Source: Actinomycetota bacterium
GTDB lineage: Bacteria > Actinomycetota > Actinomycetes > Streptosporangiales > Streptosporangiaceae
DNA length: 64,000 nucleotides
Direction of reading: 5' to 3'
NCBI GenBank assembly: GCA_021324595.1
Contig: JAJPIV010000128.1
Location: 1-64,000, forward strand
Numbering within the stretch: position 1 is the first letter of the stretch; every line of letters begins with the position of its first letter. The position numbers were made by a program, and so were the translations under genes. The notes under the pieces are model-generated. The model did not search any database and was not told the origin of the DNA. It saw only the letters and a program-made list of their open reading frames with translations. Shown here piece after piece: positions 1 through 64,000 of this stretch.

Positions 1-105
1 CCCGGCCACCACCAGAGCTGGTCAGACTGGCGCCGCGCCCACCAGGCCACCGCTCGCCGCAGTCACTACAAACGCCGGATCAAAGATCACGGCCTGTCGC
101 TGTAG
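1..105 (+). pseudogene. C-terminal fragment of a probable IS transposase (runs off left edge)
   Basis: Frame from nt 4 reads GHHQSWSDWRRAHQATARRSHYKRRIKDHGLSL* (stop TAG 103-105); the WSxWRRxHQxxARxxHYxRR pattern resembles C-termini of actinobacterial IS transposases. May simply be the end of an intact gene outside the window. Confidence 0.5.
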
Positions 106-536
106 TAATAGGTGGCGAGCGCGGCGCAATACCCCGCCGAGGCGCATGAGATGCCGTAGAAGCGGCTGTAGGGCGCGCGGGCGAGGACAGGCGGGCCGGC
201 TGACCACCGGCCCGCCGCGTAGGTGAACGGGTGGCCGTGCTCGTCGATGGCCGCGCAGAACCCTTCCGAGGGGCACGACACGGTGCTCAGCCCGACGCTG
301 CCCGCCGGGACCTCCAGCCGCCGCCCTGCCGACCACCGCCCGCCCGAGCACGCGCAGGCGTAGCCCGCGTCATCCACGGCCACGCAGAACCGGATGGCCG
401 GGCACGAGATGGAGTTCAGGCCCGGCGGGCTGGCGCCCCGGTCGGCCCAGCGCAGCCCCGTGGCAGGCGGGGAAGCCGATCGGGAGCACGCGACGACGGT
501 GAAGACGGCCGCGGCCACCGCGGCCGGCAGCATCAC
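87..536 (-). CDS. Lipoprotein-like secreted protein with SC-x4-FC-x-AVD repeats, apparently C-terminally truncated
   Basis: 149 aa; hydrophobic N-terminus with VACS lipobox-like motif; repeats ISCPAIRFCVAVDDAGY, VSCPSEGFCAAIDEHGH, ISCASAGYCAALA. Confidence 0.65.
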   Translation of the reverse strand: MMLPAAVAAAVFTVVACSRSASPPATGLRWADRGASPPGLNSISCPAIRFCVAVDDAGYACACSGGRWSAGRRLEVPAGSVGLSTVSCPSEGFCAAIDEHGHPFTYAAGRWSAGPPVLARAPYSRFYGISCASAGYCAALATYYYSDRP

Positions 537-783
537 CGCGGTCCTCCGGCGCGGCCGCCAGGCCCGGGCGCGCGCCGCGCCGCGCCCGCTGATCTTGGGT
601 GTCGCGGATCACGCGCGCGAGGGTACGTCGGCCAGCCGAACGGCGCGCTACCAGCGGGCCAACGCTCGCTGAACTGACGCCGGCCCGGGCGGGCCCGGCG
701 GTGACACGCGCTCACGGTACCGGCCACCGCCGAGCCGCGTTCCGGAGGCCAGGGGGCTTTCCCGCTCGCGGTACGATCCGCCT

Positions 784-2913
784 ATGCGTTCCGGCGGGAG
801 CGACCTTCGCCCGCTACCTGCACCGCGCGGGCGGATGACGGGCGCCGTGGTCCCCGTCGTGGCGATGGCCCTAGCCGCCGCCTGCGCCGCGCCACCGGTG
901 CTGGCGGCGGCGCGGGGGGGCATCCGGCCAGCCGGCAGTCGGGCGCCTGCGCGGCCGGCGGCCGCCGGGGCCACCCTCCGCCTTGGCCGGGTCATCCTCC
1001 GCGCGTGCCAGTCCAGGCCGCTGGCGTACTGCGGCCACATCCGCGTACCCCTCGATTACTCGTCCCCGGCGAGCCCGCTGATCAGGATCGGCTTCCGCTG
1101 GGTTCCCGCCGCCGGCCGGCCGGCCGGAACCGTGCTGGCCGTCGAAGGCGGCCCCGGCTATTCCTCGATCGGCACTCAGCCGCAGTACCTGGCCATGCTC
1201 GGCCCGCTGCGGGGCAGCCGCAACCTGCTCATGGTCGACCTTCGCGGCACCGGCACGTCCACGCCGGTCAACTGCCCGCGCCTGGAGCGCTTCCGCGGCA
1301 TCGGCCAGTACGGGCCCCGGTTCAACGCTGCGGTGGCCGCATGCGGCCGCATGCTCAACCACACCTGGCGTTACCGTGACGACGCGCCAGGCGGCGGCGG
1401 CTGGGTCCGCGCGTCCGACCTGTTCAACACGGCGTACTCGGCGCGGGATGTGTCCCGCGTGCTCACGGACCTGCGTCTTGGCCGGGTCGACCTGTACGGC
1501 GACTCGTATGGGAGCTGGTTCGCGCAGGCCTTCGCCTCGCGGTACCCGGGCCAGCTTCGCTCGGTGACGCTTGACTCGACCTACCAGGTGCTCAGCCTCA
1601 ACCCGTGGTACGTCACCTCGGTGATCACCGCGCGCCGCGCCTTCGGCGCGGCATGCGCCCGCTGGCCCGCATGCGCGCGCGTCGCCCGCCGCGCCGGGTC
1701 GGGCTGGACGGTCATCGCCCGCCTGGCCCGCCGACTCCGCCAGGCGCCAGTGACCGGGGAGACCACCACGGCCAGCGGGACCCGCGGCCGGCTGACGGTG
1801 AGCCTCATGACGCTGGTCAACCTGGTCAACAACGCGGGCTTCGATCCGGTCGTGTACCGCGACCTTTACGCCGCCGCACTGGCGCTGCTCAGCCACCACG
1901 ACGCGGCGCCGCTGCTCCGGCTGGCGGCGCTCTCGCTGAGCTTCGACGACACGAACTATCCGCTGCCCGAGTTCAGCGACGGCCTGTACTTCGCCGTGTC
2001 CTGTACCGATTACCCGCAGCTGTTCAGCAGGACGGCCCGGCCGTCGGCCCGCGTCCGCCAGTACCGCGCCGCCCTGCGCCGTGAGCCGCCTGAGACGTTC
2101 GCGCCGTTCACGGTCTGGCAGTGGACCAATATGGACCAGTACACCGAGGCCTACAACGCCTGCCTGAACTGGCCGGTGCCCGCTCACCTGTTCCCGCCCA
2201 TAACAAGGCGCCCGCCGCTGGTTCCGGCGCGCCTGCCAGTCCTCATCCTGTCGGCGGACCTGGATTCGCTGACACCGCGCCTCGGCGGCGCCACGCTGGT
2301 CACGCGCCAGATGGGCCCGTCGGCACGCCTGGTGACATTCCCCAATCTCACGCACGTCGCGCTCCAGGACGCGAACGATGCCTGCCCCGCCCTGGTGTTC
2401 CAGCGCTTCTTGCGCGACCCCGGCAATCTCGCCCATGAGAACGTCTCGTGCGCCCCGCACGTCACGCCGATCCACGCGGTCGCGCGCTATCCGAGGCTGC
2501 TCGCCGCCGCCACCCCGGCGAAGCCCAGGCCAGGGAACACGGTCGGCCCGGAGGCGCTCAGGGCCGCGGCGGTGGCTCTGGCGGCCGTCGGCGATGAGAT
2601 CAGCCGGTACGGCGAACTCAGCGGATACCGTGACTGCGGGCTGCGCGGCGGAACGGTGACCTTCGCCGGCGGCCAGACGGTCGTCATGGACTTCCACGGC
2701 GTCCGGTGGGTCATCAACGCCTCCATCGACGGGAAAGCCCGCTGGAACCAGGCCACCGGACTGGTCGTCGCCCGCCTGACGGTGCACCCGGGCAAGGGAG
2801 GGCCCATCCATCTGGTGGCTCGCTGGGACGTGTTCGCCGCGCCCGCTCAGCTCGCCATGATCACCGGCGCGGAAGGAGCGGCGCGGCTGGCCGCTGCCGC
2901 ACCGGCGCCCTGA
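784..2913 (+). CDS. Secreted alpha/beta hydrolase, tripeptidyl aminopeptidase (TAP)-like
   Basis: GGPGYSS oxyanion motif, GDSYGSW nucleophile elbow, C-terminal TAP-like region (LPVLILSADLDSLTP, NLTHVAL); N-terminal signal; a start at 835 is also possible. Confidence 0.85.
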   Translation: MRSGGSDLRPLPAPRGRMTGAVVPVVAMALAAACAAPPVLAAARGGIRPAGSRAPARPAAAGATLRLGRVILRACQSRPLAYCGHIRVPLDYSSPASPLIRIGFRWVPAAGRPAGTVLAVEGGPGYSSIGTQPQYLAMLGPLRGSRNLLMVDLRGTGTSTPVNCPRLERFRGIGQYGPRFNAAVAACGRMLNHTWRYRDDAPGGGGWVRASDLFNTAYSARDVSRVLTDLRLGRVDLYGDSYGSWFAQAFASRYPGQLRSVTLDSTYQVLSLNPWYVTSVITARRAFGAACARWPACARVARRAGSGWTVIARLARRLRQAPVTGETTTASGTRGRLTVSLMTLVNLVNNAGFDPVVYRDLYAAALALLSHHDAAPLLRLAALSLSFDDTNYPLPEFSDGLYFAVSCTDYPQLFSRTARPSARVRQYRAALRREPPETFAPFTVWQWTNMDQYTEAYNACLNWPVPAHLFPPITRRPPLVPARLPVLILSADLDSLTPRLGGATLVTRQMGPSARLVTFPNLTHVALQDANDACPALVFQRFLRDPGNLAHENVSCAPHVTPIHAVARYPRLLAAATPAKPRPGNTVGPEALRAAAVALAAVGDEISRYGELSGYRDCGLRGGTVTFAGGQTVVMDFHGVRWVINASIDGKARWNQATGLVVARLTVHPGKGGPIHLVARWDVFAAPAQLAMITGAEGAARLAAAAPAP

Positions 2914-2917
2914 CCCG

Positions 2918-2936
2918 GGCCCGCGACAGCCGGGCC
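2918..2936. terminator. Candidate hairpin between convergent genes
   Basis: GGCCCG-N7-CGGGCC just after the hydrolase stop and before the convergent regulator end. Confidence 0.4.
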
Positions 2937-3045
2937 GGCGATCCGTCAACGAGGGCGGGCGCCACCCACTCCCAGCGCCGCGTGGCCGCGCCGCGAAGTC
3001 GCCGCGGGCTCGCGAGCGCGGCAACCGCCGCCACGCCGGACCAGG

Positions 3046-4953
3046 TCACCCAGCCCAGCGGTGCGCGCCGGCGCGGTGCAACCGGATGGCGAGCCGTATT
3101 TCCAGCGCCCGCTCACCGTCCTGCCAGCCGTCCCCGAGCAGCCGCGTGAGCCGGTCGAGCCGCTGCTTGACCGTGTTCACGTGCACATGCAGAGCGTCCT
3201 TGGCCCTAGTCAGGTTCCCGTTGCTGGCGAAGTAGGCCTCGATGGTGTGCATCAGCTGGCTCCCCCTGCGGCTGTCATAGCTGAGCACTGGGCCGATCGC
3301 GGACTGGATGAACCCGGGAATGTCCTTGCGGTCCGACAACAGCAGGCCCAGGAAGCCCAATTCGCCCGAGGCCGCCGACTCTCCCCGCCGACCCAGCGCG
3401 GTCAGGGCGTCCACGACGCGCCGCGCCTCCCGGTAGGCGGCCGGGATGGCCTGCGGGCACCCTGGGACGAGCGCCGATCCCGCGGTCACCGGCCGGCCGG
3501 CCGCCGAGTTCAGCGCCCCGGCGGCCTCCCGCACGACCCTGGCGGCATCGGTCCCCGGCAGCAGCAGCACCGCGACGCCATCCTGCTCGGCCGCCAGGCC
3601 GTGCCGTGTCGCGGCCAGGTGCGCCACGGCCGGCCGGAGCCGCGACCTGCTCGCCTCGTCCGCGTGGGCCACGATCAGGATGTGCGGCTGGCTGAGGTCG
3701 GCCCCCAGCCGAAGTGCCCGGCCGCGGAGTGAGTCGCTGTCGTGCTGCGGGGCGGCGAGCAGGTCGCTCAGCAGCTCGCCGCGCACGCGGTGCTCGGCCT
3801 CGGTGACCGACCGGCGCAGCAGGAGCAGGAGAGCGGTCACCATGGCTGCCCGCTCCAGGATCAGCTGGTCGGTCGCGGGCAGGATGTGCCCGGCCCGCAG
3901 GACCAGGGTGCCCAGGTGCTCCGATCCGGCGGTCGCGGGCACGGTCCACAGGTTTCCGGTGCGCACCGCGTGGCCGACCGTCCGTGACCTGGCCGCGGCC
4001 CTGCGCAGTATCTTCTCGGACGCCAGGGATGACCCGCTCTCCGCGAGCGGGGAGTCGTCGGCGTCCAGGATGATCACGCTGCTGCCCAGGACGTCGGCGA
4101 CGGCGTGCGCCACATCCTCGGCCCTGCCGCCCGCGAGCACGAGCTCGGTGAACCGGCGGTGGGCCTGTGAGGTGCGCTCCACCGCCGCGCTCTGCTCCCG
4201 GATGAGCGCGTTGGCCGCGCTGAGCTCGGCGACGGCAGCCCTAGCCTCCTCCAGCAGGTTCGCCGCGTCGATCGCCACGGCGGCGTGCGCGGCGAGAGAG
4301 GACAGCAGGGACACCTCCGCGGGGTTGAACGTGCGGGGCCGGCGGTCGGCGGCGAACAGCACGCCGATGACGCTGTCGCCGAGCATGAGGGGGACGCCGA
4401 GGATCGCCACCAGCCCCTCCTCGACCACCCCCCGGTCGATGGTGGGGGTGTGCCTGAACCGCTCGTCGGTCAGGTACGCCGCGCTCGCGTACGGCGTGGC
4501 CCGCTCGGCCACCAGGCCGCCGAGCCCTTCACCCATGCCGAGGCGCAGCTGCTGGAAGAACCGCGAGACTGAGCCCGAGGTGACCCGCATGTAGGTGTCG
4601 CCCCGGGCGGGGTCGTGGAGCGTCATGTAGGCGACGTCGGCTCCCAGGAGCAGCCGGGCGCGGCGGACAATGGCCCGCAGCACTGAATCCAGGTCGTGCA
4701 GGGCCGCCAGGTCGCTGGCCGTCTCGAAGAGCGCGGCCAGCTCCGCCTCCCGGCGGCGGCGCTGATCCAGCTCGTCGCGGACGCGCAGCGCGATCAGCTT
4801 CACGTCCTCGAGCTCAGCCAGCTGAGCGGATGTCGCGCCGCGAGCCTGCGCCCTCGCCAGCGGGCGCTCGAAGTCCGCTGCCGGGGCCTCGCGGTCCAGC
4901 AGTAGCAGGAACTCGCGGCAACGGGCCAAGAGGGACGAGTCGTCCATGGCCAC
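3046..4953 (-). CDS. GAF-domain PucR/CdaR-type helix-turn-helix transcriptional regulator
   Basis: GAF-like region (VAYMTLHDPARGDTYMRVTSG...GVLFAADRRPRTF) and C-terminal PucR HTH (YFASNGNLTRAKDALHVHVNTVKQRLDRLTRLLG). Confidence 0.85.
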   Translation of the reverse strand: MAMDDSSLLARCREFLLLLDREAPAADFERPLARAQARGATSAQLAELEDVKLIALRVRDELDQRRRREAELAALFETASDLAALHDLDSVLRAIVRRARLLLGADVAYMTLHDPARGDTYMRVTSGSVSRFFQQLRLGMGEGLGGLVAERATPYASAAYLTDERFRHTPTIDRGVVEEGLVAILGVPLMLGDSVIGVLFAADRRPRTFNPAEVSLLSSLAAHAAVAIDAANLLEEARAAVAELSAANALIREQSAAVERTSQAHRRFTELVLAGGRAEDVAHAVADVLGSSVIILDADDSPLAESGSSLASEKILRRAAARSRTVGHAVRTGNLWTVPATAGSEHLGTLVLRAGHILPATDQLILERAAMVTALLLLLRRSVTEAEHRVRGELLSDLLAAPQHDSDSLRGRALRLGADLSQPHILIVAHADEASRSRLRPAVAHLAATRHGLAAEQDGVAVLLLPGTDAARVVREAAGALNSAAGRPVTAGSALVPGCPQAIPAAYREARRVVDALTALGRRGESAASGELGFLGLLLSDRKDIPGFIQSAIGPVLSYDSRRGSQLMHTIEAYFASNGNLTRAKDALHVHVNTVKQRLDRLTRLLGDGWQDGERALEIRLAIRLHRAGAHRWAG

Positions 4954-5156
4954 ATTCTGCCGCCTCCCGAAGACCTTCAGTATCGGTTCCAGCCATATCT
5001 TTCAGGCCAAGTACGTTGTTCATCGCCATATCAGGTCGGCAGGTGGTCACCTAGCGTTCACCGTCATGGAAGCCAGCTCACCAGGACGGCACATCCCGGG
5101 GCGGCACGTCCCCGCCACCGCGGCTCGCGGCGCGCCGCCCGAGGGACAGGTGTGAC

Positions 5157-6398
5157 ATGAGACACGCGAGAATTCTTTCCGCCATGGCCGCGGCCTCGCT
5201 GATTGCCGGCGTGGCGGCATGCGGCAGCTCCGGCCCCTCTCCCAGCGCGGGGCGCGGGCCGGTCACCATCGGCGAGTCCACCACGCTGTCGGGTGCGATC
5301 GCCGAACTCGGCCAGAGCGGCCTGCAAGGAGTGCAGCTCGCAGTGGCCGACATCAACGCGCACGGCGGGCTGCTGGGGCACAAGGTGAAGGTGGTCAGCG
5401 CCGACGACGCCGCGACCCCCGCCACGGGCGCCTCCAACGTCCGGTCGATGATCCTCAACGATCACGCCGTGGCAATCTTCGGCCCGGTGTCGAGCGCGGT
5501 CGCGGCGGCGGAGGAACCGCTGGCGGCCGAGTACAAGGTGCCGATCTTCTTCCACACCTCCAATGACATCAACCTGATGGGGAAGGGCTTCACCAAGTAC
5601 GCGTTCCAGGTCGTCCCCAACACCGTCATGGAGTCGCGGGCGGCGGCCGACTACCTCGCGAAGCAGTCGGGCGGCAAGCCGATCACCATCGCCACCTTCG
5701 CTCCCGCGTACAGCTTCGGGTATGACACGGTCAGCGGCTTCCTGACCGCGCTCAAGGACCTGCATGTCCACTACAAGCTGGTCGCGCAGGAGTTCCCTCC
5801 GCTGGAGGCCCCGAACATCTCCGCCTACCTGTCCAAGATCGTGACCGCCAGGCCGCAGTACCTGTTCAACGCGCAGTTCGGCGGCGACTTGGTCACATTC
5901 ACCAAGCAGGCCGCCGGGTACGGCCTGTTCGCCAAGACGAAGGTCATCGCGATGTACGACTCGCCCGTGCTCGAGGCGCTCGGGTCCAGCGCGCCCGCCA
6001 GCGCGATCGGCTTCGATCGGGCCCCGTTCTGGGCGATCCCTGGCCTGGGCGCGTTCAACAGGGAATTCCATGCCAGGTACGGGGCCTGGCCGTCGGAGTG
6101 GGCGATCCTGGCCTACACCGCCGTGCAGACCTGGGCCTACGGCGTCAAGCGGGCGCACAGCTTCGGCGGCGACGCGGTGTCGGCGGCGCTGGCCGGGGCC
6201 ACCGTGCCGACGATCCGCGGCGACATCACGATCCGGGCGTGCGACCACCAGGCCGAGATTCCCGAGTACGTCGGCGTCGTCGCGAGCAAGCCCGATCCCT
6301 CCTATGGCGAGATCCTGTGGGATCCCTCGTCACTGTTCGCCGCCCCGTTCGCCACCATCGACCTGTCGTGCGCGCAGGTCGAGGCGCTGCGCGGCTGA
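5157..6398 (+). CDS. Branched-chain amino acid-type ABC transporter substrate-binding lipoprotein
   Basis: Lipobox VAACGSS; Peripla_BP/LivJ-like GPVTIGESTTLSGAIAELGQSGLQGVQLAVADINAHGGLLGHKVKVV. Confidence 0.9.
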   Translation: MRHARILSAMAAASLIAGVAACGSSGPSPSAGRGPVTIGESTTLSGAIAELGQSGLQGVQLAVADINAHGGLLGHKVKVVSADDAATPATGASNVRSMILNDHAVAIFGPVSSAVAAAEEPLAAEYKVPIFFHTSNDINLMGKGFTKYAFQVVPNTVMESRAAADYLAKQSGGKPITIATFAPAYSFGYDTVSGFLTALKDLHVHYKLVAQEFPPLEAPNISAYLSKIVTARPQYLFNAQFGGDLVTFTKQAAGYGLFAKTKVIAMYDSPVLEALGSSAPASAIGFDRAPFWAIPGLGAFNREFHARYGAWPSEWAILAYTAVQTWAYGVKRAHSFGGDAVSAALAGATVPTIRGDITIRACDHQAEIPEYVGVVASKPDPSYGEILWDPSSLFAAPFATIDLSCAQVEALRG

Positions 6399-6405
6399 GC
6401 ACCGC

Positions 6406-7284
6406 ATGATGCCCACCGCGATCATCGACACCGTGGGGGTGCTGAGCACGGCCGGCGCGCTGTTCATCGTGTCGGCCGGGCTCACCCTCGTGTTCGGCGC
6501 GATGCGGCTGATCAACATCGCCCACGGAAGCTTTTACATGTACGGCGCCTTCCTGCTCACGACCATCGCCGGGGCCGGGACCGGACTCCGGTTCTGGCTG
6601 GCGGTGGTGGCGGCGACGATCGTTGTGGCGCTGATCGGGGCAGCGGTGGAACTGGTGATCATGCGGCGCGTCTACGATTCCGAGCACCTCACCCAGCTGA
6701 TCGCCACCTTCGGGTTGTTCCTGATCTTCGCTGACCTGGCGCTGCACTTCTGGGGCGACAACAGCAGGACGGCGAATCCGCCTGCGGCGTTCGCGGGCCA
6801 GGTGGCCATCGGCGGAGCCGTATTCCCGGCCTATGACCTGGTGGTGATCGCAGCCGCGGTGGCGGTCGGCCTGGGCCTGTGGGTTCTGCTGCAGCGCAGC
6901 GGCCTCGGCTGGCGCATCCGGGCGGCCGTCGAGGATCCCGAGACCCTCCAGGCGGGCGGCACCAATCTGCCCCTGCTCCGGACGGGCATGTTCACCATGG
7001 GAGCCCTCCTGGCCGGGCTCTCGGGGGCGATCGTCGCCCCGCAGGTCGCGGTGGCACCCGGCATGGACAGCTCGATCGTGGTCGCGGCGTTCATTGTGGC
7101 CATCATCGGAGGGCTCGGGTCGGTGCCCGGGGCGGCCCTCGGCGCGCTCATCATCGGCGCCGCGGAGACGATCGGGACGATCGTGGCCCCGACCTGGGCC
7201 TCCAGCTTCATCTACCTGGCCATGATCGCCGTGCTGGTGGCCCGGCCGTCCGGCCTGCTCGGCATTCCGGAGCGCCGCCAGTGA
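6406..7284 (+). CDS. livH: Branched-chain amino acid-type ABC transporter permease (LivH family)
   Basis: ATG 6406 in frame with listed ORF 6070-7284; MMPTAIIDTVGVLSTAGALFIVSAGLTLVFGAMRLINIAHGSFYMYGAF is LivH-like. Confidence 0.88.
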   Translation: MMPTAIIDTVGVLSTAGALFIVSAGLTLVFGAMRLINIAHGSFYMYGAFLLTTIAGAGTGLRFWLAVVAATIVVALIGAAVELVIMRRVYDSEHLTQLIATFGLFLIFADLALHFWGDNSRTANPPAAFAGQVAIGGAVFPAYDLVVIAAAVAVGLGLWVLLQRSGLGWRIRAAVEDPETLQAGGTNLPLLRTGMFTMGALLAGLSGAIVAPQVAVAPGMDSSIVVAAFIVAIIGGLGSVPGAALGALIIGAAETIGTIVAPTWASSFIYLAMIAVLVARPSGLLGIPERRQ

Positions 7285-8423
7285 CCGTCGCGAGGCAGGT
7301 CCTCCAGGCCGTCGCGCGGGCCGCCGCGGGCGCCCGCCGCGTCCGCGCGAGCCAACCCGGCGGCGCCCTGGCGCCGCCCGCCGCCAGGGCCACCGGGCTG
7401 GCCGGCGTCGCTGCCGTACTGGTGGCCTTCGGATTCCTGCTCGGCGCCAGCAGCCTGCTCACCCTTGAGGAAGCGGTCGGGCTCGCCCTGTTCGCGGTGG
7501 CGACCAACCTGCTGGTCGGCTACGCAGGCCTGGTTTCGTTCGGCCAGGCCGCCTTCTACGGCCTCGGCGCCTATACGGTCGCGCTTAGCTGGCAGCACTA
7601 CAACTGGCCGTTCTGGCTCACGTTCACGCTGGCACCCGTGCTGGGGGGAGCCGCCGCTTTCCTCGTGGGCCTGGTGGCCCTCCGCGCGCGGTTCCTGTAC
7701 TTCGCCTTGCTGACCCTGGCCTTCTCGCAGCTCTTCTACGAGATCGCCGAGAACCAGTACCACTTCACCAGCGGCGCCAACGGCGTCTTCGGTCCCATGG
7801 TGCCGTCGGCGCTCGCGCAACCGCGGGCCGGGTACTTCTTCGTTCTCGCGGTGGTGGCCGCCTGCCTGGCGATCCTGTGGAAGGTGACCGCGTCGTCGTT
7901 CGGGTTGACGCTGCGGGCCATCAGGGAGAATCGCGCCCGGGCCGAGGCGCTGGGGATCAACGTCTTCCGTCAGGAGCTGATCGCCTTCGTGATCTCCGGG
8001 GTGTTCTGCTCGCTCGCCGGAACGCTGTTCGTGGTGTACAGCCAGTCCGCGTATCCCGAACTGCTGGACTGGCAGCAGTCAGGATACGCGGTGTTCATGG
8101 TGGTCATCGGCGGCATGTTCACATTCCTCGGCCCAGCGCTGGGAGCCGTCATCTACACGGTGGGTCAGCAGTTCCTCATCAGCCGGACGGCGGATTGGCA
8201 GCTAATCCTCGGCGCGGTGCTGCTGCTCATCGTCTTGTTCCGCCCCGACGGCCTCGCCGGGCTCGCCGACTCGGCGGCCCGCTGGCTGGCTCAGCGCGTT
8301 CCCGCCGTCATGCGCCGCGGGGCGCCTGGCAGCAAGGCCCCGCCGCGGGTGGCTCCGGTGGCGTCAGCCTCGGAAGGTGAACCTCAGCATGCCGCGAGAG
8401 TGCCCGGTGACGAGCGCGAATAG
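7281..8423 (+). CDS. livM: Branched-chain amino acid-type ABC transporter permease (LivM family)
   Basis: GTG 7281 overlaps the livH stop by 4 nt; LVGYAGLVSFGQAAFYGLGAYT motif. Confidence 0.88.
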   Translation: MTVARQVLQAVARAAAGARRVRASQPGGALAPPAARATGLAGVAAVLVAFGFLLGASSLLTLEEAVGLALFAVATNLLVGYAGLVSFGQAAFYGLGAYTVALSWQHYNWPFWLTFTLAPVLGGAAAFLVGLVALRARFLYFALLTLAFSQLFYEIAENQYHFTSGANGVFGPMVPSALAQPRAGYFFVLAVVAACLAILWKVTASSFGLTLRAIRENRARAEALGINVFRQELIAFVISGVFCSLAGTLFVVYSQSAYPELLDWQQSGYAVFMVVIGGMFTFLGPALGAVIYTVGQQFLISRTADWQLILGAVLLLIVLFRPDGLAGLADSAARWLAQRVPAVMRRGAPGSKAPPRVAPVASASEGEPQHAARVPGDERE

Positions 8424-9231
8424 CGGCGCCGGAGCGGCCGCTCCTCCGCCCGGCCCGGCGCCAGTTCCCGTCCTGCTTGAAGCTCGGCGCCTGGTCCGCG
8501 ACTTCGGCTCGTTCCGCGCGGTGAACGACGTGAGCCTGCGCGTGGCGGAGGGCACCATCCACTCGGTGATCGGGCCCAATGGCGCCGGAAAGACGACGCT
8601 CTTCCGGCTGCTGACCGGCATTCACCGGCCCACGTCCGGCAGGGTGCTGCTGGACGGAAGGGACGTCACGGGACAGGCGCCGCACGCCATCGCCCGCCGG
8701 GGGCTCGCTCAGTCCTTCCAGCTCACGACCATCTTTCCCCGCCTCACCGTGCTGGAGTCGGTGCAGGCCGCCATCGTGGCCGCCAGCGGGCACCGCGCCG
8801 ACTTCGTGAGCCGGTTCCACCGTTCCACCGTTCCGGAGGCCATGCGGGTTCTCGGCCGGGTTGGCCTGGCCGATCACGCCCGCACGCTGGCCGGCACTCT
8901 GTCCCACGGCGACCAGCGAGCGCTTGACGTGGCCCTTGCCCTGGCCACCAAGCCCAAAGTGCTGCTCCTGGACGAGCCCACGGCCGGCATGTCCGAGGCC
9001 GAGACCGAACGGACGATCGCGCTGATCGCCGACCTCGTCCGCACCGGGGGTATCACCGTCCTGTTCTCCGAGCACGACATGGACATCGTGTTCGGGATCT
9101 CCGACCGCGTCACCGTGCTCCATCAGGGCCGCGTCATCGCGGAGGGAACCGGCCCGCAGGTCCGCGCGAACGAGGAAGTCACTGCGGTCTACCTGGGCGG
9201 TTCCGGCTGGGGGATGCAACGTGATGCTTGA
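8389..9231 (+). CDS. livG: ABC transporter ATP-binding protein (LivG family)
   Basis: Walker A GPNGAGKTT, Walker B VLLLDEPTAGM; start 8389 chosen for its upstream GGAAGG (8377 GTG alternative). Confidence 0.9.
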   Translation: MPRECPVTSANSGAGAAAPPPGPAPVPVLLEARRLVRDFGSFRAVNDVSLRVAEGTIHSVIGPNGAGKTTLFRLLTGIHRPTSGRVLLDGRDVTGQAPHAIARRGLAQSFQLTTIFPRLTVLESVQAAIVAASGHRADFVSRFHRSTVPEAMRVLGRVGLADHARTLAGTLSHGDQRALDVALALATKPKVLLLDEPTAGMSEAETERTIALIADLVRTGGITVLFSEHDMDIVFGISDRVTVLHQGRVIAEGTGPQVRANEEVTAVYLGGSGWGMQRDA

Positions 9232-9970
9232 GCTCGTCGACGTTCACACCTACTACGGCTCCAGCCACGTCCTGCAGGGCGTGGACCTCACGGTGGGCGC
9301 CGGGGAGGTGGTGGCGCTGCTCGGCCGCAACGGCGCGGGCAAGACGACCACCTTGCGGAGCATCACAGCCCTCACCCGGCCCCGCTCCGGACGCGTCGTG
9401 CTGGCGGGCCGGGACATAACCTCCCGCCCCCCACATGTGATCGCCCGGGCGGGCGTCGCGTACGTGCCCAGCGGCCGCCGGGTGTTCTCGCAGCTGACAG
9501 TCGCCCAGAATCTCGCGCTGGCCGCGCGCGGATGCCCTGGCCGCGCCGGTCCCTGGACCATCCGGCGGGTCTACGACACGTTCCCCGCCCTCGCCGAGTT
9601 GTCGGCGCGCCGCGCCGGCTTCCTGTCGGGCGGGGAACAGCAGATGCTCAAGCTCGGGCGTGCCCTGCTGGCGCAGCCGGACGTGCTCTTGCTCGATGAG
9701 CCAACGGAGGGATTGTCGCCGACCATGGTGGACGCGCTCGGCGGATGGCTGAACCTGCTGCGGAAAGCTGCGCTGAGCGTCCTGCTGACCGAGCAGAGCG
9801 CGGTGTTCGCCCTGCGCCACGCCGACCGCGGCTACATCCTCGAGAAAGGCCGAGTCCGCGCCCACGGGCCGGCCCGGCGAATGATCGACAGCAGGGAACT
9901 GCACGACTTCCTGGGGGTCGGCCGAGGTGGCGATCCGCCGGATGGCTCGGCCACGGAGGGACGGCGATGA
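9221..9970 (+). CDS. livF: ABC transporter ATP-binding protein (LivF family)
   Basis: Walker A GRNGAGKTTT, LSGGEQQMLKLGRAL, VLLLDEPTEGLSP. Confidence 0.9.
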   Translation: MMLELVDVHTYYGSSHVLQGVDLTVGAGEVVALLGRNGAGKTTTLRSITALTRPRSGRVVLAGRDITSRPPHVIARAGVAYVPSGRRVFSQLTVAQNLALAARGCPGRAGPWTIRRVYDTFPALAELSARRAGFLSGGEQQMLKLGRALLAQPDVLLLDEPTEGLSPTMVDALGGWLNLLRKAALSVLLTEQSAVFALRHADRGYILEKGRVRAHGPARRMIDSRELHDFLGVGRGGDPPDGSATEGRR

Positions 9971-10740
9971 ACGGCACGGGCAGACGTGGAACCGCCGAGA
10001 TGGCAGGCCGGCTCGCCCTGGTCACCGGCGGGGCGAGCGGGATTGGCGCGGCCTGCGCCACTCGGCTGGCCGCGGACGGAGCCCAGGTGATGGTCGCGGA
10101 CATCGACATGGAGGCGGCCACCAAGGTGGCGGCGGCCATCGGCGGGATCGCCCGCCAGGTCGACCTGGCGGATCCCGCCTTCGACGCGGACGCGCTCGCC
10201 GGCCATGCCGACATACTGGTGAACTGCGCGGGCATCCAGCACGTAGCCCCGCTGCAGGAATTCCCAGTGGACATGTTCCGGCGGATCCTCGGCGTGATGT
10301 TGGAAGCCCCCTTCCGGCTCGCCCGGGCCGCCCTGCCGCACATGTACCGGAGGGGCTGGGGGCGGATCGTAAGCATCTCCTCGGTGCACGGCCTGCGGGC
10401 CTCTCCCTACAAGGCCGCCTACGTCGCGGCCAAGCATGGCCTGGAGGGGCTGTCCAAGGTGATCGCGCTGGAAGCCGGGCAGTGCGGGGTCACGTCCAAC
10501 ACGGTGTGCCCCGCCTACGTGCGCACCCCGCTCGTGGAGCGCCAGATCGGCGACCAGGCCCGCGTCCATGGCATCTCCCCCGATCAGGTGGTGCGCGAGA
10601 TCATGCTGGCCGAGCCCGTGATCAAGCGGCTGATCGAACCCGAGGAGGTCGCCGAGCTGGTCGCCTACCTCTGCTCCCCGCAGGCCTCGTTCGCCAACGG
10701 GGCCTCCTGGATCCTCGATGGCGGATGGACCGCCCGGTAG
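9967..10740 (+). CDS. SDR family oxidoreductase (3-hydroxybutyrate dehydrogenase-like)
   Basis: ATG 9967 overlaps livF stop; TGGASGIG, NCAG, S...YxxxK (AYVAAKHG); ends SFANGASWILDGGWTAR. Confidence 0.87.
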   Translation: MNGTGRRGTAEMAGRLALVTGGASGIGAACATRLAADGAQVMVADIDMEAATKVAAAIGGIARQVDLADPAFDADALAGHADILVNCAGIQHVAPLQEFPVDMFRRILGVMLEAPFRLARAALPHMYRRGWGRIVSISSVHGLRASPYKAAYVAAKHGLEGLSKVIALEAGQCGVTSNTVCPAYVRTPLVERQIGDQARVHGISPDQVVREIMLAEPVIKRLIEPEEVAELVAYLCSPQASFANGASWILDGGWTAR

Positions 10741-10746
10741 GCGGCA

Positions 10747-10759
10747 CCCTCACTGAGGG
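10747..10759 (+). terminator. Short hairpin after the liv-SDR operon
   Basis: CCCTC-ACT-GAGGG 6 nt after the SDR stop; short stem and no U-tract. Confidence 0.3.
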
Positions 10760-10925
10760 CGCGCCCGCGTGCCATGCCTCCGCCTGCGTGTCCCCGGGCC
10801 GGCGGCTTACCATCTGTCCTGTTGCCGTCACGGCCGCCTGGGAGATCGCCGTCCCGCCGAGTCGGCGCGTCTGGGCGCGGCCGGGCGACGGCGTGCCTGA
10901 CCGGTGGCCGACAGGAAGGCGAGCC

Positions 10926-12491
10926 ATGGCCCTGCCCAGCCTCGGCGTGCAACCCGTGGAGCAGTCCAGGAGCAAGGGCCTCAAGCCGGGCGCCCTGGGC
11001 CTCGCGTCCAGCGTGGCCATCGGCGTGGCCTCGACCGCGCCCGCGTACAGCCTGGCGGCGACCCTCTTCTTCGTGGTGGCCGCCGTCGGGCTGAAGTCCC
11101 CGCTGGTCGCCCTGCTGGCGTTCGTGCCGATGCTGCTGTGCTCGATCGGCTTCAGCGAGCTGAACAAGGCCGACCCCGACTGCGGGACCACGTTCATCTG
11201 GGCAGCGCGCGCGTTCGGGCCGAGGACGGGCTGGGCCGGCGGCTGGGCGATCGTCGCCTCCGACGTGCTGGTCATGGCCAGCCTGGCCCAGGTCGCCGGG
11301 CAGTACGTGTTCTTCCTGGCCCAGGGGCCGGGCAGCGCGATCGGCGCGGACGCCTCCGGCGGCTGGGTGCTGCTGGCCGGCATCTCGTGGATCGTCGCCA
11401 TGACCTACATCTGCTACCGCGGCATCGAGATCTCGGCCAGGTTCCAGAAGGCGCTGCTGTCCGTCGAGATCATCATGCTGCTGGCCATGTCCGGCACGGC
11501 GCTGGCCCGGGTCCTCGGCGGCCACCCGCCGGCGGGCTCGGCGCGCCCCAGCCCCGCCTGGCTGTCACCGTCCCACGTCCCGGTCTCGGCCCTGGTCTCC
11601 GGGATCATCCTGATGCTGTTCATCTACTGGGGCTGGGACACCTCCCTGTCGGTGAACGAGGAGACCGCGGACAAGTCGCGCACGCCGGGCAGGGCGGGGA
11701 TCATCTCGACCGTCCTGCTGGCCGGCATCTACGTGATCGCGATCACCGCGGTGCAGGCCTTCGCCGGCATCGGAGGCAAGGGAGTCGGGCTGACGAACCC
11801 GGCGCACCAGTTCGATGTGCTGTCGGTCGCCGGGGGCGCGATCTTCGGCACCAGCGGGCTCGGCACGGTGCTGTCCCGCCTGCTGATCCTCATGGTGCTC
11901 AGCTCGGCCGCCGCCTCGACCCAGACCACGATCCTGCCGACGGCCCGCACGACGCTGTCGATGGCCGCGTACGGCGCGCTGCCCGAGCCGTTCGCCCGGA
12001 TCAACCCCCGGTACCTGACGCCGGCGGTGTCCACGGTCGTGATGGGCGCGATCTCGATCGGCCTGTACGTGCCGCTGAACTATATCTCCCACGGCAACCC
12101 GATCGCCGACGCGGTCACCGCGATCGGGCTGTACGTCGCGTTCTACTACGGGCTGACCGCGTTCTCCTGCGTCTGGTACTACCGGGCGACGCTGGCCACC
12201 AGCTTCCGGGCGCTGCTGATGCGCGGCATCCTGCCCGGGCTGGGCGGGGTGATGATGTACGCCGCGGGCTGCTACAGCCTGCAAAGCGACTGGGTGGCCT
12301 CCAACAGCTACACCATGTGGACAGTGCCGTTCCTGCACTGGAGGATCGGCGGCATCTTCGTCATCGCCGCGCTCGCCGCGCTCGCCGGGGTGGCCGGCTT
12401 CGCCCTCATGCGGGCGACCTCCCCCGCCTTCTTCCGCAAGCAGACGCTCACCAGGACCATCACCATGCTGATCTCCAACCCTGAGCTGTGA
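10926..12491 (+). CDS. APC-family amino acid permease
   Basis: In frame with ORF 9927-12491; GLASSVAIGVASTAPAYSLAATL and 11-12 hydrophobic segments. Confidence 0.87.
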   Translation: MALPSLGVQPVEQSRSKGLKPGALGLASSVAIGVASTAPAYSLAATLFFVVAAVGLKSPLVALLAFVPMLLCSIGFSELNKADPDCGTTFIWAARAFGPRTGWAGGWAIVASDVLVMASLAQVAGQYVFFLAQGPGSAIGADASGGWVLLAGISWIVAMTYICYRGIEISARFQKALLSVEIIMLLAMSGTALARVLGGHPPAGSARPSPAWLSPSHVPVSALVSGIILMLFIYWGWDTSLSVNEETADKSRTPGRAGIISTVLLAGIYVIAITAVQAFAGIGGKGVGLTNPAHQFDVLSVAGGAIFGTSGLGTVLSRLLILMVLSSAAASTQTTILPTARTTLSMAAYGALPEPFARINPRYLTPAVSTVVMGAISIGLYVPLNYISHGNPIADAVTAIGLYVAFYYGLTAFSCVWYYRATLATSFRALLMRGILPGLGGVMMYAAGCYSLQSDWVASNSYTMWTVPFLHWRIGGIFVIAALAALAGVAGFALMRATSPAFFRKQTLTRTITMLISNPEL

Positions 12492-14734
12492 CACCTCCGG
12501 CAGGCGCGCCGGCCAGCCGGCCGGCCTGGCCGGTCCGGTCCGGGACGGTCCCCGCGCTCGCCGACGCCTTCAGCGCCAGGCCGGACACCGCCCCGGGCCT
12601 CGCGGCGGCGCTGCCGGCCGGGGCCGCGGTGGCGCTTGTCCCCGGCAGCGCCGCGGCTGGCCAGGGCCGCGCCGCGGCCGTCGCCGGCCGGGCGCCCTCG
12701 CCGCCGGCGGCAGGCGGGCAGGCGGCGGCTCCCGCCACGCGGGACTGGCCGAGGTCGTCGGGGAAGACCCAGCTCGCCGCGGCCTTCGCCGAGTCGCTGT
12801 GGCAGTCCGGCGGAGTGGACCTGCTGGTCTGGATCGACGCCACGAGCCGGGCCAGCGTGCTCTCCGGCTATGCGGCGGCGACCGCCGCGGTGACCGGCCG
12901 GGCCCAGGTGAGCACCTGCGAGTCCGTCGCCGCGCAGTTCCTCAGCTGGCTCGGCGAGACCACCCGCCCGTGGCTGCTGGTCCTCGATGACCTGGCCGAT
13001 CCGGCGAGCCTGCGGGACCTGTGGCCGGCTGGCCCGGCCGGCCGGGTGCTGGTGACCTCCGCCGACGCCACGGCCGTCCCCGGGGGGATCCCGGTCGTGC
13101 CGGTCGGGCCGTTCAGCGTGCGCGAGGCCGTCAGCCACCTGAACGGGCGCCTGTCGGGTGACCCGGACAAGCGGCACGGCGCGGTCGAGCTGGCCCAGGA
13201 ACTGGACCTGGAGCCGGTCGCCCTGGCTCAGGCCAGCGCGGTGATCGCCGGCTCGCCGCTGACGTGCCGCGAGTACCGGGATCACTTCGGCCGCAGGCGC
13301 GAGCAGCTGGCGCAGTCCTCCGGCGCGTGGCCGGCGGCGGCCGCGGTGACGTGGACGCTCTCGCTCGACCGTGCGGACCAGCTGGTCCCGGGCAGCGCGG
13401 CGCGCTCGCTCCTGGCCCTGGCCGCCGTGCTGGACGGCCACGGCATCCCCCGGACCGTCCTGACCGCTCCCGCCGCTGCCGATCACCTCGCCGGCGCCGG
13501 GAGCCCTCAGGCGGGCGGCGACCGCGCCACCGCGGCCCTGGACGCGCTGGCGGCCCTGGAGCAGGCAGGCCTGCTGGCCGTCGAGCACGCGACGGCGCCG
13601 CCGCTGGTCCGGATCAGTCCCGTGCTGCAGCCGGCGGTGCGGGCCTCGCTGCCCGAGAGCCTGCTGCGCGGCGCGGCCCGGGCGGCGGCAGACGCGCTGC
13701 TCCAGGCCTGGCCGGAGCAGGAGCCGCCCGGCTGGCCCTCGTCCGGCCTGCGGTCCTGCGCGGCGGCGCTGCGGCGGGCCGGGGGGAGCCTGCTGTGGGC
13801 CGGCGGCTGCCATCGCGTGCTGATCCGGGCGGGGGACAGCCTGGACCGTGCCCGCCTGACCGGGCCCGCGGCGGACCACTGGCGGGACGTGGCCACGACC
13901 TGCGCCCTCCTGCTGGGCGAGGGTCATCCGGACACGATGCTGGCCGTCCGGCGGCTCGCCGGCGCCTGCCTCGCGGCCGGGCAGGCCGGCGAGGCCGTCC
14001 GGTGGCGCCAGTGGCTGCTCGGCAGCCTGAGCCACCGGCTGGGGCCGGACCACCCCGAGGTGGCGGACGCCCGCCGCCACCTGGGCAACGCCCTGGTGGC
14101 GGCGCGGGAACTCCCGGCGGCGATCGCCGCCTTGGAGCGCGCGGCCGCCGGGCTCGAGCGGCTTCACGGCCCCGGGCACGCCGAGGCGCTGGACGCGAGG
14201 GACGACCTCGCCGCCGCCTACCTGGCCGCGGGCAGGCACGTCGACGCCCTCACCGCCTGCCGGCGCACGCTGGCCGACCGCGAGCGCGCGCAGGGGGCCC
14301 GCCACCCGAAGACGATGGCGACCCGGCACGGCCTGGCTCGCTCATTGCTGGCCGGCGGCCGCGCCCGGGAGGCGGTCGCGGCCTACCGGCGGGTGGTGGC
14401 CGACCGGGAACGCGTCCTCGGGCCCGATCACCCGGACACCCTCGCGGCGCTGAGCGGCCTCGCCTCCGCGTACCAGGAGACGGGCAGGGCCGTGGCGGCC
14501 GAGCTGGCCTGCGAGCGGGCCTGGGCGGGCTCCGAGCGGGTGCTCGGCCCGCGCGACCCCGGCACGCTGCGGATCCGCGCCCAGCTGGCCCGGCTCTACC
14601 AGCGGCTCGGACGCTACGGGGACGCCCGCGTGCTGCTGCGCGACACCGTTCACCGCCTGGAACGGATCGTGCCCGGGGACGACCCGCTCATCGCTGAGCT
14701 GCGCCAGAGCCTGGCCGACATCGGCGAGGAGTAG
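12488..14734 (+). CDS. NB-ARC-like NTPase with C-terminal TPR repeats
   Basis: SSGKTQLAAAFAESL degenerate P-loop, PWLLVLDDL Walker B, then repeated LGxxHPDTLA...LxxAYxxxGR TPR_10/12-like units; GTGA overlap with the permease stop. Confidence 0.8.
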   Translation: MTPPAGAPASRPAWPVRSGTVPALADAFSARPDTAPGLAAALPAGAAVALVPGSAAAGQGRAAAVAGRAPSPPAAGGQAAAPATRDWPRSSGKTQLAAAFAESLWQSGGVDLLVWIDATSRASVLSGYAAATAAVTGRAQVSTCESVAAQFLSWLGETTRPWLLVLDDLADPASLRDLWPAGPAGRVLVTSADATAVPGGIPVVPVGPFSVREAVSHLNGRLSGDPDKRHGAVELAQELDLEPVALAQASAVIAGSPLTCREYRDHFGRRREQLAQSSGAWPAAAAVTWTLSLDRADQLVPGSAARSLLALAAVLDGHGIPRTVLTAPAAADHLAGAGSPQAGGDRATAALDALAALEQAGLLAVEHATAPPLVRISPVLQPAVRASLPESLLRGAARAAADALLQAWPEQEPPGWPSSGLRSCAAALRRAGGSLLWAGGCHRVLIRAGDSLDRARLTGPAADHWRDVATTCALLLGEGHPDTMLAVRRLAGACLAAGQAGEAVRWRQWLLGSLSHRLGPDHPEVADARRHLGNALVAARELPAAIAALERAAAGLERLHGPGHAEALDARDDLAAAYLAAGRHVDALTACRRTLADRERAQGARHPKTMATRHGLARSLLAGGRAREAVAAYRRVVADRERVLGPDHPDTLAALSGLASAYQETGRAVAAELACERAWAGSERVLGPRDPGTLRIRAQLARLYQRLGRYGDARVLLRDTVHRLERIVPGDDPLIAELRQSLADIGEE

Positions 14735-14740
14735 GCGCGC

Positions 14741-14754
14741 GCGGCCCGGGCCGC
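14741..14754. terminator. Palindrome between convergent genes
   Basis: GCGGCCCGGGCCGC perfect palindrome between stops at 14734 and 14771. Confidence 0.35.
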
Positions 14755-14770
14755 CCCGCCGTGCGCCGGG

Positions 14771-15946
14771 TCAGTGACGCGCCGGGCCTGCCCCCGGCCC
14801 GGCGAGCCAGGCGCGGATCTGGTCCGCGTGCTGGCCGAGCGTCGGCGGGGGCAGGTGGGCCGCCCGGCCCCGCTCGGCGCCACCGGCCTCGAAGCGAAGC
14901 GGCGGCCCGGGCAGCGTGACCGGCCCGAGGGCGGCGTGGTCGACCTCGATCAGCAGTCCCTGCGACCTGGTCTGCTCCCACGTGTAGACCTCGCGCAGGT
15001 CCCGCACCCGCCCGGCCGGCACGCCGATCGCGGCCAGGGTGGCGAGCACCTCGTCGGCCGGCCGGTCGCCGAAGGCGGCGCCGACCGCGGCGTTCACCGC
15101 CTCGTGGTCACGGACCCGGTCCGCGTTGCGCGCCCATTCCGGCCGGTCCAGGCCGAACGCGGGCGCCAGCCGCCGCCAGAGCGCGTCGCTGCCCACGCCC
15201 ATCTGCACCCAGCCGTCGGCCGCCCGGTACAGGCCGTACGGGCAGATCGACGGGTGGTGGTTGCCGACCAGGCCGGGCACCTCGCCGGCCACCGTGTACC
15301 TGGTCCCCTGGTAGGCGTGCGCCCCGATCACCGCGGCGAGCAGGCTGGTCCGCACCACCTGGCCGCGCCCGGTCCGCTCCCGCTCGCGCAGCGCGGCGGC
15401 CACGCCGTACGCGCCGTACATCCCGGCGAGGATGTCGCCGATCGGCACCCCCACGCGGGTGGGCTGGTCCACACCGGTGACCGACATGAGCCCGCCCTCG
15501 CCCTGGGCGATCTGGTCGTATCCCGGCCGGTCCCCCTCCGGCCCGTCATGGCCGAACCCGGTGATCGACAAGATCACCAGCCCGGGGTTGAGCGCGTGCA
15601 GCCGCGCCACGCCGAACCCGAGCCGGTCGAGCACTCCGGGGCGGAAGTTCTCGACCAGCACGTCGCCCCGGCGGACCAGCTCGGTGAGCACCGCCCTGCC
15701 GTCGTCGGACTTCAGGTCGAGCGCGATCGACTCCTTGTTCCTGTTGCACGACAGGAAGTAGGTCGAGTGCTCCCGGCCGTCACTGCCCGCGGCGAACGGC
15801 GGCCCCCACCCCCGGCTGTCGTCCCCCTCGGGCGGCTCGACCTTGATGACCCGGGCGCCCAGGTCGCCGAGCATCATCGCGGCGTGCGGCCCGGCCAGTG
15901 CCCGGGAGAGGTCGACGACGACGATCCCGTCCAGCGGCCCGTTCAC
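14771..15946 (-). CDS. CaiB/BaiF family CoA-transferase
   Basis: MNGPLDGIVVVDLSRALAGPHAAMMLGDLGARVIKVEPPEGDD...NRNKESIALDLKS...ENFRPGVLDRLG. Confidence 0.93.
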   Translation of the reverse strand: MNGPLDGIVVVDLSRALAGPHAAMMLGDLGARVIKVEPPEGDDSRGWGPPFAAGSDGREHSTYFLSCNRNKESIALDLKSDDGRAVLTELVRRGDVLVENFRPGVLDRLGFGVARLHALNPGLVILSITGFGHDGPEGDRPGYDQIAQGEGGLMSVTGVDQPTRVGVPIGDILAGMYGAYGVAAALRERERTGRGQVVRTSLLAAVIGAHAYQGTRYTVAGEVPGLVGNHHPSICPYGLYRAADGWVQMGVGSDALWRRLAPAFGLDRPEWARNADRVRDHEAVNAAVGAAFGDRPADEVLATLAAIGVPAGRVRDLREVYTWEQTRSQGLLIEVDHAALGPVTLPGPPLRFEAGGAERGRAAHLPPPTLGQHADQIRAWLAGPGAGPARH

Positions 15947-16075
15947 CCACCCGAGATTACCGGCCCGGACCCGCCGGCGAGGGGCCGCCGCTTCCGTGCG
16001 CGGGCGGCCGCGATGGCGATGGCCGCGCCCGGGCGCAATCCGGCGGCCTTGCCGCGAGGTCGCCCGGGCGGCGGG

Positions 16076-17611
16076 TCAGCCCAGCCCGGGGAACAGGTGG
16101 CCGGCGACCTCGATCAGGAGCTGGATGCCGTCGTTGCGCAGCACCTGCTCGTCGGCGGCCAGGCCGGGGGCGGGCAGGCCGAGCCACCTGGCCAGCTCCA
16201 GGCCGGCGAACAGGGCCGCCCTGGGCAGCGCGGGCAGCAGGGCCGCGTCCGGCACCTGGTAGGCGGGAACCGGCCGCGGGGTCACCTGCGGCCAGTCCTC
16301 GGGCGGCCGCGGCCGCTCCAGCGTGAGCACGGGCGCCAGGTCGGGCGCCGCGGCGTCCCGGCCGGTGAGCGGAGGGCCCAGCGACCAGCGCCGGCGCAGC
16401 GTGGTGATCACTGAGCTGTTGTGGAACACCTCCGTGCGGACGGCCCGTTCCGGGATCCAGGGCGAGATCGCGACCGCCGGCACCCGCACGCCCGCTCGGG
16501 TGAACGTGAAGCCGAGCTGGCCGGGCGGCGCCGACGGGTCGGGCGGCGCGGCGGCGGGCGGCGGGACGTGATCGTAGGTGCCGCCGTGCTCGTCGAACGT
16601 GACCAGCAGCAGCGTGTCGTAGGCGTGGGCGCCTGAGCCGCGGATCGCGTCGTAGACCCTGGCGAGCAGCGCCTCCCCGCCGATCAGCGAGGACGGCGGG
16701 TCCATCCGCGCCCCGGGGAACATCACGTCGAACGCCGGGTGCATGTCGTTGTGCCCGTAGATCAGGTTCGGCTCGATGAACGAGTACGCCGGCAGCCTCC
16801 CGCCCGCCGCGTCCTCGTAGAAGCGGTCGGTCGAGGAGAAGTGCGTCGCGAACCTGGAGAGCAGCCGCCGCGCGTGGATGATCCCGGTGACCGAGACGTG
16901 GCTTGGCGGGTCGCAGTACACCCGCCAGGACAGCCCGTGCGCGTCCAGCCGGTCGAAGATCGTCTCGGCGGTGTTGAACAACGGGAACGCCTCGGGCGGG
17001 GAGGCGTTGACGACGTAGCCGGAGGAGGTGGCCGCGTGCAGGAACGACCGGTTCGCGAACGTCTCCGTGGGCACGTCGCAGAACCAGTGGTCGAACGTCG
17101 CGAACCCCCTGGCCAGCGCCGACAGCACCGGCATCTGCCCGGGCGCGTACCCGGTCATGATCTGGCCGTACTCGGCCGGCCCGGGCATTCTCCCGGTGAA
17201 CGCGAGCGTGGCGCTGATGTAGTCCGTGACGAACCCGTCCATCGTGGGCGCCGGCGAGGGGCCGGCCGGGGCGTTGTACGGCGCCGCCATGGCGCCGGCG
17301 AGCCTGCCCCGGTTCGACGGCGGGTCGATCAGCCCGAACAGCTGCGTGTTGACGTGCTGGTACTCCTCGCCCGGGTCGGGCGAGGGGGTGTTCATGCCTG
17401 CGGCCACGCCGTAGCCGATCCGGCCGGGCCCGCCCGGCGCCCACCCGGGGACCGGGTTGGACAGGTCCCGGCCGGCCACGCCCTCGAACGCGGGCACCTC
17501 GCCGGGCTGGTAGAGGCGGCCGAGCAGGTTGTCGAACGACCGGTTCTCGAACATGATCACGACGATGTGATCGAGCGCGGCGGCGCGGTCCGGTCGCGGC
17601 ATGGCCGCCAC
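16076..17611 (-). CDS. Phosphoesterase family protein (PF04185-type, phospholipase C/acid phosphatase-like)
   Basis: LDHIVVIMFENRSFDNLLGRLY and LLVTFDEHGGTYDHVPPP motifs. Confidence 0.88.
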   Translation of the reverse strand: MAAMPRPDRAAALDHIVVIMFENRSFDNLLGRLYQPGEVPAFEGVAGRDLSNPVPGWAPGGPGRIGYGVAAGMNTPSPDPGEEYQHVNTQLFGLIDPPSNRGRLAGAMAAPYNAPAGPSPAPTMDGFVTDYISATLAFTGRMPGPAEYGQIMTGYAPGQMPVLSALARGFATFDHWFCDVPTETFANRSFLHAATSSGYVVNASPPEAFPLFNTAETIFDRLDAHGLSWRVYCDPPSHVSVTGIIHARRLLSRFATHFSSTDRFYEDAAGGRLPAYSFIEPNLIYGHNDMHPAFDVMFPGARMDPPSSLIGGEALLARVYDAIRGSGAHAYDTLLLVTFDEHGGTYDHVPPPAAAPPDPSAPPGQLGFTFTRAGVRVPAVAISPWIPERAVRTEVFHNSSVITTLRRRWSLGPPLTGRDAAAPDLAPVLTLERPRPPEDWPQVTPRPVPAYQVPDAALLPALPRAALFAGLELARWLGLPAPGLAADEQVLRNDGIQLLIEVAGHLFPGLG

Positions 17612-17620
17612 CCTTCGTCA

Positions 17621-17666
17621 TCCTTCGCGGCAGCGCCGCGGCAATCCTTCGCGGCAGCGCCGCGGC
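17621..17666. repeat. Tandem direct repeat with internal dyad in intergenic region
   Basis: tccttcgcggcagcgccgcggc occurs twice, separated by 'aa'; each contains GCGGC-AGC-GCCGC. Confidence 0.8.
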
Positions 17667-17755
17667 GGGGGACGCGCCCCACCCTAGGGCGCGGCGGGGG
17701 TCCCGCGCGAGCCGGATCGCGCCGCGGATGGGCGCCGCCGCGCGGGCGCGGGCGA

Positions 17756-18604
17756 TCAGCGGCCGAGCACCGCTCCGGCGAGGACCCGGTAGGCGCCCAT
17801 CGGATCCGCGCCCGGGGCGGTGAGCAGCTGGACGCAGACATGGTCGGCGCCGGCCGCCAGGTGCTCGCCGAGCCGCACGGCGACCCGCTCCGGCCCGCCG
17901 TGCGCGACCAGCGCGTCGATCAGCGCGTCGCTCCCGCCGTCGGCCAGGTCAGCCTCGGACCAGCCGAGGCGGCGCAGGTTCGAGGTGTAGTTGACCAGAC
18001 CTAGGTAGGGGGTGCGGACCCGCTCCCGCCCCAGCGCCCGCGCGGACGCCGGATCCGGGTCGATGACCGCCTTGTGCTCGGGGGCCAGCAGCGGCGCCGG
18101 CCCCAGGATCTGCCGGGCGAGCCGGCTGTGGCCGGCGGGGACCAGGTAGGGGTGGGCGCCCGCGGTCCGCGCGGCCGCCAGGCGCAGCATCCGCGGGCCG
18201 AGCGCGGCCAGCACCGTGCCGGCGGCCGGGACCCCGCCGGCCTCCAGCGCATCCAGGTAGCGCTGGGTCGCGTCGTACGGCCTGGCGTACCCGGCGGTCG
18301 CCTCGGGGTGGCCGATGCCGACGCCGAGCAGGAACCGCCCGGGGTGGCGCTCCTGGATGCGGGTGAACGAGCCTGCCACCTGGCGCGGGTCGCTGGCCCA
18401 GATGTTCACGATGCCGGTCGCGACGATGATCCTCGTCGTCGCGGCGAGGAGCTCCGCCGCGGCCGCCAGGTCACCGGGGGGAGAACCGCCGAGCCAGAGC
18501 GCGCCGAAGCCGAGCTCCTCCAGTCCGGCCGCCAGCGCCGGGGTGACCATCCTGGCCGGCCGCCAGATGCCGTACCTGCCGAGGCGCTCCCGCAATCCCG
18601 TCAT
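17756..18604 (-). CDS. F420-dependent LLM-class oxidoreductase (TIGR03620-like)
   Basis: MTGLRERLGRYGIWRPARMVTPALAAGLEELGFGALWLGGSPPGDL...FLLGVGIGHPE; start 18604 inside longer ORF. Confidence 0.83.
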   Translation of the reverse strand: MTGLRERLGRYGIWRPARMVTPALAAGLEELGFGALWLGGSPPGDLAAAAELLAATTRIIVATGIVNIWASDPRQVAGSFTRIQERHPGRFLLGVGIGHPEATAGYARPYDATQRYLDALEAGGVPAAGTVLAALGPRMLRLAAARTAGAHPYLVPAGHSRLARQILGPAPLLAPEHKAVIDPDPASARALGRERVRTPYLGLVNYTSNLRRLGWSEADLADGGSDALIDALVAHGGPERVAVRLGEHLAAGADHVCVQLLTAPGADPMGAYRVLAGAVLGR

Positions 18605-18697
18605 GATCCCAGCATGCACTCGGGACCTTCGGCACTGCGCACGGCGCGCCCGGGCGGGCAGCCTGGGAGGCAGGGGATTCTTCCGGGAGGGCGGACG

Positions 18698-19369
18698 ATG
18701 ACGTGCAGGAGTGCCGCCGGCCGCGCCGCGGCCGGCCTGGGGCTGGCCGCCGGGATGCTCGCCGTGAGCTACCCGGCCTGGCGGAACCGGTGCCTGACCT
18801 GGGGCGCGACCCCCGACGAGGTCGCCATGAACCTGCCGGGCGACGACCTGCTGCCCAGCGCCGGAACGGTCACCACCCGGGCGATCGGCATCCGGGCGCA
18901 GCCGCGGGACATCTGGCCGTGGCTGGTCCAGATGGGCAGCGGCCGCGCCGGGGCCTACAGCTACGACTGGGTCGAGAACCTGCTCGGCCTGCAGATGCAC
19001 AGCGCCGACGTGATCTTGCCGCAGTTCCAGGATGTCAAGCTGGGCGACGAGCTCCCGCTGGGGAGGGACGAGCGGATGCGCGTCGAGGTCCTCGACCCGG
19101 AGCGCGCCTTCACGCTGCGCCACACCAGCGGGCAGTGGGTCTGGATCTTCGCGCTGCTTCGCCAGGACGGGCAGACCAGGCTGGTCAGCCGCAACAGGTT
19201 CACCCTGCCGATCGCCAGCGGCCTGCGGCGGAGCCTGTACCTGCTGCTCATGGAGCCGGGCAGCCTGGTGATGGAGCGCAAGATGCTGCTCGGCATCAGG
19301 CAGCGCGCGGAGCGCCTGGCCGCCGAGCGCGAGCCGGCGGCCTCGTTCTCCCACCCGAACGGCGGCTGA
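18698..19369 (+). CDS. SRPBCC-family polyketide-cyclase/lipid-binding-like protein
   Basis: N-terminal hydrophobic segment, TRAIGIRAQPRDIWPWLVQMGSGRAGAYSYDWVENLLGLQM. Confidence 0.75.
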   Translation: MTCRSAAGRAAAGLGLAAGMLAVSYPAWRNRCLTWGATPDEVAMNLPGDDLLPSAGTVTTRAIGIRAQPRDIWPWLVQMGSGRAGAYSYDWVENLLGLQMHSADVILPQFQDVKLGDELPLGRDERMRVEVLDPERAFTLRHTSGQWVWIFALLRQDGQTRLVSRNRFTLPIASGLRRSLYLLLMEPGSLVMERKMLLGIRQRAERLAAEREPAASFSHPNGG

Positions 19370-19430
19370 GCGGCGCGGGAGGCCGCGCCCGGTCAAGGTG
19401 GCCCCGGGGCCGCGCCCGGCGGCGGCCCGG

Positions 19431-20429
19431 CTAGGCGACCAGCACGGCGGCGCCGGTGACCCGGTCGGCCGCCAGGTCGGCGAGCGCGCGGTCGGCGGAT
19501 CCGAGGGGGTAGGTGGTGACGCTGACTCTCGGCCGCAGCCGGCCGGCCAGGCGGAGGAACTCCTCGGCGTCGCTCCGGGTATTGGAGGTCACGCTGCGCA
19601 GCGTGCGCTCCTGGAACAGGTCGGCCTGGTAGTCCAGGGACGGGATGCCGGACAGGTGGATGCCGGCGATCGCCAGCGTGCCCCCCCGGTCCAGGGCGCG
19701 CAGCGCCGGGGGGACCAGGTCGCCGGCCGGAGCGAAGATGATCGCCGAGTCGAGCGGCTCGGGCGACGGGTCGAACGAGTCCTGCGCCGACGCCGCGCCC
19801 AGCTCACGGGCCAGGTCCCGGGCGGCCGGCGCGCGGGTGAAGACGTGGACCTCTGCGCCTGAGGCGATCGCGAGCTGCACGGTCAGGTGCGCCGACCCGC
19901 CGAACCCCCAGACGCCCAGCCGGCCTCCCGGCGGCAGCTCGGCCCGGCGCAGCGCGCGGTACCCGATGATGCCCGCGCACAGCAGCGGGGCGAGCTCGGC
20001 ATCGCTGAACCCGGGGGGCAGCGGGTGAACGTAGGCGTCCGCGGCGGTGAGGTACTCGGCGTACCCGCCATCGCGGTCCCACCCCGTGTAGACCGAGCCG
20101 GGGCACAGGTTCTCGCTGCCCCGGCGGCAGTACCGGCAGGAGCCATCGGTCCCGGCCAGCCACGCCACGCCGACCCGGTCACCGGGGCCGAACCTGGCCG
20201 CGCCCGGCCCGGCCGCGACGACCTCGCCGACCACCTCGTGGCCTGGGGTGACGTCGGGCCGGCGCGGCGCCAGGTCGCCCTCGGCCAGGTGCAGGTCGGT
20301 CCGGCAGACCCCGCAGCAGATCACCCGGATGAGCAGCTCGCCCGGGCCGGGCTCGGGAACCGGGCGCTCGGTCAGCCGCAGCGGCCCGCCCGCGACCGGC
20401 CCCGGCTGGTGGACCACCCATGCCCGCAT
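19431..20429 (-). CDS. Zinc-dependent alcohol dehydrogenase family protein
   Basis: [31 protein letters not shown], Cys cluster [12 protein letters not shown]. Confidence 0.92.
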
Positions 20430-20488
20430 GATCCGAGCATAGGACGGCCTGGGCTGCGGGCGCCCGCGCGGCGTGATGTCATGGCGGG

Positions 20489-21685
20489 GTGAGCCGTCCG
20501 CTGCTGAACCGTGCCCTCGCAGGCATGGGGACCACGATCTTCGCCGAGATGAGCGAGCTGGCCGCCGCCACCGGCGCCGTCAACCTCGGCCAGGGCTTCC
20601 CCGACACCGACGGGCCGGCGCAGGTCGCGCGCGCCGCGGCCGAGGCCATCCTGGCCGGGCGCGGCAACCAGTACCCGCCAGGCGCCGGGGTCCCCGAGCT
20701 GCGCCGGGCGGTCGCCGCGCACCAGCGCAGGTTCTACGGAACCGAGCTCGACCCGGACGCCCAGGTGCTGGTCACCGCCGGGGCGACCGAGGCGATCGCC
20801 GCGGCGCTGCTTGCCCTGGTCGAGCCGGGCGACGAGGTGATCGCGTTCGAGCCGTACTACGACTCCTACGCGGCCTGCGTCGCGCTGGCCGGCGGGACCA
20901 GGGTGCCGGTGACCCTCCGCCCGCCCGGCTTCCGGCCGGACCTGGACGAGCTGCGCGCCGCGGTGACCGGCCGCACCCGGGCCATCCTGCTCAACACCCC
21001 TCACAACCCGACCGGCTCGGTCTTCACCGCGGGCGAGCTGGCCGTGATCGCCGAGCTCGCCTGCGAGCGGAACCTGCTGGTGATCTCCGACGAGGTCTAC
21101 GAGCACCTGGTCTACGAGGGCGAGCACGTGCCGATCGGCACGCTCCCCGGCATGGCCGCCCGCACCGTCACAATCAGCTCGGCCGCCAAGACGTTCTCGT
21201 TCACCGGGTGGAAGATCGGCTGGGTGACCGGGGCTCCGGAGGTGGTGGCGGCGGTGCGCACCGCCAAGCAGTTCCTCACCTACGTCAGCGGCGGGCCGTT
21301 CCAGTACGCGATCGCGGAGGCGCTGGGCCTGCCGGATGAGTACTACCGCGGCGTCGCGGCGGACCTGCGGGCCAAGCGCGACCTGCTCTGCGCCGGGCTG
21401 GCCGAGGTGGGGTTCGAGGTCTACCCGCCGCAGGGCACCTACTTCGTCACCACCGACATCCGGCCGTTCGGCCTCCTCGACGGCCTGGAGTTCTGCCGCG
21501 GCCTGCCCGCATCCGCAGGCGTGGCGGCCATTCCCAGCGTAGTCTTCTACGACAACCGGGATGCCGGACTGCCGCAGGTGCGGTTCGCGTTCTGCAAGCG
21601 CGAGCCGGTGCTCCGCGAGGCACTGGCCCGCCTCGCCGCGCTGCGGCGCGCCCAGCCGCCCGCCGCGGCCGTGACCAGCGCGTGA
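20489..21685 (+). CDS. PLP-dependent class I/II aminotransferase
   Basis: [42 protein letters not shown] (PLP lysine). Confidence 0.93.
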
Positions 21686-21844
21686 TCCGATGCCGAGCCG
21701 GCGCCCGTGACAATGCCAGGCTCGTCCGGATAACATGCCGTCACCAGTTGGTTGCGGTTTCTGGCCGATGAGTGCTGTCCGATTTCGGGTGATCTAGCAT
21801 CTGCCGCGCACCCGCGGCGCGCTGGCCGAGCGAGAGGGAGCCGG

Positions 21845-23266
21845 ATGTCCGAGGTGTCGTTCGAGCACGCCGACCAGGCGCGCGCGGCGCTGCAGGCGAT
21901 CGTGACCGATCCGCAGCACGGGGTCGCGGCGCTGTCCAGCTCGCAGACGATGGCGAACCTGCTCAAGGACCTGCTGCCGGACGCGCCGCGTGAGAAGAGC
22001 ATCCTGGTGGCGGCGGCCGAGGCGGGCCTGGCGGGCACGCTGCGCGATCACGTGGCGCAGGGCATGGACCCGGCGACGGCGATCCGGCTGGCCGCCTCCT
22101 CGTTCTCCGCCAGCACGCCGTTCACCCCGGACGCCTGCGCCTGGGTGGCGAACGAGCTGGCGATCGCCCTCGGGATCGTCCCGGCGAGCTCCCGGCCCCC
22201 GGCCGGCCCCGGCGCGGCTGCGGCGGCGCCGACGAGCCCGCCCCCCGGGTTCGCCGCCGGGGCGCAGGGGCTGCCGACGCAGGTCGCGCCGGGCGGGGCG
22301 GGCGCTCCGGCAGGCGGGACGCCGCTCGCGGGCGCGCCGATGGGCGGGCCACCAGCGATGGGGGCCGGGTTCGCGCCCGGCCAGTTGCCGACCCAGGGAG
22401 CCGGGCAGCCCCCGCCCGGCCCCACGGGCCCGATGGGCGGGACGCCGGGCGCCTTCGGGGCTTGGCCGGGCGGCGCCCCGGCCGGCTACGGGCAGCCCGG
22501 CTACGGGCAGCCCGGCTACGGGCAGCCCGGAGGGTTCGGGCCCGGAGGGTTCGGGACCGGGCAGCCCCCGGTCAGGCCGCCGAACCGCAGGCGCGGGCTG
22601 GTCATCGGCGGCGGCGCGGCCGCCGTGGTCGTCCTGGCGGTCGTGCTCGCCGTCGCCCTCAGCGGCGGGCCGGGCCCCAAGCCCCGGCCCACGCCCGGGC
22701 CCACGCCCGGCCCGACGACCTCCACCCCGGCGCCGCCGCCGACGGTGGTCGAGCCATTGAGCACAATCATGAACCCGGTCGGCCAGGCCCCGGTGGGCAG
22801 CAACTGCCTGTCGACCGCGAACACCAACCTGAACGGGCTGAACCCGGCCACCGTGGTCGAGGCGCACTTCTGCCCCGGGACGTTCGCGCCGTACGACTCG
22901 AACATCCACGTCTTCGGGTACCAGTTCGACAACGCGGCCGGCTACCAGGCCGGTCTCCGCCACCTCAACAGCTACGCCGGGTTCGACACCGGCGGGCGCC
23001 TCAGCGGCTCCTGCCCGCCGCCGAGCGGCTTCGGGCGCGGCAGCACTCACTGGTGGGCGAACTCCAACCCGCTCTACACCGCCCACCGCCCCGGGCAGAT
23101 CCTGGAGTGCTTCACCGACCACCTCAAGGTGGGCGCGCGGGCGCTCCTGATCTGGACGCTGCCGACCCAGCGGGTCATCTTCGTCGGCGAGGACGCCAAT
23201 AGCGCCGGCTCGGGCGCGAGCGCCTACCTGATCACGTGGTGGAAGCATGTCGCCTATCACACCTGA
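21845..23266 (+). CDS. Single-pass membrane sensor-like protein: helical N-domain, Pro/Gly linker, TM, Cys-containing ectodomain
   Basis: MSEVSFEHADQARAALQ...; PGYGQP linker; TM RRRGLVIGGGAAAVVVLAVVLAVALS; C-terminal ~190 aa with 4 Cys. Confidence 0.78.
   Translation: MSEVSFEHADQARAALQAIVTDPQHGVAALSSSQTMANLLKDLLPDAPREKSILVAAAEAGLAGTLRDHVAQGMDPATAIRLAASSFSASTPFTPDACAWVANELAIALGIVPASSRPPAGPGAAAAAPTSPPPGFAAGAQGLPTQVAPGGAGAPAGGTPLAGAPMGGPPAMGAGFAPGQLPTQGAGQPPPGPTGPMGGTPGAFGAWPGGAPAGYGQPGYGQPGYGQPGGFGPGGFGTGQPPVRPPNRRRGLVIGGGAAAVVVLAVVLAVALSGGPGPKPRPTPGPTPGPTTSTPAPPPTVVEPLSTIMNPVGQAPVGSNCLSTANTNLNGLNPATVVEAHFCPGTFAPYDSNIHVFGYQFDNAAGYQAGLRHLNSYAGFDTGGRLSGSCPPPSGFGRGSTHWWANSNPLYTAHRPGQILECFTDHLKVGARALLIWTLPTQRVIFVGEDANSAGSGASAYLITWWKHVAYHT
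22484..22558 (+). repeat. In-frame 15-nt repeats encoding (GYGQP)3 then GGFGP/GGFGT
   Basis: ggctacgggcagccc x3 (22484-22528) followed by ggagggttcggg[c/a]cc x2. Confidence 0.9.
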
Positions 23267-23272
23267 GCGGCG

Positions 23273-24001
23273 ATGACCGACACGCTGATGCCCGGTGGCG
23301 GGGTCGCCAGGCGCCCGCTGCACTTCATCGTGATGGCCGACTGCTCCGGCTCGATGAAGGGCGAGAAGATGCAGGCGCTGAACTTCGCGCTGCGCTCGAT
23401 GCTGCCGCACCTGGTGGACTGGGAGCGCGACCAGCTGCAGGCGCAGCTGCTGGTCCGCATCCTCGCGTTCGCGACCGCGCCCGCGTGGTTCGTCGCCGAT
23501 CCCACGCCGATCGCCGAGCTCGCCACCCGCTGGCGCAACCTGGAGTACGTGCCGATGGGCCGCACGAACATGGGCCCGGCCTTCCGCGCCGTCGCCGAGG
23601 TGCTCGGGCCGGACCGGCTGGAGCGACGCGCCCTGCGCCCGGCCATCCTGCTGATCACCGACGGGCTGCCGACCGACCCGCCCGGCGGGTTCGAGGCCGG
23701 GCTGGACGCGCTGATGTCGATCGCGGCTGGCCGTTCCGCGCTGCGCCTGGCAGTGGCGATCGGCCGGGACGCCAGCTCCGAGCCGCTTGACCGGTTCCGC
23801 AGCCCCGAGGTGCCGGTGCTGGTGGCCGACGGCACCGACGAGATCGCCGACCGGCTGGTCACCGCATCGATCGCGGTCTCCCGGATGTCGGAGGCCGGCG
23901 TGGACCGGGGCGCCCTCGCGCAGCAGCTCATCCCGGCCGGGAGCGACCCGAGCCGGCCGCGGGACCGGGGCGGTCTCGGCGTGGACGATTCCATCCTGTG
24001 A
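23273..24001 (+). CDS. TerY-like VWA-domain protein
   Basis: Complete MIDAS: MADCSGSMKG, GRTNMGPAF, LITDGLPTD. Confidence 0.9.
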   Translation: MTDTLMPGGGVARRPLHFIVMADCSGSMKGEKMQALNFALRSMLPHLVDWERDQLQAQLLVRILAFATAPAWFVADPTPIAELATRWRNLEYVPMGRTNMGPAFRAVAEVLGPDRLERRALRPAILLITDGLPTDPPGGFEAGLDALMSIAAGRSALRLAVAIGRDASSEPLDRFRSPEVPVLVADGTDEIADRLVTASIAVSRMSEAGVDRGALAQQLIPAGSDPSRPRDRGGLGVDDSIL

Positions 24002-25047
24002 TGACCAGGTCCGGATGGCTCGTGCTGACCGCCTCCGCCCGGGGCGCCTCGCACGTCGCCATGGACACGCCGAACCAGGACGCGGTCGGGACCGGGCCGG
24101 CGGGACCGGACGGCGTGGTCGCGGCGGTCGCCGACGGCCACGGGCACTGGCGCCACCTGCGCAGCGCCCGCGGGTCGCGGCTCGCGGTCACGGTCGGCTG
24201 CCAGGTCGGCACGGAGCTCGCCGGGCGGCTGCCGGCCAGCCCCGACGCCGCGGCGGTGACCGGGCTGCTGACCGGGTTCGCCGTCCCCGCGATCATCACG
24301 CGGTGGCGGGACGCGGTGCTCGCCGACCTGGCCGGGGATCCGTTCACCAGCGCCGAGCAGGAGCGGCGCCTGCCGGGCGACGACCCGGTGATCGCCTACG
24401 GCTCGACTCTGCTGCTCGCCGTGGCCGTGCGGGAGTGGCTGGCGATCGCGCAGATCGGCGACGGGGACGTCATCGGCGTGCGCGCCGACGGACGGGCCGA
24501 CCTTCCGGTCCCCGGCGACCCGAACCTGGACGGGCTGGTGACGACCAGCCTGTGCGGCGCCGATCCGGCCGGGGACTTCCGGGTCGCGGCGGTCGACACC
24601 GCCCGAGTCCCGTTGCTCGCGCTGCTGCTCGCCACCGACGGCTACGGCAACGCCCAGGTGGCGCAGGAGTGGCCGGAGGCGTTCAGCAGGGACCTCGCCG
24701 GCATGCTGCGCAACCGGGATGAGCAGTGGCTGGCCAGCCAGCTGCCGGCCTGGGCGGCCCGGTGCGCCTCGGGCGACGGCAGCGCCGACGACACCACGGT
24801 CGCGTTGCTGATCTCCCCGGCGGGCCGGCCTCCGCTGGCGGCCACCCCGCCGGGCAGCACCGGGCGGGATGGCGACCTGGACGAGGAGGAGACCACGATC
24901 CCCGCCTCGCGCGGCGACACGGTGCCGAGCTCGCCCGTCCCGGCCGAGCCGGACGCGGCCTGGCAAGCCGCGGCGCCCACCGCCGGCGAGCGGGCGGCGG
25001 AGCGGCCAGGGCCGGGCGGCCAGGGCCGGGCGGGAGGCGCCCGGTGA
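23998..25047 (+). CDS. PP2C-family serine/threonine phosphatase with acidic/Thr-rich C-terminal tail
   Basis: PNQDAVG, VAAVADGHGH, IGDGDVIGV, LATDGYG, SADDTTVALL; tail DGDLDEEETTIPASRGDTVP. Confidence 0.87.
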   Translation: MMTRSGWLVLTASARGASHVAMDTPNQDAVGTGPAGPDGVVAAVADGHGHWRHLRSARGSRLAVTVGCQVGTELAGRLPASPDAAAVTGLLTGFAVPAIITRWRDAVLADLAGDPFTSAEQERRLPGDDPVIAYGSTLLLAVAVREWLAIAQIGDGDVIGVRADGRADLPVPGDPNLDGLVTTSLCGADPAGDFRVAAVDTARVPLLALLLATDGYGNAQVAQEWPEAFSRDLAGMLRNRDEQWLASQLPAWAARCASGDGSADDTTVALLISPAGRPPLAATPPGSTGRDGDLDEEETTIPASRGDTVPSSPVPAEPDAAWQAAAPTAGERAAERPGPGGQGRAGGAR

Positions 25048-26351
25048 GCGGCCAGCAGGTCAGCCTGCTGGGCAGGACGCTGCGGATGGTCCGGGCGGGG
25101 ACTCCCGTGGTGGTCGGCGAGCGGCTCGGCGAGGGCGGCCAGGGCGTGGTGCACGCCGTCACCATCGGCGGTGCCCCCTACGCGGTCAAGTGGTACCGGT
25201 ACGCCTCCCCCGAGCTGCGACGGAACATCGAGGCGCTGATCGAGCGCGGCCGCCCGCACCGGGACTTCTGCTGGCCGATCGACCTGGTGACCAGCGACGA
25301 GCTCTCCGGGTTCGGCTACGTGATGCCCCGCCTCGATCCGCGGTTCACCTCCTTCGCCCAGCTGGTCGCGCGCCCCCAGCAGCCGCCGTTCCGGGTGGTG
25401 ATCACGATCGGCCGCCATCTGGTCACGGCGTTCGAGGCACTGCACGCGGCCGGGCTGTGCTACCGGGACATCAGCTTCGGGAACCTGTGGGTGGACCCGG
25501 ACCGCGCCGAGGTCGCCATCATCGACAACGACAACTGCGGCCAGGACGGCGGCGAGGTCTTCGTCTGGGGCACGCTCCGGTTCATGGCCCCCGAGGTGGT
25601 CCGGCGCGAGGCCGCCCCGACCAGCCTCACCGACCTGCATTCGCTCGCGGTGTTCCTGTTCTACCTGTTCATGCACGGCCACCCGCTGGAGGGAGTGAGG
25701 ACCGACAAGTCCTACTCGTGGGCGGACGAGGCGCACCGCAGCGAGACCGACCTGGCGACGCTCCACTTCGGCACCGAGCCGGTCTTCATCTTCGACCCGG
25801 TCGACCACTCCAACCCGCCGCGCCCCGGCGACCCGGTCAGCGTGTGGTGGAGCCTGTACCCGAGGTTCTTCCGGTCGGTCTTCGAGCGCGCGTTCACCTC
25901 CGGACTGCGCGACCCGTCCGGCCTCGGCCGGGTCCCCGAGGGCGTGTGGCGGCGAGCCCTGGTCAGGCTGGCGGACTGCGTGTCGGTCTGCTCCTGCCAG
26001 GCGTCGGTCTTCGTGGACCCGGACGATCCCGGCCTGCGCTGCTGGAACTGCAAGCAGGTGCCGCCCCGTCCGCCGATGCTCCAGCTACCGACCTGCGCGG
26101 TGGCACTCACCCCGGGCGCCACGATCACGCCGCACCACCTGAGCCGGAACCGGGATTACGACACTGCGGTCGCGGTCGTCGAGAACCACCCGTCCCGGCC
26201 CGGCGAGGTCGTCCTGCGCAACGTCGGCCGCACGCCATGGACGATGACGCCGGACGGGGAGGCGTCCAAGATCGTCGAGCCCGACCGCAGGCTCGGCGTC
26301 CGCCCGATGGTCATCGACTTCGGGCCCGCGACCGGAAAGATCATCGTGTGA
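25044..26351 (+). CDS. Serine/threonine kinase-like protein with C-terminal zinc ribbon (TerY-P triad type)
   Basis: GTG 25044 (GTGA overlap with PP2C); GEGGQGVVHAV loop, YAVKWY, CYRDISFGN catalytic loop, IDNDN metal site, APE-like MAPEVV; CxC...CWNC zinc ribbon. Confidence 0.88.
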   Translation: MSGQQVSLLGRTLRMVRAGTPVVVGERLGEGGQGVVHAVTIGGAPYAVKWYRYASPELRRNIEALIERGRPHRDFCWPIDLVTSDELSGFGYVMPRLDPRFTSFAQLVARPQQPPFRVVITIGRHLVTAFEALHAAGLCYRDISFGNLWVDPDRAEVAIIDNDNCGQDGGEVFVWGTLRFMAPEVVRREAAPTSLTDLHSLAVFLFYLFMHGHPLEGVRTDKSYSWADEAHRSETDLATLHFGTEPVFIFDPVDHSNPPRPGDPVSVWWSLYPRFFRSVFERAFTSGLRDPSGLGRVPEGVWRRALVRLADCVSVCSCQASVFVDPDDPGLRCWNCKQVPPRPPMLQLPTCAVALTPGATITPHHLSRNRDYDTAVAVVENHPSRPGEVVLRNVGRTPWTMTPDGEASKIVEPDRRLGVRPMVIDFGPATGKIIV

Positions 26352-26373
26352 TGGCCGGGAAGGGGTTCCCCCC

Positions 26374-27888
26374 ATGAGCGAGCTGCTGCTGACCTACGAC
26401 AACCGGCTCTACCGGTTCGCCCCGGGGACCATCCGGATCGGCCGGAGCTCGGAGAGCGACATCGTGGTGCCCGACCCCACGGTGTCCCGCCGCCACGCGG
26501 AGCTGTCGTTCGAGGATCCCAGCGGCTGGGTCTGGCAGAACGCCGGCCAGTCGCCGACGTTCCTCAACGGCCAGCCGGTCGCCAGGTTCGTCGCGACGGG
26601 GACCGTGGACGTCCACCTCGCCTCGCCCCATGGCCCGGTCATCCGCCTGGAGGTGGTGCCGATGCCGGCGCAGGCCCCGGTGCGGACCGAACTCGCCGCG
26701 CCGCCCGGGCTCGCCCCCGCGACCCACCAGCCCGGCCCGCCCGCAGCGGCAGCCGCCCAGGCCGTCCCCCCGGCACCGGGCATGGCGCCCGCCGGGCCGC
26801 CGGGCACGCCCGGGGCCGGTCCCGTGCCCGGGGCGGCCCCGCCCGGCATGCCGGGCTACGGGGCTATGCCGGGAATGCCCGGGGCGATGCCGGGAATGCC
26901 CGGGGCGATGCCGGGCTACGGTCCGGTGCCGGGCGGCCCGCCCGGGGGGCAGCTGAACGCGGGCTCGTTCTTCGAGACGCTGATCCCGGTCAAGAGCTGG
27001 CTGCACGACCCGGGCTGGCGGCAGTGGCTGCGCCTGCTGATCATCCCGTATGCCCTGCTTCCGCTGATCTTCCTGCAGATCTTCTCCACCGCGCACTCGC
27101 TGTCCACCCCGGGCTGGGCGTACAGCATCTACGTCGCCCCGCTGTGGTTCATCGTGTTCTGGTACCTGACGCGCCCGCCGCGGTGGCACTGGGTGCCCGA
27201 GGGAGTGATCGCGGCGGGGATCGTGGTCTGGGAATGGATCTGGCTGCACGCGGTCACCATCAACATCAACGACCACCTGGCCAGCGGGACGCTCAACTTC
27301 GGCAAGGCCCTGATCGTGGGCTACAACGAGGAGATCAGCAAGGCCCTCCCCGTGCTCGTCGCGGCGCTGGCGCTGCTCGGGGTCAGGAAGCAGAAGCTGG
27401 ACCCGCGGACGTGGATGCTCATGGGCACGATCGCCGGGCTGACCTTCGGGATCATCGAGCAGTCGCTGTACACCCCGGGCGCGATCATCATGGTCCACGG
27501 GGCGCAGAACATCCCGCAGGCCGACGCCGGGGCACTGGACTTCGCGTTCCGGGTGTTCGTCGACGGCTTCCAGCACGCGGTCTGGGCGGGCGTGTCCGGG
27601 TTCTTCGTCGGCATGGCGGTCAACTATCGCCGGCGCCGCGTGCCCCTGCTGCTGCTCGGCATCACCATCCCGGCGGTGCTGCACGCGCTCAACGACTGGA
27701 CCCTGACGATCTTCAGCACCGTCTGGGTGACCGTGTTCCTCGTCCAGGGCGTGTCGCTGCTGCTCTTCCTCGGCTACACGCTGTCGGCCGCGACGATCGA
27801 GCGGAAGGTGCGCAGGAACCCGGCGTTCCGCGGGGAGTCGATCCTGATGGACCGGTTCAGCAGCCTGCCCGGGGGCCAGCAGTCCTGA
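26374..27888 (+). CDS. FHA domain fused to PrsW-family intramembrane protease
   Basis: FHA: IRIGRSSESDIVVPDPTVSRRHAEL...FLNGQPV; PrsW: YNEEISKALPV (EExxK), TFGIIEQSLY (FxxxE), FQHAVWAGVSGFFVG, HALNDW. Confidence 0.9.
   Translation: MSELLLTYDNRLYRFAPGTIRIGRSSESDIVVPDPTVSRRHAELSFEDPSGWVWQNAGQSPTFLNGQPVARFVATGTVDVHLASPHGPVIRLEVVPMPAQAPVRTELAAPPGLAPATHQPGPPAAAAAQAVPPAPGMAPAGPPGTPGAGPVPGAAPPGMPGYGAMPGMPGAMPGMPGAMPGYGPVPGGPPGGQLNAGSFFETLIPVKSWLHDPGWRQWLRLLIIPYALLPLIFLQIFSTAHSLSTPGWAYSIYVAPLWFIVFWYLTRPPRWHWVPEGVIAAGIVVWEWIWLHAVTININDHLASGTLNFGKALIVGYNEEISKALPVLVAALALLGVRKQKLDPRTWMLMGTIAGLTFGIIEQSLYTPGAIIMVHGAQNIPQADAGALDFAFRVFVDGFQHAVWAGVSGFFVGMAVNYRRRRVPLLLLGITIPAVLHALNDWTLTIFSTVWVTVFLVQGVSLLLFLGYTLSAATIERKVRRNPAFRGESILMDRFSSLPGGQQS
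26866..26907 (+). repeat. Two 21-nt in-frame repeats encoding MPGMPGA
   Basis: atgccgggaatgcccggggcg x2. Confidence 0.85.
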
Positions 27889-27902
27889 CCGCCGGCCGGC
27901 GT

Positions 27903-27921
27903 GCAGGCCCGCGCGGCCTGC
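27903..27921. terminator. Hairpin between convergent FHA-PrsW and DUF3097 genes
   Basis: GCAGGCC-CGCGC-GGCCTGC perfect 7-bp stem. Confidence 0.55.
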
Positions 27922-27943
27922 CCGGCGCCGCGCGCGGGGCAGG

Positions 27944-28756
27944 TCACCGCGGCGCGGTGACGAAGTCGATCAGCTCCTCCACCCGGCCCAGGAACGCGGG
28001 CTCCAGGTCGGCCCAGCTCCGCGCGGCCCGCAGGACGCGCCGCCAGGCCGCGGCGGTGTCCCGCGGCCAGCCAAGCGCGTCGAGCACGCCCTCCTTCCAC
28101 GGCCGGCCCGGCGGGACGTCCGGCCAGGCGCCGATGCCGAGAGCCGACGGCTTGACCGCGGCCCAGACGTCAACGAACGGGTGGCCGACCACCAGCACGT
28201 GCGCGGAAGCGACCCGGGCCGCGATCGCGCTCTCCTTCGAGCCGGCCACCAGGTGATCCACCAGCACGCCCAGCCGGCGCCCGGGTGCGGGGCCGAAGGC
28301 TGCGACGATCCCGGGCAGGTCATCGATCCCGCCCAGGTACTCCACGACGACCCCGGCCTCGCGCAGGTCGTCACCCCAGATCTTCTCGACCAGCTCGGCG
28401 TCGTGGCGCCCCTCGACGTAGATCCGGCTGGCCCGGGCGACCTTCGCCGGGCCGGCCGGGGCGGCGACCGATCCCGACGGGGTGCGCGGCGGCCGGGGAG
28501 ACCCGCCCGCCGCGGGCCGCACCAGCCGGACCGGCTTGCCGTCCAGCAGGAACGGGGCCGGCCCGTAGGGGAACGCCCGGCGGCGCCCGTGCCGGTCCTC
28601 CAAGATCACCGCGTCCCGCTCGTGGCCGACCACCGCGCCGCAGAACTCGCCCGCGGCGTCCTCGACAACCAGCCCGGGGACGGCCTCGGCCGCCGGGTAC
28701 TCCGGCGGCCGCCTGACGCGCGACCAGCCCGCCAGCGCGTCGCCGTCGTAGCGCAT
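27944..28756 (-). CDS. DUF3097 family protein
   Basis: MRYDGDALAGW...; IYVEGRHDAELVEKIWGDDLREAGVVVEYLGGIDDLPGIV...GVLVDHLVAGSKESAIA Toprim-like core. Confidence 0.88.
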   Translation of the reverse strand: MRYDGDALAGWSRVRRPPEYPAAEAVPGLVVEDAAGEFCGAVVGHERDAVILEDRHGRRRAFPYGPAPFLLDGKPVRLVRPAAGGSPRPPRTPSGSVAAPAGPAKVARASRIYVEGRHDAELVEKIWGDDLREAGVVVEYLGGIDDLPGIVAAFGPAPGRRLGVLVDHLVAGSKESAIAARVASAHVLVVGHPFVDVWAAVKPSALGIGAWPDVPPGRPWKEGVLDALGWPRDTAAAWRRVLRAARSWADLEPAFLGRVEELIDFVTAPR

Positions 28757-29406
28757 CAGGCCAGCCGGGCCCGCAGGAATCCGTGCTCGGCCTGGAACTC
28801 GTCGGGCCGAGGTACCCGCGTGCCCACCGATTCGACGTCGAACCCGGCGTCACGGACATGCCCGGCGAGCTCGTCCCTGCCGTACAACGTGACCCTCAGC
28901 GACTCGCTCTCCTTCGTCACCCACCGCTCGCCGGCGCCCAGGTGCGCGGCGATGACCAGCGTCCCCCCCGGGCGCAGGACCCGGCGTGCCTCGGCCAGAA
29001 CCGCGGGCAGCAGCGGCCGGGGGACGTGGTGGAACCAGTAGAAGGCGGCCACTGCCCGGCAGCTCCGTGACGCGAGCGGCAGCGCCCTGGCATCGCCGGC
29101 GATGAACGTGGCCTGCGGGACGCGGCGCCTGGCCACCGCGAGCATGTTCAGGGAGACATCGACCCCGATCGCCGGCAGCCCCCAGCTGGCCGCGATCGCC
29201 GCGATCTGGCCAGGTCCGCAGCCCAGGTCGAGCACCGGGCCGTCGGCCCGCGCCGACTCCAGTGCCACCTCCAGGAACGCGCGGTCCCCGGACCCGGGGC
29301 GCAGGTCGTCGCCGTACCGGCCGGCGTACTCCCCCGCCATCGCGTCGTAGAGCCTGGCCACTGCCGCGATGTCGACCTCCTGGCAGGACCCGGGCGGTTC
29401 AGCCAT
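28756..29406 (-). CDS. Class I SAM-dependent methyltransferase
   Basis: VLDLGCGPGQIAAIAASWGLPAIGVDVSLNML; start MAEPPGSC at 29406. Confidence 0.88.
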   Translation of the reverse strand: MAEPPGSCQEVDIAAVARLYDAMAGEYAGRYGDDLRPGSGDRAFLEVALESARADGPVLDLGCGPGQIAAIAASWGLPAIGVDVSLNMLAVARRRVPQATFIAGDARALPLASRSCRAVAAFYWFHHVPRPLLPAVLAEARRVLRPGGTLVIAAHLGAGERWVTKESESLRVTLYGRDELAGHVRDAGFDVESVGTRVPRPDEFQAEHGFLRARLA

Positions 29407-30052
29407 GGGCCACGGCGGTGTCGTGGCAGAAGTGAACCCGCGCCGACAGGTCCCTGACCCGCCGCAGCGAGTCACGCCAGGCGACCGGGTCGGCCGCCTG
29501 GCCGGGCGGCAGCTCCTCGTCGGGCGGGCCGCCGAACTGCGCCATGGTATAGGCGGCATCGCCGATCAGCACGTCGCTCTCCCCGGCGGCGCCCGAGACG
29601 ACCACGGACTGGTGACCCGCCGTATGGCCGGGCGTCGCGATCACCCGCACGCCCGGGGCGATCTCGGCGTCGCCGTCGATCAGCTCGAAGCGGGCGCTCG
29701 CGAAGCCGAACCAGTCGTACAGCTCGGGCTCCTCGCGCCGCGCCCGGTCCAGCTCGGCGCGCTGGACGTAGCAGGGGGCATGGCGGAAGACGGCATTCTG
29801 GCCGCAGTGGTCGAAGTGCAGGTGCGTGTTGATCACCATGCCGATGTCGGCCGGGCTCATGCCGATCTCGGCGAGCGCCTCGGCCACGCTGCGGTTCACC
29901 ACCCGCCAGTCGGTCAGCATGGCGTCCGGGCCGCCGACCCCGGTGTCCACCAGCAGCGCGCCCCGGTCGTGCGTGATCACGAAACCGTGCACCGGCCACT
30001 CCGCGCCGGCCACGGTGAGCCGCGCCAGGTGCAGCCGCCTGATCTCCGGCAT
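29399..30052 (-). CDS. MBL-fold metallo-hydrolase (lactonase-like)
   Basis: NTHLHFDHCGQN (HxHxDH), TPGHTAGHQS. Confidence 0.9.
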   Translation of the reverse strand: MPEIRRLHLARLTVAGAEWPVHGFVITHDRGALLVDTGVGGPDAMLTDWRVVNRSVAEALAEIGMSPADIGMVINTHLHFDHCGQNAVFRHAPCYVQRAELDRARREEPELYDWFGFASARFELIDGDAEIAPGVRVIATPGHTAGHQSVVVSGAAGESDVLIGDAAYTMAQFGGPPDEELPPGQAADPVAWRDSLRRVRDLSARVHFCHDTAVAHG

Positions 30053-30136
30053 GATCTCCCCGCTTCGTCGTCGTCGGCCAGCATCCTTCCACGCGCGCGC
30101 GCCAGTTCCCACCGATTTGCCCGGAAGGACGCCGGC

Positions 30137-30622
30137 CTACTCGGCCGCGTCGGCCAGCTCGTCGATCGCCAGTGCCAGCGCGTCGAGCGCCGGCACGGCC
30201 TCGGCCAGCGCCCGGCGCTGGCTGGCGGGCAGCGCGGCGACCGCCCGGCGCAGGATCTCCGAGTTGGTCCGGTGCCAGGCCCGCACGGCCCGCTCGCCGG
30301 ACTCGGTGAGCGAGACGGCGACCGCGCGGCGGTCACTCGCCTCGGCGCTCCGGCTGATCAGGCCACGCGGGGCCAGCGCCTGGATCAAGGTGGTGACCGT
30401 GTTCGGGGCGAGCCGCAGCAGCCGGGCCAGCTCGCCCGGCCTGGCCCCGGGGTGCTCGGCCAGGACGGACAGCAGCTCCAGCTGGGCGACGCTGAGGGAG
30501 CCTTCCGGGTCCAGCGCCCGGGCCGCCCGGCGCATCGCCCGGCGCAGCCTGGCGATGCTCTCCGGCAGGTCTGCCGTCCGCGGGCCCGCGGCGGCGAGCG
30601 GCGGCGGCGCGCAGTCGATCAT
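30137..30622 (-). CDS. MarR-family transcriptional regulator
   Basis: LSVAQLELLSVLAEHPGARPGELARLLRLAPNTVTTLIQALAPRGLISRSAEASDRRAVAVSLTESG. Confidence 0.9.
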   Translation of the reverse strand: MIDCAPPPLAAAGPRTADLPESIARLRRAMRRAARALDPEGSLSVAQLELLSVLAEHPGARPGELARLLRLAPNTVTTLIQALAPRGLISRSAEASDRRAVAVSLTESGERAVRAWHRTNSEILRRAVAALPASQRRALAEAVPALDALALAIDELADAAE

Positions 30623-30628
30623 GGCATC

Positions 30629-32173
30629 TCAGGCTATCGGCAGGATCGGCTCCGCACTGCCGTCCCCGCCCGCGCCGTCCCCGCCCGCGCCGTCCCCGCC
30701 CGCGCCGTCCCCGCCCGCGCCGTGGCCGCCCGCGCCGTGGCCGCCCGCGCCGTGGCCGCCCGAGTGGGCCCTGCCCCGCCGGGTGATGACCGCGGCCAGC
30801 GCCGCCAGGGCGGCCAGCGCGATCATGGTGAGCCGGCCGCCGGCCGCCTCGCCGGCCGCCAGCGCACCCCCGGCGCCGCCGACCCCGGCCAGGTGCAGGC
30901 TCAGCGTGACCAGCGCGACGCCGAACGCGGTGCCGAGCCCACGCGCCATGTTCACCATGCCGCCTGTCGTCGCCGCGCTGGCCGCCGGGACGGCACCCAT
31001 GACCTGGGAGTTGTTGGCCGGGATGTACGTGCCCAGGCCGAACCCGAGCAGGGCGAGCAGGGCTGCGGCCTGCCCCGGCCCGGGTGCCCCGGCCAGGCCG
31101 AGCAGCACGGCGGCGAGCACCGCCACCGCCCCTCCGGCCCAGCAGCGCAGGTGATCCGGCCAGGACGGGACCAGGCGCTCGGTCAGGACCGCGCCGAGCG
31201 CGAACCCGGCGGGCAGCGCGGTCAGCAGCAGGCCGGTGGTGACCCCCTGGCCGGCGCGCAGGATCTGCGGGTAGAGCACCAGCGGCCCGAACAGCACCAT
31301 GTAGGCGGCGAGCGCGCCCGCCAGGCCACGGCCCACGCCCGGGATCCTCAGCAGCGCCTCGTCGATGAGCGGCTGGCGGGCACGGCGTTCCCACCGCACC
31401 AGCCCGGCCGTGCCCGCCACCGCGAGCACGGCCAGCGCGGCCACGGCGCCGGCTGGTAGGCGCAGCCCGGAGGCAGCCGAGGTGGCCAGCAGCAGGCCGG
31501 TCACCGCGACCGCGAGCAGCGCCATGCCGGCCGGGTCGGTCCCGGCGCTCGCGGCCCGCTGCCGGGTGCGGGGCAGCAGGAAGATGCCGGTCACGATGGC
31601 GAGCACGCCGACCGGCGGGTTGATCAGGAACACCCAGCGCCAGCCCGCCGACGCCACGATCAGCCCGCCCACGCTCGGCCCCAGCGCGAGCCCGGCCGCC
31701 TGGGCGACCGCCTGGACGCCCAGCGCCTTCCGGCGCAGGCTCGCCCCCACGCTGGTGCTCACCAGCGCGATGCTGTTCGCCTGCAGCAGCGCGGCGCCAC
31801 CGGCCTGCACCACGCGGGCGCCGATCAGCCAGGTCAGCGAGGGAGCCAGCCCGCAGACGGCCGAGGCCACGCTGAACAGCGCGAACCCGTACAGGTACAG
31901 GAGCTTGCGGCCGGCCCGGTCCGACCACCGGCCCACCGGGATCAGCAGCGCCACCAGCGCGAGCAGGTAGCTCAGCGACACCCACTGCACGCCGGCCAGC
32001 CCGGTGCCGAACTGCCGCTGCAGCGCGGGGAAGGCGAGGGTGACGATGCTCGCGTCCAGCTGCCCCATGAACGCGCCGAAGCAGACGACCGTGACCGCCA
32101 GCCACGGCGCCCACGGATGCTCCCGCACGATCCGCGGGCGGGCGGGCTCGGCGACGAGCGCCCGCATGTTCAT
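30629..32173 (-). CDS. MFS transporter (DHA2-type drug exporter family)
   Basis: FMGQLDASIVTLAFPALQRQF...GRWSDRAGRKLLYLYG; start MNMRALV 32173. Confidence 0.88.
   Translation of the reverse strand: MNMRALVAEPARPRIVREHPWAPWLAVTVVCFGAFMGQLDASIVTLAFPALQRQFGTGLAGVQWVSLSYLLALVALLIPVGRWSDRAGRKLLYLYGFALFSVASAVCGLAPSLTWLIGARVVQAGGAALLQANSIALVSTSVGASLRRKALGVQAVAQAAGLALGPSVGGLIVASAGWRWVFLINPPVGVLAIVTGIFLLPRTRQRAASAGTDPAGMALLAVAVTGLLLATSAASGLRLPAGAVAALAVLAVAGTAGLVRWERRARQPLIDEALLRIPGVGRGLAGALAAYMVLFGPLVLYPQILRAGQGVTTGLLLTALPAGFALGAVLTERLVPSWPDHLRCWAGGAVAVLAAVLLGLAGAPGPGQAAALLALLGFGLGTYIPANNSQVMGAVPAASAATTGGMVNMARGLGTAFGVALVTLSLHLAGVGGAGGALAAGEAAGGRLTMIALAALAALAAVITRRGRAHSGGHGAGGHGAGGHGAGGDGAGGDGAGGDGAGGDGSAEPILPIA
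30661..30762 (-). repeat. 15-nt tandem repeats encoding (GAGGD)/(GAGGH) C-terminal tail of MFS transporter
   Basis: cgtccccgcccgcgc x4 (30661-30720) then cgtggccgcccgcgc x2 plus partial. Confidence 0.92.
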
Positions 32174-32283
32174 GCCGTGATCACCCTCCCGAGGGCACCC
32201 GGTCCCTGCGGCGCCGGCCGACTCGCGGGTCGCCGGCCCGCGCTGGCCATCCCGCCCAGCCGGCCGGCTTGGTAGGAAATTAG

Positions 32284-32296
32284 TTCTGCTACAGAA
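32284..32296. promoter_or_regulatory. Candidate MarR-type operator dyad upstream of MFS-MarR operon
   Basis: TTCTG-CTA-CAGAA in a locally AT-rich stretch aaattagttctgctacagaagcatttta. Confidence 0.45.
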
Positions 32297-32351
32297 GCAT
32301 TTTACACGGCTGCGCCGGACGGCCACCGCAGCACGGCCTCCGGGCAACGAC

Positions 32352-35300
32352 CTAGCCCTGGCGCGCCGCGCCGGCGGGCGTTCCGGCGGCCCGCTCGATC
32401 GCGGCCAGCACGCGCCGCTCCGAGACCGGGATGGCAGCGCCGATCCCCTGGGCGAACAGGCTGACCCGCAGCTCCTCGATCATCCAGCGGACCGCCGCGA
32501 GCCCCGCCACGTCGCCGTTCCTTGCCATGGCCTGCTCGTACGCGGCGGTCACCCGGCCCACGACGGCCATGCGCTCGGCATCCTTGGCCAGGTCCCGCGG
32601 CGCCCGCTCCAGCCGGTGCGCCATCGCGCGCAGGTAGCGGACCAGGTCCGGGAGGCGCAGCGAACCGGTGGCAGTGACGAAGCCCGGCCGGATCAGTCCG
32701 GCGAGCTGGGCCCGCATGTCCCCCACGGCAGCGGCCAGCGCCGCCGGGGCACGGTCGAGCGCCGCCGCGACCTGCTGCGCCTGAACCATCACCGCCGCGG
32801 CCGCGCTCACGTTGGCCGCCGCCCGCGCCCGCAGCCCGCCCTGGGCGGCCCGGCCCGCCTCGGCGAGCGCCGCGAACCCTGCCGCGTCCCAGGCCGGCCC
32901 GCCCGCCTCGGCGATGATCTCGTCGGCGGCGCACATGGCGCAGTCGTCGAGCAGCGCGCCGATCCCGCCGGGGGCGGTGCTCATCGCCAGCTTGGCGCCC
33001 GCCGGCAGGCGCCCGGCCACGGCCCGGGCGCCCGAGGGCACCTCGAGCAGGAGCAGCCGCCGGGTGCCGGCCCGCATCGACTTCTCCGCCTCCTCGGCGG
33101 TCTCGAAGACCGCGATGTCCACCGTGTCGCCGGCGTCGGCCAGCGCCGGGTACACCCGGATCGGGCCGCTGGTGACCTCCCTGGGCAGCGCCCCGAAGTC
33201 CCACGAGCGCAGGCCGGAGCGGGCCAGGCCGGCGCCCGCCTGCGCGACCCGGGCGGCGATCGCCGGGCGGAGCCGACGGCGCAGGTCGTCCAGGTCCCGC
33301 CCGGCCCCCAGGACGACGCCGCCATCGGCCACCTCGAAGCTGACCCGCAGGTGAGGCGGCAGCCGCTCCAGGTCGAAGGCGTCCGCAGGGATGCCGGCGC
33401 CGGCGATGCGGCCGAGCTCGGCCGCCAGCGCCTCGGCCAGCCCGGCGCCGGGATGGCGGGCGCGGTCCAGCCGGGCCGCCACCGCCTTCGCGGTCTGCGG
33501 CACGGGCACGAACGCGGTCCGCAGCGCCTTCGGCAGCGAGCGGATCAGCTCGGTGACCAGCTCCTCGCGGAACCCGGGAACCTGCCAGGAGAACTCCTCC
33601 CCCCGGATCCGCGGCAGCGCCTCCAGCGGGATGCGCGCGGTGATCCCGTCGCCCGGCTCGCCGGGGGCGAACTCGTAGCGCAGCTCCGCCCCGCCCCACC
33701 GGTCCGGGTAGTCGGACTCGCTCACCTCGCCCGCGGCCGGGCCGGCCAGGTCGGCGGGACGGAGCGTGAGCAGGTCGGGGCTGGCTTCCCGGGCCTTCTT
33801 CCACCACGAGTCGAAGTGCCGCGCCGAGGTCACCTCGGCGGGGATCCGGCTGGCGTAGAAGTCGTGCAGCGCGGCGTCGTCGGCGACGACGCCGCGACGG
33901 CGTGCCCTGCGCTCAAGCTCCCTCGCCCGCTCGATCAGGGCGCGGTTGCGGTGGAAGAACCGGTGGCGGGTCTGCCAGTCCCCCTCGACCAGCGCGTGGG
34001 TGATGAACATGTCCCGCGCCGTGGCCGGGTCCACGCGGCCGAGCGGGACCCGGCGCCCGGCCACGACCGGCAGCCCGTACAAGGTGACCCTCTCCAGGGT
34101 CATCGCCGTGCCGCTCCGGGCATCCCAGTGCGGCTCGGCGTAGGAGCGCCTGACCAGGTGCGGCGCGAGCGCTTCGGCCCACTCCGGCTCGATCCTGGCC
34201 ACGGTCCGCGCCCACAGCCGGGACGTCTCGGCCAGCTCCGCGGCCATCAGCCACGGCGGCGGCTTCCTGGCCAGCGCCGAGTCCGGGAAGATCGCGAACC
34301 GGGTGCCCCCCGCCCCGGCGAACTCGGCGGGGCCGCGCCGCCGGCCCCTGGCCGGCCGGTCGTCGCGCATCCCGATGTGGGAGAGCAGCCCGGCCAGGAG
34401 CGACCGGTGGATGCGATCGGCCAGCTCGCCGGGGACGCCCTGGTCACCGCGGTCCCCGGGGCCGGGGCGCACGGCGACGCCGACCTCCCCGGCCGCCTGC
34501 CGCAGCTGGCCGTACAGGTCCTGCCACTCGCGCACCCGCAGGTAGTGCAGGTACTCGCGGCGGCACAGCCGGCGCAGCGCCGAGCTGGACAGCGCGCGCT
34601 GCCGCTCGCGCAGGTACTCCCACAGGCGCAGCAGGGCGAGGAAGTCCGACCCGCCCCCGGCGAACCGCGCGTGGCAGGCGTCTGCCTGCTCGCGCTGGTC
34701 GGCCGGGCGCTCCCGCACGTCCTGGATCGACAGCGCGGCCGCGATCACCAGCACCTCCCGGGCGCAGTCGTTGCGGTCCGCTTCCAGGATCATCCGGCCG
34801 ATCCGCGGGTCCACCGGGAGCCTGGCCAGCCTCCTGCCGGTGGCGGTCAGCCGGAGCGCGCCGGCGCGGGCACCGGGCTCGATCGCGCCGAGCTCGGCCA
34901 GCAGGCGCACCCCGTCGGCGACGTTCCTGGTGTCGGGCGGGTCGATGAACGGGAAGTCCGCCACGTCGCCCAGGCCGAGCGCGGCCATGCGGAGCACGAC
35001 CGAGGCGAGGTTCGTCCGCAGGATCTCCGGCTCGGTGAACTCTGGCCGGGACGCGAAGTCCTCCTCGCCGTACAGGCGGATGCAGACCCCGTCGCCGGTC
35101 CGGCCGCACCGCCCGGCGCGCTGGCGCGCCGACGCCTTCGAGACCGGCTCGATCGGCAGCCGCTGCACCTTGGCCCGCGGGCTGTACCGGGAGATCCTGG
35201 CGGTGCCCGCGTCGATCACGGCGCCGACTCCCGGGACGGTCAGCGAGGTCTCGGCCACGTTGGTGGCCAGCACGACCCGGCGGCGCTGGTGCGGCTGGAA

Positions 35301-36227
35301 GATCAGGTGCTGCCGTGCGGCGGGCAGCCGGGCGAACAGCGGCAGCACCTCGAGCCCGTGCCGGTCCGCCGGGCCGCCGGGCGCGGTGAGCGCGTCGGCC
35401 GCGTCCTGGATCTCGCGCTCGCCGGAGAGGAAGACCAGTACGTCGCCGCGGCCCTCGCGGCTCAGCTCGTCGACCGCGTCACAGATGCCCTGCACCTGGT
35501 CGCGCGGCTCGCCGCCGCCGGCGGCCTCCAGCGGCCGGTAGCGGACCTGGACCGGGTAGGTGCGGCCGGAGACCTCGATCACCGGCGCCCCGCCGAAGTG
35601 GCGCGCGAACCGCCCGGGGTCGATCGTGGCAGAGGTGATGATCACCTTCAGGTCCGGCCGCGTCGGCAGCAGCCGGCGCAGGTAGCCGAGGATGAAGTCG
35701 ACGTTCAGGCTGCGCTCGTGAGCCTCGTCGATGATCAGCGTGTCATAGCGGAGCAGCCGGCGGTCGCGCTGCAGCTCCGCGAGCAGGATGCCGTCGGTCA
35801 TCAGCTTGATCATCGTCTGGTCGCTGGAGGCGTCGGTGAACCGCACCTGGTAGCCGACGACGGCCCCGAGCTCGGTGCCCAGCTCGGCTGCGACCCGCTC
35901 GGCGATCGTGCGCGCCGCGAGCCTGCGGGGCTGGGTGTGGCCGATCTGACCGGCCACGCCACGGCCAAGCTCCAGGCAGATCTTCGGGAGCTGGGTGGTC
36001 TTGCCCGACCCGGTTTCCCCGGCGACGATCACCACCTGGTGCGCGGCGATCGCGCGGGCGATCTCCTCACGGTGCTGGCTGACCGGCAGCTGCGGCGGAT
36101 AGGAGATGCCGGGCGGCACGGCGGCACGGCGGGCCCGCATCCGCCGCCGCGCCTGGTCCGCGCGGGGCGGCCGATGCGAGGCTGCCTGGTCCCCTGGCGC
36201 GGCGGGCGGGGCGGGGTCGGATGGCAC
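32352..36227 (-). CDS. hrpA: ATP-dependent RNA helicase HrpA
   Basis: VVIVAGETGSGKTTQLPK, LIIDEAHERSLN, RAGRCGRTGDG; long C-terminal DUF3418-like region. Confidence 0.95.
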   Translation of the reverse strand: MPSDPAPPAAPGDQAASHRPPRADQARRRMRARRAAVPPGISYPPQLPVSQHREEIARAIAAHQVVIVAGETGSGKTTQLPKICLELGRGVAGQIGHTQPRRLAARTIAERVAAELGTELGAVVGYQVRFTDASSDQTMIKLMTDGILLAELQRDRRLLRYDTLIIDEAHERSLNVDFILGYLRRLLPTRPDLKVIITSATIDPGRFARHFGGAPVIEVSGRTYPVQVRYRPLEAAGGGEPRDQVQGICDAVDELSREGRGDVLVFLSGEREIQDAADALTAPGGPADRHGLEVLPLFARLPAARQHLIFQPHQRRRVVLATNVAETSLTVPGVGAVIDAGTARISRYSPRAKVQRLPIEPVSKASARQRAGRCGRTGDGVCIRLYGEEDFASRPEFTEPEILRTNLASVVLRMAALGLGDVADFPFIDPPDTRNVADGVRLLAELGAIEPGARAGALRLTATGRRLARLPVDPRIGRMILEADRNDCAREVLVIAAALSIQDVRERPADQREQADACHARFAGGGSDFLALLRLWEYLRERQRALSSSALRRLCRREYLHYLRVREWQDLYGQLRQAAGEVGVAVRPGPGDRGDQGVPGELADRIHRSLLAGLLSHIGMRDDRPARGRRRGPAEFAGAGGTRFAIFPDSALARKPPPWLMAAELAETSRLWARTVARIEPEWAEALAPHLVRRSYAEPHWDARSGTAMTLERVTLYGLPVVAGRRVPLGRVDPATARDMFITHALVEGDWQTRHRFFHRNRALIERARELERRARRRGVVADDAALHDFYASRIPAEVTSARHFDSWWKKAREASPDLLTLRPADLAGPAAGEVSESDYPDRWGGAELRYEFAPGEPGDGITARIPLEALPRIRGEEFSWQVPGFREELVTELIRSLPKALRTAFVPVPQTAKAVAARLDRARHPGAGLAEALAAELGRIAGAGIPADAFDLERLPPHLRVSFEVADGGVVLGAGRDLDDLRRRLRPAIAARVAQAGAGLARSGLRSWDFGALPREVTSGPIRVYPALADAGDTVDIAVFETAEEAEKSMRAGTRRLLLLEVPSGARAVAGRLPAGAKLAMSTAPGGIGALLDDCAMCAADEIIAEAGGPAWDAAGFAALAEAGRAAQGGLRARAAANVSAAAAVMVQAQQVAAALDRAPAALAAAVGDMRAQLAGLIRPGFVTATGSLRLPDLVRYLRAMAHRLERAPRDLAKDAERMAVVGRVTAAYEQAMARNGDVAGLAAVRWMIEELRVSLFAQGIGAAIPVSERRVLAAIERAAGTPAGAARQG

Positions 36228-36497
36228 GGCTCGTTCTCCCGTGGGCTGCGCGTGGTGCCGGGCCGGGCCGGCCAGCCCGCAGGGGGCGGCCGGCCCGGCG
36301 CGGCGGGCTCGCCCACCAGCATCGCCGATGGCCGGCCTGGATGCTCAGCGCATGCCCGCGCCCGGGTGCTTCCGCGCGGGCGATGCGGCGGGCCGGGAGC
36401 GCGCCTGCCACGGGGCCCGGGCGGCCCGCAAGCCGACCCGGGGCCCGGTAGGTTGAGCGGGTGACCATCGGGCCAGGCGGCGGGATGCGGGCGGTGA

Positions 36498-37289
36498 CCG
36501 GCCGCGGCTGAGGACCCGCCCCGTGACGGTGGCCGGCCGGCCGCGCGTTACCGCCTCTATCACGAGCTGGCCGGGTGGTGGCCGCTGATCTCGCCCGCCA
36601 GCGAGTACGCGGCCGAGGCCGCCTACCTGGCCGGAGTGCTGGCGAAGGCCAGGCCGGCCGTTCGCGACGTGCTTGACCTGGGCTGCGGCGGCGGCCACGT
36701 CGCGGCCCACCTGAAGGACCGGTTCCGCCTCACGCTGGTCGATATCTCCGAGGAGATGATCGAGGTCTCACGGCGCCTCAACCCCGGCTGCGAGCACGTG
36801 CGGGGGGACATGCGCTCGGTCCGGCTGGGGCGGGCCTTCGACGCGGTCCTCGTCCACGACGCGGCCGACTACATCACCACCGAGGCCGACCTGCGGCTGG
36901 TGCTCGGGACAGCCGCCGCCCACTGCCGGCCGGCCGGGCTGGCGCTGTTCGCCCCTGATCACCTCAAGGACGATTTCCGCGAGTCCGCGGGGCGCGGCGG
37001 CGGGGGCGACCCGTCAGGCGCGCAGGCGAGCTTCACCGAGGTGACCTGGGATCCGGACCCGGCGGACGACTGGATCAGGTCGGACTACGAGTTCACGCTG
37101 CGCGGTGCCGACGGCGCGGTCCAGGTGGTGCGGGAGTCGCACCGGCTCGGCGCGTTCTCTCTGGCCACCTGGGAGCGCCTGCTGCGGGAGGCGGGATTCG
37201 ATCCAGCGGAGCCGCCCGCCGGGGCGGGCGGGCCGGGCGCCCGCCCTCCGGCCCACCTCATCCTCGGGCGGCGGCCCGGGCGCGGATGA
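36498..37289 (+). CDS. Class I SAM-dependent methyltransferase (start uncertain, possible N-terminal frameshift)
   Basis: Motif VRDVLDLGCGGGHVAAHLKDRFRLTLVDISEEMIE; open frame extends upstream of annotated GTG 36636 encoding RYRLYHELAGWWPLISPASEYAAEAAYLAGVL but no ATG/GTG/TTG between stop 36495-36497 and 36636. Confidence 0.8.
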   Translation, partial: PAAAEDPPRDGGRPAARYRLYHELAGWWPLISPASEYAAEAAYLAGVLAKARPAVRDVLDLGCGGGHVAAHLKDRFRLTLVDISEEMIEVSRRLNPGCEHVRGDMRSVRLGRAFDAVLVHDAADYITTEADLRLVLGTAAAHCRPAGLALFAPDHLKDDFRESAGRGGGGDPSGAQASFTEVTWDPDPADDWIRSDYEFTLRGADGAVQVVRESHRLGAFSLATWERLLREAGFDPAEPPAGAGGPGARPPAHLILGRRPGRG

Positions 37290-37413
37290 GGTGCCATCGC
37301 CGCGCGGTGATGTGCCTTCGCCGTCGCTGGAAGCGCACCGGTGCGACATCGCCGCGCCTCGCGTGACGGGGGCGCCGCAGGGCAGGGCCAGGGCGCGCGC
37401 CCCGGCGGGACGG

Positions 37414-38490
37414 CTACCGCGCTTGCGGCGGCGCGGCGAGCCTGGACGGCTCGAAGAACCGGGCGGCGATCGCCTCGGCGTCCGCCAGCACCCCGGCGAC
37501 GAAGTCAGCCATCGGCTGCGCCGGGTCGGCCCGCAGGTACTGGCGGGCCAGGGCGGCGAACTCCGGATCGCAATGGCCCAGCAGCACCTGGCGGCCGAGC
37601 CGTTCGGAGAGCCGCTCGTAGAACCCGGCGGCGAGCTGCAGGACGGCGCGCGAGAGCGCCCAGTCCGACTCTGCGGGGAACGAGGCGCGCTCCGACGGCT
37701 GCACGAACGGCAGCACGTAGGGCGCCCGGCCCAGGCGCGGCTGCGGCGACTCGCCCATGAGGATCACCAGCCCGGACAGGCCGATCAGGTAGTCGCGCGG
37801 GTCGCCGAGGTCGATCTGCTCGCCGACCGGTCTGGCCGGGTCGAGCTGGTAGCGGACCGCCGCCCCGATGGCCGTTCCCCCGAACGCCAGGTCCTGCTGG
37901 CAGATCCTGATGCCGACCACGAGCTGGCGCACGTCGACCCCGGCTTCGCGCAGGTGGCCGGCGGTCGCGATGAGCGTCTCGCCGGTGTACATGTCGTCCT
38001 CGACGAGCGCGACCGGCCGCCCGGCAGCCAGGTCCCGGAGCCGGGCGATCTGCTCGGCCATGGCCGGGAAGCCGGGCCGTGCCCCCTCCCCCGCGAGCTC
38101 GTAGCCACCCGGCCGGTACCACCGCGACAGGCCGAGGTGGAACGCGCCGGGCACGGTGCACAGCGGGTCGAGCGAGGCGACCAGGTAGGCCGGGTCGAGC
38201 CGGGCCTGCCGCTGTGCCTCGAGCTCGTCGGCCGAGTAGACGTGCAGCTCAAGCGGGCCGCGCGGGCGGGCCGCATCGGCGAACGCGGCGTACAGGCCGT
38301 CGAGGAAGATCGCGTACTCGCCGCGGATCGCCTCCCGCGCGCCGGGCCCGGCATCCAGCCGCGCGCCCAGCTCCCGCGCGATGTAGCCGCTGTCGTCGCG
38401 CAGCACGTAGACGAAGGCGCCCGGGTTCCGGGGCGTGACGGCGCCGCCGACCCGCGGCCGGATGACCGTGCCCGCCTCCGTGCTCGTCAT
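37414..38490 (-). CDS. Phosphoribosyltransferase-like protein
   Basis: PRPP-loop-like VALVEDDMYTGETLIATAGHLREAGV; start MTSTEAGTV. Confidence 0.6.
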   Translation of the reverse strand: MTSTEAGTVIRPRVGGAVTPRNPGAFVYVLRDDSGYIARELGARLDAGPGAREAIRGEYAIFLDGLYAAFADAARPRGPLELHVYSADELEAQRQARLDPAYLVASLDPLCTVPGAFHLGLSRWYRPGGYELAGEGARPGFPAMAEQIARLRDLAAGRPVALVEDDMYTGETLIATAGHLREAGVDVRQLVVGIRICQQDLAFGGTAIGAAVRYQLDPARPVGEQIDLGDPRDYLIGLSGLVILMGESPQPRLGRAPYVLPFVQPSERASFPAESDWALSRAVLQLAAGFYERLSERLGRQVLLGHCDPEFAALARQYLRADPAQPMADFVAGVLADAEAIAARFFEPSRLAAPPQAR

Positions 38491-38586
38491 CGGCTCCCCT
38501 GATTGCGTGAATGGCCGCCGCGGAAAGGACAACTGTACTGCCCCCGCGCTCCCCGGCGCGCGCCGGGCGATCCGCGGCGCGCCGGC

Positions 38587-39333
38587 TCAGCCGCCAATCC
38601 AGGTGCCAATTCCCTCGCCCGTGAAGATCTCCAGCAGAATCGGATGCGCGTTGCCGCTGGTCGGCACGATGTGGACCTCGGCGATCCCGGCCTCCACCGC
38701 CTCGACCGCGAGCGCCGCGGCGACGGCGCCCCGGCCGAGCCCGGCCAGCAGCGGCCGCACCTCATCGGCGGATGGGATCGGCTGGCCGGGGCCTCCGACG
38801 GGCAGCAGCGCCGGGTCCCAGTCCTCCTCGAGCAGCAGCAGCTTGGCCGCCGAGCACTCGACGCCGAGCGTGAGCGCCGCGGCGCGGCTGGACGCCGCCG
38901 GGCAGCGGACGACCAGGACCAGCGAGCCGGACTCACCGACCTGCTGCCAGCGCCTCGGGTGCTGCCTGGCCACGTCCTGGGCCCGGGTCTCCTCCCAGTG
39001 GAGCACCACCGCGGTCAGGTCGTCCCGGTTCAGAGCTCTGCGCAGGTCGACCGCGAGCGACCCGGAGTCCGCGCCAGGCTGCTCGGGCACCACGACCGCG
39101 ACATGGATGCCCAGCGAGCGAAGGAGCAGGATGTCCGCGCTGATCGTGGCCGGGTCGACCGATGCCGGGGTGGCGTGGACCACGAACCAGCTACCGCTGA
39201 ACCGCCGCGAGTAGGTGATGGCCTCCTGGATGACCCGGACCCGGCCGTCCTCGGCGGTGAGCCCGGCAGCCGCCACCCCGGCTGCGCCGGCCGGGCCCGC
39301 CGCGCCAGCCTCGCCCGCCCGCATCGCGCTCAC
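38587..39333 (-). CDS. Degenerate acetylglutamate kinase-like (amino acid kinase fold) protein
   Basis: ITYSRRFSGSWFVVHATPASVDPATISADILLLRSLGIHVAVVV and AEVHIVPTSGNAHPILLEIFTGEGIGTWI align by eye with NAGK N- and C-termini, but the KxGG catalytic motif reads HATP. Confidence 0.7.
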   Translation of the reverse strand: MSAMRAGEAGAAGPAGAAGVAAAGLTAEDGRVRVIQEAITYSRRFSGSWFVVHATPASVDPATISADILLLRSLGIHVAVVVPEQPGADSGSLAVDLRRALNRDDLTAVVLHWEETRAQDVARQHPRRWQQVGESGSLVLVVRCPAASSRAAALTLGVECSAAKLLLLEEDWDPALLPVGGPGQPIPSADEVRPLLAGLGRGAVAAALAVEAVEAGIAEVHIVPTSGNAHPILLEIFTGEGIGTWIGG

Positions 39334-40817
39334 CGCCCCCTCGTCCAATCCGCGATCAGGTCCACCAGCGGCTCCAGGTCGGAGCCGCTGGTGAACGGGT
39401 TGACCAGGCACAGCCTGCCGACCGGCCGGCCGCCCCAGCCGTCGGTGGAGACGAACCAGCCCTTGTCGAAAGCCGGGCGCACCCAGTACTGGTCCCAGTC
39501 ACGGTCGAACGCCCACTCGTCCCTGGCGAGCAGCAGCACCGACAGCTGCGGCTCGACCGGGACCTCCACCTTCCGCTCGGCCGCGTACTCCCGCAGGTGG
39601 CGGATCGCCTCGATCGTCGCGTCGACGTGGCGGCCGAGCCCCTCGACGCCGAGCGCCGCGATCAGCGTCCACAGCACCACGCCGCGGGGCCGGCGGGACA
39701 GCTGGAGCGCGAGGTCGCCGTGCTCGAGCGGGAGCTGGGCCGGGCTGGCATCAGCGGCCGTGTGCCGGTAGCCGAAGTCCAGGTACTGCGCCCCGGTCTC
39801 GTGGGTCTGGGAGAACACCTTCAGCTCCCGGTGGACCTCGCCGGCGTCCCGGTAGACCAGCAGCGAGGAGTCGTACGGGCAGAACAGCCACTTGTGCGGG
39901 TCGACCACGAAGCTGTCGGCCCGCGAGATGCCGGCGAGCAGCCCGCGGTGGCGCTCGGAGACCAGGACCGCGCCGCCGTACGCGCCGTCCACGTGGAACC
40001 AGGCCTGCCCGGCCAGGTCCGCGATGACATCGAGCGGGTCGATCGACCCGGCGGTGGTGCTGCCCGCGTTCCCGACGACCGCCGCGACCCGGTCGCCGTA
40101 GGTGCGCACCGCCGCGGCGAGGGCGTCCGCGCTCACCGCGCCGGACTCGGCCGCCTCGACCGGCACGAACTGCAGGTCGAGCAGGCGGAACGCGACCTTC
40201 AGCGAGGAATGGGTGAGCCGTGAGCCGAGCACCACGGGCGAGCCGAGGGAGCGGGACCGCCGCCGCCAGCGCTCCCTGGCCGCCGCCATCGCGCAGAAGT
40301 TCGCCAGCGTCCCGCCCTGCACGAACGTCCCGCCCCTGGTGGCCGCGGGGAAGCCGGCGAGCTCGGCCATCTTGTCGGCGACCGCGAACTCGGCCTGGAC
40401 GAAGGACTGGCCGTCGATCCGCCCGGCGGCCTGCGCGTTCACCGTGGACAGGAAGGCGTCGACGGTCCGCGCCAGCGGGAGCGCGGCGTCGGGCACGTAC
40501 CCCAGGTAGGTGGCGGAGCCGGGGTCGCACGCGTTCCGCGGCAGGCTGAGCAGCAGGGACAGCGCGCGGCCGACGTCGCCGCCGCCGTCGAGCGCGCCGC
40601 GCAGCCGATCCCACAGCGGCTCGAACCGGGTCGGCACCGGCGTGGCCCTCGGGCTGATCAGCGCGCTCTCGAAGTGGCTGATCAGGTCGGCGCAGACGGC
40701 CAGCTCCTGCTCTCTGCTCAGCACCGGCGGCGCACCTGCCTCCTCGATCCGCGGCGCACAGCGCCGTGAGCCAGCGAACCAGCGAGGCCAGGCTACCGGA
40801 GCCGGCGGCGCGCTCAC
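39330..40817 (-). CDS. PLP-dependent group II decarboxylase family protein
   Basis: GGTFVQGGTLANFCAMAAAR, WFHVDGAYGGAVL, SFVVDPHKWLFCPYD (PLP lysine). Confidence 0.92.
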   Translation of the reverse strand: MSAPPAPVAWPRWFAGSRRCAPRIEEAGAPPVLSREQELAVCADLISHFESALISPRATPVPTRFEPLWDRLRGALDGGGDVGRALSLLLSLPRNACDPGSATYLGYVPDAALPLARTVDAFLSTVNAQAAGRIDGQSFVQAEFAVADKMAELAGFPAATRGGTFVQGGTLANFCAMAAARERWRRRSRSLGSPVVLGSRLTHSSLKVAFRLLDLQFVPVEAAESGAVSADALAAAVRTYGDRVAAVVGNAGSTTAGSIDPLDVIADLAGQAWFHVDGAYGGAVLVSERHRGLLAGISRADSFVVDPHKWLFCPYDSSLLVYRDAGEVHRELKVFSQTHETGAQYLDFGYRHTAADASPAQLPLEHGDLALQLSRRPRGVVLWTLIAALGVEGLGRHVDATIEAIRHLREYAAERKVEVPVEPQLSVLLLARDEWAFDRDWDQYWVRPAFDKGWFVSTDGWGGRPVGRLCLVNPFTSGSDLEPLVDLIADWTRGR

Positions 40818-41626
40818 GCCCCGGCGAACCGGGCGGGGCGCTTCTCGGTGAATGCGGCGACGCCCTCAGCGAAGTCGTCCGTGGCGGACATCTCCCGCTG
40901 GACCTGCGCCTCGAACTCCAGCTGGGCCGCCATGCCCGCGTAGAGCCAGCGGTTGAGCTGGCGCTTGATGCCCGCGTAGGAGCGGGTCGGGCCGCCGGCG
41001 AGCCTGGCCGTCAGCTCGTCGGCGCGGGCGGCGAGCTCGGCGTCCGGCCAGACCCGGTTGATGAGCCCCCACTCAAGCGCCGTCGGCGCGGGCAGCCGCT
41101 CGCCGAGCATCGCGAGCTCGGCGGCCCGGGCGAACCCGATCCGCGACGGCACGAGCAGCGACGAGCCGCCATCGGGGACCAGGCCGATGTTGACGAACGC
41201 CAGCAGGAAGTACGCCGACTCGGCGGCGACCACCAGGTCGCAGGCGAGCGCGAGGGAGAGCCCGATCCCGGCGGCCGCCCCGTTGACCGCGGCCACCACC
41301 GGCTTGGGCATCTCGCGGATGGCGGTGATGATCGGGTGATACCGCTCGGTCAGCACCTTGTAGACATCCGGGCGCCCGTCCGGCGTCCGCTCGCCGCGGT
41401 CGCGCAGGTCCGCTCCGCTGGAGAACGCCCGCCCGGCCCCGGTGACCTGGACGGCACGAACCTGCGGGTCGTCCGCGACCGCCCGGACGGCCGCGAGGAG
41501 GTCGAGCCCGAGCTGCCGGTCCCACGCGTTCATCCGCTCCGGCCGGCGCAGCTCGATCCTGGCCGCCGCCCCGGTGCGGGTCAGCCCGACGGCCCGCAGG
41601 CCGCCGGCCACCTCATCCACGCCCAT
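40814..41626 (-). CDS. Enoyl-CoA hydratase/isomerase family protein
   Basis: GAGRAFSSGADL, KPVVAAVNGAAAGIGLSLALACDLVVAAESA; start MGVDEVAG 41626. Confidence 0.92.
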   Translation of the reverse strand: MGVDEVAGGLRAVGLTRTGAAARIELRRPERMNAWDRQLGLDLLAAVRAVADDPQVRAVQVTGAGRAFSSGADLRDRGERTPDGRPDVYKVLTERYHPIITAIREMPKPVVAAVNGAAAGIGLSLALACDLVVAAESAYFLLAFVNIGLVPDGGSSLLVPSRIGFARAAELAMLGERLPAPTALEWGLINRVWPDAELAARADELTARLAGGPTRSYAGIKRQLNRWLYAGMAAQLEFEAQVQREMSATDDFAEGVAAFTEKRPARFAGA

Positions 41627-41699
41627 GGCGGTCAGCGTAGGCCAGCAGGCGCCTGGCCGCGAGGGGCGCGGCCACGCGGCATCCCGGCGGGCGCCCGGC

Positions 41700-41750
41700 A
41701 TCCGGCAGGCACCGGCATCCGGCAGGCACCGGCATCCGGCAGGCACCGGC
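41700..41750. repeat. Three perfect 17-nt direct repeats
   Basis: atccggcaggcaccggc x3 at 41700, 41717, 41734. Confidence 0.95.
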
Positions 41751-41757
41751 ATCCCGG

Positions 41758-41934
41758 CGCACCGCCGGTCGGGACCACGATCACCTCGGCGTCCGGGTGC
41801 TCGGCGAGGACCTCCAGCGTGCCGGTTGGCCACGCCCGCGATGAGCGCGGGCTCGTTGGCCGAGTGGATGTAGCGGTAGCCGTGCTCGGCGGCCAGCCAC
41901 ATCGCGGTGAACGGGCCGCCGGGCCGAAGCGGCC
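41758..41934 (-). pseudogene. Frameshifted remnant of a PLP-dependent threonine/serine dehydratase-like gene
   Basis: Minus strand reads GGPFTAMWLAAEHGYRYIHSANEPALIAGVAN / +1 shift / TLEVLAEHPDAEVIVVPTGG. Confidence 0.75.
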
Positions 41935-41936
41935 GG

Positions 41937-42377
41937 TCAGCTCGCCCGCTCGCGGACCTGCCGCTTGATGCGCGCGAGCATGGCGTCGAATCCGCGCAGC
42001 CGCAGGGGGCTCACCAGGTCGCGCAGGCCGAGCTTGGCGCTGAAGTCCGGAGGCGTCGCGAGGACCTGGCCGGCGCTCAGCCCGTCGAGCGCGGCCCGCA
42101 GGATTCCCGCGAACCCGCGGGTGGTGGGCGATTCCCTGGGGGCGTCGAAGAACAGGTGCACGCCGCCCGCCTCATCGACCTCGACCGCGAGGAACAGCGG
42201 GGTCTGGCACTCGGTCACCTGCTCAAGCAGGTCCGGCCGGCCGGCGTAGCGCTCCGGCAGGTCCGGCAGCTCGTCGGAGTACTCCAGCAGCAGCTGCAGC
42301 CGGTCGCCCTCGGGCACGGCCGCGAACTCGCCCGCGATCTGGGCGAGCCTCGGGTTCGAGGCGGCCGGCGCGGTCAC
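41937..42377 (-). CDS. sufE: SufE family protein
   Basis: [34 protein letters not shown]...[17 protein letters not shown] 42377 overlaps upstream stop. Confidence 0.9.
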
Positions 42378-43255
42378 GGGCTCTCGCCCCTGCGGATGGG
42401 GACGCCGACGCTGTTGCCCCACTCGGTCCAGGACCCGTCGTAGTTGCGCACGCGGGCATAGCCGAGCAGGTGGGCGAGCACGAACCAGGTGTGGCTGGAC
42501 CGCTCGCCGATCCGGCAGTAGACGATCACGTCGTCGTCCGGCTCCAGGCCAGCCTCCTCGCGGTAGATCGCCTCGAGCTCGGCCCGGGGGCGGAAGGTCC
42601 CGTCCTCGGCGGCGGCGCGCGCCCACGGGATGTTCACCGCGCCGGGGATGTGCCCGCCGCGCAGCGCGCCCTCCTGCGGGTAGTCCGGCATGTGCAGCAG
42701 CTCCCCGGTGTACTCGCCGGGCGACCGGACATCCACCAGCGGCCTGCCCAGGTGGCCGAGGACCTGGTCGCGGAACGCCCTGGCGCGCGTGTCGTCGCGC
42801 TCCACGACGGGGTAGTCCGCCGCCGCCGCCGCCGGCCGCTCGGTGACCAGCGGCCGGCCCTCGGCGATCCACTTGGCGCGTCCGCCGTCGAGGAGCCGCG
42901 CGTCCGGGTGGCCGAACAGGGTGCATACCCACAGCGCGTACGCGGCCCACCAGTTGTTCTTGTCCCCGTAGAGCACGAGCGTGGTGTCCCGGCTGATGCC
43001 CTTGGCCGACATCAGGCGCGCGAAGCCCGCCCCGTCCACGTAGTCGCGGGTCACCGGGTCGTTGAGCTCGGTGTGCCAGTCGAGCTTGACCGCTCCGGGG
43101 ATGTGGCCGGTCTCGTAGAGCAGCACGTCCTCGTCGGACTCGGCCACCACGAGGCCGGGCTCGCCGAGGTGGTCCGCGAGCCACCGGGTCGACACCAGCA
43201 TCTCGGGCCTGGCGTACTCGGCGAACTTCGGATCCGGATCGGGCGGCAACGTCAT
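42374..43255 (-). CDS. Sulfurtransferase (tandem rhodanese, thiosulfate/3-mercaptopyruvate type)
   Basis: Two rhodanese domains; active-site loop [16 protein letters not shown]. Confidence 0.93.
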
Positions 43256-43413
43256 GGCCTACCTCCGCTCTGCCGGCGGCGGTGCCGGGACGCATGGAAC
43301 CACTGCCGCCTGGGCAACCCCTCCGTCTCCATCATCACACGTCGGCCTGCTGCGTTCCGCGCAGCCCCGTGATGGGCAGGCCCAAGTCCGTCCGTTTACC
43401 CTATGGACATCTG

Positions 43414-43431
43414 TTGTTCATTGATTGTTCA
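43414..43431. promoter_or_regulatory. Helically phased direct repeat TTGTTCA-N4-TTGTTCA upstream of mgtC-like gene
   Basis: Copies at 43414-43420 and 43425-43431 (11-nt period) in an AT-rich patch. Confidence 0.35.
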
Positions 43432-43443
43432 CCTTGTCCTATC

Positions 43444-44184
43444 ATGGTGGCCGTGCTCGCGATGACCGCCACCAACACCGAGGGATGGCGCCAGGCCGCC
43501 GAGCTGGGGCTGGCGCTCGCGCTCTCGGTGGTGATCGGCCTGGAACGCGAGCTGCGCCAGAAGGACGCGGGCCTGCGGACCCACGCGCTCGTCGGCACCG
43601 GCGCGGCGCTGTTCATGCTGGTCAGCAAGTACGGGTTCACCGACGTGGTGCGGCCGGGCCTGGTGGTGGCCGACCCGTCGCGGGTGGCCGCCCAGATCGC
43701 TGCCGGGATCGGGTTCATCGGGGCCGGGGTGATCTTCGTGCGGCGGGACGCGGTGCGCGGCCTCACCACCGCGGCCGCGATCTGGGTGACCGCGGCGGTC
43801 GGTGCCGCGGCGGGCGCGGGGCTGCCGGTCCTGGCCACCCTCACCATGGGCGCCTACCTGCTGGTGACGGTGGCGTTCCCGGTCGTGACCAGGCGGCTGC
43901 CGCGGCCCTCGGGCGCGATCTCGGCGATCCGGGTCCGCTACCCCGACGGCCGGGGCATCCTGCGCGACGTGCTGAGGGAAGCCACCGCGCGCGGGTTCGC
44001 GATCGATGAGGTGGCCACCCGCGCCGCCGGCGAGCGCCAGGGGGCGCTCGGAGCGCCGCCGATGGTCGAGGTGACGCTCCTGGTGCACGGCCGGGGGCAG
44101 GTGAGCGAGCTGGCCGCCGCGCTGTCGGAGTTCGACGACGTCGAGGCCGTGCTGGCGACCGACGCGCCCGCGGTCGGCGCCTAG
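43444..44184 (+). CDS. MgtC/SapB family protein
   Basis: LALALSVVIGLERELRQKDAGLRTHALVGTGAALFMLVSKYG...AAGIGFIGAGVI. Confidence 0.92.
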   Translation: MVAVLAMTATNTEGWRQAAELGLALALSVVIGLERELRQKDAGLRTHALVGTGAALFMLVSKYGFTDVVRPGLVVADPSRVAAQIAAGIGFIGAGVIFVRRDAVRGLTTAAAIWVTAAVGAAAGAGLPVLATLTMGAYLLVTVAFPVVTRRLPRPSGAISAIRVRYPDGRGILRDVLREATARGFAIDEVATRAAGERQGALGAPPMVEVTLLVHGRGQVSELAAALSEFDDVEAVLATDAPAVGA

Positions 44185-45359
44185 CGCCCCAGCCCGGCAG
44201 GCGCCCCGGGCGGCGGCCCCTCGGAAGGCCCGGCGGGCGCCCCGGGCGGCGGAGGCGAGCCTGCGGGCGGGGCCTGGACCGCGCCCGGCACGAGGTCGGG
44301 GCCGCCGCCCAGCCACAGGGCGGCCAGGACAAGCGCGAGCACGAACGCGCAGTAGACCCAGAACGCCAGCGTCAGGCCGGAGCCGATGGTCAGCCCCAGC
44401 CGGGCCGCCTGCCCGGGCGAGATGCCGAACTGCCCGGGGGTGGCCGGCTGGCGGATCTGCAGCACGGCCGACGCGGCCTGGGCGACGAGCGGCACGACCC
44501 CGCCGGCCAGCAGCGCCGCGCCCGCCCGGCCCGGCCGCCACACGGCGGCCAGCGCCGCGATGGCGGCGATCGCGGCCATCGTCAGCACGTCGCCGGCGAT
44601 GACTGGCGCCGGGTTGGCGAACGCGTTCCCCGCGGTGATCGTCTGCGTGAACCCGCCCGCCGCGCGGAGGGTGAACCGGTCCCACGACGGGGCGAACGCG
44701 ATCGCCGCGCCGAGCCCGGCGAGCATGGTGGCGGCCGCGGGCACGCCCTGGTGCCCCCGGCCGGCGGGCCGGCCCCGGCCGGCCGCCGGCTGCGCCCAGA
44801 AGGCGGTCACCGCTCCCGCGGCGCACAGCAGCGCCCCGGCGAAGGTGAGCGCCAGCCCGGGGCCGCCGCCGGCGGTCCCGGCGATCGCCTCGCCGACGTC
44901 GGCCAGGAGCAGGGGGACGATGACCGCGCTCGCTCCCAGCCCGAGCGATGCCCCTGCGCCGCCCGCCAGCGCCAGCGCGCCGCCCAGGATCCACGCGCCG
45001 AGGTAGAGCAGGTGGGGAACGAGCTGGTATGCCTGGCTGGCCAGGCTCTGCCCGCCGAGGTAGCCGGGGAAGAGCCCGGCGATCCCGCAGGCGACGCCGG
45101 CCCCGGTCAGGGCCACCCCGGCGGCACGGGCGCCCCGGGAGGCACCCGCCCGGGCCGGCGGCGCCGGGGCGACGGGCGCGCCGCCCGGCTCGAGCTGCAT
45201 GAACCGGTACCACGCGGCCGACCAGCCCTCGTCCGTCGCCGGCCACCACTCCAGCGGCGCGGCGCCCGCCGCCCCGACAGGCCAGATGCCGTAGCAGTCC
45301 GGCCCCCGCCCGAGCTCGTAGGCCGCGCCGCGATGGGAGATCGTCACGCTCGTGCGCAC
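44181..45359 (-). CDS. Multi-pass membrane protein of unknown function with Pro-rich C-terminus
   Basis: N-terminal VTISHRGAAYELGRGPDCYGIWPVGA...LEWWPATDEGWSAAWYRF then multiple hydrophobic segments. Confidence 0.7.
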   Translation of the reverse strand: MRTSVTISHRGAAYELGRGPDCYGIWPVGAAGAAPLEWWPATDEGWSAAWYRFMQLEPGGAPVAPAPPARAGASRGARAAGVALTGAGVACGIAGLFPGYLGGQSLASQAYQLVPHLLYLGAWILGGALALAGGAGASLGLGASAVIVPLLLADVGEAIAGTAGGGPGLALTFAGALLCAAGAVTAFWAQPAAGRGRPAGRGHQGVPAAATMLAGLGAAIAFAPSWDRFTLRAAGGFTQTITAGNAFANPAPVIAGDVLTMAAIAAIAALAAVWRPGRAGAALLAGGVVPLVAQAASAVLQIRQPATPGQFGISPGQAARLGLTIGSGLTLAFWVYCAFVLALVLAALWLGGGPDLVPGAVQAPPAGSPPPPGAPAGPSEGPPPGAPAGLGR

Positions 45360-45613
45360 GCTTCCCGCCCTTCTGCGCTTGCTTGCGTCATGTGCTTCGC
45401 CCCGTGCCGCCGCCCGCGGCGCTGCGCCCCGGCGGCGCCCGCACGGCCCACGAGCCTAGGCGGCCTGGCTCAGTGCCGGCTCAGCGGTCGCTGAGGCAAT
45501 CCTGACCGCGGACTGCAGCGCCGCGGGCCGACTCTTGGCTCCGCCCGCCCCGGCCCGCGCACCGGCTGCCCGGATGGCGAACATGGCCCCTGCGGCGCCG
45601 GGAGCAGGCGCGA

Positions 45614-46057
45614 TCAGCCTGACCGGGCATCGCCTGAGTCCAGGGCCAGAACCCCGTCCCGGGTCGCCAGGCAGATCATGCGGATGGCCGCCCCCTCCCG
45701 GCCGGCGGCCGCCCGGAGCGCGCCTGCCCAGGACCGGTCCGGGCCGGTCACCGTCCCGCCGCCCGGCCGGGTCAGCGCGACCACCGCGAAGCCGCCCGGC
45801 GCCGCGCCGGCGAGCACGTGGGCGATCACGTGGCAGGCCGGCCGGGCCAGCTCCGGGCCGACGCGGACGGGAATGCCGTCGATCGGCGCCACCACGGGCA
45901 GCTGGCGGCCCCCGGCGCCGAAGAACAGCAGCCACAGCGACCGTCGCTGCCGCGCGGCCGGGTCGACGACGCGATCGACGCGGCCCAGCACGTCGGCGTC
46001 GGTGCGGACCGGAGCGGACATGTTGAAGCCGGGGGACTGGCTGGTCATCGTCATCAT
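45614..46057 (-). CDS. Conserved-looking small protein of unknown function
   Basis: MMTMTSQSPGFNMSAPVRTDADVLGRVDRVVDPAARQRRSLWLLFFGAGGRQLPVVAPIDGIPVRVG... reads as a balanced soluble protein, unlike antisense ORFs. Confidence 0.6.
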   Translation of the reverse strand: MMTMTSQSPGFNMSAPVRTDADVLGRVDRVVDPAARQRRSLWLLFFGAGGRQLPVVAPIDGIPVRVGPELARPACHVIAHVLAGAAPGGFAVVALTRPGGGTVTGPDRSWAGALRAAAGREGAAIRMICLATRDGVLALDSGDARSG

Positions 46058-46276
46058 GCGGCCAGCCCACCCGCAGCCCGTGACCGCGGCTGTGACAGGG
46101 CGGCGCGGCGCCGCCGCGCGACGGCTCCGTGCTGGGCCGGCCCGGGTGCGGGTGCTCCGGCGCCTGCGCTCCGCCAGAGCGGCAGCGTCCCTGCCCGCCG
46201 CGCCGGGCGGGCGCTTAGGGTTGAATGCCGGAATCGGCTGGTCATCCAGCCGATGCTTGCCGCCGCAGGGAGCCCC

Positions 46277-47926
46277 ATGGCGCTGACGCTCGCCGAGATC
46301 CTCGACCTGGACGTCATCCGGCACGGCGAGCCGGAGATCGTCGCCGGGCACGCGAACCTCGCCCGGCCGGTTCGCTGGGTGCACATCTCCGAGCAGGCCG
46401 ACATCGCGAGCTTCCTCAAGGGCGGCGAGATGCTGCTGATGACCGGCATCGGCCTGGGCGCCGATCCGCAGGCGCACCGCCGGTTCATCGGCCAGCTGGA
46501 CGAGGCCGGCGTCTCCGGGGTGCTGATCAGGCTCGGCGCCGCGTTCGACGAGCTGCCGCCCGCTCTGATCGGCGAGGCCGAGCGGCGCGGCCTGCCGCTG
46601 GTGGCACTGCACCGCAGGATCGGCTACATGGAGGTGACCGAGCAGGTCCACCGGGCGATCGTGAGCCGGCAGCTTGAGCTGCTGGCCAAGGCCGAGCAGA
46701 TCCGGCGCGACTTCACCGACATGGTGCTGCGGGGCGTCAGCCTGCCCCGGGTCCTGCAGCGGCTGGCGGTGATCACCCGGTGCCCCATCGTCCTGGAGGA
46801 TGCGGCGCACCAGGTCGTGGAGCTTGATCCGCAGGGGCTCGAGCCCGGCGAGGTGCTCGCGCTGTGGGAGCGGCACTCCCGCGCCGGCCACCGCGGCTCC
46901 GACGGCACGGTGCGCCGTCAGGACGGCGACCCGGGCTGCGCCTGGCTGTCCATCTCGATCCGCGGCGAGGACTGGGGACGCCTGCATGCGCTCGCGATCG
47001 GCCGCGTCCTGGACGACATCGACCTGCTGGCCCTGGACCGGGCCGCCGCCTCCATCGGCGTCATGCTGCTCGCCGAGCGCGACTGGCGGTCGGCTGCCGA
47101 CGCCGCCCGGGGCGCGCTGATCTCCGACATCCTGAACGAGCGCTACCGGGACGCGCGAGAGTTCTTCCGCCGGGCGCGCAGCCTCGGCATCGAGTTCGGC
47201 GACCGGCAACTCGCCGCGATCGTGGTCGACCCGGTCGGCCTGGCCGAGCAGGCCTCGGCCGAGGCATTCACCGAGGAGTTCCGGCACCAGATCCGGCGGC
47301 GCCTGCTCGCGGAGGTCAGGGCCGCCGTCGCCGACGCGGGATCGGTCAGCCTGTCCGCGCTGGACGGCGACCGGGTGCTCGCCATCATCGGTTCCCCCCG
47401 CGGGCCGGACGCCCGGGCGATGCTCAGCGGCATCGGGCACGACGTGTGCGAGCGGATCGGCCGGCTCGGCGGGGTCCGGCTGGCCCCGGTCGTCGGCGTC
47501 AGCGACGCGACGACCGCGCCCGGGCTGCGCCGGGCCATCGAGCAGGCGGCGGACGCCACCAGGTTCGGCCGCGCGATCCCGGAGCCCGGCGTGCACCACT
47601 TCGCCGACCTCGGCGTGTTCCACCTGCTGCTGCCGCTGGCACAGGGCCCGCACCTGGCGTCGTACGTAGAGTCCGAGCTTGGCCCGCTGCTCGCCCACGA
47701 TTCCGCCGCCGCGCAGCCCCTGCTGCCGACGCTGCGGTGCTACCTGGAGCACGGCGGCAGGCCCAGCGCGGCGGCCGCCGCGCTGCACATCCAGCGCCGG
47801 ACGCTCTATCACCGGCTGGCCAGGCTCGCCAGGCTGCTCGGCCGCGACCTGGACGCCGCCGAGGTCCGGCTGCGCCTGCTCGTCGCGCTGCGCGGGCTTG
47901 ATCTGCTGCGACGCCAGCGCGGCTAG
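46277..47926 (+). CDS. PucR family transcriptional regulator
   Basis: N-terminal PucR domain (AEILDLDVIRHGEPEIVAGHANLARPVRWVHISEQADIASFLKGGEMLLMTG) and C-terminal HTH (HIQRRTLYHRLARLARLLGRDL). Confidence 0.93.
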   Translation: MALTLAEILDLDVIRHGEPEIVAGHANLARPVRWVHISEQADIASFLKGGEMLLMTGIGLGADPQAHRRFIGQLDEAGVSGVLIRLGAAFDELPPALIGEAERRGLPLVALHRRIGYMEVTEQVHRAIVSRQLELLAKAEQIRRDFTDMVLRGVSLPRVLQRLAVITRCPIVLEDAAHQVVELDPQGLEPGEVLALWERHSRAGHRGSDGTVRRQDGDPGCAWLSISIRGEDWGRLHALAIGRVLDDIDLLALDRAAASIGVMLLAERDWRSAADAARGALISDILNERYRDAREFFRRARSLGIEFGDRQLAAIVVDPVGLAEQASAEAFTEEFRHQIRRRLLAEVRAAVADAGSVSLSALDGDRVLAIIGSPRGPDARAMLSGIGHDVCERIGRLGGVRLAPVVGVSDATTAPGLRRAIEQAADATRFGRAIPEPGVHHFADLGVFHLLLPLAQGPHLASYVESELGPLLAHDSAAAQPLLPTLRCYLEHGGRPSAAAAALHIQRRTLYHRLARLARLLGRDLDAAEVRLRLLVALRGLDLLRRQRG

Positions 47927-49014
47927 CTGGCGGCGGCACCCTCCGGCTCAGCGGCCAGCTCCGCCAGCGCCGTGACGACGGCCTCGCCGACCGCGCCGGT
48001 CGACGCGGTGCCGCCGAGATCCGCCGTCCGGGTTCGCGGGGAGGCGACCGTCCGCTCGATCGCCTGGACGACCCGGCGGCCCCACTGCGGATAGCCGAGG
48101 TGGTCGAGCATCAGCGCGGCGCTCCAGATCGACCCGATCGGGTTCACCCGGCCGGCGCCTTTGATGTCCGGCGCGGATCCGTGGATCGGCTCGAAGGTGG
48201 ACGGGAAGCGGCGCTCGGGGTTCAGGCTGGCGCTCGCGGCGAGCCCCATGCCTCCCATGATCCCGGCCCCCAGGTCGGTCAGGATGTCGGCGTACAGGTT
48301 GGAGGCCACGACGATCTCGAACCGCCGGGGCTCGCGCACCATGAACATCGCCGCGGCATCGACCAGCAGGCGCCGGGTGGCGACGTCCGGGTACTCGGCC
48401 GCGACCTCGTCGAAGACCCGGTCCCAGAGCACGCCCGAGTACTGCAGCGCGTTCCCCTTGCTGACGCTGGTGACGCTGCGGCCCTCCCGGCGGGCCAGCT
48501 CGAACGTCCACCGGATCACCCGCTCGGTTCCGAGCCTGGAGAACACCGCGGTCTGCAGCGCGGTCTCCCGGCTGGTCCCCGGGAACAGGAAGTCGCCAGC
48601 ACCCGCGTACTCGCCCTCGGTGCCCTCCCGGACGAAGATCATGTCGATGTCCCGGCTGGTGGCGCCGCCGAGCGGGGTCGGCACGCCGGGCAGGAGCCGG
48701 ATCGGGCGCAGATTGACGTACTGGTCGAAGCCCAGCCTGATCCGGAACAGCAGGTTCCGCAGCGTGATGTGGTCCTTCACCCGCGGCGAGCCGACCGCGC
48801 CGAACAGGATCGCGTCGTGGTGGCGCAGCGCGTCGAGGCCGTCCTGCGGCATCATCTCGCCGGTTCGGAGGTAGTGGTCGGTGCCCCAGGGGAAGTAGTC
48901 GAACGCGAAGCTGATGCTCGGGTCCTGCTCGGCGATGTAGGCCAGGACATTCACCGACTCCCGGACCACCTCGGGCCCCACCCCGTCCCCGGGGATCACT
49001 GCTATCCGCTTCAT
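47923..49014 (-). CDS. Tartrate/D-malate (isopropylmalate-type) dehydrogenase
   Basis: MKRIAVIPGDGVGPEVVRESV, NLRPIRLLPGVPTPL, VREGTEGEYAGAG, HGSAPDIKGAGRVNPIG. Confidence 0.9.
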   Translation of the reverse strand: MKRIAVIPGDGVGPEVVRESVNVLAYIAEQDPSISFAFDYFPWGTDHYLRTGEMMPQDGLDALRHHDAILFGAVGSPRVKDHITLRNLLFRIRLGFDQYVNLRPIRLLPGVPTPLGGATSRDIDMIFVREGTEGEYAGAGDFLFPGTSRETALQTAVFSRLGTERVIRWTFELARREGRSVTSVSKGNALQYSGVLWDRVFDEVAAEYPDVATRRLLVDAAAMFMVREPRRFEIVVASNLYADILTDLGAGIMGGMGLAASASLNPERRFPSTFEPIHGSAPDIKGAGRVNPIGSIWSAALMLDHLGYPQWGRRVVQAIERTVASPRTRTADLGGTASTGAVGEAVVTALAELAAEPEGAAAS

Positions 49015-49083
49015 CTGTCTCCTCGCATCGGTGCGCGGGCTCGCCGCATCGAGAGACTAACGGCCCGGGCATCCCCGGGCAGT

Positions 49084-49128
49084 GCACTGAATGTGACACC
49101 TTTCCCCGGAAGATGTCACAAGACGTGC
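49084..49128. promoter_or_regulatory. Bipartite 45-nt palindromic operator candidate in divergent region
   Basis: GCAC-N4-TGTGACA-N15-TGTCACA-N4-GTGC; all four blocks perfectly symmetric. Confidence 0.7.
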
Positions 49129-49185
49129 ATTCCTTCGTTCCGGTGGTCGTGGCTACATTCAGGCCACTGCCGGAGGGAGCGCGGA

Positions 49186-49986
49186 ATGCGGATGCAGGGA
49201 AAGATCGCCGTGGTGACCGGCGCCGCCAGCGGCAACGGCCGTGCCATCGCGGAGCGGCTGGCCGCCGAGGGCGCGCGCGTCGTGTGCGCCGACCTCAACG
49301 AGACCGGGCTGGCCGGGGTCACCGCGGGGATCACGGCCGCGGGCGGCACGGCCGACGCCGTCACCTGCGACGTCTCCAGCCCGCCGGACGTCGCCGCGCT
49401 GTTCGAGCGAGCCGCCGCCCTCGGCGGGCCCCACGCGCTCGTGGCCCAGGCCGGCGCGATGTACGAGAACACCCTGGAGGACACCACCCCCGAGGCGTGG
49501 GACTGGTTCATGTCGGTCGATGTCAAGGGGACCTACCTGTGCGCCCGGGCGGCGATCCCGCTGATGCGGGCGCTCGGCGGCGGGTCGATCGTCGCGATGT
49601 CCGGGACCTACGCCGTGCACGCCGAGCCCGGCGTCGCCGTCCAGTGCGCGGCCAAGGGCGCGATCATGAGCCTGACCCGGGCCATCGCGGTCGAGGTCGG
49701 GCCGGACAACATCCGGGCCAACTGCATCGCGCCCGGCTACATCGAGACACCGATGGTGCGGCGCTGGGCCGACGCCCAGCCCGACCCGGCCCGGGCCCGC
49801 GCGGAGGCGGCGAGGATGCACGCGCTCCGGCGGATGGGCACGCCCGCCGAGGTCGCGGCGCTGGCGCTGTTCCTGTGCTCGGACGAGTCCTCGTTCTGCA
49901 CCGGCCACGCCTTCTTCGTGGACGGCGGCCTGTCGGCCGGGGAGAACGCCGGGCAGCACCAGCCGACGCCGATCACCTCCGCCTGA
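49186..49986 (+). CDS. SDR family oxidoreductase
   Basis: KIAVVTGAASGNGRAIAERLAAEGARVVCAD, ending SSFCTGHAFFVDGGLSAG. Confidence 0.92.
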   Translation: MRMQGKIAVVTGAASGNGRAIAERLAAEGARVVCADLNETGLAGVTAGITAAGGTADAVTCDVSSPPDVAALFERAAALGGPHALVAQAGAMYENTLEDTTPEAWDWFMSVDVKGTYLCARAAIPLMRALGGGSIVAMSGTYAVHAEPGVAVQCAAKGAIMSLTRAIAVEVGPDNIRANCIAPGYIETPMVRRWADAQPDPARARAEAARMHALRRMGTPAEVAALALFLCSDESSFCTGHAFFVDGGLSAGENAGQHQPTPITSA

Positions 49987-50069
49987 TCCCCCATGAAGGA
50001 GCGGCTGCCGAACGCGCGGGCCGCCGCCCGGGCACCCCGCAGCCAAGCTCAGGAAGGACGCGCACCGCG

Positions 50070-50582
50070 ATGGGCATCATCGGCCGCATTGACAACCTGG
50101 ACGTCCTGTGCCGGGACGTCGACGCGATGGTGGCGTTCTACCACGGCGTGCTCGGATTCGACCTGTTCCTCCCGTACGAGCCGGGCAGCGGCTGGGCCGC
50201 GGTCCAGTGCGGCGACGTCACCGTCTACATCCTGGCGACGCCGGTGACCAGGCGCGCGCCCCGGCGCACCCCGGTCACCGAGGAGAACGCCCCGGGCATC
50301 GACTCGTTCGCGTTCGCGGTGACCGACCTGGAGGCGGCGATCGCCGGGCTCGACGGCAAGGTCGAGTGGGCCGGCCCGGCGGAGCTCTGGGAGCACCCGG
50401 GCGGCACCTACTACCGGCACCGGGCCTTCTACGACCCCGAGGGCAACCTGCTGCACCTGACCGAGCCGCACAAGGTGACGCCCGCCGGCCACCCCCTTCC
50501 CGCGCCGCGCGGCACCGCCGGCCACGTGACGTTCCCCGCGGGTGGTGATCCCGCGCGGCCGGCTGGTCAGCAGCGGAGCTGA
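50070..50582 (+). CDS. VOC (glyoxalase/bleomycin-resistance fold) family protein
   Basis: IDNLDVLCRDVDAMVAFYHGVLGFDLFLPYEPGSGWAAVQCGD...YDPEGNLLHLTEP. Confidence 0.9.
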   Translation: MGIIGRIDNLDVLCRDVDAMVAFYHGVLGFDLFLPYEPGSGWAAVQCGDVTVYILATPVTRRAPRRTPVTEENAPGIDSFAFAVTDLEAAIAGLDGKVEWAGPAELWEHPGGTYYRHRAFYDPEGNLLHLTEPHKVTPAGHPLPAPRGTAGHVTFPAGGDPARPAGQQRS

Positions 50583-50622
50583 TCAGCCCTCCCTTGACGG
50601 CTTCCCCGGTGAGGAGACGACG

Positions 50623-51729
50623 ATGACAAGCTGGTCCTGGAGCAGGCGCGCCTTCCTGCGCGACGCGGCCCTGCTGTCCGGCGCGGGCGGGCTGCTCGCG
50701 GCCTGCGGCGGCAACTCGCCGGCCGCCCGGCCCGCCGCGCCGATCAAGGCGAAGGTCGACGGCGACCTCAACTACTTCAACTGGAGCGGCTACGTGCCGC
50801 CCCAGGTGATCAAGGGGTTCGAGGCGGAATACAAGGTCACGGTCAACCAGACCTACTTCGCCTCCGATCAGGCGATGCTGACCAAGCTGGCGGCCGGCCT
50901 GCCGTATGACATCGTGTTCACCAACAGCGCCTACATGCGGCAGCTGATCGGCGGCGGGCTGCTCCGCCAGATCCCGCACGGCGAGCTGGCCAATTACGGC
51001 CAGGTCATCCCGTTCTTCCGTGACCCCCCCTATGACCCGGGCGCGAGGTACACGATCCCGTACGGCTACAGCCCGACCGGCATCGCCTGGCTCACCGACA
51101 GGGTCGGCGCCATGACGGGGTCGTGGAACGACCTGTGGACGCACAAAGGCGCCAGCGGCCACATCTACGTGCTCGACCAGATCGAGGAGGCCCTCGGGAT
51201 GAGCCTGCTGCGGCTCGGCTGGGCGATCGACTCCGGAGTGGCGTCCCAGGTGAACCGGGCCGCGAGCGCGCTGATCGAGCTCAAGCCGATGCTCGCCGGG
51301 TTCTCCACCGCGGACTACACCAACCTGGAGAACGGCTCGGGCTGGATCCAGCACGCCTGGTCCGGCGACGTCTACATCGCGCTCGGCAAGGTCAAGGACC
51401 CCGCCACGATCAGGTTCGAGACGTGCAAGGAGGGCATCCCGATCGGCGTCGACACGATGTCGATCCCGGTGCGGGCCCAGCACCCCGGGACCGCGCTGCT
51501 GTTCATCGACTGGCTGCTGCGGCCCGACAACTCCGCCGCCTGCGTGGAATGGATGGGCCAGGCGAACGGCACCAGCACCGGCAACGCCGCATTCAACAAG
51601 CTGGTCGCGGACTTCCCGTTCCTGCAGACCTCGGACGCGATCTTGACCAGGGGCGCGTGGAAGCGGGTTCCGACCGGCAGCCAGCAGCAGCTGTGGGCGC
51701 AGGCCTGGTCCAGGGTGCAAGCGAGCTAG
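50623..51729 (+). CDS. Polyamine-type ABC transporter substrate-binding protein (PotD-like), Tat/lipoprotein signal
   Basis: RRAFLRDAALLSGAGGLLAACGG; LNYFNWSGYVPPQVIKGFEAEYKVTVNQTYFASDQAMLTKLAAG. Confidence 0.9.
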   Translation: MTSWSWSRRAFLRDAALLSGAGGLLAACGGNSPAARPAAPIKAKVDGDLNYFNWSGYVPPQVIKGFEAEYKVTVNQTYFASDQAMLTKLAAGLPYDIVFTNSAYMRQLIGGGLLRQIPHGELANYGQVIPFFRDPPYDPGARYTIPYGYSPTGIAWLTDRVGAMTGSWNDLWTHKGASGHIYVLDQIEEALGMSLLRLGWAIDSGVASQVNRAASALIELKPMLAGFSTADYTNLENGSGWIQHAWSGDVYIALGKVKDPATIRFETCKEGIPIGVDTMSIPVRAQHPGTALLFIDWLLRPDNSAACVEWMGQANGTSTGNAAFNKLVADFPFLQTSDAILTRGAWKRVPTGSQQQLWAQAWSRVQAS

Positions 51730-51730
51730 C

Positions 51731-52588
51731 GTGCGGTCCGGCCGAGCCATCTTCAGGGTCCTGCTGCTGCCGGGCACGCTGTGGCTGGCAGTCCTGTTCG
51801 TCATCCCTCTCGGGCTGGTGGCGGCCGTCTCGCTGGCCCGGACCAACATCGTCGGCCTGCCCGTCTACGGCCTGCACCTGGACAACTACAAGAGCGCCTT
51901 CCAGAGCTACTACCTGCCGGTGATCTTCCGGACGGTGGAGTACGCGGGCGCCGCGACCGCCATCATCGGGGTGCTGGCCTACCCGACCGCGTACACGATC
52001 GCCCGGTTCGGCGGCCGCCTCAAGAACGCGCTGATCGTGCTGGTCATCCTGCCCTGGTTCGTCGACTACCTGGTCCGGATCTACGCCTGGGTGGTGATTC
52101 TCGGGGACAACGGCACGCTGAACGGCATCCTGCACGGCCTCGGCCTGCGCGGGTCACCGCCGGTGCAGTTCCTGAACCGGCCCTGGGCCGTCATCGGCGG
52201 CCTGGTGTACACCTACTTCCCGTTCATGGTGCTCCCGGTGTACGCGGCCCTGGAGCAGCTGGATCACCAGCTGATCGAGGCGGGCCGCGACCTGTATGCC
52301 AGCGGCCGGCGGGTCTTCTGGCACATCACGCTCCCGCTGAGCAGCCCGGGGATCGCCGCCGGGATCGTGCTGACCTTCCTGCCCAGCCTCGGCGACTTCG
52401 CCACCGCCCAGCTGCTCGGCGGGCCGGACACCTACATGGTCGGGAACCTGATCGCGGACCAGTTCAGCGACGTCGGCGACATCACCTTCGGCTCCGCGCT
52501 GACCATCGTGCTGATGAGCGTCCTGCTCGTGGTCATCCTCGGGTATCTATGGACAGGCTCCCGGCGAGCCAGGGCGGTGCGGGCGTGA
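51731..52588 (+). CDS. ABC transporter permease (PotB-like)
   Basis: Multi-TM with EAA-like loop LIEAGRDLYASGRRVFWHITLPLSSPGIAAG. Confidence 0.9.
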   Translation: MRSGRAIFRVLLLPGTLWLAVLFVIPLGLVAAVSLARTNIVGLPVYGLHLDNYKSAFQSYYLPVIFRTVEYAGAATAIIGVLAYPTAYTIARFGGRLKNALIVLVILPWFVDYLVRIYAWVVILGDNGTLNGILHGLGLRGSPPVQFLNRPWAVIGGLVYTYFPFMVLPVYAALEQLDHQLIEAGRDLYASGRRVFWHITLPLSSPGIAAGIVLTFLPSLGDFATAQLLGGPDTYMVGNLIADQFSDVGDITFGSALTIVLMSVLLVVILGYLWTGSRRARAVRA

Positions 52589-53412
52589 GGCGGGCCCGCC
52601 GGCCTGGCCGGCCGCGGCTCCTGGTCGCCTTCACCGCGCTCGTGGTCTGCTACCTGTTCGCGCCCATCGCGGTCGTCGTGCTGTTCTCCTTCAACAAGGA
52701 GGACTCCCTCGCCGTCTTCGGCGGCTTCAGCACCCGGTGGTACGTGGCGCTGCTGCACGACGGCGGCATCCACGCCTCGCTGATCGCCAGCCTGGAGATC
52801 GGGGCTGCCACCATGATGATCGCGGGCATCGCCGGCACCGCGCTGGCGCTCGGCCTGGAGCGGTCCGGGCTGCGCGCCGCGCGGGTCGTCGAGGGCACGG
52901 TGATGCTCAACCTGGTCTCGCCGGAGATCGCGACGGCCGTCGCGGCGCTGCTGATCTTCACCCAGCTTGGCATCACGCTGTCGCTGGCGACGGTGATCCT
53001 GGCCAACGCGACCTGGGCAATCGCCTACGTGACGATCATCGTGCGGAGCCGGCTGGCAAGCCTGAGCAGCCAGGTCGAAGAGGCCGCGCTCGACCTGTAT
53101 GCGAGCCAGTGGCAGACGATCAGGCTGGTGACCCTCCCGCTGCTGTGGCCCGCCATCCTGGCCTCCAGCCTGCTGGTGTTCGTGATGTCCTTCGACGACT
53201 TCATCACCACCTACTTCGTCAGCGGGCTCGGCGTTCCGCCGCTGCCGGTCCGGATCTACTCGATGATCCGATTCGGCGTGACCCCGGAGATCAACGCGAT
53301 CGGCGCGCTGATGACCGTGGCGACGGTGTCCCTGGCGCTGACGGCGCTCGCCCTGTTCGCGCTCCGGCGGACCCGCTCGGGACCGGGCGTGGTCACCGAC
53401 CTGAACGGCTGA
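52585..53412 (+). CDS. ABC transporter permease (PotC-like)
   Basis: GTG 52585 overlaps PotB-like stop; EAALDLYASQWQTIRLVTLPLLWPAILAS. Confidence 0.9.
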   Translation: MRRARRPGRPRLLVAFTALVVCYLFAPIAVVVLFSFNKEDSLAVFGGFSTRWYVALLHDGGIHASLIASLEIGAATMMIAGIAGTALALGLERSGLRAARVVEGTVMLNLVSPEIATAVAALLIFTQLGITLSLATVILANATWAIAYVTIIVRSRLASLSSQVEEAALDLYASQWQTIRLVTLPLLWPAILASSLLVFVMSFDDFITTYFVSGLGVPPLPVRIYSMIRFGVTPEINAIGALMTVATVSLALTALALFALRRTRSGPGVVTDLNG

Positions 53413-53463
53413 GCGGCCCGGTGGCCATTGCACGCCGGGCGCCCGGCCGGCCGCCGGCGCGGG

Positions 53464-54318
53464 TCAGCCGGCCGCCGGCGCCAGCATGTCCCGCGCGGCG
53501 CCGAGGATGGAGAAGTGCCCGTGGCCGGCATGAACGTGCAGCCGGGCGCCCGGTATCTGCTCCGCGTAGCGGCGGCCGTGGGCCAGCGGCACGGTCGTGT
53601 CGGCGTCCCCGTGGCGGATCAGGGTGGGCGCGGTGATCGAGGCCAGGTCGAAGCCCCACGGCCGGGTGAGCACCCGCAGGTCCTGCGCGACCCCGCCGCT
53701 GCCGCGCCGGAATGCCTCCGCGTAGCTGGCGCGGAAGGACTCTGCCAGGTCCGGCCGGCGGAGCGCGCGGACGTCCGCCTCGGGCAGCTCGGTGGTCACC
53801 AGCCGCAGGAACAGCAGCGGCCGGCGGCGCGCCAGCAGGGCGAGCCCGCCCAGTGACCGGGCGCCGAATCCCGGGGCGCGCCTGGCCACCTCCAGGGCGA
53901 GCCGCTCACCCGGCGCCATACCCCGCGTCGGCCAGTGCGGCGGGCCGAGCGGCGACACGAGCGTCAGCCCCCGGACGCGCCCGGGCATCCGGGCCGCGCA
54001 CGCCGCCGCGAACGCCCCGCCCGCCGAGACGCCCAGCAGCCAGGCTGCGCTCGCTCCCGCAGCGTCGAGCACCCTCGCCGCGTCAGCGGCCCAGTCCGCG
54101 ACCCGGTCCATCCGGCGCAGGTCCGTGCCGCCCGTGCCGGGCCGGTCCGGGGCGATCACGCGCACCCCCAGGTCCCGCGCCGCCTCGTCGAACCAGTCCG
54201 CCGACAGCCGCGAGTCGGCCAGCCCGTGGCACAGCAGCACCGCGGGCGCGCCCGGCTCGCCCGCCACCTCCACGGCGATGACGCTGCCATCTTCCCGCCG
54301 GACCTCCATGACGTCCAT
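53464..54318 (-). CDS. Alpha/beta hydrolase
   Basis: VLLCHGLADSRLS, WLLGVSAGGAFAAACA (GxSxG), IRHGDADTTVPL, HAGHGHF. Confidence 0.9.
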   Translation of the reverse strand: MDVMEVRREDGSVIAVEVAGEPGAPAVLLCHGLADSRLSADWFDEAARDLGVRVIAPDRPGTGGTDLRRMDRVADWAADAARVLDAAGASAAWLLGVSAGGAFAAACAARMPGRVRGLTLVSPLGPPHWPTRGMAPGERLALEVARRAPGFGARSLGGLALLARRRPLLFLRLVTTELPEADVRALRRPDLAESFRASYAEAFRRGSGGVAQDLRVLTRPWGFDLASITAPTLIRHGDADTTVPLAHGRRYAEQIPGARLHVHAGHGHFSILGAARDMLAPAAG

Positions 54319-54512
54319 GATCTCGCGCCGCCGGCGCGGGCGCCGGCCACCTGGCACTCCGGCCGTGGCCACGTAAACAGGGCCAATCACAGCGGCCGGG
54401 TACGGGCCGCGCGAATGCCAGGAATCGACCCGCCCGGAGAGTTACGCTCAGGGCGCCATGGGCGTCCCACCGGAGCGGGCACCCGCTCCGCGCCTACGGA
54501 TCTGGAGGCGGG

Positions 54513-56243
54513 ATGCGAAGATATTCCACTGCCCGGCGACTGCGGACCGGCCTTCCGGTCCTCGCCGCCGGCGCGATCACCCTCGCGGGCCTGGCATCGG
54601 CGCTGCCGGCGTCCGCCGCGCGCACCGGGCCCGCGGGGACCGCTGCCGCCGGATACGGCAAGACCGTCAAGCCGCACCAGCTCGGCGAGCTCGACTGCAA
54701 CGGCTACAGCCCGATCCAGCAATCGGTGCGCCGGACCATGGCCTGCACCGACCCGCACGGCAGCGCGCGCACGGGCGGCCGGTTCTACGACAACGGCTGG
54801 TACATCGGCCATGACGAGCCGGACCTGCGGTTCCTGTCCGGCCTTCCCGGCTCGGGCAACGACGTGACCTGGACCGAGAGGCTGGGCACGGACCCGGCCC
54901 AGGCGCCGACCGTCTCCAGCCCCGGCCACGACGTCACGCACTTCCTCGAGCTGACCGCCGCCCCGTGGTTCTCGATGACCATGTGCGACCCGCTGTCTTA
55001 CCCGCAGAACCCGTGCACGCCCGAGAGCGACGCCAACGCCCCCGGCCCGTCGTGCATCGGGGTCAACCCGAACTGCACCCAGGCGCAGGCCGGCGGCGGA
55101 GCCGCCTTCATGGAGCTCCAGTTCTACCCGCCCGGTCAGGCGCCTTTCGCCGACGCGATCAGCTGCGACAACGCCCACTGGTGCGCGGCGCTGACGATCG
55201 ACAGCCTGGAGTGCACGCTCAACTTCGCCACCTGCAATCCCAACTGCGTCGAGCCGGTGAACTTCGGCTTCATCCAGCGGAACGGGGTTCCCACCGGCCC
55301 GCCCAGCCCGCAGCTCGCCGACCTGCAGACCTTCACCCCGAACGCCGAGACGCTGCTGATGAACCCCGGCGACGTGATCCGGGTGCACATGTTCGACGCC
55401 CCGGCCAGCGGAGGCGGGTCCGCCTTCGAAGCCGTCGTCCGCGACCTCACCACCGGCCAGACCGGGTTCATGCAGGCCTCGGCGGCGAACGGGTTCATGG
55501 ACACCAACGTGAGCACCTGCGACGGGACGCCGTTCAACTTCCAGCCCGAGTTCTCCACCGCGGGCGTGGACGAGATCGCCGGGTGGACGGCGCTGCAGGT
55601 GAACATCAGCACCGAGTACGAGATCGGCCACTTCGAGCCGTGCTCGACGGTGACCGGTCCGGCGTCGATCACCCTCGCGGCCGGGGTCACCGACACCTAC
55701 TGGAAGCACTGCGTCGGCGCGTACGAGATGACCACCGGGCCCGACGGCGGGACCAACCCGGAGGCCAGTGACGCGCCGTGCTATCCGAAGGGCGACACGC
55801 ATGGCGGACTCGCCGCGCCCAACGTGGTGACCGGGTGCGACGAGTTCTACACGCAGAACGGCGATCTCGACTTCGACGGAACGCCCTACTGGGCCGACTG
55901 GCCGACGAGCACCTCGCCGAACCGGTTCCCGGCGACGTTCGTGCAGCGAGCGCCGGTCACCGTGCATGGCGCGGACTATTCACAGTTCCAGTTCCAGACC
56001 GATGTCGCGCTGAGCGAGTCGACCTGCTCGGGGCCCGCGGGCCCGGGCTGCGCGGTGCCGCCCGCCACGGCGCCGGGGGCCTTCTACCCGTACTGGACCA
56101 GTCCGGCGCCGTGCGCCTGGGAATTCGGCAACATGCCGAACGGCAATTCCTATGGTGGCTTCAGCCAGTACGGCTCTGACAGGTTCGCCACGCTCGGCTA
56201 CCCGGAGTTCGAGAGCAGCCTCTTCACGAACACCTGCACCTGA
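54513..56243 (+). CDS. Large secreted Cys-rich protein of unknown function
   Basis: N-terminal RRLRTGLPVLAAGAITLAGLASALPASAA signal peptide; 576 aa with many Cys; balanced composition and strong downstream hairpin. Confidence 0.83.
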   Translation: MRRYSTARRLRTGLPVLAAGAITLAGLASALPASAARTGPAGTAAAGYGKTVKPHQLGELDCNGYSPIQQSVRRTMACTDPHGSARTGGRFYDNGWYIGHDEPDLRFLSGLPGSGNDVTWTERLGTDPAQAPTVSSPGHDVTHFLELTAAPWFSMTMCDPLSYPQNPCTPESDANAPGPSCIGVNPNCTQAQAGGGAAFMELQFYPPGQAPFADAISCDNAHWCAALTIDSLECTLNFATCNPNCVEPVNFGFIQRNGVPTGPPSPQLADLQTFTPNAETLLMNPGDVIRVHMFDAPASGGGSAFEAVVRDLTTGQTGFMQASAANGFMDTNVSTCDGTPFNFQPEFSTAGVDEIAGWTALQVNISTEYEIGHFEPCSTVTGPASITLAAGVTDTYWKHCVGAYEMTTGPDGGTNPEASDAPCYPKGDTHGGLAAPNVVTGCDEFYTQNGDLDFDGTPYWADWPTSTSPNRFPATFVQRAPVTVHGADYSQFQFQTDVALSESTCSGPAGPGCAVPPATAPGAFYPYWTSPAPCAWEFGNMPNGNSYGGFSQYGSDRFATLGYPEFESSLFTNTCT

Positions 56244-56279
56244 GCCCCGGAGGCCGTCGCGAGCGGCGGCGCAGGCGCG

Positions 56280-56315
56280 GGAACGCGGGGGCCCCGAACG
56301 GGGTCCCCGCGTTCC
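56280..56315 (+). terminator. Strong intrinsic-type hairpin
   Basis: GGAACGCGGGGGCCCC-GAAC-GGGGTCCCCGCGTTCC: 16-bp stem (one G-U), 4-nt loop, 37 nt after stop. Confidence 0.8.
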
Positions 56316-56374
56316 GCGACCCGCGGCGGCCGCTCCCAGGCAAGGGCGCGGGCAGCCGTCGGCCCGCGGCTACG

Positions 56375-56561
56375 ACGACGCCGTGGCCCGCTTCCGCGTG
56401 GTGGTGGACGCCGGCGGCATGGCCACCACCCGGAGCACGGGCAGCTGGTCGGCGCTCATCCGCATTGACGCGGGCAATGCCGGGCTGGCCGGCTCTCGTG
56501 CGCCAGCGACCGGTTCTGCCTGGCCGTGGACAGCAAGGGCCGGGCGCTGGCCTACCGGTGA
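56375..56561 (+). pseudogene. Frameshifted remnant of an SC-x-FC-x-AVD repeat protein
   Basis: Frame 1: ARFRVVVDAGGMATTRSTGSWSALIRIDAGNAGLAG; frame shift; then SCASDRFCLAVDSKGRALAYR*. Confidence 0.75.
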
Positions 56562-57964
56562 GCGAGCAGCCTGGCCGGGCGGCTGATCGCGCCCGCCGCG
56601 GGCCGCGCGCGGATCGCCTGGAGCGCGCCGACCGCCAGCATGTCGGCGAACATGGCCGAGCCCCCGTAGGAGACGAACGGCAGCGGCAGGCCGGTCACCG
56701 GCACGAGGCCGACGGTCATGCCGATGTTCACGAACGACTGGACGGTGAACCAGATCGCGATCCCGCCCGCGAGCAGCGCGCCGAACTGGTCCGGTGCCCG
56801 CGCCGCGATCCGCAGCGCCCGCCAGACGACGACCGCGAGCAGCATGACGATCAGCACGGCACCGGCGAAGCCGAGCTCCTCCCCGGCCACGGTGAAGACG
56901 AAGTCCGTCGGCAGCTCGGGCACGAATCCCCCGGCGACCAGCTGGCCGTGGAAGAGCCCCTGGCCAAGCAGGCCGCCCGAGCCGATCGCGATCCTCGCTT
57001 GCGCCGCGCTGTAGCCCGCGCCCGCCAGGTCCGACGAGGGATGAACGAATGCCGCCAGCCGCTGGAGCTGGTAGGGCCGGAGCAGGCGGGACCTCCAGGC
57101 GGCCAGGCCGAGCAGGGCGCCAGCGCCGCAAAGCCCCGCGAGCAGGCGCGGCCGCGTCCCGGCCAGCACGATCAGGCCGCCGGCCAGGACCGCGAGCAGG
57201 AGCGCGACGCCGAGGGCGGGCTCGGCCGCGACCAGGCCGATGACCGGGGCGGCGCACCCGATCGCGATCGCGACGTCGCGCGGCCGCGGGCGGCGGTCGG
57301 CGGTCGGCACCCCGCCGAGGATCCTGGACAGGATCAGGATCAGGCCGAGCTTGGCGTATTCCGAGGGCTCCACCTGGAACCCGGCGGGCAGCGAGATCCA
57401 GGCCCGGGCGCCGTTGACCGACGTGCCGAGCGGGCTGAGCACCGCCAGGAGGGCAAGCACGGCCGCGGCGTAGCCGAGCGGCGCCAGGGCCCGCAGCCGG
57501 CTGCCGCCGGCCACGCCGGCGCCCACCAGCAGCAGCGCGCCGATCACCAGGTTCAGCAACTGCTTGTCCAGGTACAGGTGCGGGTCGGCCCCGGCCTGGG
57601 CGAGCGCGGGCGCGCTGGCCGACCAGACCAGCAGGACGCCGAGGACGCCGAGGGCGAACACCGCGGCGATCAGCACCCAGTCGAACCGGAGCGCCGGGGC
57701 GAGCACGGCAAGCGCCCGCCTGGCGAGGCGGCCGCGGCGCGGCCTCCCCGCCAGCGCGCCGCGCGGCGCGGGCCCGGCGTCCCAGGCGGGCCGCGTCCCG
57801 CCGCCGCCCGGGGGGCGGACCGGAGCCAGGCCCGGCAGCGGGGCCAGGCCCGGCAGCGGGGCCAGGCCCGGCAGGTCCGGCCGGCGATCCGGGGCCGGCC
57901 GCCGGCGCCCCGGGCGCCCGCCCGGCGGGCGCGCACGGTTCAGGCGGCCGGCCGGCGCGCTCAC
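56552..57964 (-). CDS. rodA: RodA/FtsW/SpoVE family SEDS glycosyltransferase
   Basis: LDKQLLNLVIGALLLVG, LQPSEYAK-like VEPSEYAKLGLI, LPFVSYGGSAMFADM; GTG 57964 overlaps the PBP2 stop. Confidence 0.92.
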   Translation of the reverse strand: MSAPAGRLNRARPPGGRPGRRRPAPDRRPDLPGLAPLPGLAPLPGLAPVRPPGGGGTRPAWDAGPAPRGALAGRPRRGRLARRALAVLAPALRFDWVLIAAVFALGVLGVLLVWSASAPALAQAGADPHLYLDKQLLNLVIGALLLVGAGVAGGSRLRALAPLGYAAAVLALLAVLSPLGTSVNGARAWISLPAGFQVEPSEYAKLGLILILSRILGGVPTADRRPRPRDVAIAIGCAAPVIGLVAAEPALGVALLLAVLAGGLIVLAGTRPRLLAGLCGAGALLGLAAWRSRLLRPYQLQRLAAFVHPSSDLAGAGYSAAQARIAIGSGGLLGQGLFHGQLVAGGFVPELPTDFVFTVAGEELGFAGAVLIVMLLAVVVWRALRIAARAPDQFGALLAGGIAIWFTVQSFVNIGMTVGLVPVTGLPLPFVSYGGSAMFADMLAVGALQAIRARPAAGAISRPARLLAHR

Positions 57965-59997
57965 CGGGCCCTCCCGGGGTGCCAGGCGGGCCACGACGGC
58001 AGCGCGCCGCCCGGCAGCGCCGCGCGGTGGCCCTCAAGGCCGAACAGGTCGTCCCAGATCTGCCGGACGGCGGGAGCCGACACGTCGGCCCCGTAGCCGG
58101 ACGCGGGGATCATCACCACGGCGACGAACCTCGGGTGACGGCACGGCGCGAACGAGGCGAACACCGACGTCGCCTGCCGCCCGGCGACCTCGGCAGTCCC
58201 CGTCTTGCCCGCCACGCAGACCTTGCCCAGCGGGAAGCCGGCGAACGCGCCCGCGGCGGTGCCCTGCGTCACCACGTCGGCCAGGGCGCTCCTGATGTAG
58301 GCGAGCACCCGCCCGGGCACCGGCAGGTGGCCGGCGACCGGCGCGGTGATGGCCCTGACCAGGCGGCCATCGGGCCGGATCAGCGCCTCTCCGACGCGCG
58401 GGCTGTACAGGACGCCGCCGTTGGCGAGCGCCGCGTACGCGCGGGCCAGCTGCACCGGGGTGACCGTCACGTATCCCTGCCCGATGGCCGCGTCCACCGC
58501 CTGGCCGGGCTCCCAGACGTTGCCGTACCGGCAGTCCTGGTACTCGATCTGCTGCAGGTACGAGCCGTACGGTCGGCCGTTCGCGCACCAGAAGCTCTTG
58601 TTCGCCGTGTAGAAGCGGTACAGCCAGGCGCGGGTGGGCACGGTGCCCGGCGCCTCGCCGGGCAGGTCGATGCCCGTCGGCCTGCCGAACCCCCAGGCCA
58701 GTTCCATCCGCTGCATCAGCTGCGCCGGGGCGCGGGGGCTGGTGACCACGTCCGCCGCCCGGTCGTCCCGCAGCCACATGTCGTAGGCGAGCTGGTAGAA
58801 GACCGTGTCGCAGGAGACGACGAGCGCGGTGTGCAGGCTCATCGCGCCGGAGTTGACCGGCACGTCGTTGTTGAAGATCCGCCCGCCGATGTCCACGGAT
58901 GCCGGGCAGTCGTACGGCCCGGCCAGGCGGTAGCCGGCCGCCACCGCCGCCGCTGTGGTCGTGACCTTCCAGGTCGACCCGGGCGCGTACTGCCCCTGGA
59001 TGGCACGGTTGAGCGCCGGCTCGCCGCCCGAGGGGCCGAACAGCGCCTGGAACTGGCGCTCGGAGATCCCCTGTGACCAGATCCGCGGGTCGTATGTCGG
59101 GTAGCTGGCCATCGCGACGACGCGGCCCGTCGTCGTCATGACCACGGCGGCGCCGGACGTCGCCCCGGGGTTCCCCTCGGCCCTGGCCTTGCCGATCGCG
59201 GCTGCCAGGACTCGTCCGACGTCCTCCTGGAGCCGCGCGTTGATGCTCGTCACCAGGGTGTCGCCGGGCACCGGAGGGGTCACCGAGATGATCCCGAGGA
59301 CGTTCCCGGCGGCGTTGACGGCCACCCGCTCCGTCCCCGGGACACCGCGGAGAGGGGCGTCGTACTCGGCCTCCAGCCCGGCCTGCCCGGCCAGGTCGGC
59401 GCCGGCGAACCCGGTCACCGGCAGGTGCCGGAGCCGCTCCTGCTGGGCGGTGATCGGCCCCAGGTACCCCAGGACCTGCGCGGCAGCCGACCCGAGCGGA
59501 TAGCTGACCGCGGGCTGCACCCGCACGCTCACCCCCGGGAACAGGCGATGCTCCTCCATGATCTGGATGCCGGTCCGGCCGGGCACGCCCTGCGCGACCG
59601 GGACCGGCTGGTAGGGCGAGCCGGCCCAGCATGGCGGGGGCACCGTGGCCGTGCACGACCTGAGGTCGTCGGCGAGCACCCGCGCGGTCACGCCGAGCAG
59701 CCTGCCGAGCCGGCTCAACTCCGCGCGGCCGCCGTCGGCGCTCGCCAGCGCCGTGGCGGGGTCCACCGTGACCACCAGCGAGGGGCGGCTCGTCACCAGC
59801 GCCCGGCCGGAGTCGTCCAGGATCGCCCCGCGGTCGGCGGGCAGGACCACGGTCCGCACCTGCTCCTGGCCGGCCAGGCTGGCGTACCGGGCACGCCCGG
59901 CGACCTGCACGTACCAGAGCCGGGCCACCAGCGCCGCGGCCAGGCACCCGGCGAACGCGGCCAGCCATGCCAGGCGCCGGGCCGAAGGCCGGCTCAT
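57961..59997 (-). CDS. mrdA: Penicillin-binding protein 2
   Basis: Dimerisation domain ADRGAILDDSGRALV; transpeptidase QYAPGSTWKV (SxxK), SCD (VVSCDTVFYQLA), KTGTAEV. Confidence 0.93.
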   Translation of the reverse strand: MSRPSARRLAWLAAFAGCLAAALVARLWYVQVAGRARYASLAGQEQVRTVVLPADRGAILDDSGRALVTSRPSLVVTVDPATALASADGGRAELSRLGRLLGVTARVLADDLRSCTATVPPPCWAGSPYQPVPVAQGVPGRTGIQIMEEHRLFPGVSVRVQPAVSYPLGSAAAQVLGYLGPITAQQERLRHLPVTGFAGADLAGQAGLEAEYDAPLRGVPGTERVAVNAAGNVLGIISVTPPVPGDTLVTSINARLQEDVGRVLAAAIGKARAEGNPGATSGAAVVMTTTGRVVAMASYPTYDPRIWSQGISERQFQALFGPSGGEPALNRAIQGQYAPGSTWKVTTTAAAVAAGYRLAGPYDCPASVDIGGRIFNNDVPVNSGAMSLHTALVVSCDTVFYQLAYDMWLRDDRAADVVTSPRAPAQLMQRMELAWGFGRPTGIDLPGEAPGTVPTRAWLYRFYTANKSFWCANGRPYGSYLQQIEYQDCRYGNVWEPGQAVDAAIGQGYVTVTPVQLARAYAALANGGVLYSPRVGEALIRPDGRLVRAITAPVAGHLPVPGRVLAYIRSALADVVTQGTAAGAFAGFPLGKVCVAGKTGTAEVAGRQATSVFASFAPCRHPRFVAVVMIPASGYGADVSAPAVRQIWDDLFGLEGHRAALPGGALPSWPAWHPGRAR

Positions 59998-61049
59998 GGC
60001 GTGCCCCCGGCGCGACGCGGCCGGCCACGGCGGCTGGGGCTCGCGCGCCGCCAGGAGATGCGGAACGACCTGCCGCCACGCGGGCTGGCGCGCCAGCCGG
60101 ACCCGGGCATGGCCCGGCGGCCCGCGCGGATGTGGCGGGACAGGGCGCTGCCGGAGACGCCCCTGCCGGGGACAGTCCTGCCGGGGACAGTCCTGCCGGG
60201 GACAGTCCTGCCGGGGACAGTCCGGCCAGCTACAGTCCTGCCGGGGACGCCGCGACGGGAGAACGCCCGGCCCGGCCCGGTGCCGCGGGAGAAGATCCCG
60301 GCCGGCGCGGCGCCGCGTGGTGCGATGCCGTCGGCCGTGGCGCGCCGCACGCCGGGCGCCCGGCCTGCGATGGCGCGCCGCAGGGCAAAGTCCCCGGGCA
60401 CCCGCGGGCCGGCCGGGCGGCGGATGCCCGGCACCGCCTGCCAGCCCCCGCCGGGTCCGCGCCCTTCCAGCCAGCCACGGGCCAGCCCGCGCCTCGCCGG
60501 CGACCGTCGCGCCAGCCCGCGCCGGGCCAGCCCGTGCCGGGCCCGCGCGCGAGCCGCGAGCGCCGCCAGCACCACGAGGGTCCCGCCGGCGAGCGTGTCG
60601 TAGCCGACGGCCCAGGGGATCACGTGGCGCGCCGCGGCGGCGGTGATCCCGGGATCGCCGAGCACCGCCGCGGCGAGCGCCCGGAGGGCCTCGCCCGCCG
60701 CGGCGCCCGCCGGGACGACGACCAGCCGCCGGGGGACCGAGCGGCCAGCCCATCCGCTCGCCCGGCCGCTTCCGTAGCCCGCCAGGCAGAACGCGAGCGC
60801 CAGCTCGCCGGCCGGGTGCACCGACGGGGGCGCGAGATCGAGGCCGAGGCCGCCGGCGAACCCCGCCAGCATCCCCGCCGTCGGCCCGCGCGCCAGGCCC
60901 GCCAGCACCGCCGCCACCAGCGGCAGGTCGGGGGCCACGCCGCCCGGCATGGCCACCCGGTCCGCCACCGTGACCTGGAGGACCGCCACCGCCATCCCCA
61001 GCACCGCCACCCCGAGTGCGATCAGCCCGCGCCGGGCCAGCCGGCTCAT
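59994..61049 (-). CDS. mreD: Rod shape-determining protein MreD with long Arg/Pro/Gly-rich C-terminal extension
   Basis: First ~180 aa hydrophobic MreD-like (VAPDLPLVAAVLAGLARGPTAGMLAGFAGGLGLDLAPP); then Arg-rich tail with VPGRT repeats. Confidence 0.85.
   Translation of the reverse strand: MSRLARRGLIALGVAVLGMAVAVLQVTVADRVAMPGGVAPDLPLVAAVLAGLARGPTAGMLAGFAGGLGLDLAPPSVHPAGELALAFCLAGYGSGRASGWAGRSVPRRLVVVPAGAAAGEALRALAAAVLGDPGITAAAARHVIPWAVGYDTLAGGTLVVLAALAARARARHGLARRGLARRSPARRGLARGWLEGRGPGGGWQAVPGIRRPAGPRVPGDFALRRAIAGRAPGVRRATADGIAPRGAAPAGIFSRGTGPGRAFSRRGVPGRTVAGRTVPGRTVPGRTVPGRTVPGRGVSGSALSRHIRAGRRAMPGSGWRASPRGGRSFRISWRRASPSRRGRPRRAGGTP
60162..60249 (-). repeat. 15-nt tandem repeats in mreD 3' end encoding RTVPG units
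   Basis: ccggggacagtcctg repeated, with one diverged copy (ccagctacagtcctg). Confidence 0.92.
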
Positions 61050-61882
61050 GTCAGCCCCCGTCCCGCGATCACGATGCCGACCACGTCGAGCGCGGCCGGA
61101 TCGGCGTACGGGCGCACCAGGGCGGTCGCGGTCAGCGAGCCCTGCGGGCCCGGCGCGGACAGCACGCGGATGACGACACCCACCGGGATGCCCGGCACGT
61201 ACGGCCGGCCGCCCACGGAGGCGGAGGTGACCACCTCCTCTCCCGTCGCGAGGCCCGTGGCCGGGCCGAGCACGCGCAGCCGCAGCAGGGCCGGGCCGGA
61301 CAGGCCGGCCCCGCTCCCGGTGACCCAGCCGAGCAGGCCGCTGCCCGCCAGCCGCACGCCGACCACCGCGCCGGCGTCGGAATCGAGCAGGACGGTGCAG
61401 GTCGAGGGGCTCACCCGGGTCACGGTCCCGACCAGGCCCGCGCCGTTGAGCACGGTGTCGCCCGCCCTGACCCCCTGACGGCTGCCCGCGCCGAGCGTGA
61501 CCGCCTGCTCCCAGCCCTGGCCGACCGCGATCACGGTGGCGGCGACCACGCGGTAGCGTTCCCGCGACGACAGCCGCAGCAGCCTGGCGAGCTGGTCGTA
61601 CTCGGCCCGGTCGAGCCGCTCCGCGCTCAGCTCGAGGCGCGCGCTGATGAGCTCGCGTTCCAGCTCGTTCACCTTCGCGCCCGATCCGGCCGCGCCGGGC
61701 CCGCCCAGGACGGCGGCCAGTGAACCGGTGGCCGAGGCCATCCCGCGCTCGGCTGCCCCGAGCATCGTGCCTCCGAGCGCGCGCAGCGGGTACGCCGCGC
61801 CCAGGCGCCCGGCCGCGATCAGCAGCGCCGCCGCGGCCAGCAGCCCGCCCAGGGCGATCCTCGTCCGCCGCGTGTCACGCAC
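61046..61882 (-). CDS. mreC: Rod shape-determining protein MreC
   Basis: VNELERELISARLEL coiled coil then VVAATVIAVGQGWEQAVTLGAGSRQGVRAGDTVLNGAGLVGTVTRVSPSTCTVLLDSD. Confidence 0.92.
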   Translation of the reverse strand: MRDTRRTRIALGGLLAAAALLIAAGRLGAAYPLRALGGTMLGAAERGMASATGSLAAVLGGPGAAGSGAKVNELERELISARLELSAERLDRAEYDQLARLLRLSSRERYRVVAATVIAVGQGWEQAVTLGAGSRQGVRAGDTVLNGAGLVGTVTRVSPSTCTVLLDSDAGAVVGVRLAGSGLLGWVTGSGAGLSGPALLRLRVLGPATGLATGEEVVTSASVGGRPYVPGIPVGVVIRVLSAPGPQGSLTATALVRPYADPAALDVVGIVIAGRGLT

Positions 61883-61953
61883 AGCCGAACACCTCGTCCC
61901 GCCGCCAGCCGGCTCCCGCGATCCTCGTCCGTCCGCCTTGCCGCCGGGCGCGC

Positions 61954-63896
<1,943 letters not shown>

Positions 63897-64000
63897 GGGG
63901 CGCCTCCGCTACGACCTCGAGCGCCCGGCCCCGCGAGGGCCCGGGCCGGGCGCGAGCGCGGCTGATGCCTCCATCATCGCCTCGGCGGGCGCGCCGGTCA

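Follow-up and report, generated by a model that had tools for sequence, protein, structure and literature searches.

On sequence comparison, the C-terminal tail of the PP2C-type phosphatase encoded in the window (the whole 64,000-nucleotide stretch that was analysed) carries a real conserved linear motif that exceeds what chance would produce. The motif is centred on threonine 300 (T300) and is best read as a phospho-switch. The explanation that fits best as a whole, favoured here only tentatively, is that of a functional motif that would be phosphorylated by the neighbouring kinase, reversed by the phosphatase and docked on a co-encoded FHA protease. A single conserved tail threonine would tie the vWA-PP2C-kinase triad, precisely and testably, to an FHA-fused membrane protease. 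If the explanation is true, it would also show how Ser/Thr phosphorylation couples to regulated membrane proteolysis in actinobacteria.

The phosphatase gene lies on the + strand among adjacent genes in the order UP, vWA, PP2C, kinase and FHA-PrsW (Table 1), with the kinase start codon overlapping the PP2C stop. The vWA gene, an intact PP2C and an intact zinc-ribbon kinase are found side by side, as in the triads of PMC7159879 (theme 3). Catalytic sequence motifs are intact in kinase, PP2C and PrsW; in the multi-span domain of PrsW, NEEISK, FGIIE and HALND represent the EExxK, FxxxE and HxxxD-type motifs. Pfam matches and motifs bear out the earlier note in placing a kinase, with its catalytic motifs intact, and a fusion of FHA with PrsW next to the phosphatase. 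The vWA protein is 83% identical across same-genus loci, and the nearest named relative is a MAG from the Streptosporangiaceae, in the same genus. The kinase carries a zinc-ribbon-like CxC...CxxC segment (CSC...CWNC) and a C-terminal domain. When activation segments are compared across the triad loci, that of the window kinase has as its sole Thr/Ser the one in the WGT before APE, so it offers no obvious competing phosphothreonine dock.

Table 1. Features of the operon and of the phosphatase tail in the window
Feature	Positions	Strand	Basis or detail
UP, single-pass membrane protein	21845..23266	+	ORF and translation; Pfam family none
vWA (TerY-like) protein of the triad	23273..24001	+	PF13519 E 1e-5, just below the curated cut-off
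PP2C-type phosphatase, 349 aa	23998..25047	+	PF13672 E 1e-24; DGHG, GDGD, TDG and DD motifs
C-terminal tail of PP2C, residues 277-349	24826..25044	+	Composition, pLDDT, tail alignment
Stretch first reported, DLDEEETTIPASRGDTVPSSP	24874..24936	+	PP2C residues 293-313
Conserved motif EETTIPA, residues 297-303	24886..24906	+	T300 codon 24895-24897
Second acidic-T-[IV]-P copy GDTVP, residues 306-310	24913..24927	+	Tail alignment; form seen in second genus (ADTVPVP)
Protein kinase	25044..26351	+	PF00069 E 2e-12; Lys, YRD Asp, Asn and DND Asp present
FHA-PrsW fusion	26374..27888	+	FHA, P/G-rich linker, PrsW intramembrane protease; PF13367 E 1e-15, above cut-off
FHA domain of FHA-PrsW	26374..26664	+	PF00498 E 2e-11

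In UP, for which no Pfam match was found, a conserved N-terminal domain is followed by a P/G/Q linker bearing LPTQ sites, a single transmembrane segment and a Cys-containing outer domain. The N-terminal domain is common to loci L014-L016 and L036-L038. Most Streptosporangiaceae triads include UP, and at L017 the kinase is adjoined by a multi-span relative of UP with EETVRPG in its linker. UP is a candidate substrate of PrsW. Elsewhere in the window, at ~30630-30780 on the - strand, the ORF of an MFS-type transporter terminates in a GGHGAGG/GGDGAGG tandem repeat.

The Pfam match of PP2C reaches residue 249, with the conserved core extending to about residues 271-276. The 73-residue tail that follows is enriched in P, A, G, D and E, and 77% of it consists of A, R, G, Q, S, P, E or K, compared with 52% of the core. 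It has the lowest AlphaFold confidence of the PP2C model (pLDDT 24-35) and no secondary structure, in a model that is poor overall (mean pLDDT 49) because its alignment had two sequences only. A sequence search of the PDB found no relative of PP2C. Composition and model suggest that the tail is probably disordered. The stretch in which the earlier note had proposed an FHA-docking phosphothreonine motif matches the translation exactly and is confirmed to lie in this tail, beyond the core.

Within the genus, three orthologous tails read EETTIPA, DETTIPA and DEITIPA at 24-29 residues beyond the core, and the rest of the tail is mostly different. The kept block, [DE]-E-[TI]-T-I-P-A, is matched as well in 0/2000 shuffled tails at width 7 and in 2/2000 at widths 6 and 8, figures that slightly overstate the case because shuffling ignores shared descent. 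As a DNA pattern, [DE]E[T/I/M]TIP has one match each in genomes G000, G001 and G003, always in the PP2C tail; the reversed control gave 0 matches, as did the pattern in three other genomes. The threonine of T-I-P, T300, is invariant, and T299 is replaced by Ile in L014 (G003). Conservation of the tail motif, which the earlier note had made a check on its proposal, is upheld by the three orthologues for a threonine-centred motif, but the note's assignment of the core to an acidic ETT is wrong, since it is the second threonine that is conserved. ETT is ruled out as the core by EIT in L014, YET in L017 and ADT in a second genus. The nearby GDTVP copy is reduced to GDT in L013 and is missing from L014. 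The tail peptide EEETTIPASRGDTVP takes in T299, T300 and T308.

A single PP2C sequence used as query had found one relative, and a PP2C profile was used to search the genomes. The profile matches 11 of the 343 genomes of the family and few elsewhere, which indicates that the triad is sporadic. T-I-P is also found 24-33 residues beyond the core in L017 (AYETIPAA), L019 (SGTIPLD) and L038 (PTIPIT), in the last two without an acidic residue; the PP2C tails of L015, L016, L018, L036 and L037 lack it. Pairwise similarity of the window tail to that of L017, L019 or L038 is not significant. The second genus, from another family (f28/g107), has PP2C in 24/121 genomes, and most of these tails terminate in RPDLADTVPVPE or close variants, e.g. 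RPDLADTIPTP. RPDLxDT[VI]P occurs near the end of eleven of these PP2Cs, in two copies in one of them (L103), and a related E-L-A-[DN]-T-L in four. Taking one representative of each lineage, T[VI]P falls within 45 residues of the core in 4/20 compared with 0.52 expected from shuffled tails (P 7.5e-4), a result that is supportive rather than conclusive because the test was defined after part of the data had been seen and treats I and V alike.

That the motif reflects chance or shared descent, in a neutral tail still undiverged among congeneric genomes, is the least probable of the explanations weighed here. The same-genus orthologues number only three, related tails share residues by descent, and T[VI]P is not rare in P/T-rich tails (shuffle p 0.02-0.2); yet outside the block these tails have mostly changed, hardly any shuffle equals the block, and an equivalent motif is kept in the second genus. 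The tail could also contribute its acidic residues, as an unphosphorylated peptide that binds the vWA domain or the kinase and holds the triad together. vWA domains can bind acidic residues via their metal site, and vWA and kinase genes occur together with PP2C at every motif-bearing locus. It is nevertheless very improbable that this is the role of the tail, the residues strictly kept being T-I-P, which L019 and L038 retain with no acidic residue.

In the g107 triads (L042, L089-L105) the kinase gene is adjoined by a gene for an FHA-FHA-trypsin membrane protein. Between lineages the FHA-fused protease is exchanged, being PrsW or trypsin-like, and the triad stays. Among kinase-containing triads, T[VI]P is found in 16/25 whose locus includes an FHA gene compared with 1/11 whose locus has none (Fisher p 0.003), in a table whose rows are phylogenetically clustered. 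The PP2C tree shows 6 label changes for the motif, clustering strong enough to make the effective sample for this association small. Sister contrasts are mixed. The window trio, with FHA gene and motif, differs as expected from L016, the closest sister that has a full neighbourhood but no FHA gene, which lacks the motif too. Two contrasts disagree: L038 has the motif and L036 and L037 do not, all three with FHA-trypsin (genes identified by tblastn in L036 and L037), and the main g107 group differs from L091, L098 and L102, all FHA-positive. The check set by the earlier note, conservation of the motif in operons that include an FHA gene, agrees with the overall counts, but is weakened by the clustering and by the mixed contrasts. 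A rule by which an FHA gene implies the motif is rejected, with the FHA-positive triads that lack T[VI]P (L036, L037, L091, L098 and L102) as counter-examples; the FHA-positive L042, L094, L100 and L101 have the variants TL or TVE. At L018 FHA-PrsW adjoins a PP2C without the motif and the kinase is absent from the locus. L017 has ETIPA and no FHA gene at the locus, with FHA-PrsW elsewhere in the same genome. In L016, whose triad is without FHA gene and motif, the vWA gene (L016:10054-10729) is split over two frames, as a pseudogene or through an assembly frameshift.

The FHA domain of the window protein is recognized by Pfam (Table 1) and modelled with a pLDDT of 91. Its best structural match is the first FHA domain of Rv1747 (6ccd, TM 0.83/0.90), followed by FhaA and GarA. 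The binding-loop residues G23, R24, S38 and H41 are present, R24 and S38 being those that contact phosphate. The canonical Asn through which FHA domains touch the peptide backbone (Rad53 N107, Rv1747 N69; PMC5549992) is absent, the Asn-Gly being replaced by Ser60-Pro61. Phosphate contacts are thus kept and one canonical ligand contact is lost. In the other FHA-PrsW proteins examined, whether linked to a triad or orphan, the same position is A, G or D, and the Asn-Gly of the proteins examined is replaced by Ser-Pro, Ala-Pro, Gly-Arg and similar pairs. FHA-PrsW is a plausible candidate reader of the tail, were it phosphorylated, with moderate odds.

A second FHA-PrsW paralogue (G000:C163:10654-12177, L084; also L085 and L086) adjoins a gene for an AurF-like diiron protein, with no triad present, an arrangement conserved in three same-genus genomes. 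Such paralogues away from any triad suggest that FHA-PrsW has clients other than PP2C. Other candidate threonines lie close to hand, LPTQ in UP and TEL in the FHA-PrsW linker, and the FHA domain could read one of these, whether in UP or, in the fashion of GarA, at T-E-L/T-E-A of its own linker, leaving the PP2C motif to serve something else. UP has LPTQVAP and LPTQGAG in the window and PT[RAVI] sites in L014, L015 and L016, the linker sequence V[RK]TELAA is conserved in the window and L021, and orphan FHA-PrsW proteins occur without PP2C. This alternative is unlikely: the sites lie in low-complexity P/G/Q linkers where their apparent conservation may reflect composition, and conservation of the PP2C tail would be left unexplained.

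Taking together the conserved motif, its genomic context and the intact catalytic motifs, we infer how docking on the FHA protease could proceed. The functional element would be a short linear motif, [DE]-x-T-[IV]-P, in the PP2C tail. Most likely the co-encoded kinase would phosphorylate T300 and PP2C could take the phosphate off. In mycobacteria, phosphothreonine sites tend to have acidic neighbours, and a stretch phosphorylated in PknL is an ETT (PMC6554272). The phosphorylated tail would then be bound by the FHA domain of the membrane protease encoded with it, which is FHA-PrsW in the window and FHA-FHA-trypsin in the second genus, and docking would draw the phosphatase to the membrane for as long as the kinase is active. 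Phosphorylation state would in this way be coupled to proteolysis of a membrane protein, with UP as a possible target and, in relatives, a membrane-anchored PP2C. In L019 a membrane span follows the motif within PP2C itself, and docking would there deliver a single-pass protein to PrsW; in the window UP could fill this role. It is a more speculative extension, and a somewhat doubtful one, that actinobacteria share a general module in which the kinase writes and PP2C both carries and erases a T-[IV]-P tag that docks the phosphatase on an exchangeable FHA-protease, with phosphorylation timing membrane proteolysis.

The tail threonine might instead be a phosphosite that tunes the phosphatase itself, through its activity, localisation or stability, with no FHA reader. 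A precedent is PstP, whose activity is raised when it is phosphorylated by PknA/PknB. The acidic context of the tail threonine is typical of actinobacterial sites and of kinase-phosphatase feedback (PMC6554272). The motif of L017, which has no local FHA gene, and the canonical Asn missing from the FHA domain would also fit self-regulation, against which stand the skew of the motif to loci with an FHA gene and the long, probably disordered tail, better suited to docking than to a regulator of the active site. Self-regulation is rated as somewhat unlikely, and docking on the FHA protease is retained as the preferred reading.

Both the triad and FHA-PrsW fusions are already known, and the tail motif is without a prior paper in the literature searched, which left out most subscription journals. 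The same search found no paper on TerY-P style triads with PP2C and no study of what vWA-PP2C-kinase triads act on. vWA-PP2C-kinase gene sets, in which the kinase has a zinc ribbon and a beta domain, are known from actinobacterial GAP1-N2 systems (eLife 2020, PMC7159879), whose FHA and PP2C passages make no mention of the tail motif. The GAP1-N2 triads resemble the window triad in having the three gene types adjacent, an active kinase and PP2C, and a kinase with a zinc ribbon and an extra C-terminal domain. They differ in that the window triad has an FHA-PrsW protease on its 3' side. FHA-PrsW fusions have been described as likely signalling versions of the protease (Biol Direct 2012, PMC3482391); unlike those, the window fusion is tied by its operon to its own kinase-phosphatase-vWA triad.

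The earlier note had likened the tail to the phospho-switch of GarA/OdhI. An acidic residue followed by Thr in an unstructured extension, and a related FHA fold, are common to both. The ETTS of GarA, however, is phosphorylated mainly on its first Thr and lies within the N-terminal extension of the FHA protein itself (PMC5448819), whereas the window motif lies in a partner phosphatase, its first Thr is Ile in L014 and it is the second that is conserved. The analogy is for this reason limited to an acidic-Thr disordered tail near an FHA domain. Another parallel is Rv1747, the FHA-1 domain of which has the most similar structure and binds pT237 of Rv2623, with V at +3 (PMC5549992). As proposed here, a phosphothreonine followed by a hydrophobic +3 residue is captured intermolecularly by the FHA domain of a membrane protein. 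In contrast to the window FHA domain, which has Ser60, Rv1747 retains the canonical Asn, and the ligand proposed for the window domain is the tail of a phosphatase.

Follow-up and report, generated by a model that had tools for sequence, protein, structure and literature searches.

The last gene of an operon within the 64,000-nucleotide stretch of DNA analysed here, which comes from a poorly studied actinobacterium and is referred to as the window, encodes an FHA domain joined to a PrsW-type membrane domain. The question this raises is whether the reading of phosphothreonine could be physically coupled to intramembrane cleavage, as the original prediction proposed, and if so by which kinase the mark would be written and which membrane protein would be cut. 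To our knowledge the activation of PrsW-type proteases and the targets of TerY-P triads are both poorly understood. The FHA-PrsW architecture is not itself new, having been named in 2012 in the passage of Zhang et al. (PMC3482391) that describes PrsW domains fused to FHA, PilZ, cyclic-nucleotide (cNMP) and Zn-ribbon domains as probably signaling peptidases. What this case newly offers is an operon setting with a candidate substrate, together with the loss of an asparagine from the FHA site.

The FHA-PrsW polypeptide

The fusion gene (26374..27888; all coordinates of the operon are on the plus strand) runs from ATG to stop and encodes a single 504-amino acid polypeptide bearing both domains, as predicted. 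Pfam FHA (PF00498) is matched over residues 20-71 (E 1.7e-11, 44.9 bits against a curated cut-off of 20.7) and PrsW (PF13367) over residues 282-458 (E 1e-15, 58.3 bits against 23.5). The third-position GC content of 0.97 is coding-like, and a chance open reading frame is ruled out by codon bias, the Pfam matches and the orthologues. An AlphaFold model built from nine sequences shows the FHA domain (residues 1-96, 26374..26661), also delimited by Pfam and the fold match, with a pLDDT of ~92, a disordered Pro/Gly/Ala/Met linker (approximately residues 97-195, 26662..26958) with a pLDDT of ~30 and a helical PrsW membrane domain (26959..27885) of middling confidence. Residues 96-195 comprise 100 residues with 30 Pro, 21 Gly, 21 Ala and 8 Met, and the expected MPGMPGA repeats are present, with units starting at residues 165 and 172 and encoded by a 21-base tandem repeat of 2.7 copies (26859..26915). 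The linkers of the orthologues carry other Gly/Pro/Gln repeats, and MPGMPGA was rejected as a conserved functional element.

The modeled FHA domain best matches FHA-1 of Rv1747 (Z 17.8, rmsd 1.2), and the site residues Gly23, Arg24, Ser38 and His41 are invariant in all nine members of the family. The fifth conserved FHA residue is an asparagine (Asn107 of Rad53, Asn69 of Rv1747), which in Rad53 makes contact with the backbone of the phosphopeptide and which FHA I of Rv1747 retains (PMC5549992). It is absent from 9/9 members of the present family because the FHA loop, which reads GQSP-TFLNG, is one residue shorter. The canonical five-residue phosphothreonine site (Gly, Arg, Ser, His, Asn) is therefore found in none of the nine members, each of which has four of the five, and the ability to bind phosphothreonine may have been weakened, changed or lost. 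Judged from the sequence, binding by this domain is plausible but not secure. The earlier description of the FHA domain as canonical holds for the domain, its fold and the Gly, Arg, Ser and His residues but overstates the case with regard to the Asn missing in every member.

The membrane domain contains the motifs E319-E320-x-x-K323, F358xxxE362, H401 and H437xxxD441, corresponding to the EExxK, FxxxE, H and HxxxD/N motifs listed for Bacillus subtilis PrsW/YpdC (PMC12943098). All are intact and invariant across the alignment of nine members, bearing out the multi-pass PrsW region with EExxK, FxxxE and both His motifs of the original prediction. Hydropathy identifies seven transmembrane segments, and an eighth (~396-415) was placed by eye inside a long loop. 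With the eighth helix counted, the charged loops TRPPR, RKQK and YRRRR and the tail all lie on the same side, and by the positive-inside rule both the FHA domain and the C terminus are therefore predicted to be cytosolic (N-in/C-in, eight predicted helices), which places the FHA domain on the side where kinases act. Within the tail, a motif IE..VR..P.FRG.S (residues 475-489 of the window protein) is conserved across all FHA-PrsW proteins.

The model of the membrane part, which is of middling confidence, matches APH-1 of gamma-secretase with a Z of 13.9 over 206 residues, in agreement with the distant PrsW/APH-1 relation remarked on in the passage of Zhang et al. (PMC3482391). The profile match, the four motifs and this multi-helix PrsW/APH-1 type fold place the protein in PF13367, as a putative protease. 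The domain is nonetheless divergent, scoring 53 to 69 Pfam bits in the genus where the best canonical PrsW reaches ~165 to 195, and it scores 21.5 bits with the B. subtilis PrsW equivalog model NF033739 compared with an NCBIfam cut-off of 225. It is a relative of B. subtilis PrsW and not its equivalog.

The TerY-P type operon and P5

The genes of the operon lie on one strand in the order P5, VWA, PP2C, kinase and FHA-PrsW, separated successively by a 6-base gap, two 4-base overlaps and a 22-base gap. The TerY-like VWA protein (23273..24001) has an intact MIDAS-type motif (DxSGS, TNMG, TDG) and matches VWA_2 just below the curated cut-off (E 1.3e-5). The PP2C phosphatase (23998..25047; PP2C_2, E 1.1e-24) ends in a disordered tail containing DEEETTIPA, and the kinase (25044..26351; Pkinase, E 1.9e-12), of the TerY-P type, carries GxGxxG, AVK, YRD....N and DND motifs together with a C-terminal CxC/CxxC zinc-ribbon-like region. 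Upstream DNA can be read at three loci, from three genomes of one genus, and each of them has the same operon order, in full in locus L003 and in locus L116 up to the contig end, which falls inside the FHA-PrsW linker. The neighboring aminotransferase, DUF3097 and metallo-beta-lactamase genes are the same in L003, as is the right side in L005, and the locus thus looks vertically inherited. Elsewhere in the window a phosphoesterase family (PF04185) protein is encoded on the minus strand (16076-17611).

A TerY-P triad is defined by the adjacency of genes for a VWA protein, a PP2C phosphatase and a Ser/Thr kinase (PMC4978471; PMC7699616), and the three lie side by side in the window. The kinase matches a Methylomonas triad kinase at 35% over 100% of the length (tblastn), a Prevotella plasmid kinase at 30% over 94% and a Klebsiella plasmid kinase from a ter-type region at 25.5% over 79%. 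The Prevotella and Klebsiella relatives, the latter with a TerD-family gene, adjoin VWA, TerY-C and PP2C genes and the Methylomonas relative adjoins VWA and PP2C matches, with relatives of the VWA protein found at all three loci; the kinase family as a whole occurs on many plasmids. Because the genes are adjacent and the kinase and VWA protein have kin in such settings, the VWA-PP2C-kinase set is assigned as a TerY-P triad. It resembles the plasmid triads in its three adjacent components and in the relationship of kinase and VWA protein over full or nearly full length, and differs in that no TerD or separate TerY-C gene was found in the operon, the partners instead being P5 and FHA-PrsW.

P5 (21845..23266) is a candidate substrate or sensor composed of a predicted cytoplasmic helical domain, a P/G/Q linker, the sequence RRRG directly before a single strong transmembrane segment and a Cys-containing extracellular domain. 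Orthologues are present in L003 and L116, and four Cys residues of the extracellular part are kept in all three proteins. The N-terminal domain is helical in a weak model (mean pLDDT 47.5), with which a fold search returned no significant match and so says little. No match to P5 was found in Pfam, by sequence in the Protein Data Bank or on plasmids. RsiW, the known PrsW substrate, has its N terminus inside, one helix and its C terminus outside. P5 is first in the operon and has the same predicted topology, and on operon position and topology it is favored as the prime candidate substrate, although this is the weakest step of the proposed mechanism. One of the genomes (G003) has a second triad that is also accompanied by the N-terminal domain of P5: locus L117 (G003:C68:24000-43000) encodes at 7114-12591 a paralogous VWA-PP2C-kinase triad and a multi-pass membrane protein with this domain. 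The paralogous triad sits inside a Pup-proteasome cluster, with proteasome genes on one side and a gene of the Pup-ligase family on the other, and its PP2C bears an additional transmembrane helix.

The PP2C tail offers a candidate phosphothreonine site, DEEETTIPASR (24877..24909). The tail is divergent except for an E-x-T-I-P-A core that is kept in the two orthologues, reading DEEETTIPA in the window, SDETTIPA in L116 and SDEITIPA in L003. The core, a candidate FHA ligand, resembles the ETT motif of GarA and OdhI that is bound by the FHA domain of the same protein. The PP2C tail of the paralogous G003 triad reads YETIPA with no FHA-PrsW gene nearby, so a role in docking or controlling the kinase is just as likely for the motif, and its presence there counts against the proposed protease module.

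Distribution of the fusion and the triad

Five genomes of the genus (G000-G004) were sampled. Three of them, G000, G003 and G001, carry the triad operon, the G001 copy being cut off within the linker by the edge of its contig, whereas in G004 the contig begins inside the linker and the fusion gene and its right flank alone are visible; the triad kinase was not found in G002 or G004. A second FHA-PrsW lineage (clade B) occurs in all five genomes, including that of the window. Its neighbors, conserved over five loci (L013 at 2855-9711, L007, L008, L010 and L011), encode an amino acid permease, a transporter for cation efflux and a protein resembling AurF/ribonucleotide reductase. A third (clade C) is found in Trebonia kvetii and two Streptosporangiaceae assemblies, and in one member an additional Pro/Trp-rich stretch may precede the FHA domain (L004, 8611-9000, start codon uncertain). 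In the phylogenetic tree the fusions form one clade (100/99), within which the triad-associated lineage, clade A, is well supported (100/100) and sister to clade C (95/93), with clades B (76/71) and C (83/79) less certain.

No kinase, PP2C or VWA gene lies near FHA-PrsW at the clade B loci, and no triad genes lie near it at the clade C loci. The proposal that the fusion always stands beside a PP2C/kinase/VWA set is thus true of the three clade A loci with readable upstream DNA and fails for the second FHA-PrsW gene of the same genome and for the sister lineage. The fusion does not need the triad, being either older than or separable from the link to it, and this counts against the proposed module. 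The fusion was to have been discounted if common and unlinked to phospho-signaling genes; it is unlinked in two of the three lineages and is not common, at least in Actinomycetota, since neither FHA motif nor Pfam match occurs on any of 83 other PrsW open reading frames (80 of which match the PrsW profile) collected from related genomes and from a sample spread evenly over the phylum. The triad kinase was likewise found in 0/40 other genomes of a phylum sample and 0/26 relatives outside the genus. With both fusion and kinase rare, a chance meeting in one operon is unlikely. The search of plasmids for FHA-PrsW gave one match alone, a PrsW-only protein from Deinococcus. The five genus genomes contain no canonical PrsW and have the divergent FHA-PrsW forms alone, unlike most of the family.

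Proposed phosphorylation-controlled proteolysis and its alternatives

The operon is read here as a phosphorylation-controlled intramembrane protease module in which PrsW would be directed by phosphorylation to a membrane substrate, in the first instance P5, a reading to which we assign a probability of about one half. The triad would set the phosphothreonine level of a partner by writing and erasing the mark, and the cytosolic FHA domain on its 100-residue flexible linker would bind the marked partner. This binding would recruit the PrsW active site to a single-pass membrane protein, or switch it on towards one, and the protease would then cut P5 as the most likely substrate, releasing or destabilizing its cytoplasmic helical domain. 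Of the link to phospho-signaling first proposed, the single chain, the predicted cytosolic FHA domain and the operon with VWA, PP2C and kinase stand, whereas its generality does not. The arrangement is like that of the signaling peptidases in the passage of Zhang et al. (PMC3482391), where PrsW is combined with an intracellular signal-reading domain and cleavage is proposed to follow the sensed signal. That passage gives no kinase, phosphatase or substrate context, whereas a TerY-P operon, a candidate substrate and an FHA domain lacking the Asn are present here. The more specific version, in which the protease is the dedicated output of a TerY-P triad and FHA-read phosphothreonine directs PrsW to P5 without an ECF anti-sigma factor, is put forward tentatively.

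It is also conceivable, though we think it somewhat improbable, that the FHA domain has no role beyond placing the protease, or else recognizes its own tail or a partner that is not phosphorylated, the operon link being incidental or regulatory and the substrate, for example an anti-sigma factor as with PrsW and RsiW of B. subtilis, being encoded elsewhere. The loss of the Asn in every member and the two sister lineages without a triad point this way, while the invariance of the FHA Gly, Arg, Ser and His residues and the retention of the triad at all three clade A loci speak against it. The suggestion to look elsewhere in the genome for sigma/anti-sigma targets yielded five zf-HC2 anti-sigma-type matches on other contigs, which favor a substrate encoded elsewhere, but none lies on the contig of either FHA-PrsW gene.

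TerY-P triads are reported to be active against T7-like phages (PMC7699616), and this, together with the plasmid distribution of the kinase family, would suit an antiphage system with the triad as sensor and a pair of effectors, FHA-PrsW and P5, acting at the membrane. We regard this as unlikely, the neighbors shared with L003, and with L005 on the right side, suggesting vertical inheritance; PADLOC models match the set by generic kinase matches alone, a result that does not test function. Still less probable is a PrsW part serving as a non-catalytic, APH-1-like membrane scaffold regulated by the FHA domain, for the catalytic residues are all invariant in the nine members even though the membrane model matches APH-1 and the domain is divergent by Pfam bits. 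A role in toxin export or release, as played elsewhere by PrsW domains of the polymorphic-toxin type, is close to excluded by the architecture, with the FHA domain N-terminal, a short tail in place of a C-terminal toxin domain and FHA-PrsW set apart from the toxin type in the passage that describes both (PMC3482391).

The proposed phospho-directed protease has partial parallels in two characterized systems. In Mycobacterium tuberculosis the kinase gene pknF likewise shares an operon with the gene for a membrane protein, Rv1747, that bears the closest-matching FHA domain, but Rv1747 belongs to the ABC transporters and carries two FHA domains, the first retaining the Asn, and neither a protease nor a triad is present. 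With the PrsW-RsiW pair of B. subtilis the operon shares the four catalytic motifs and, in P5, a candidate substrate of the same in-to-out single-helix topology; that pair has no FHA domain or kinase, and P5 matches neither zf-HC2 nor any other Pfam family. If the proposed reading is correct, Ser/Thr kinase signaling would be coupled to regulated intramembrane proteolysis. The presence of reader, writer, eraser, protease and candidate substrate in one operon would make the questions of how PrsW is activated and what TerY-P triads target testable together.
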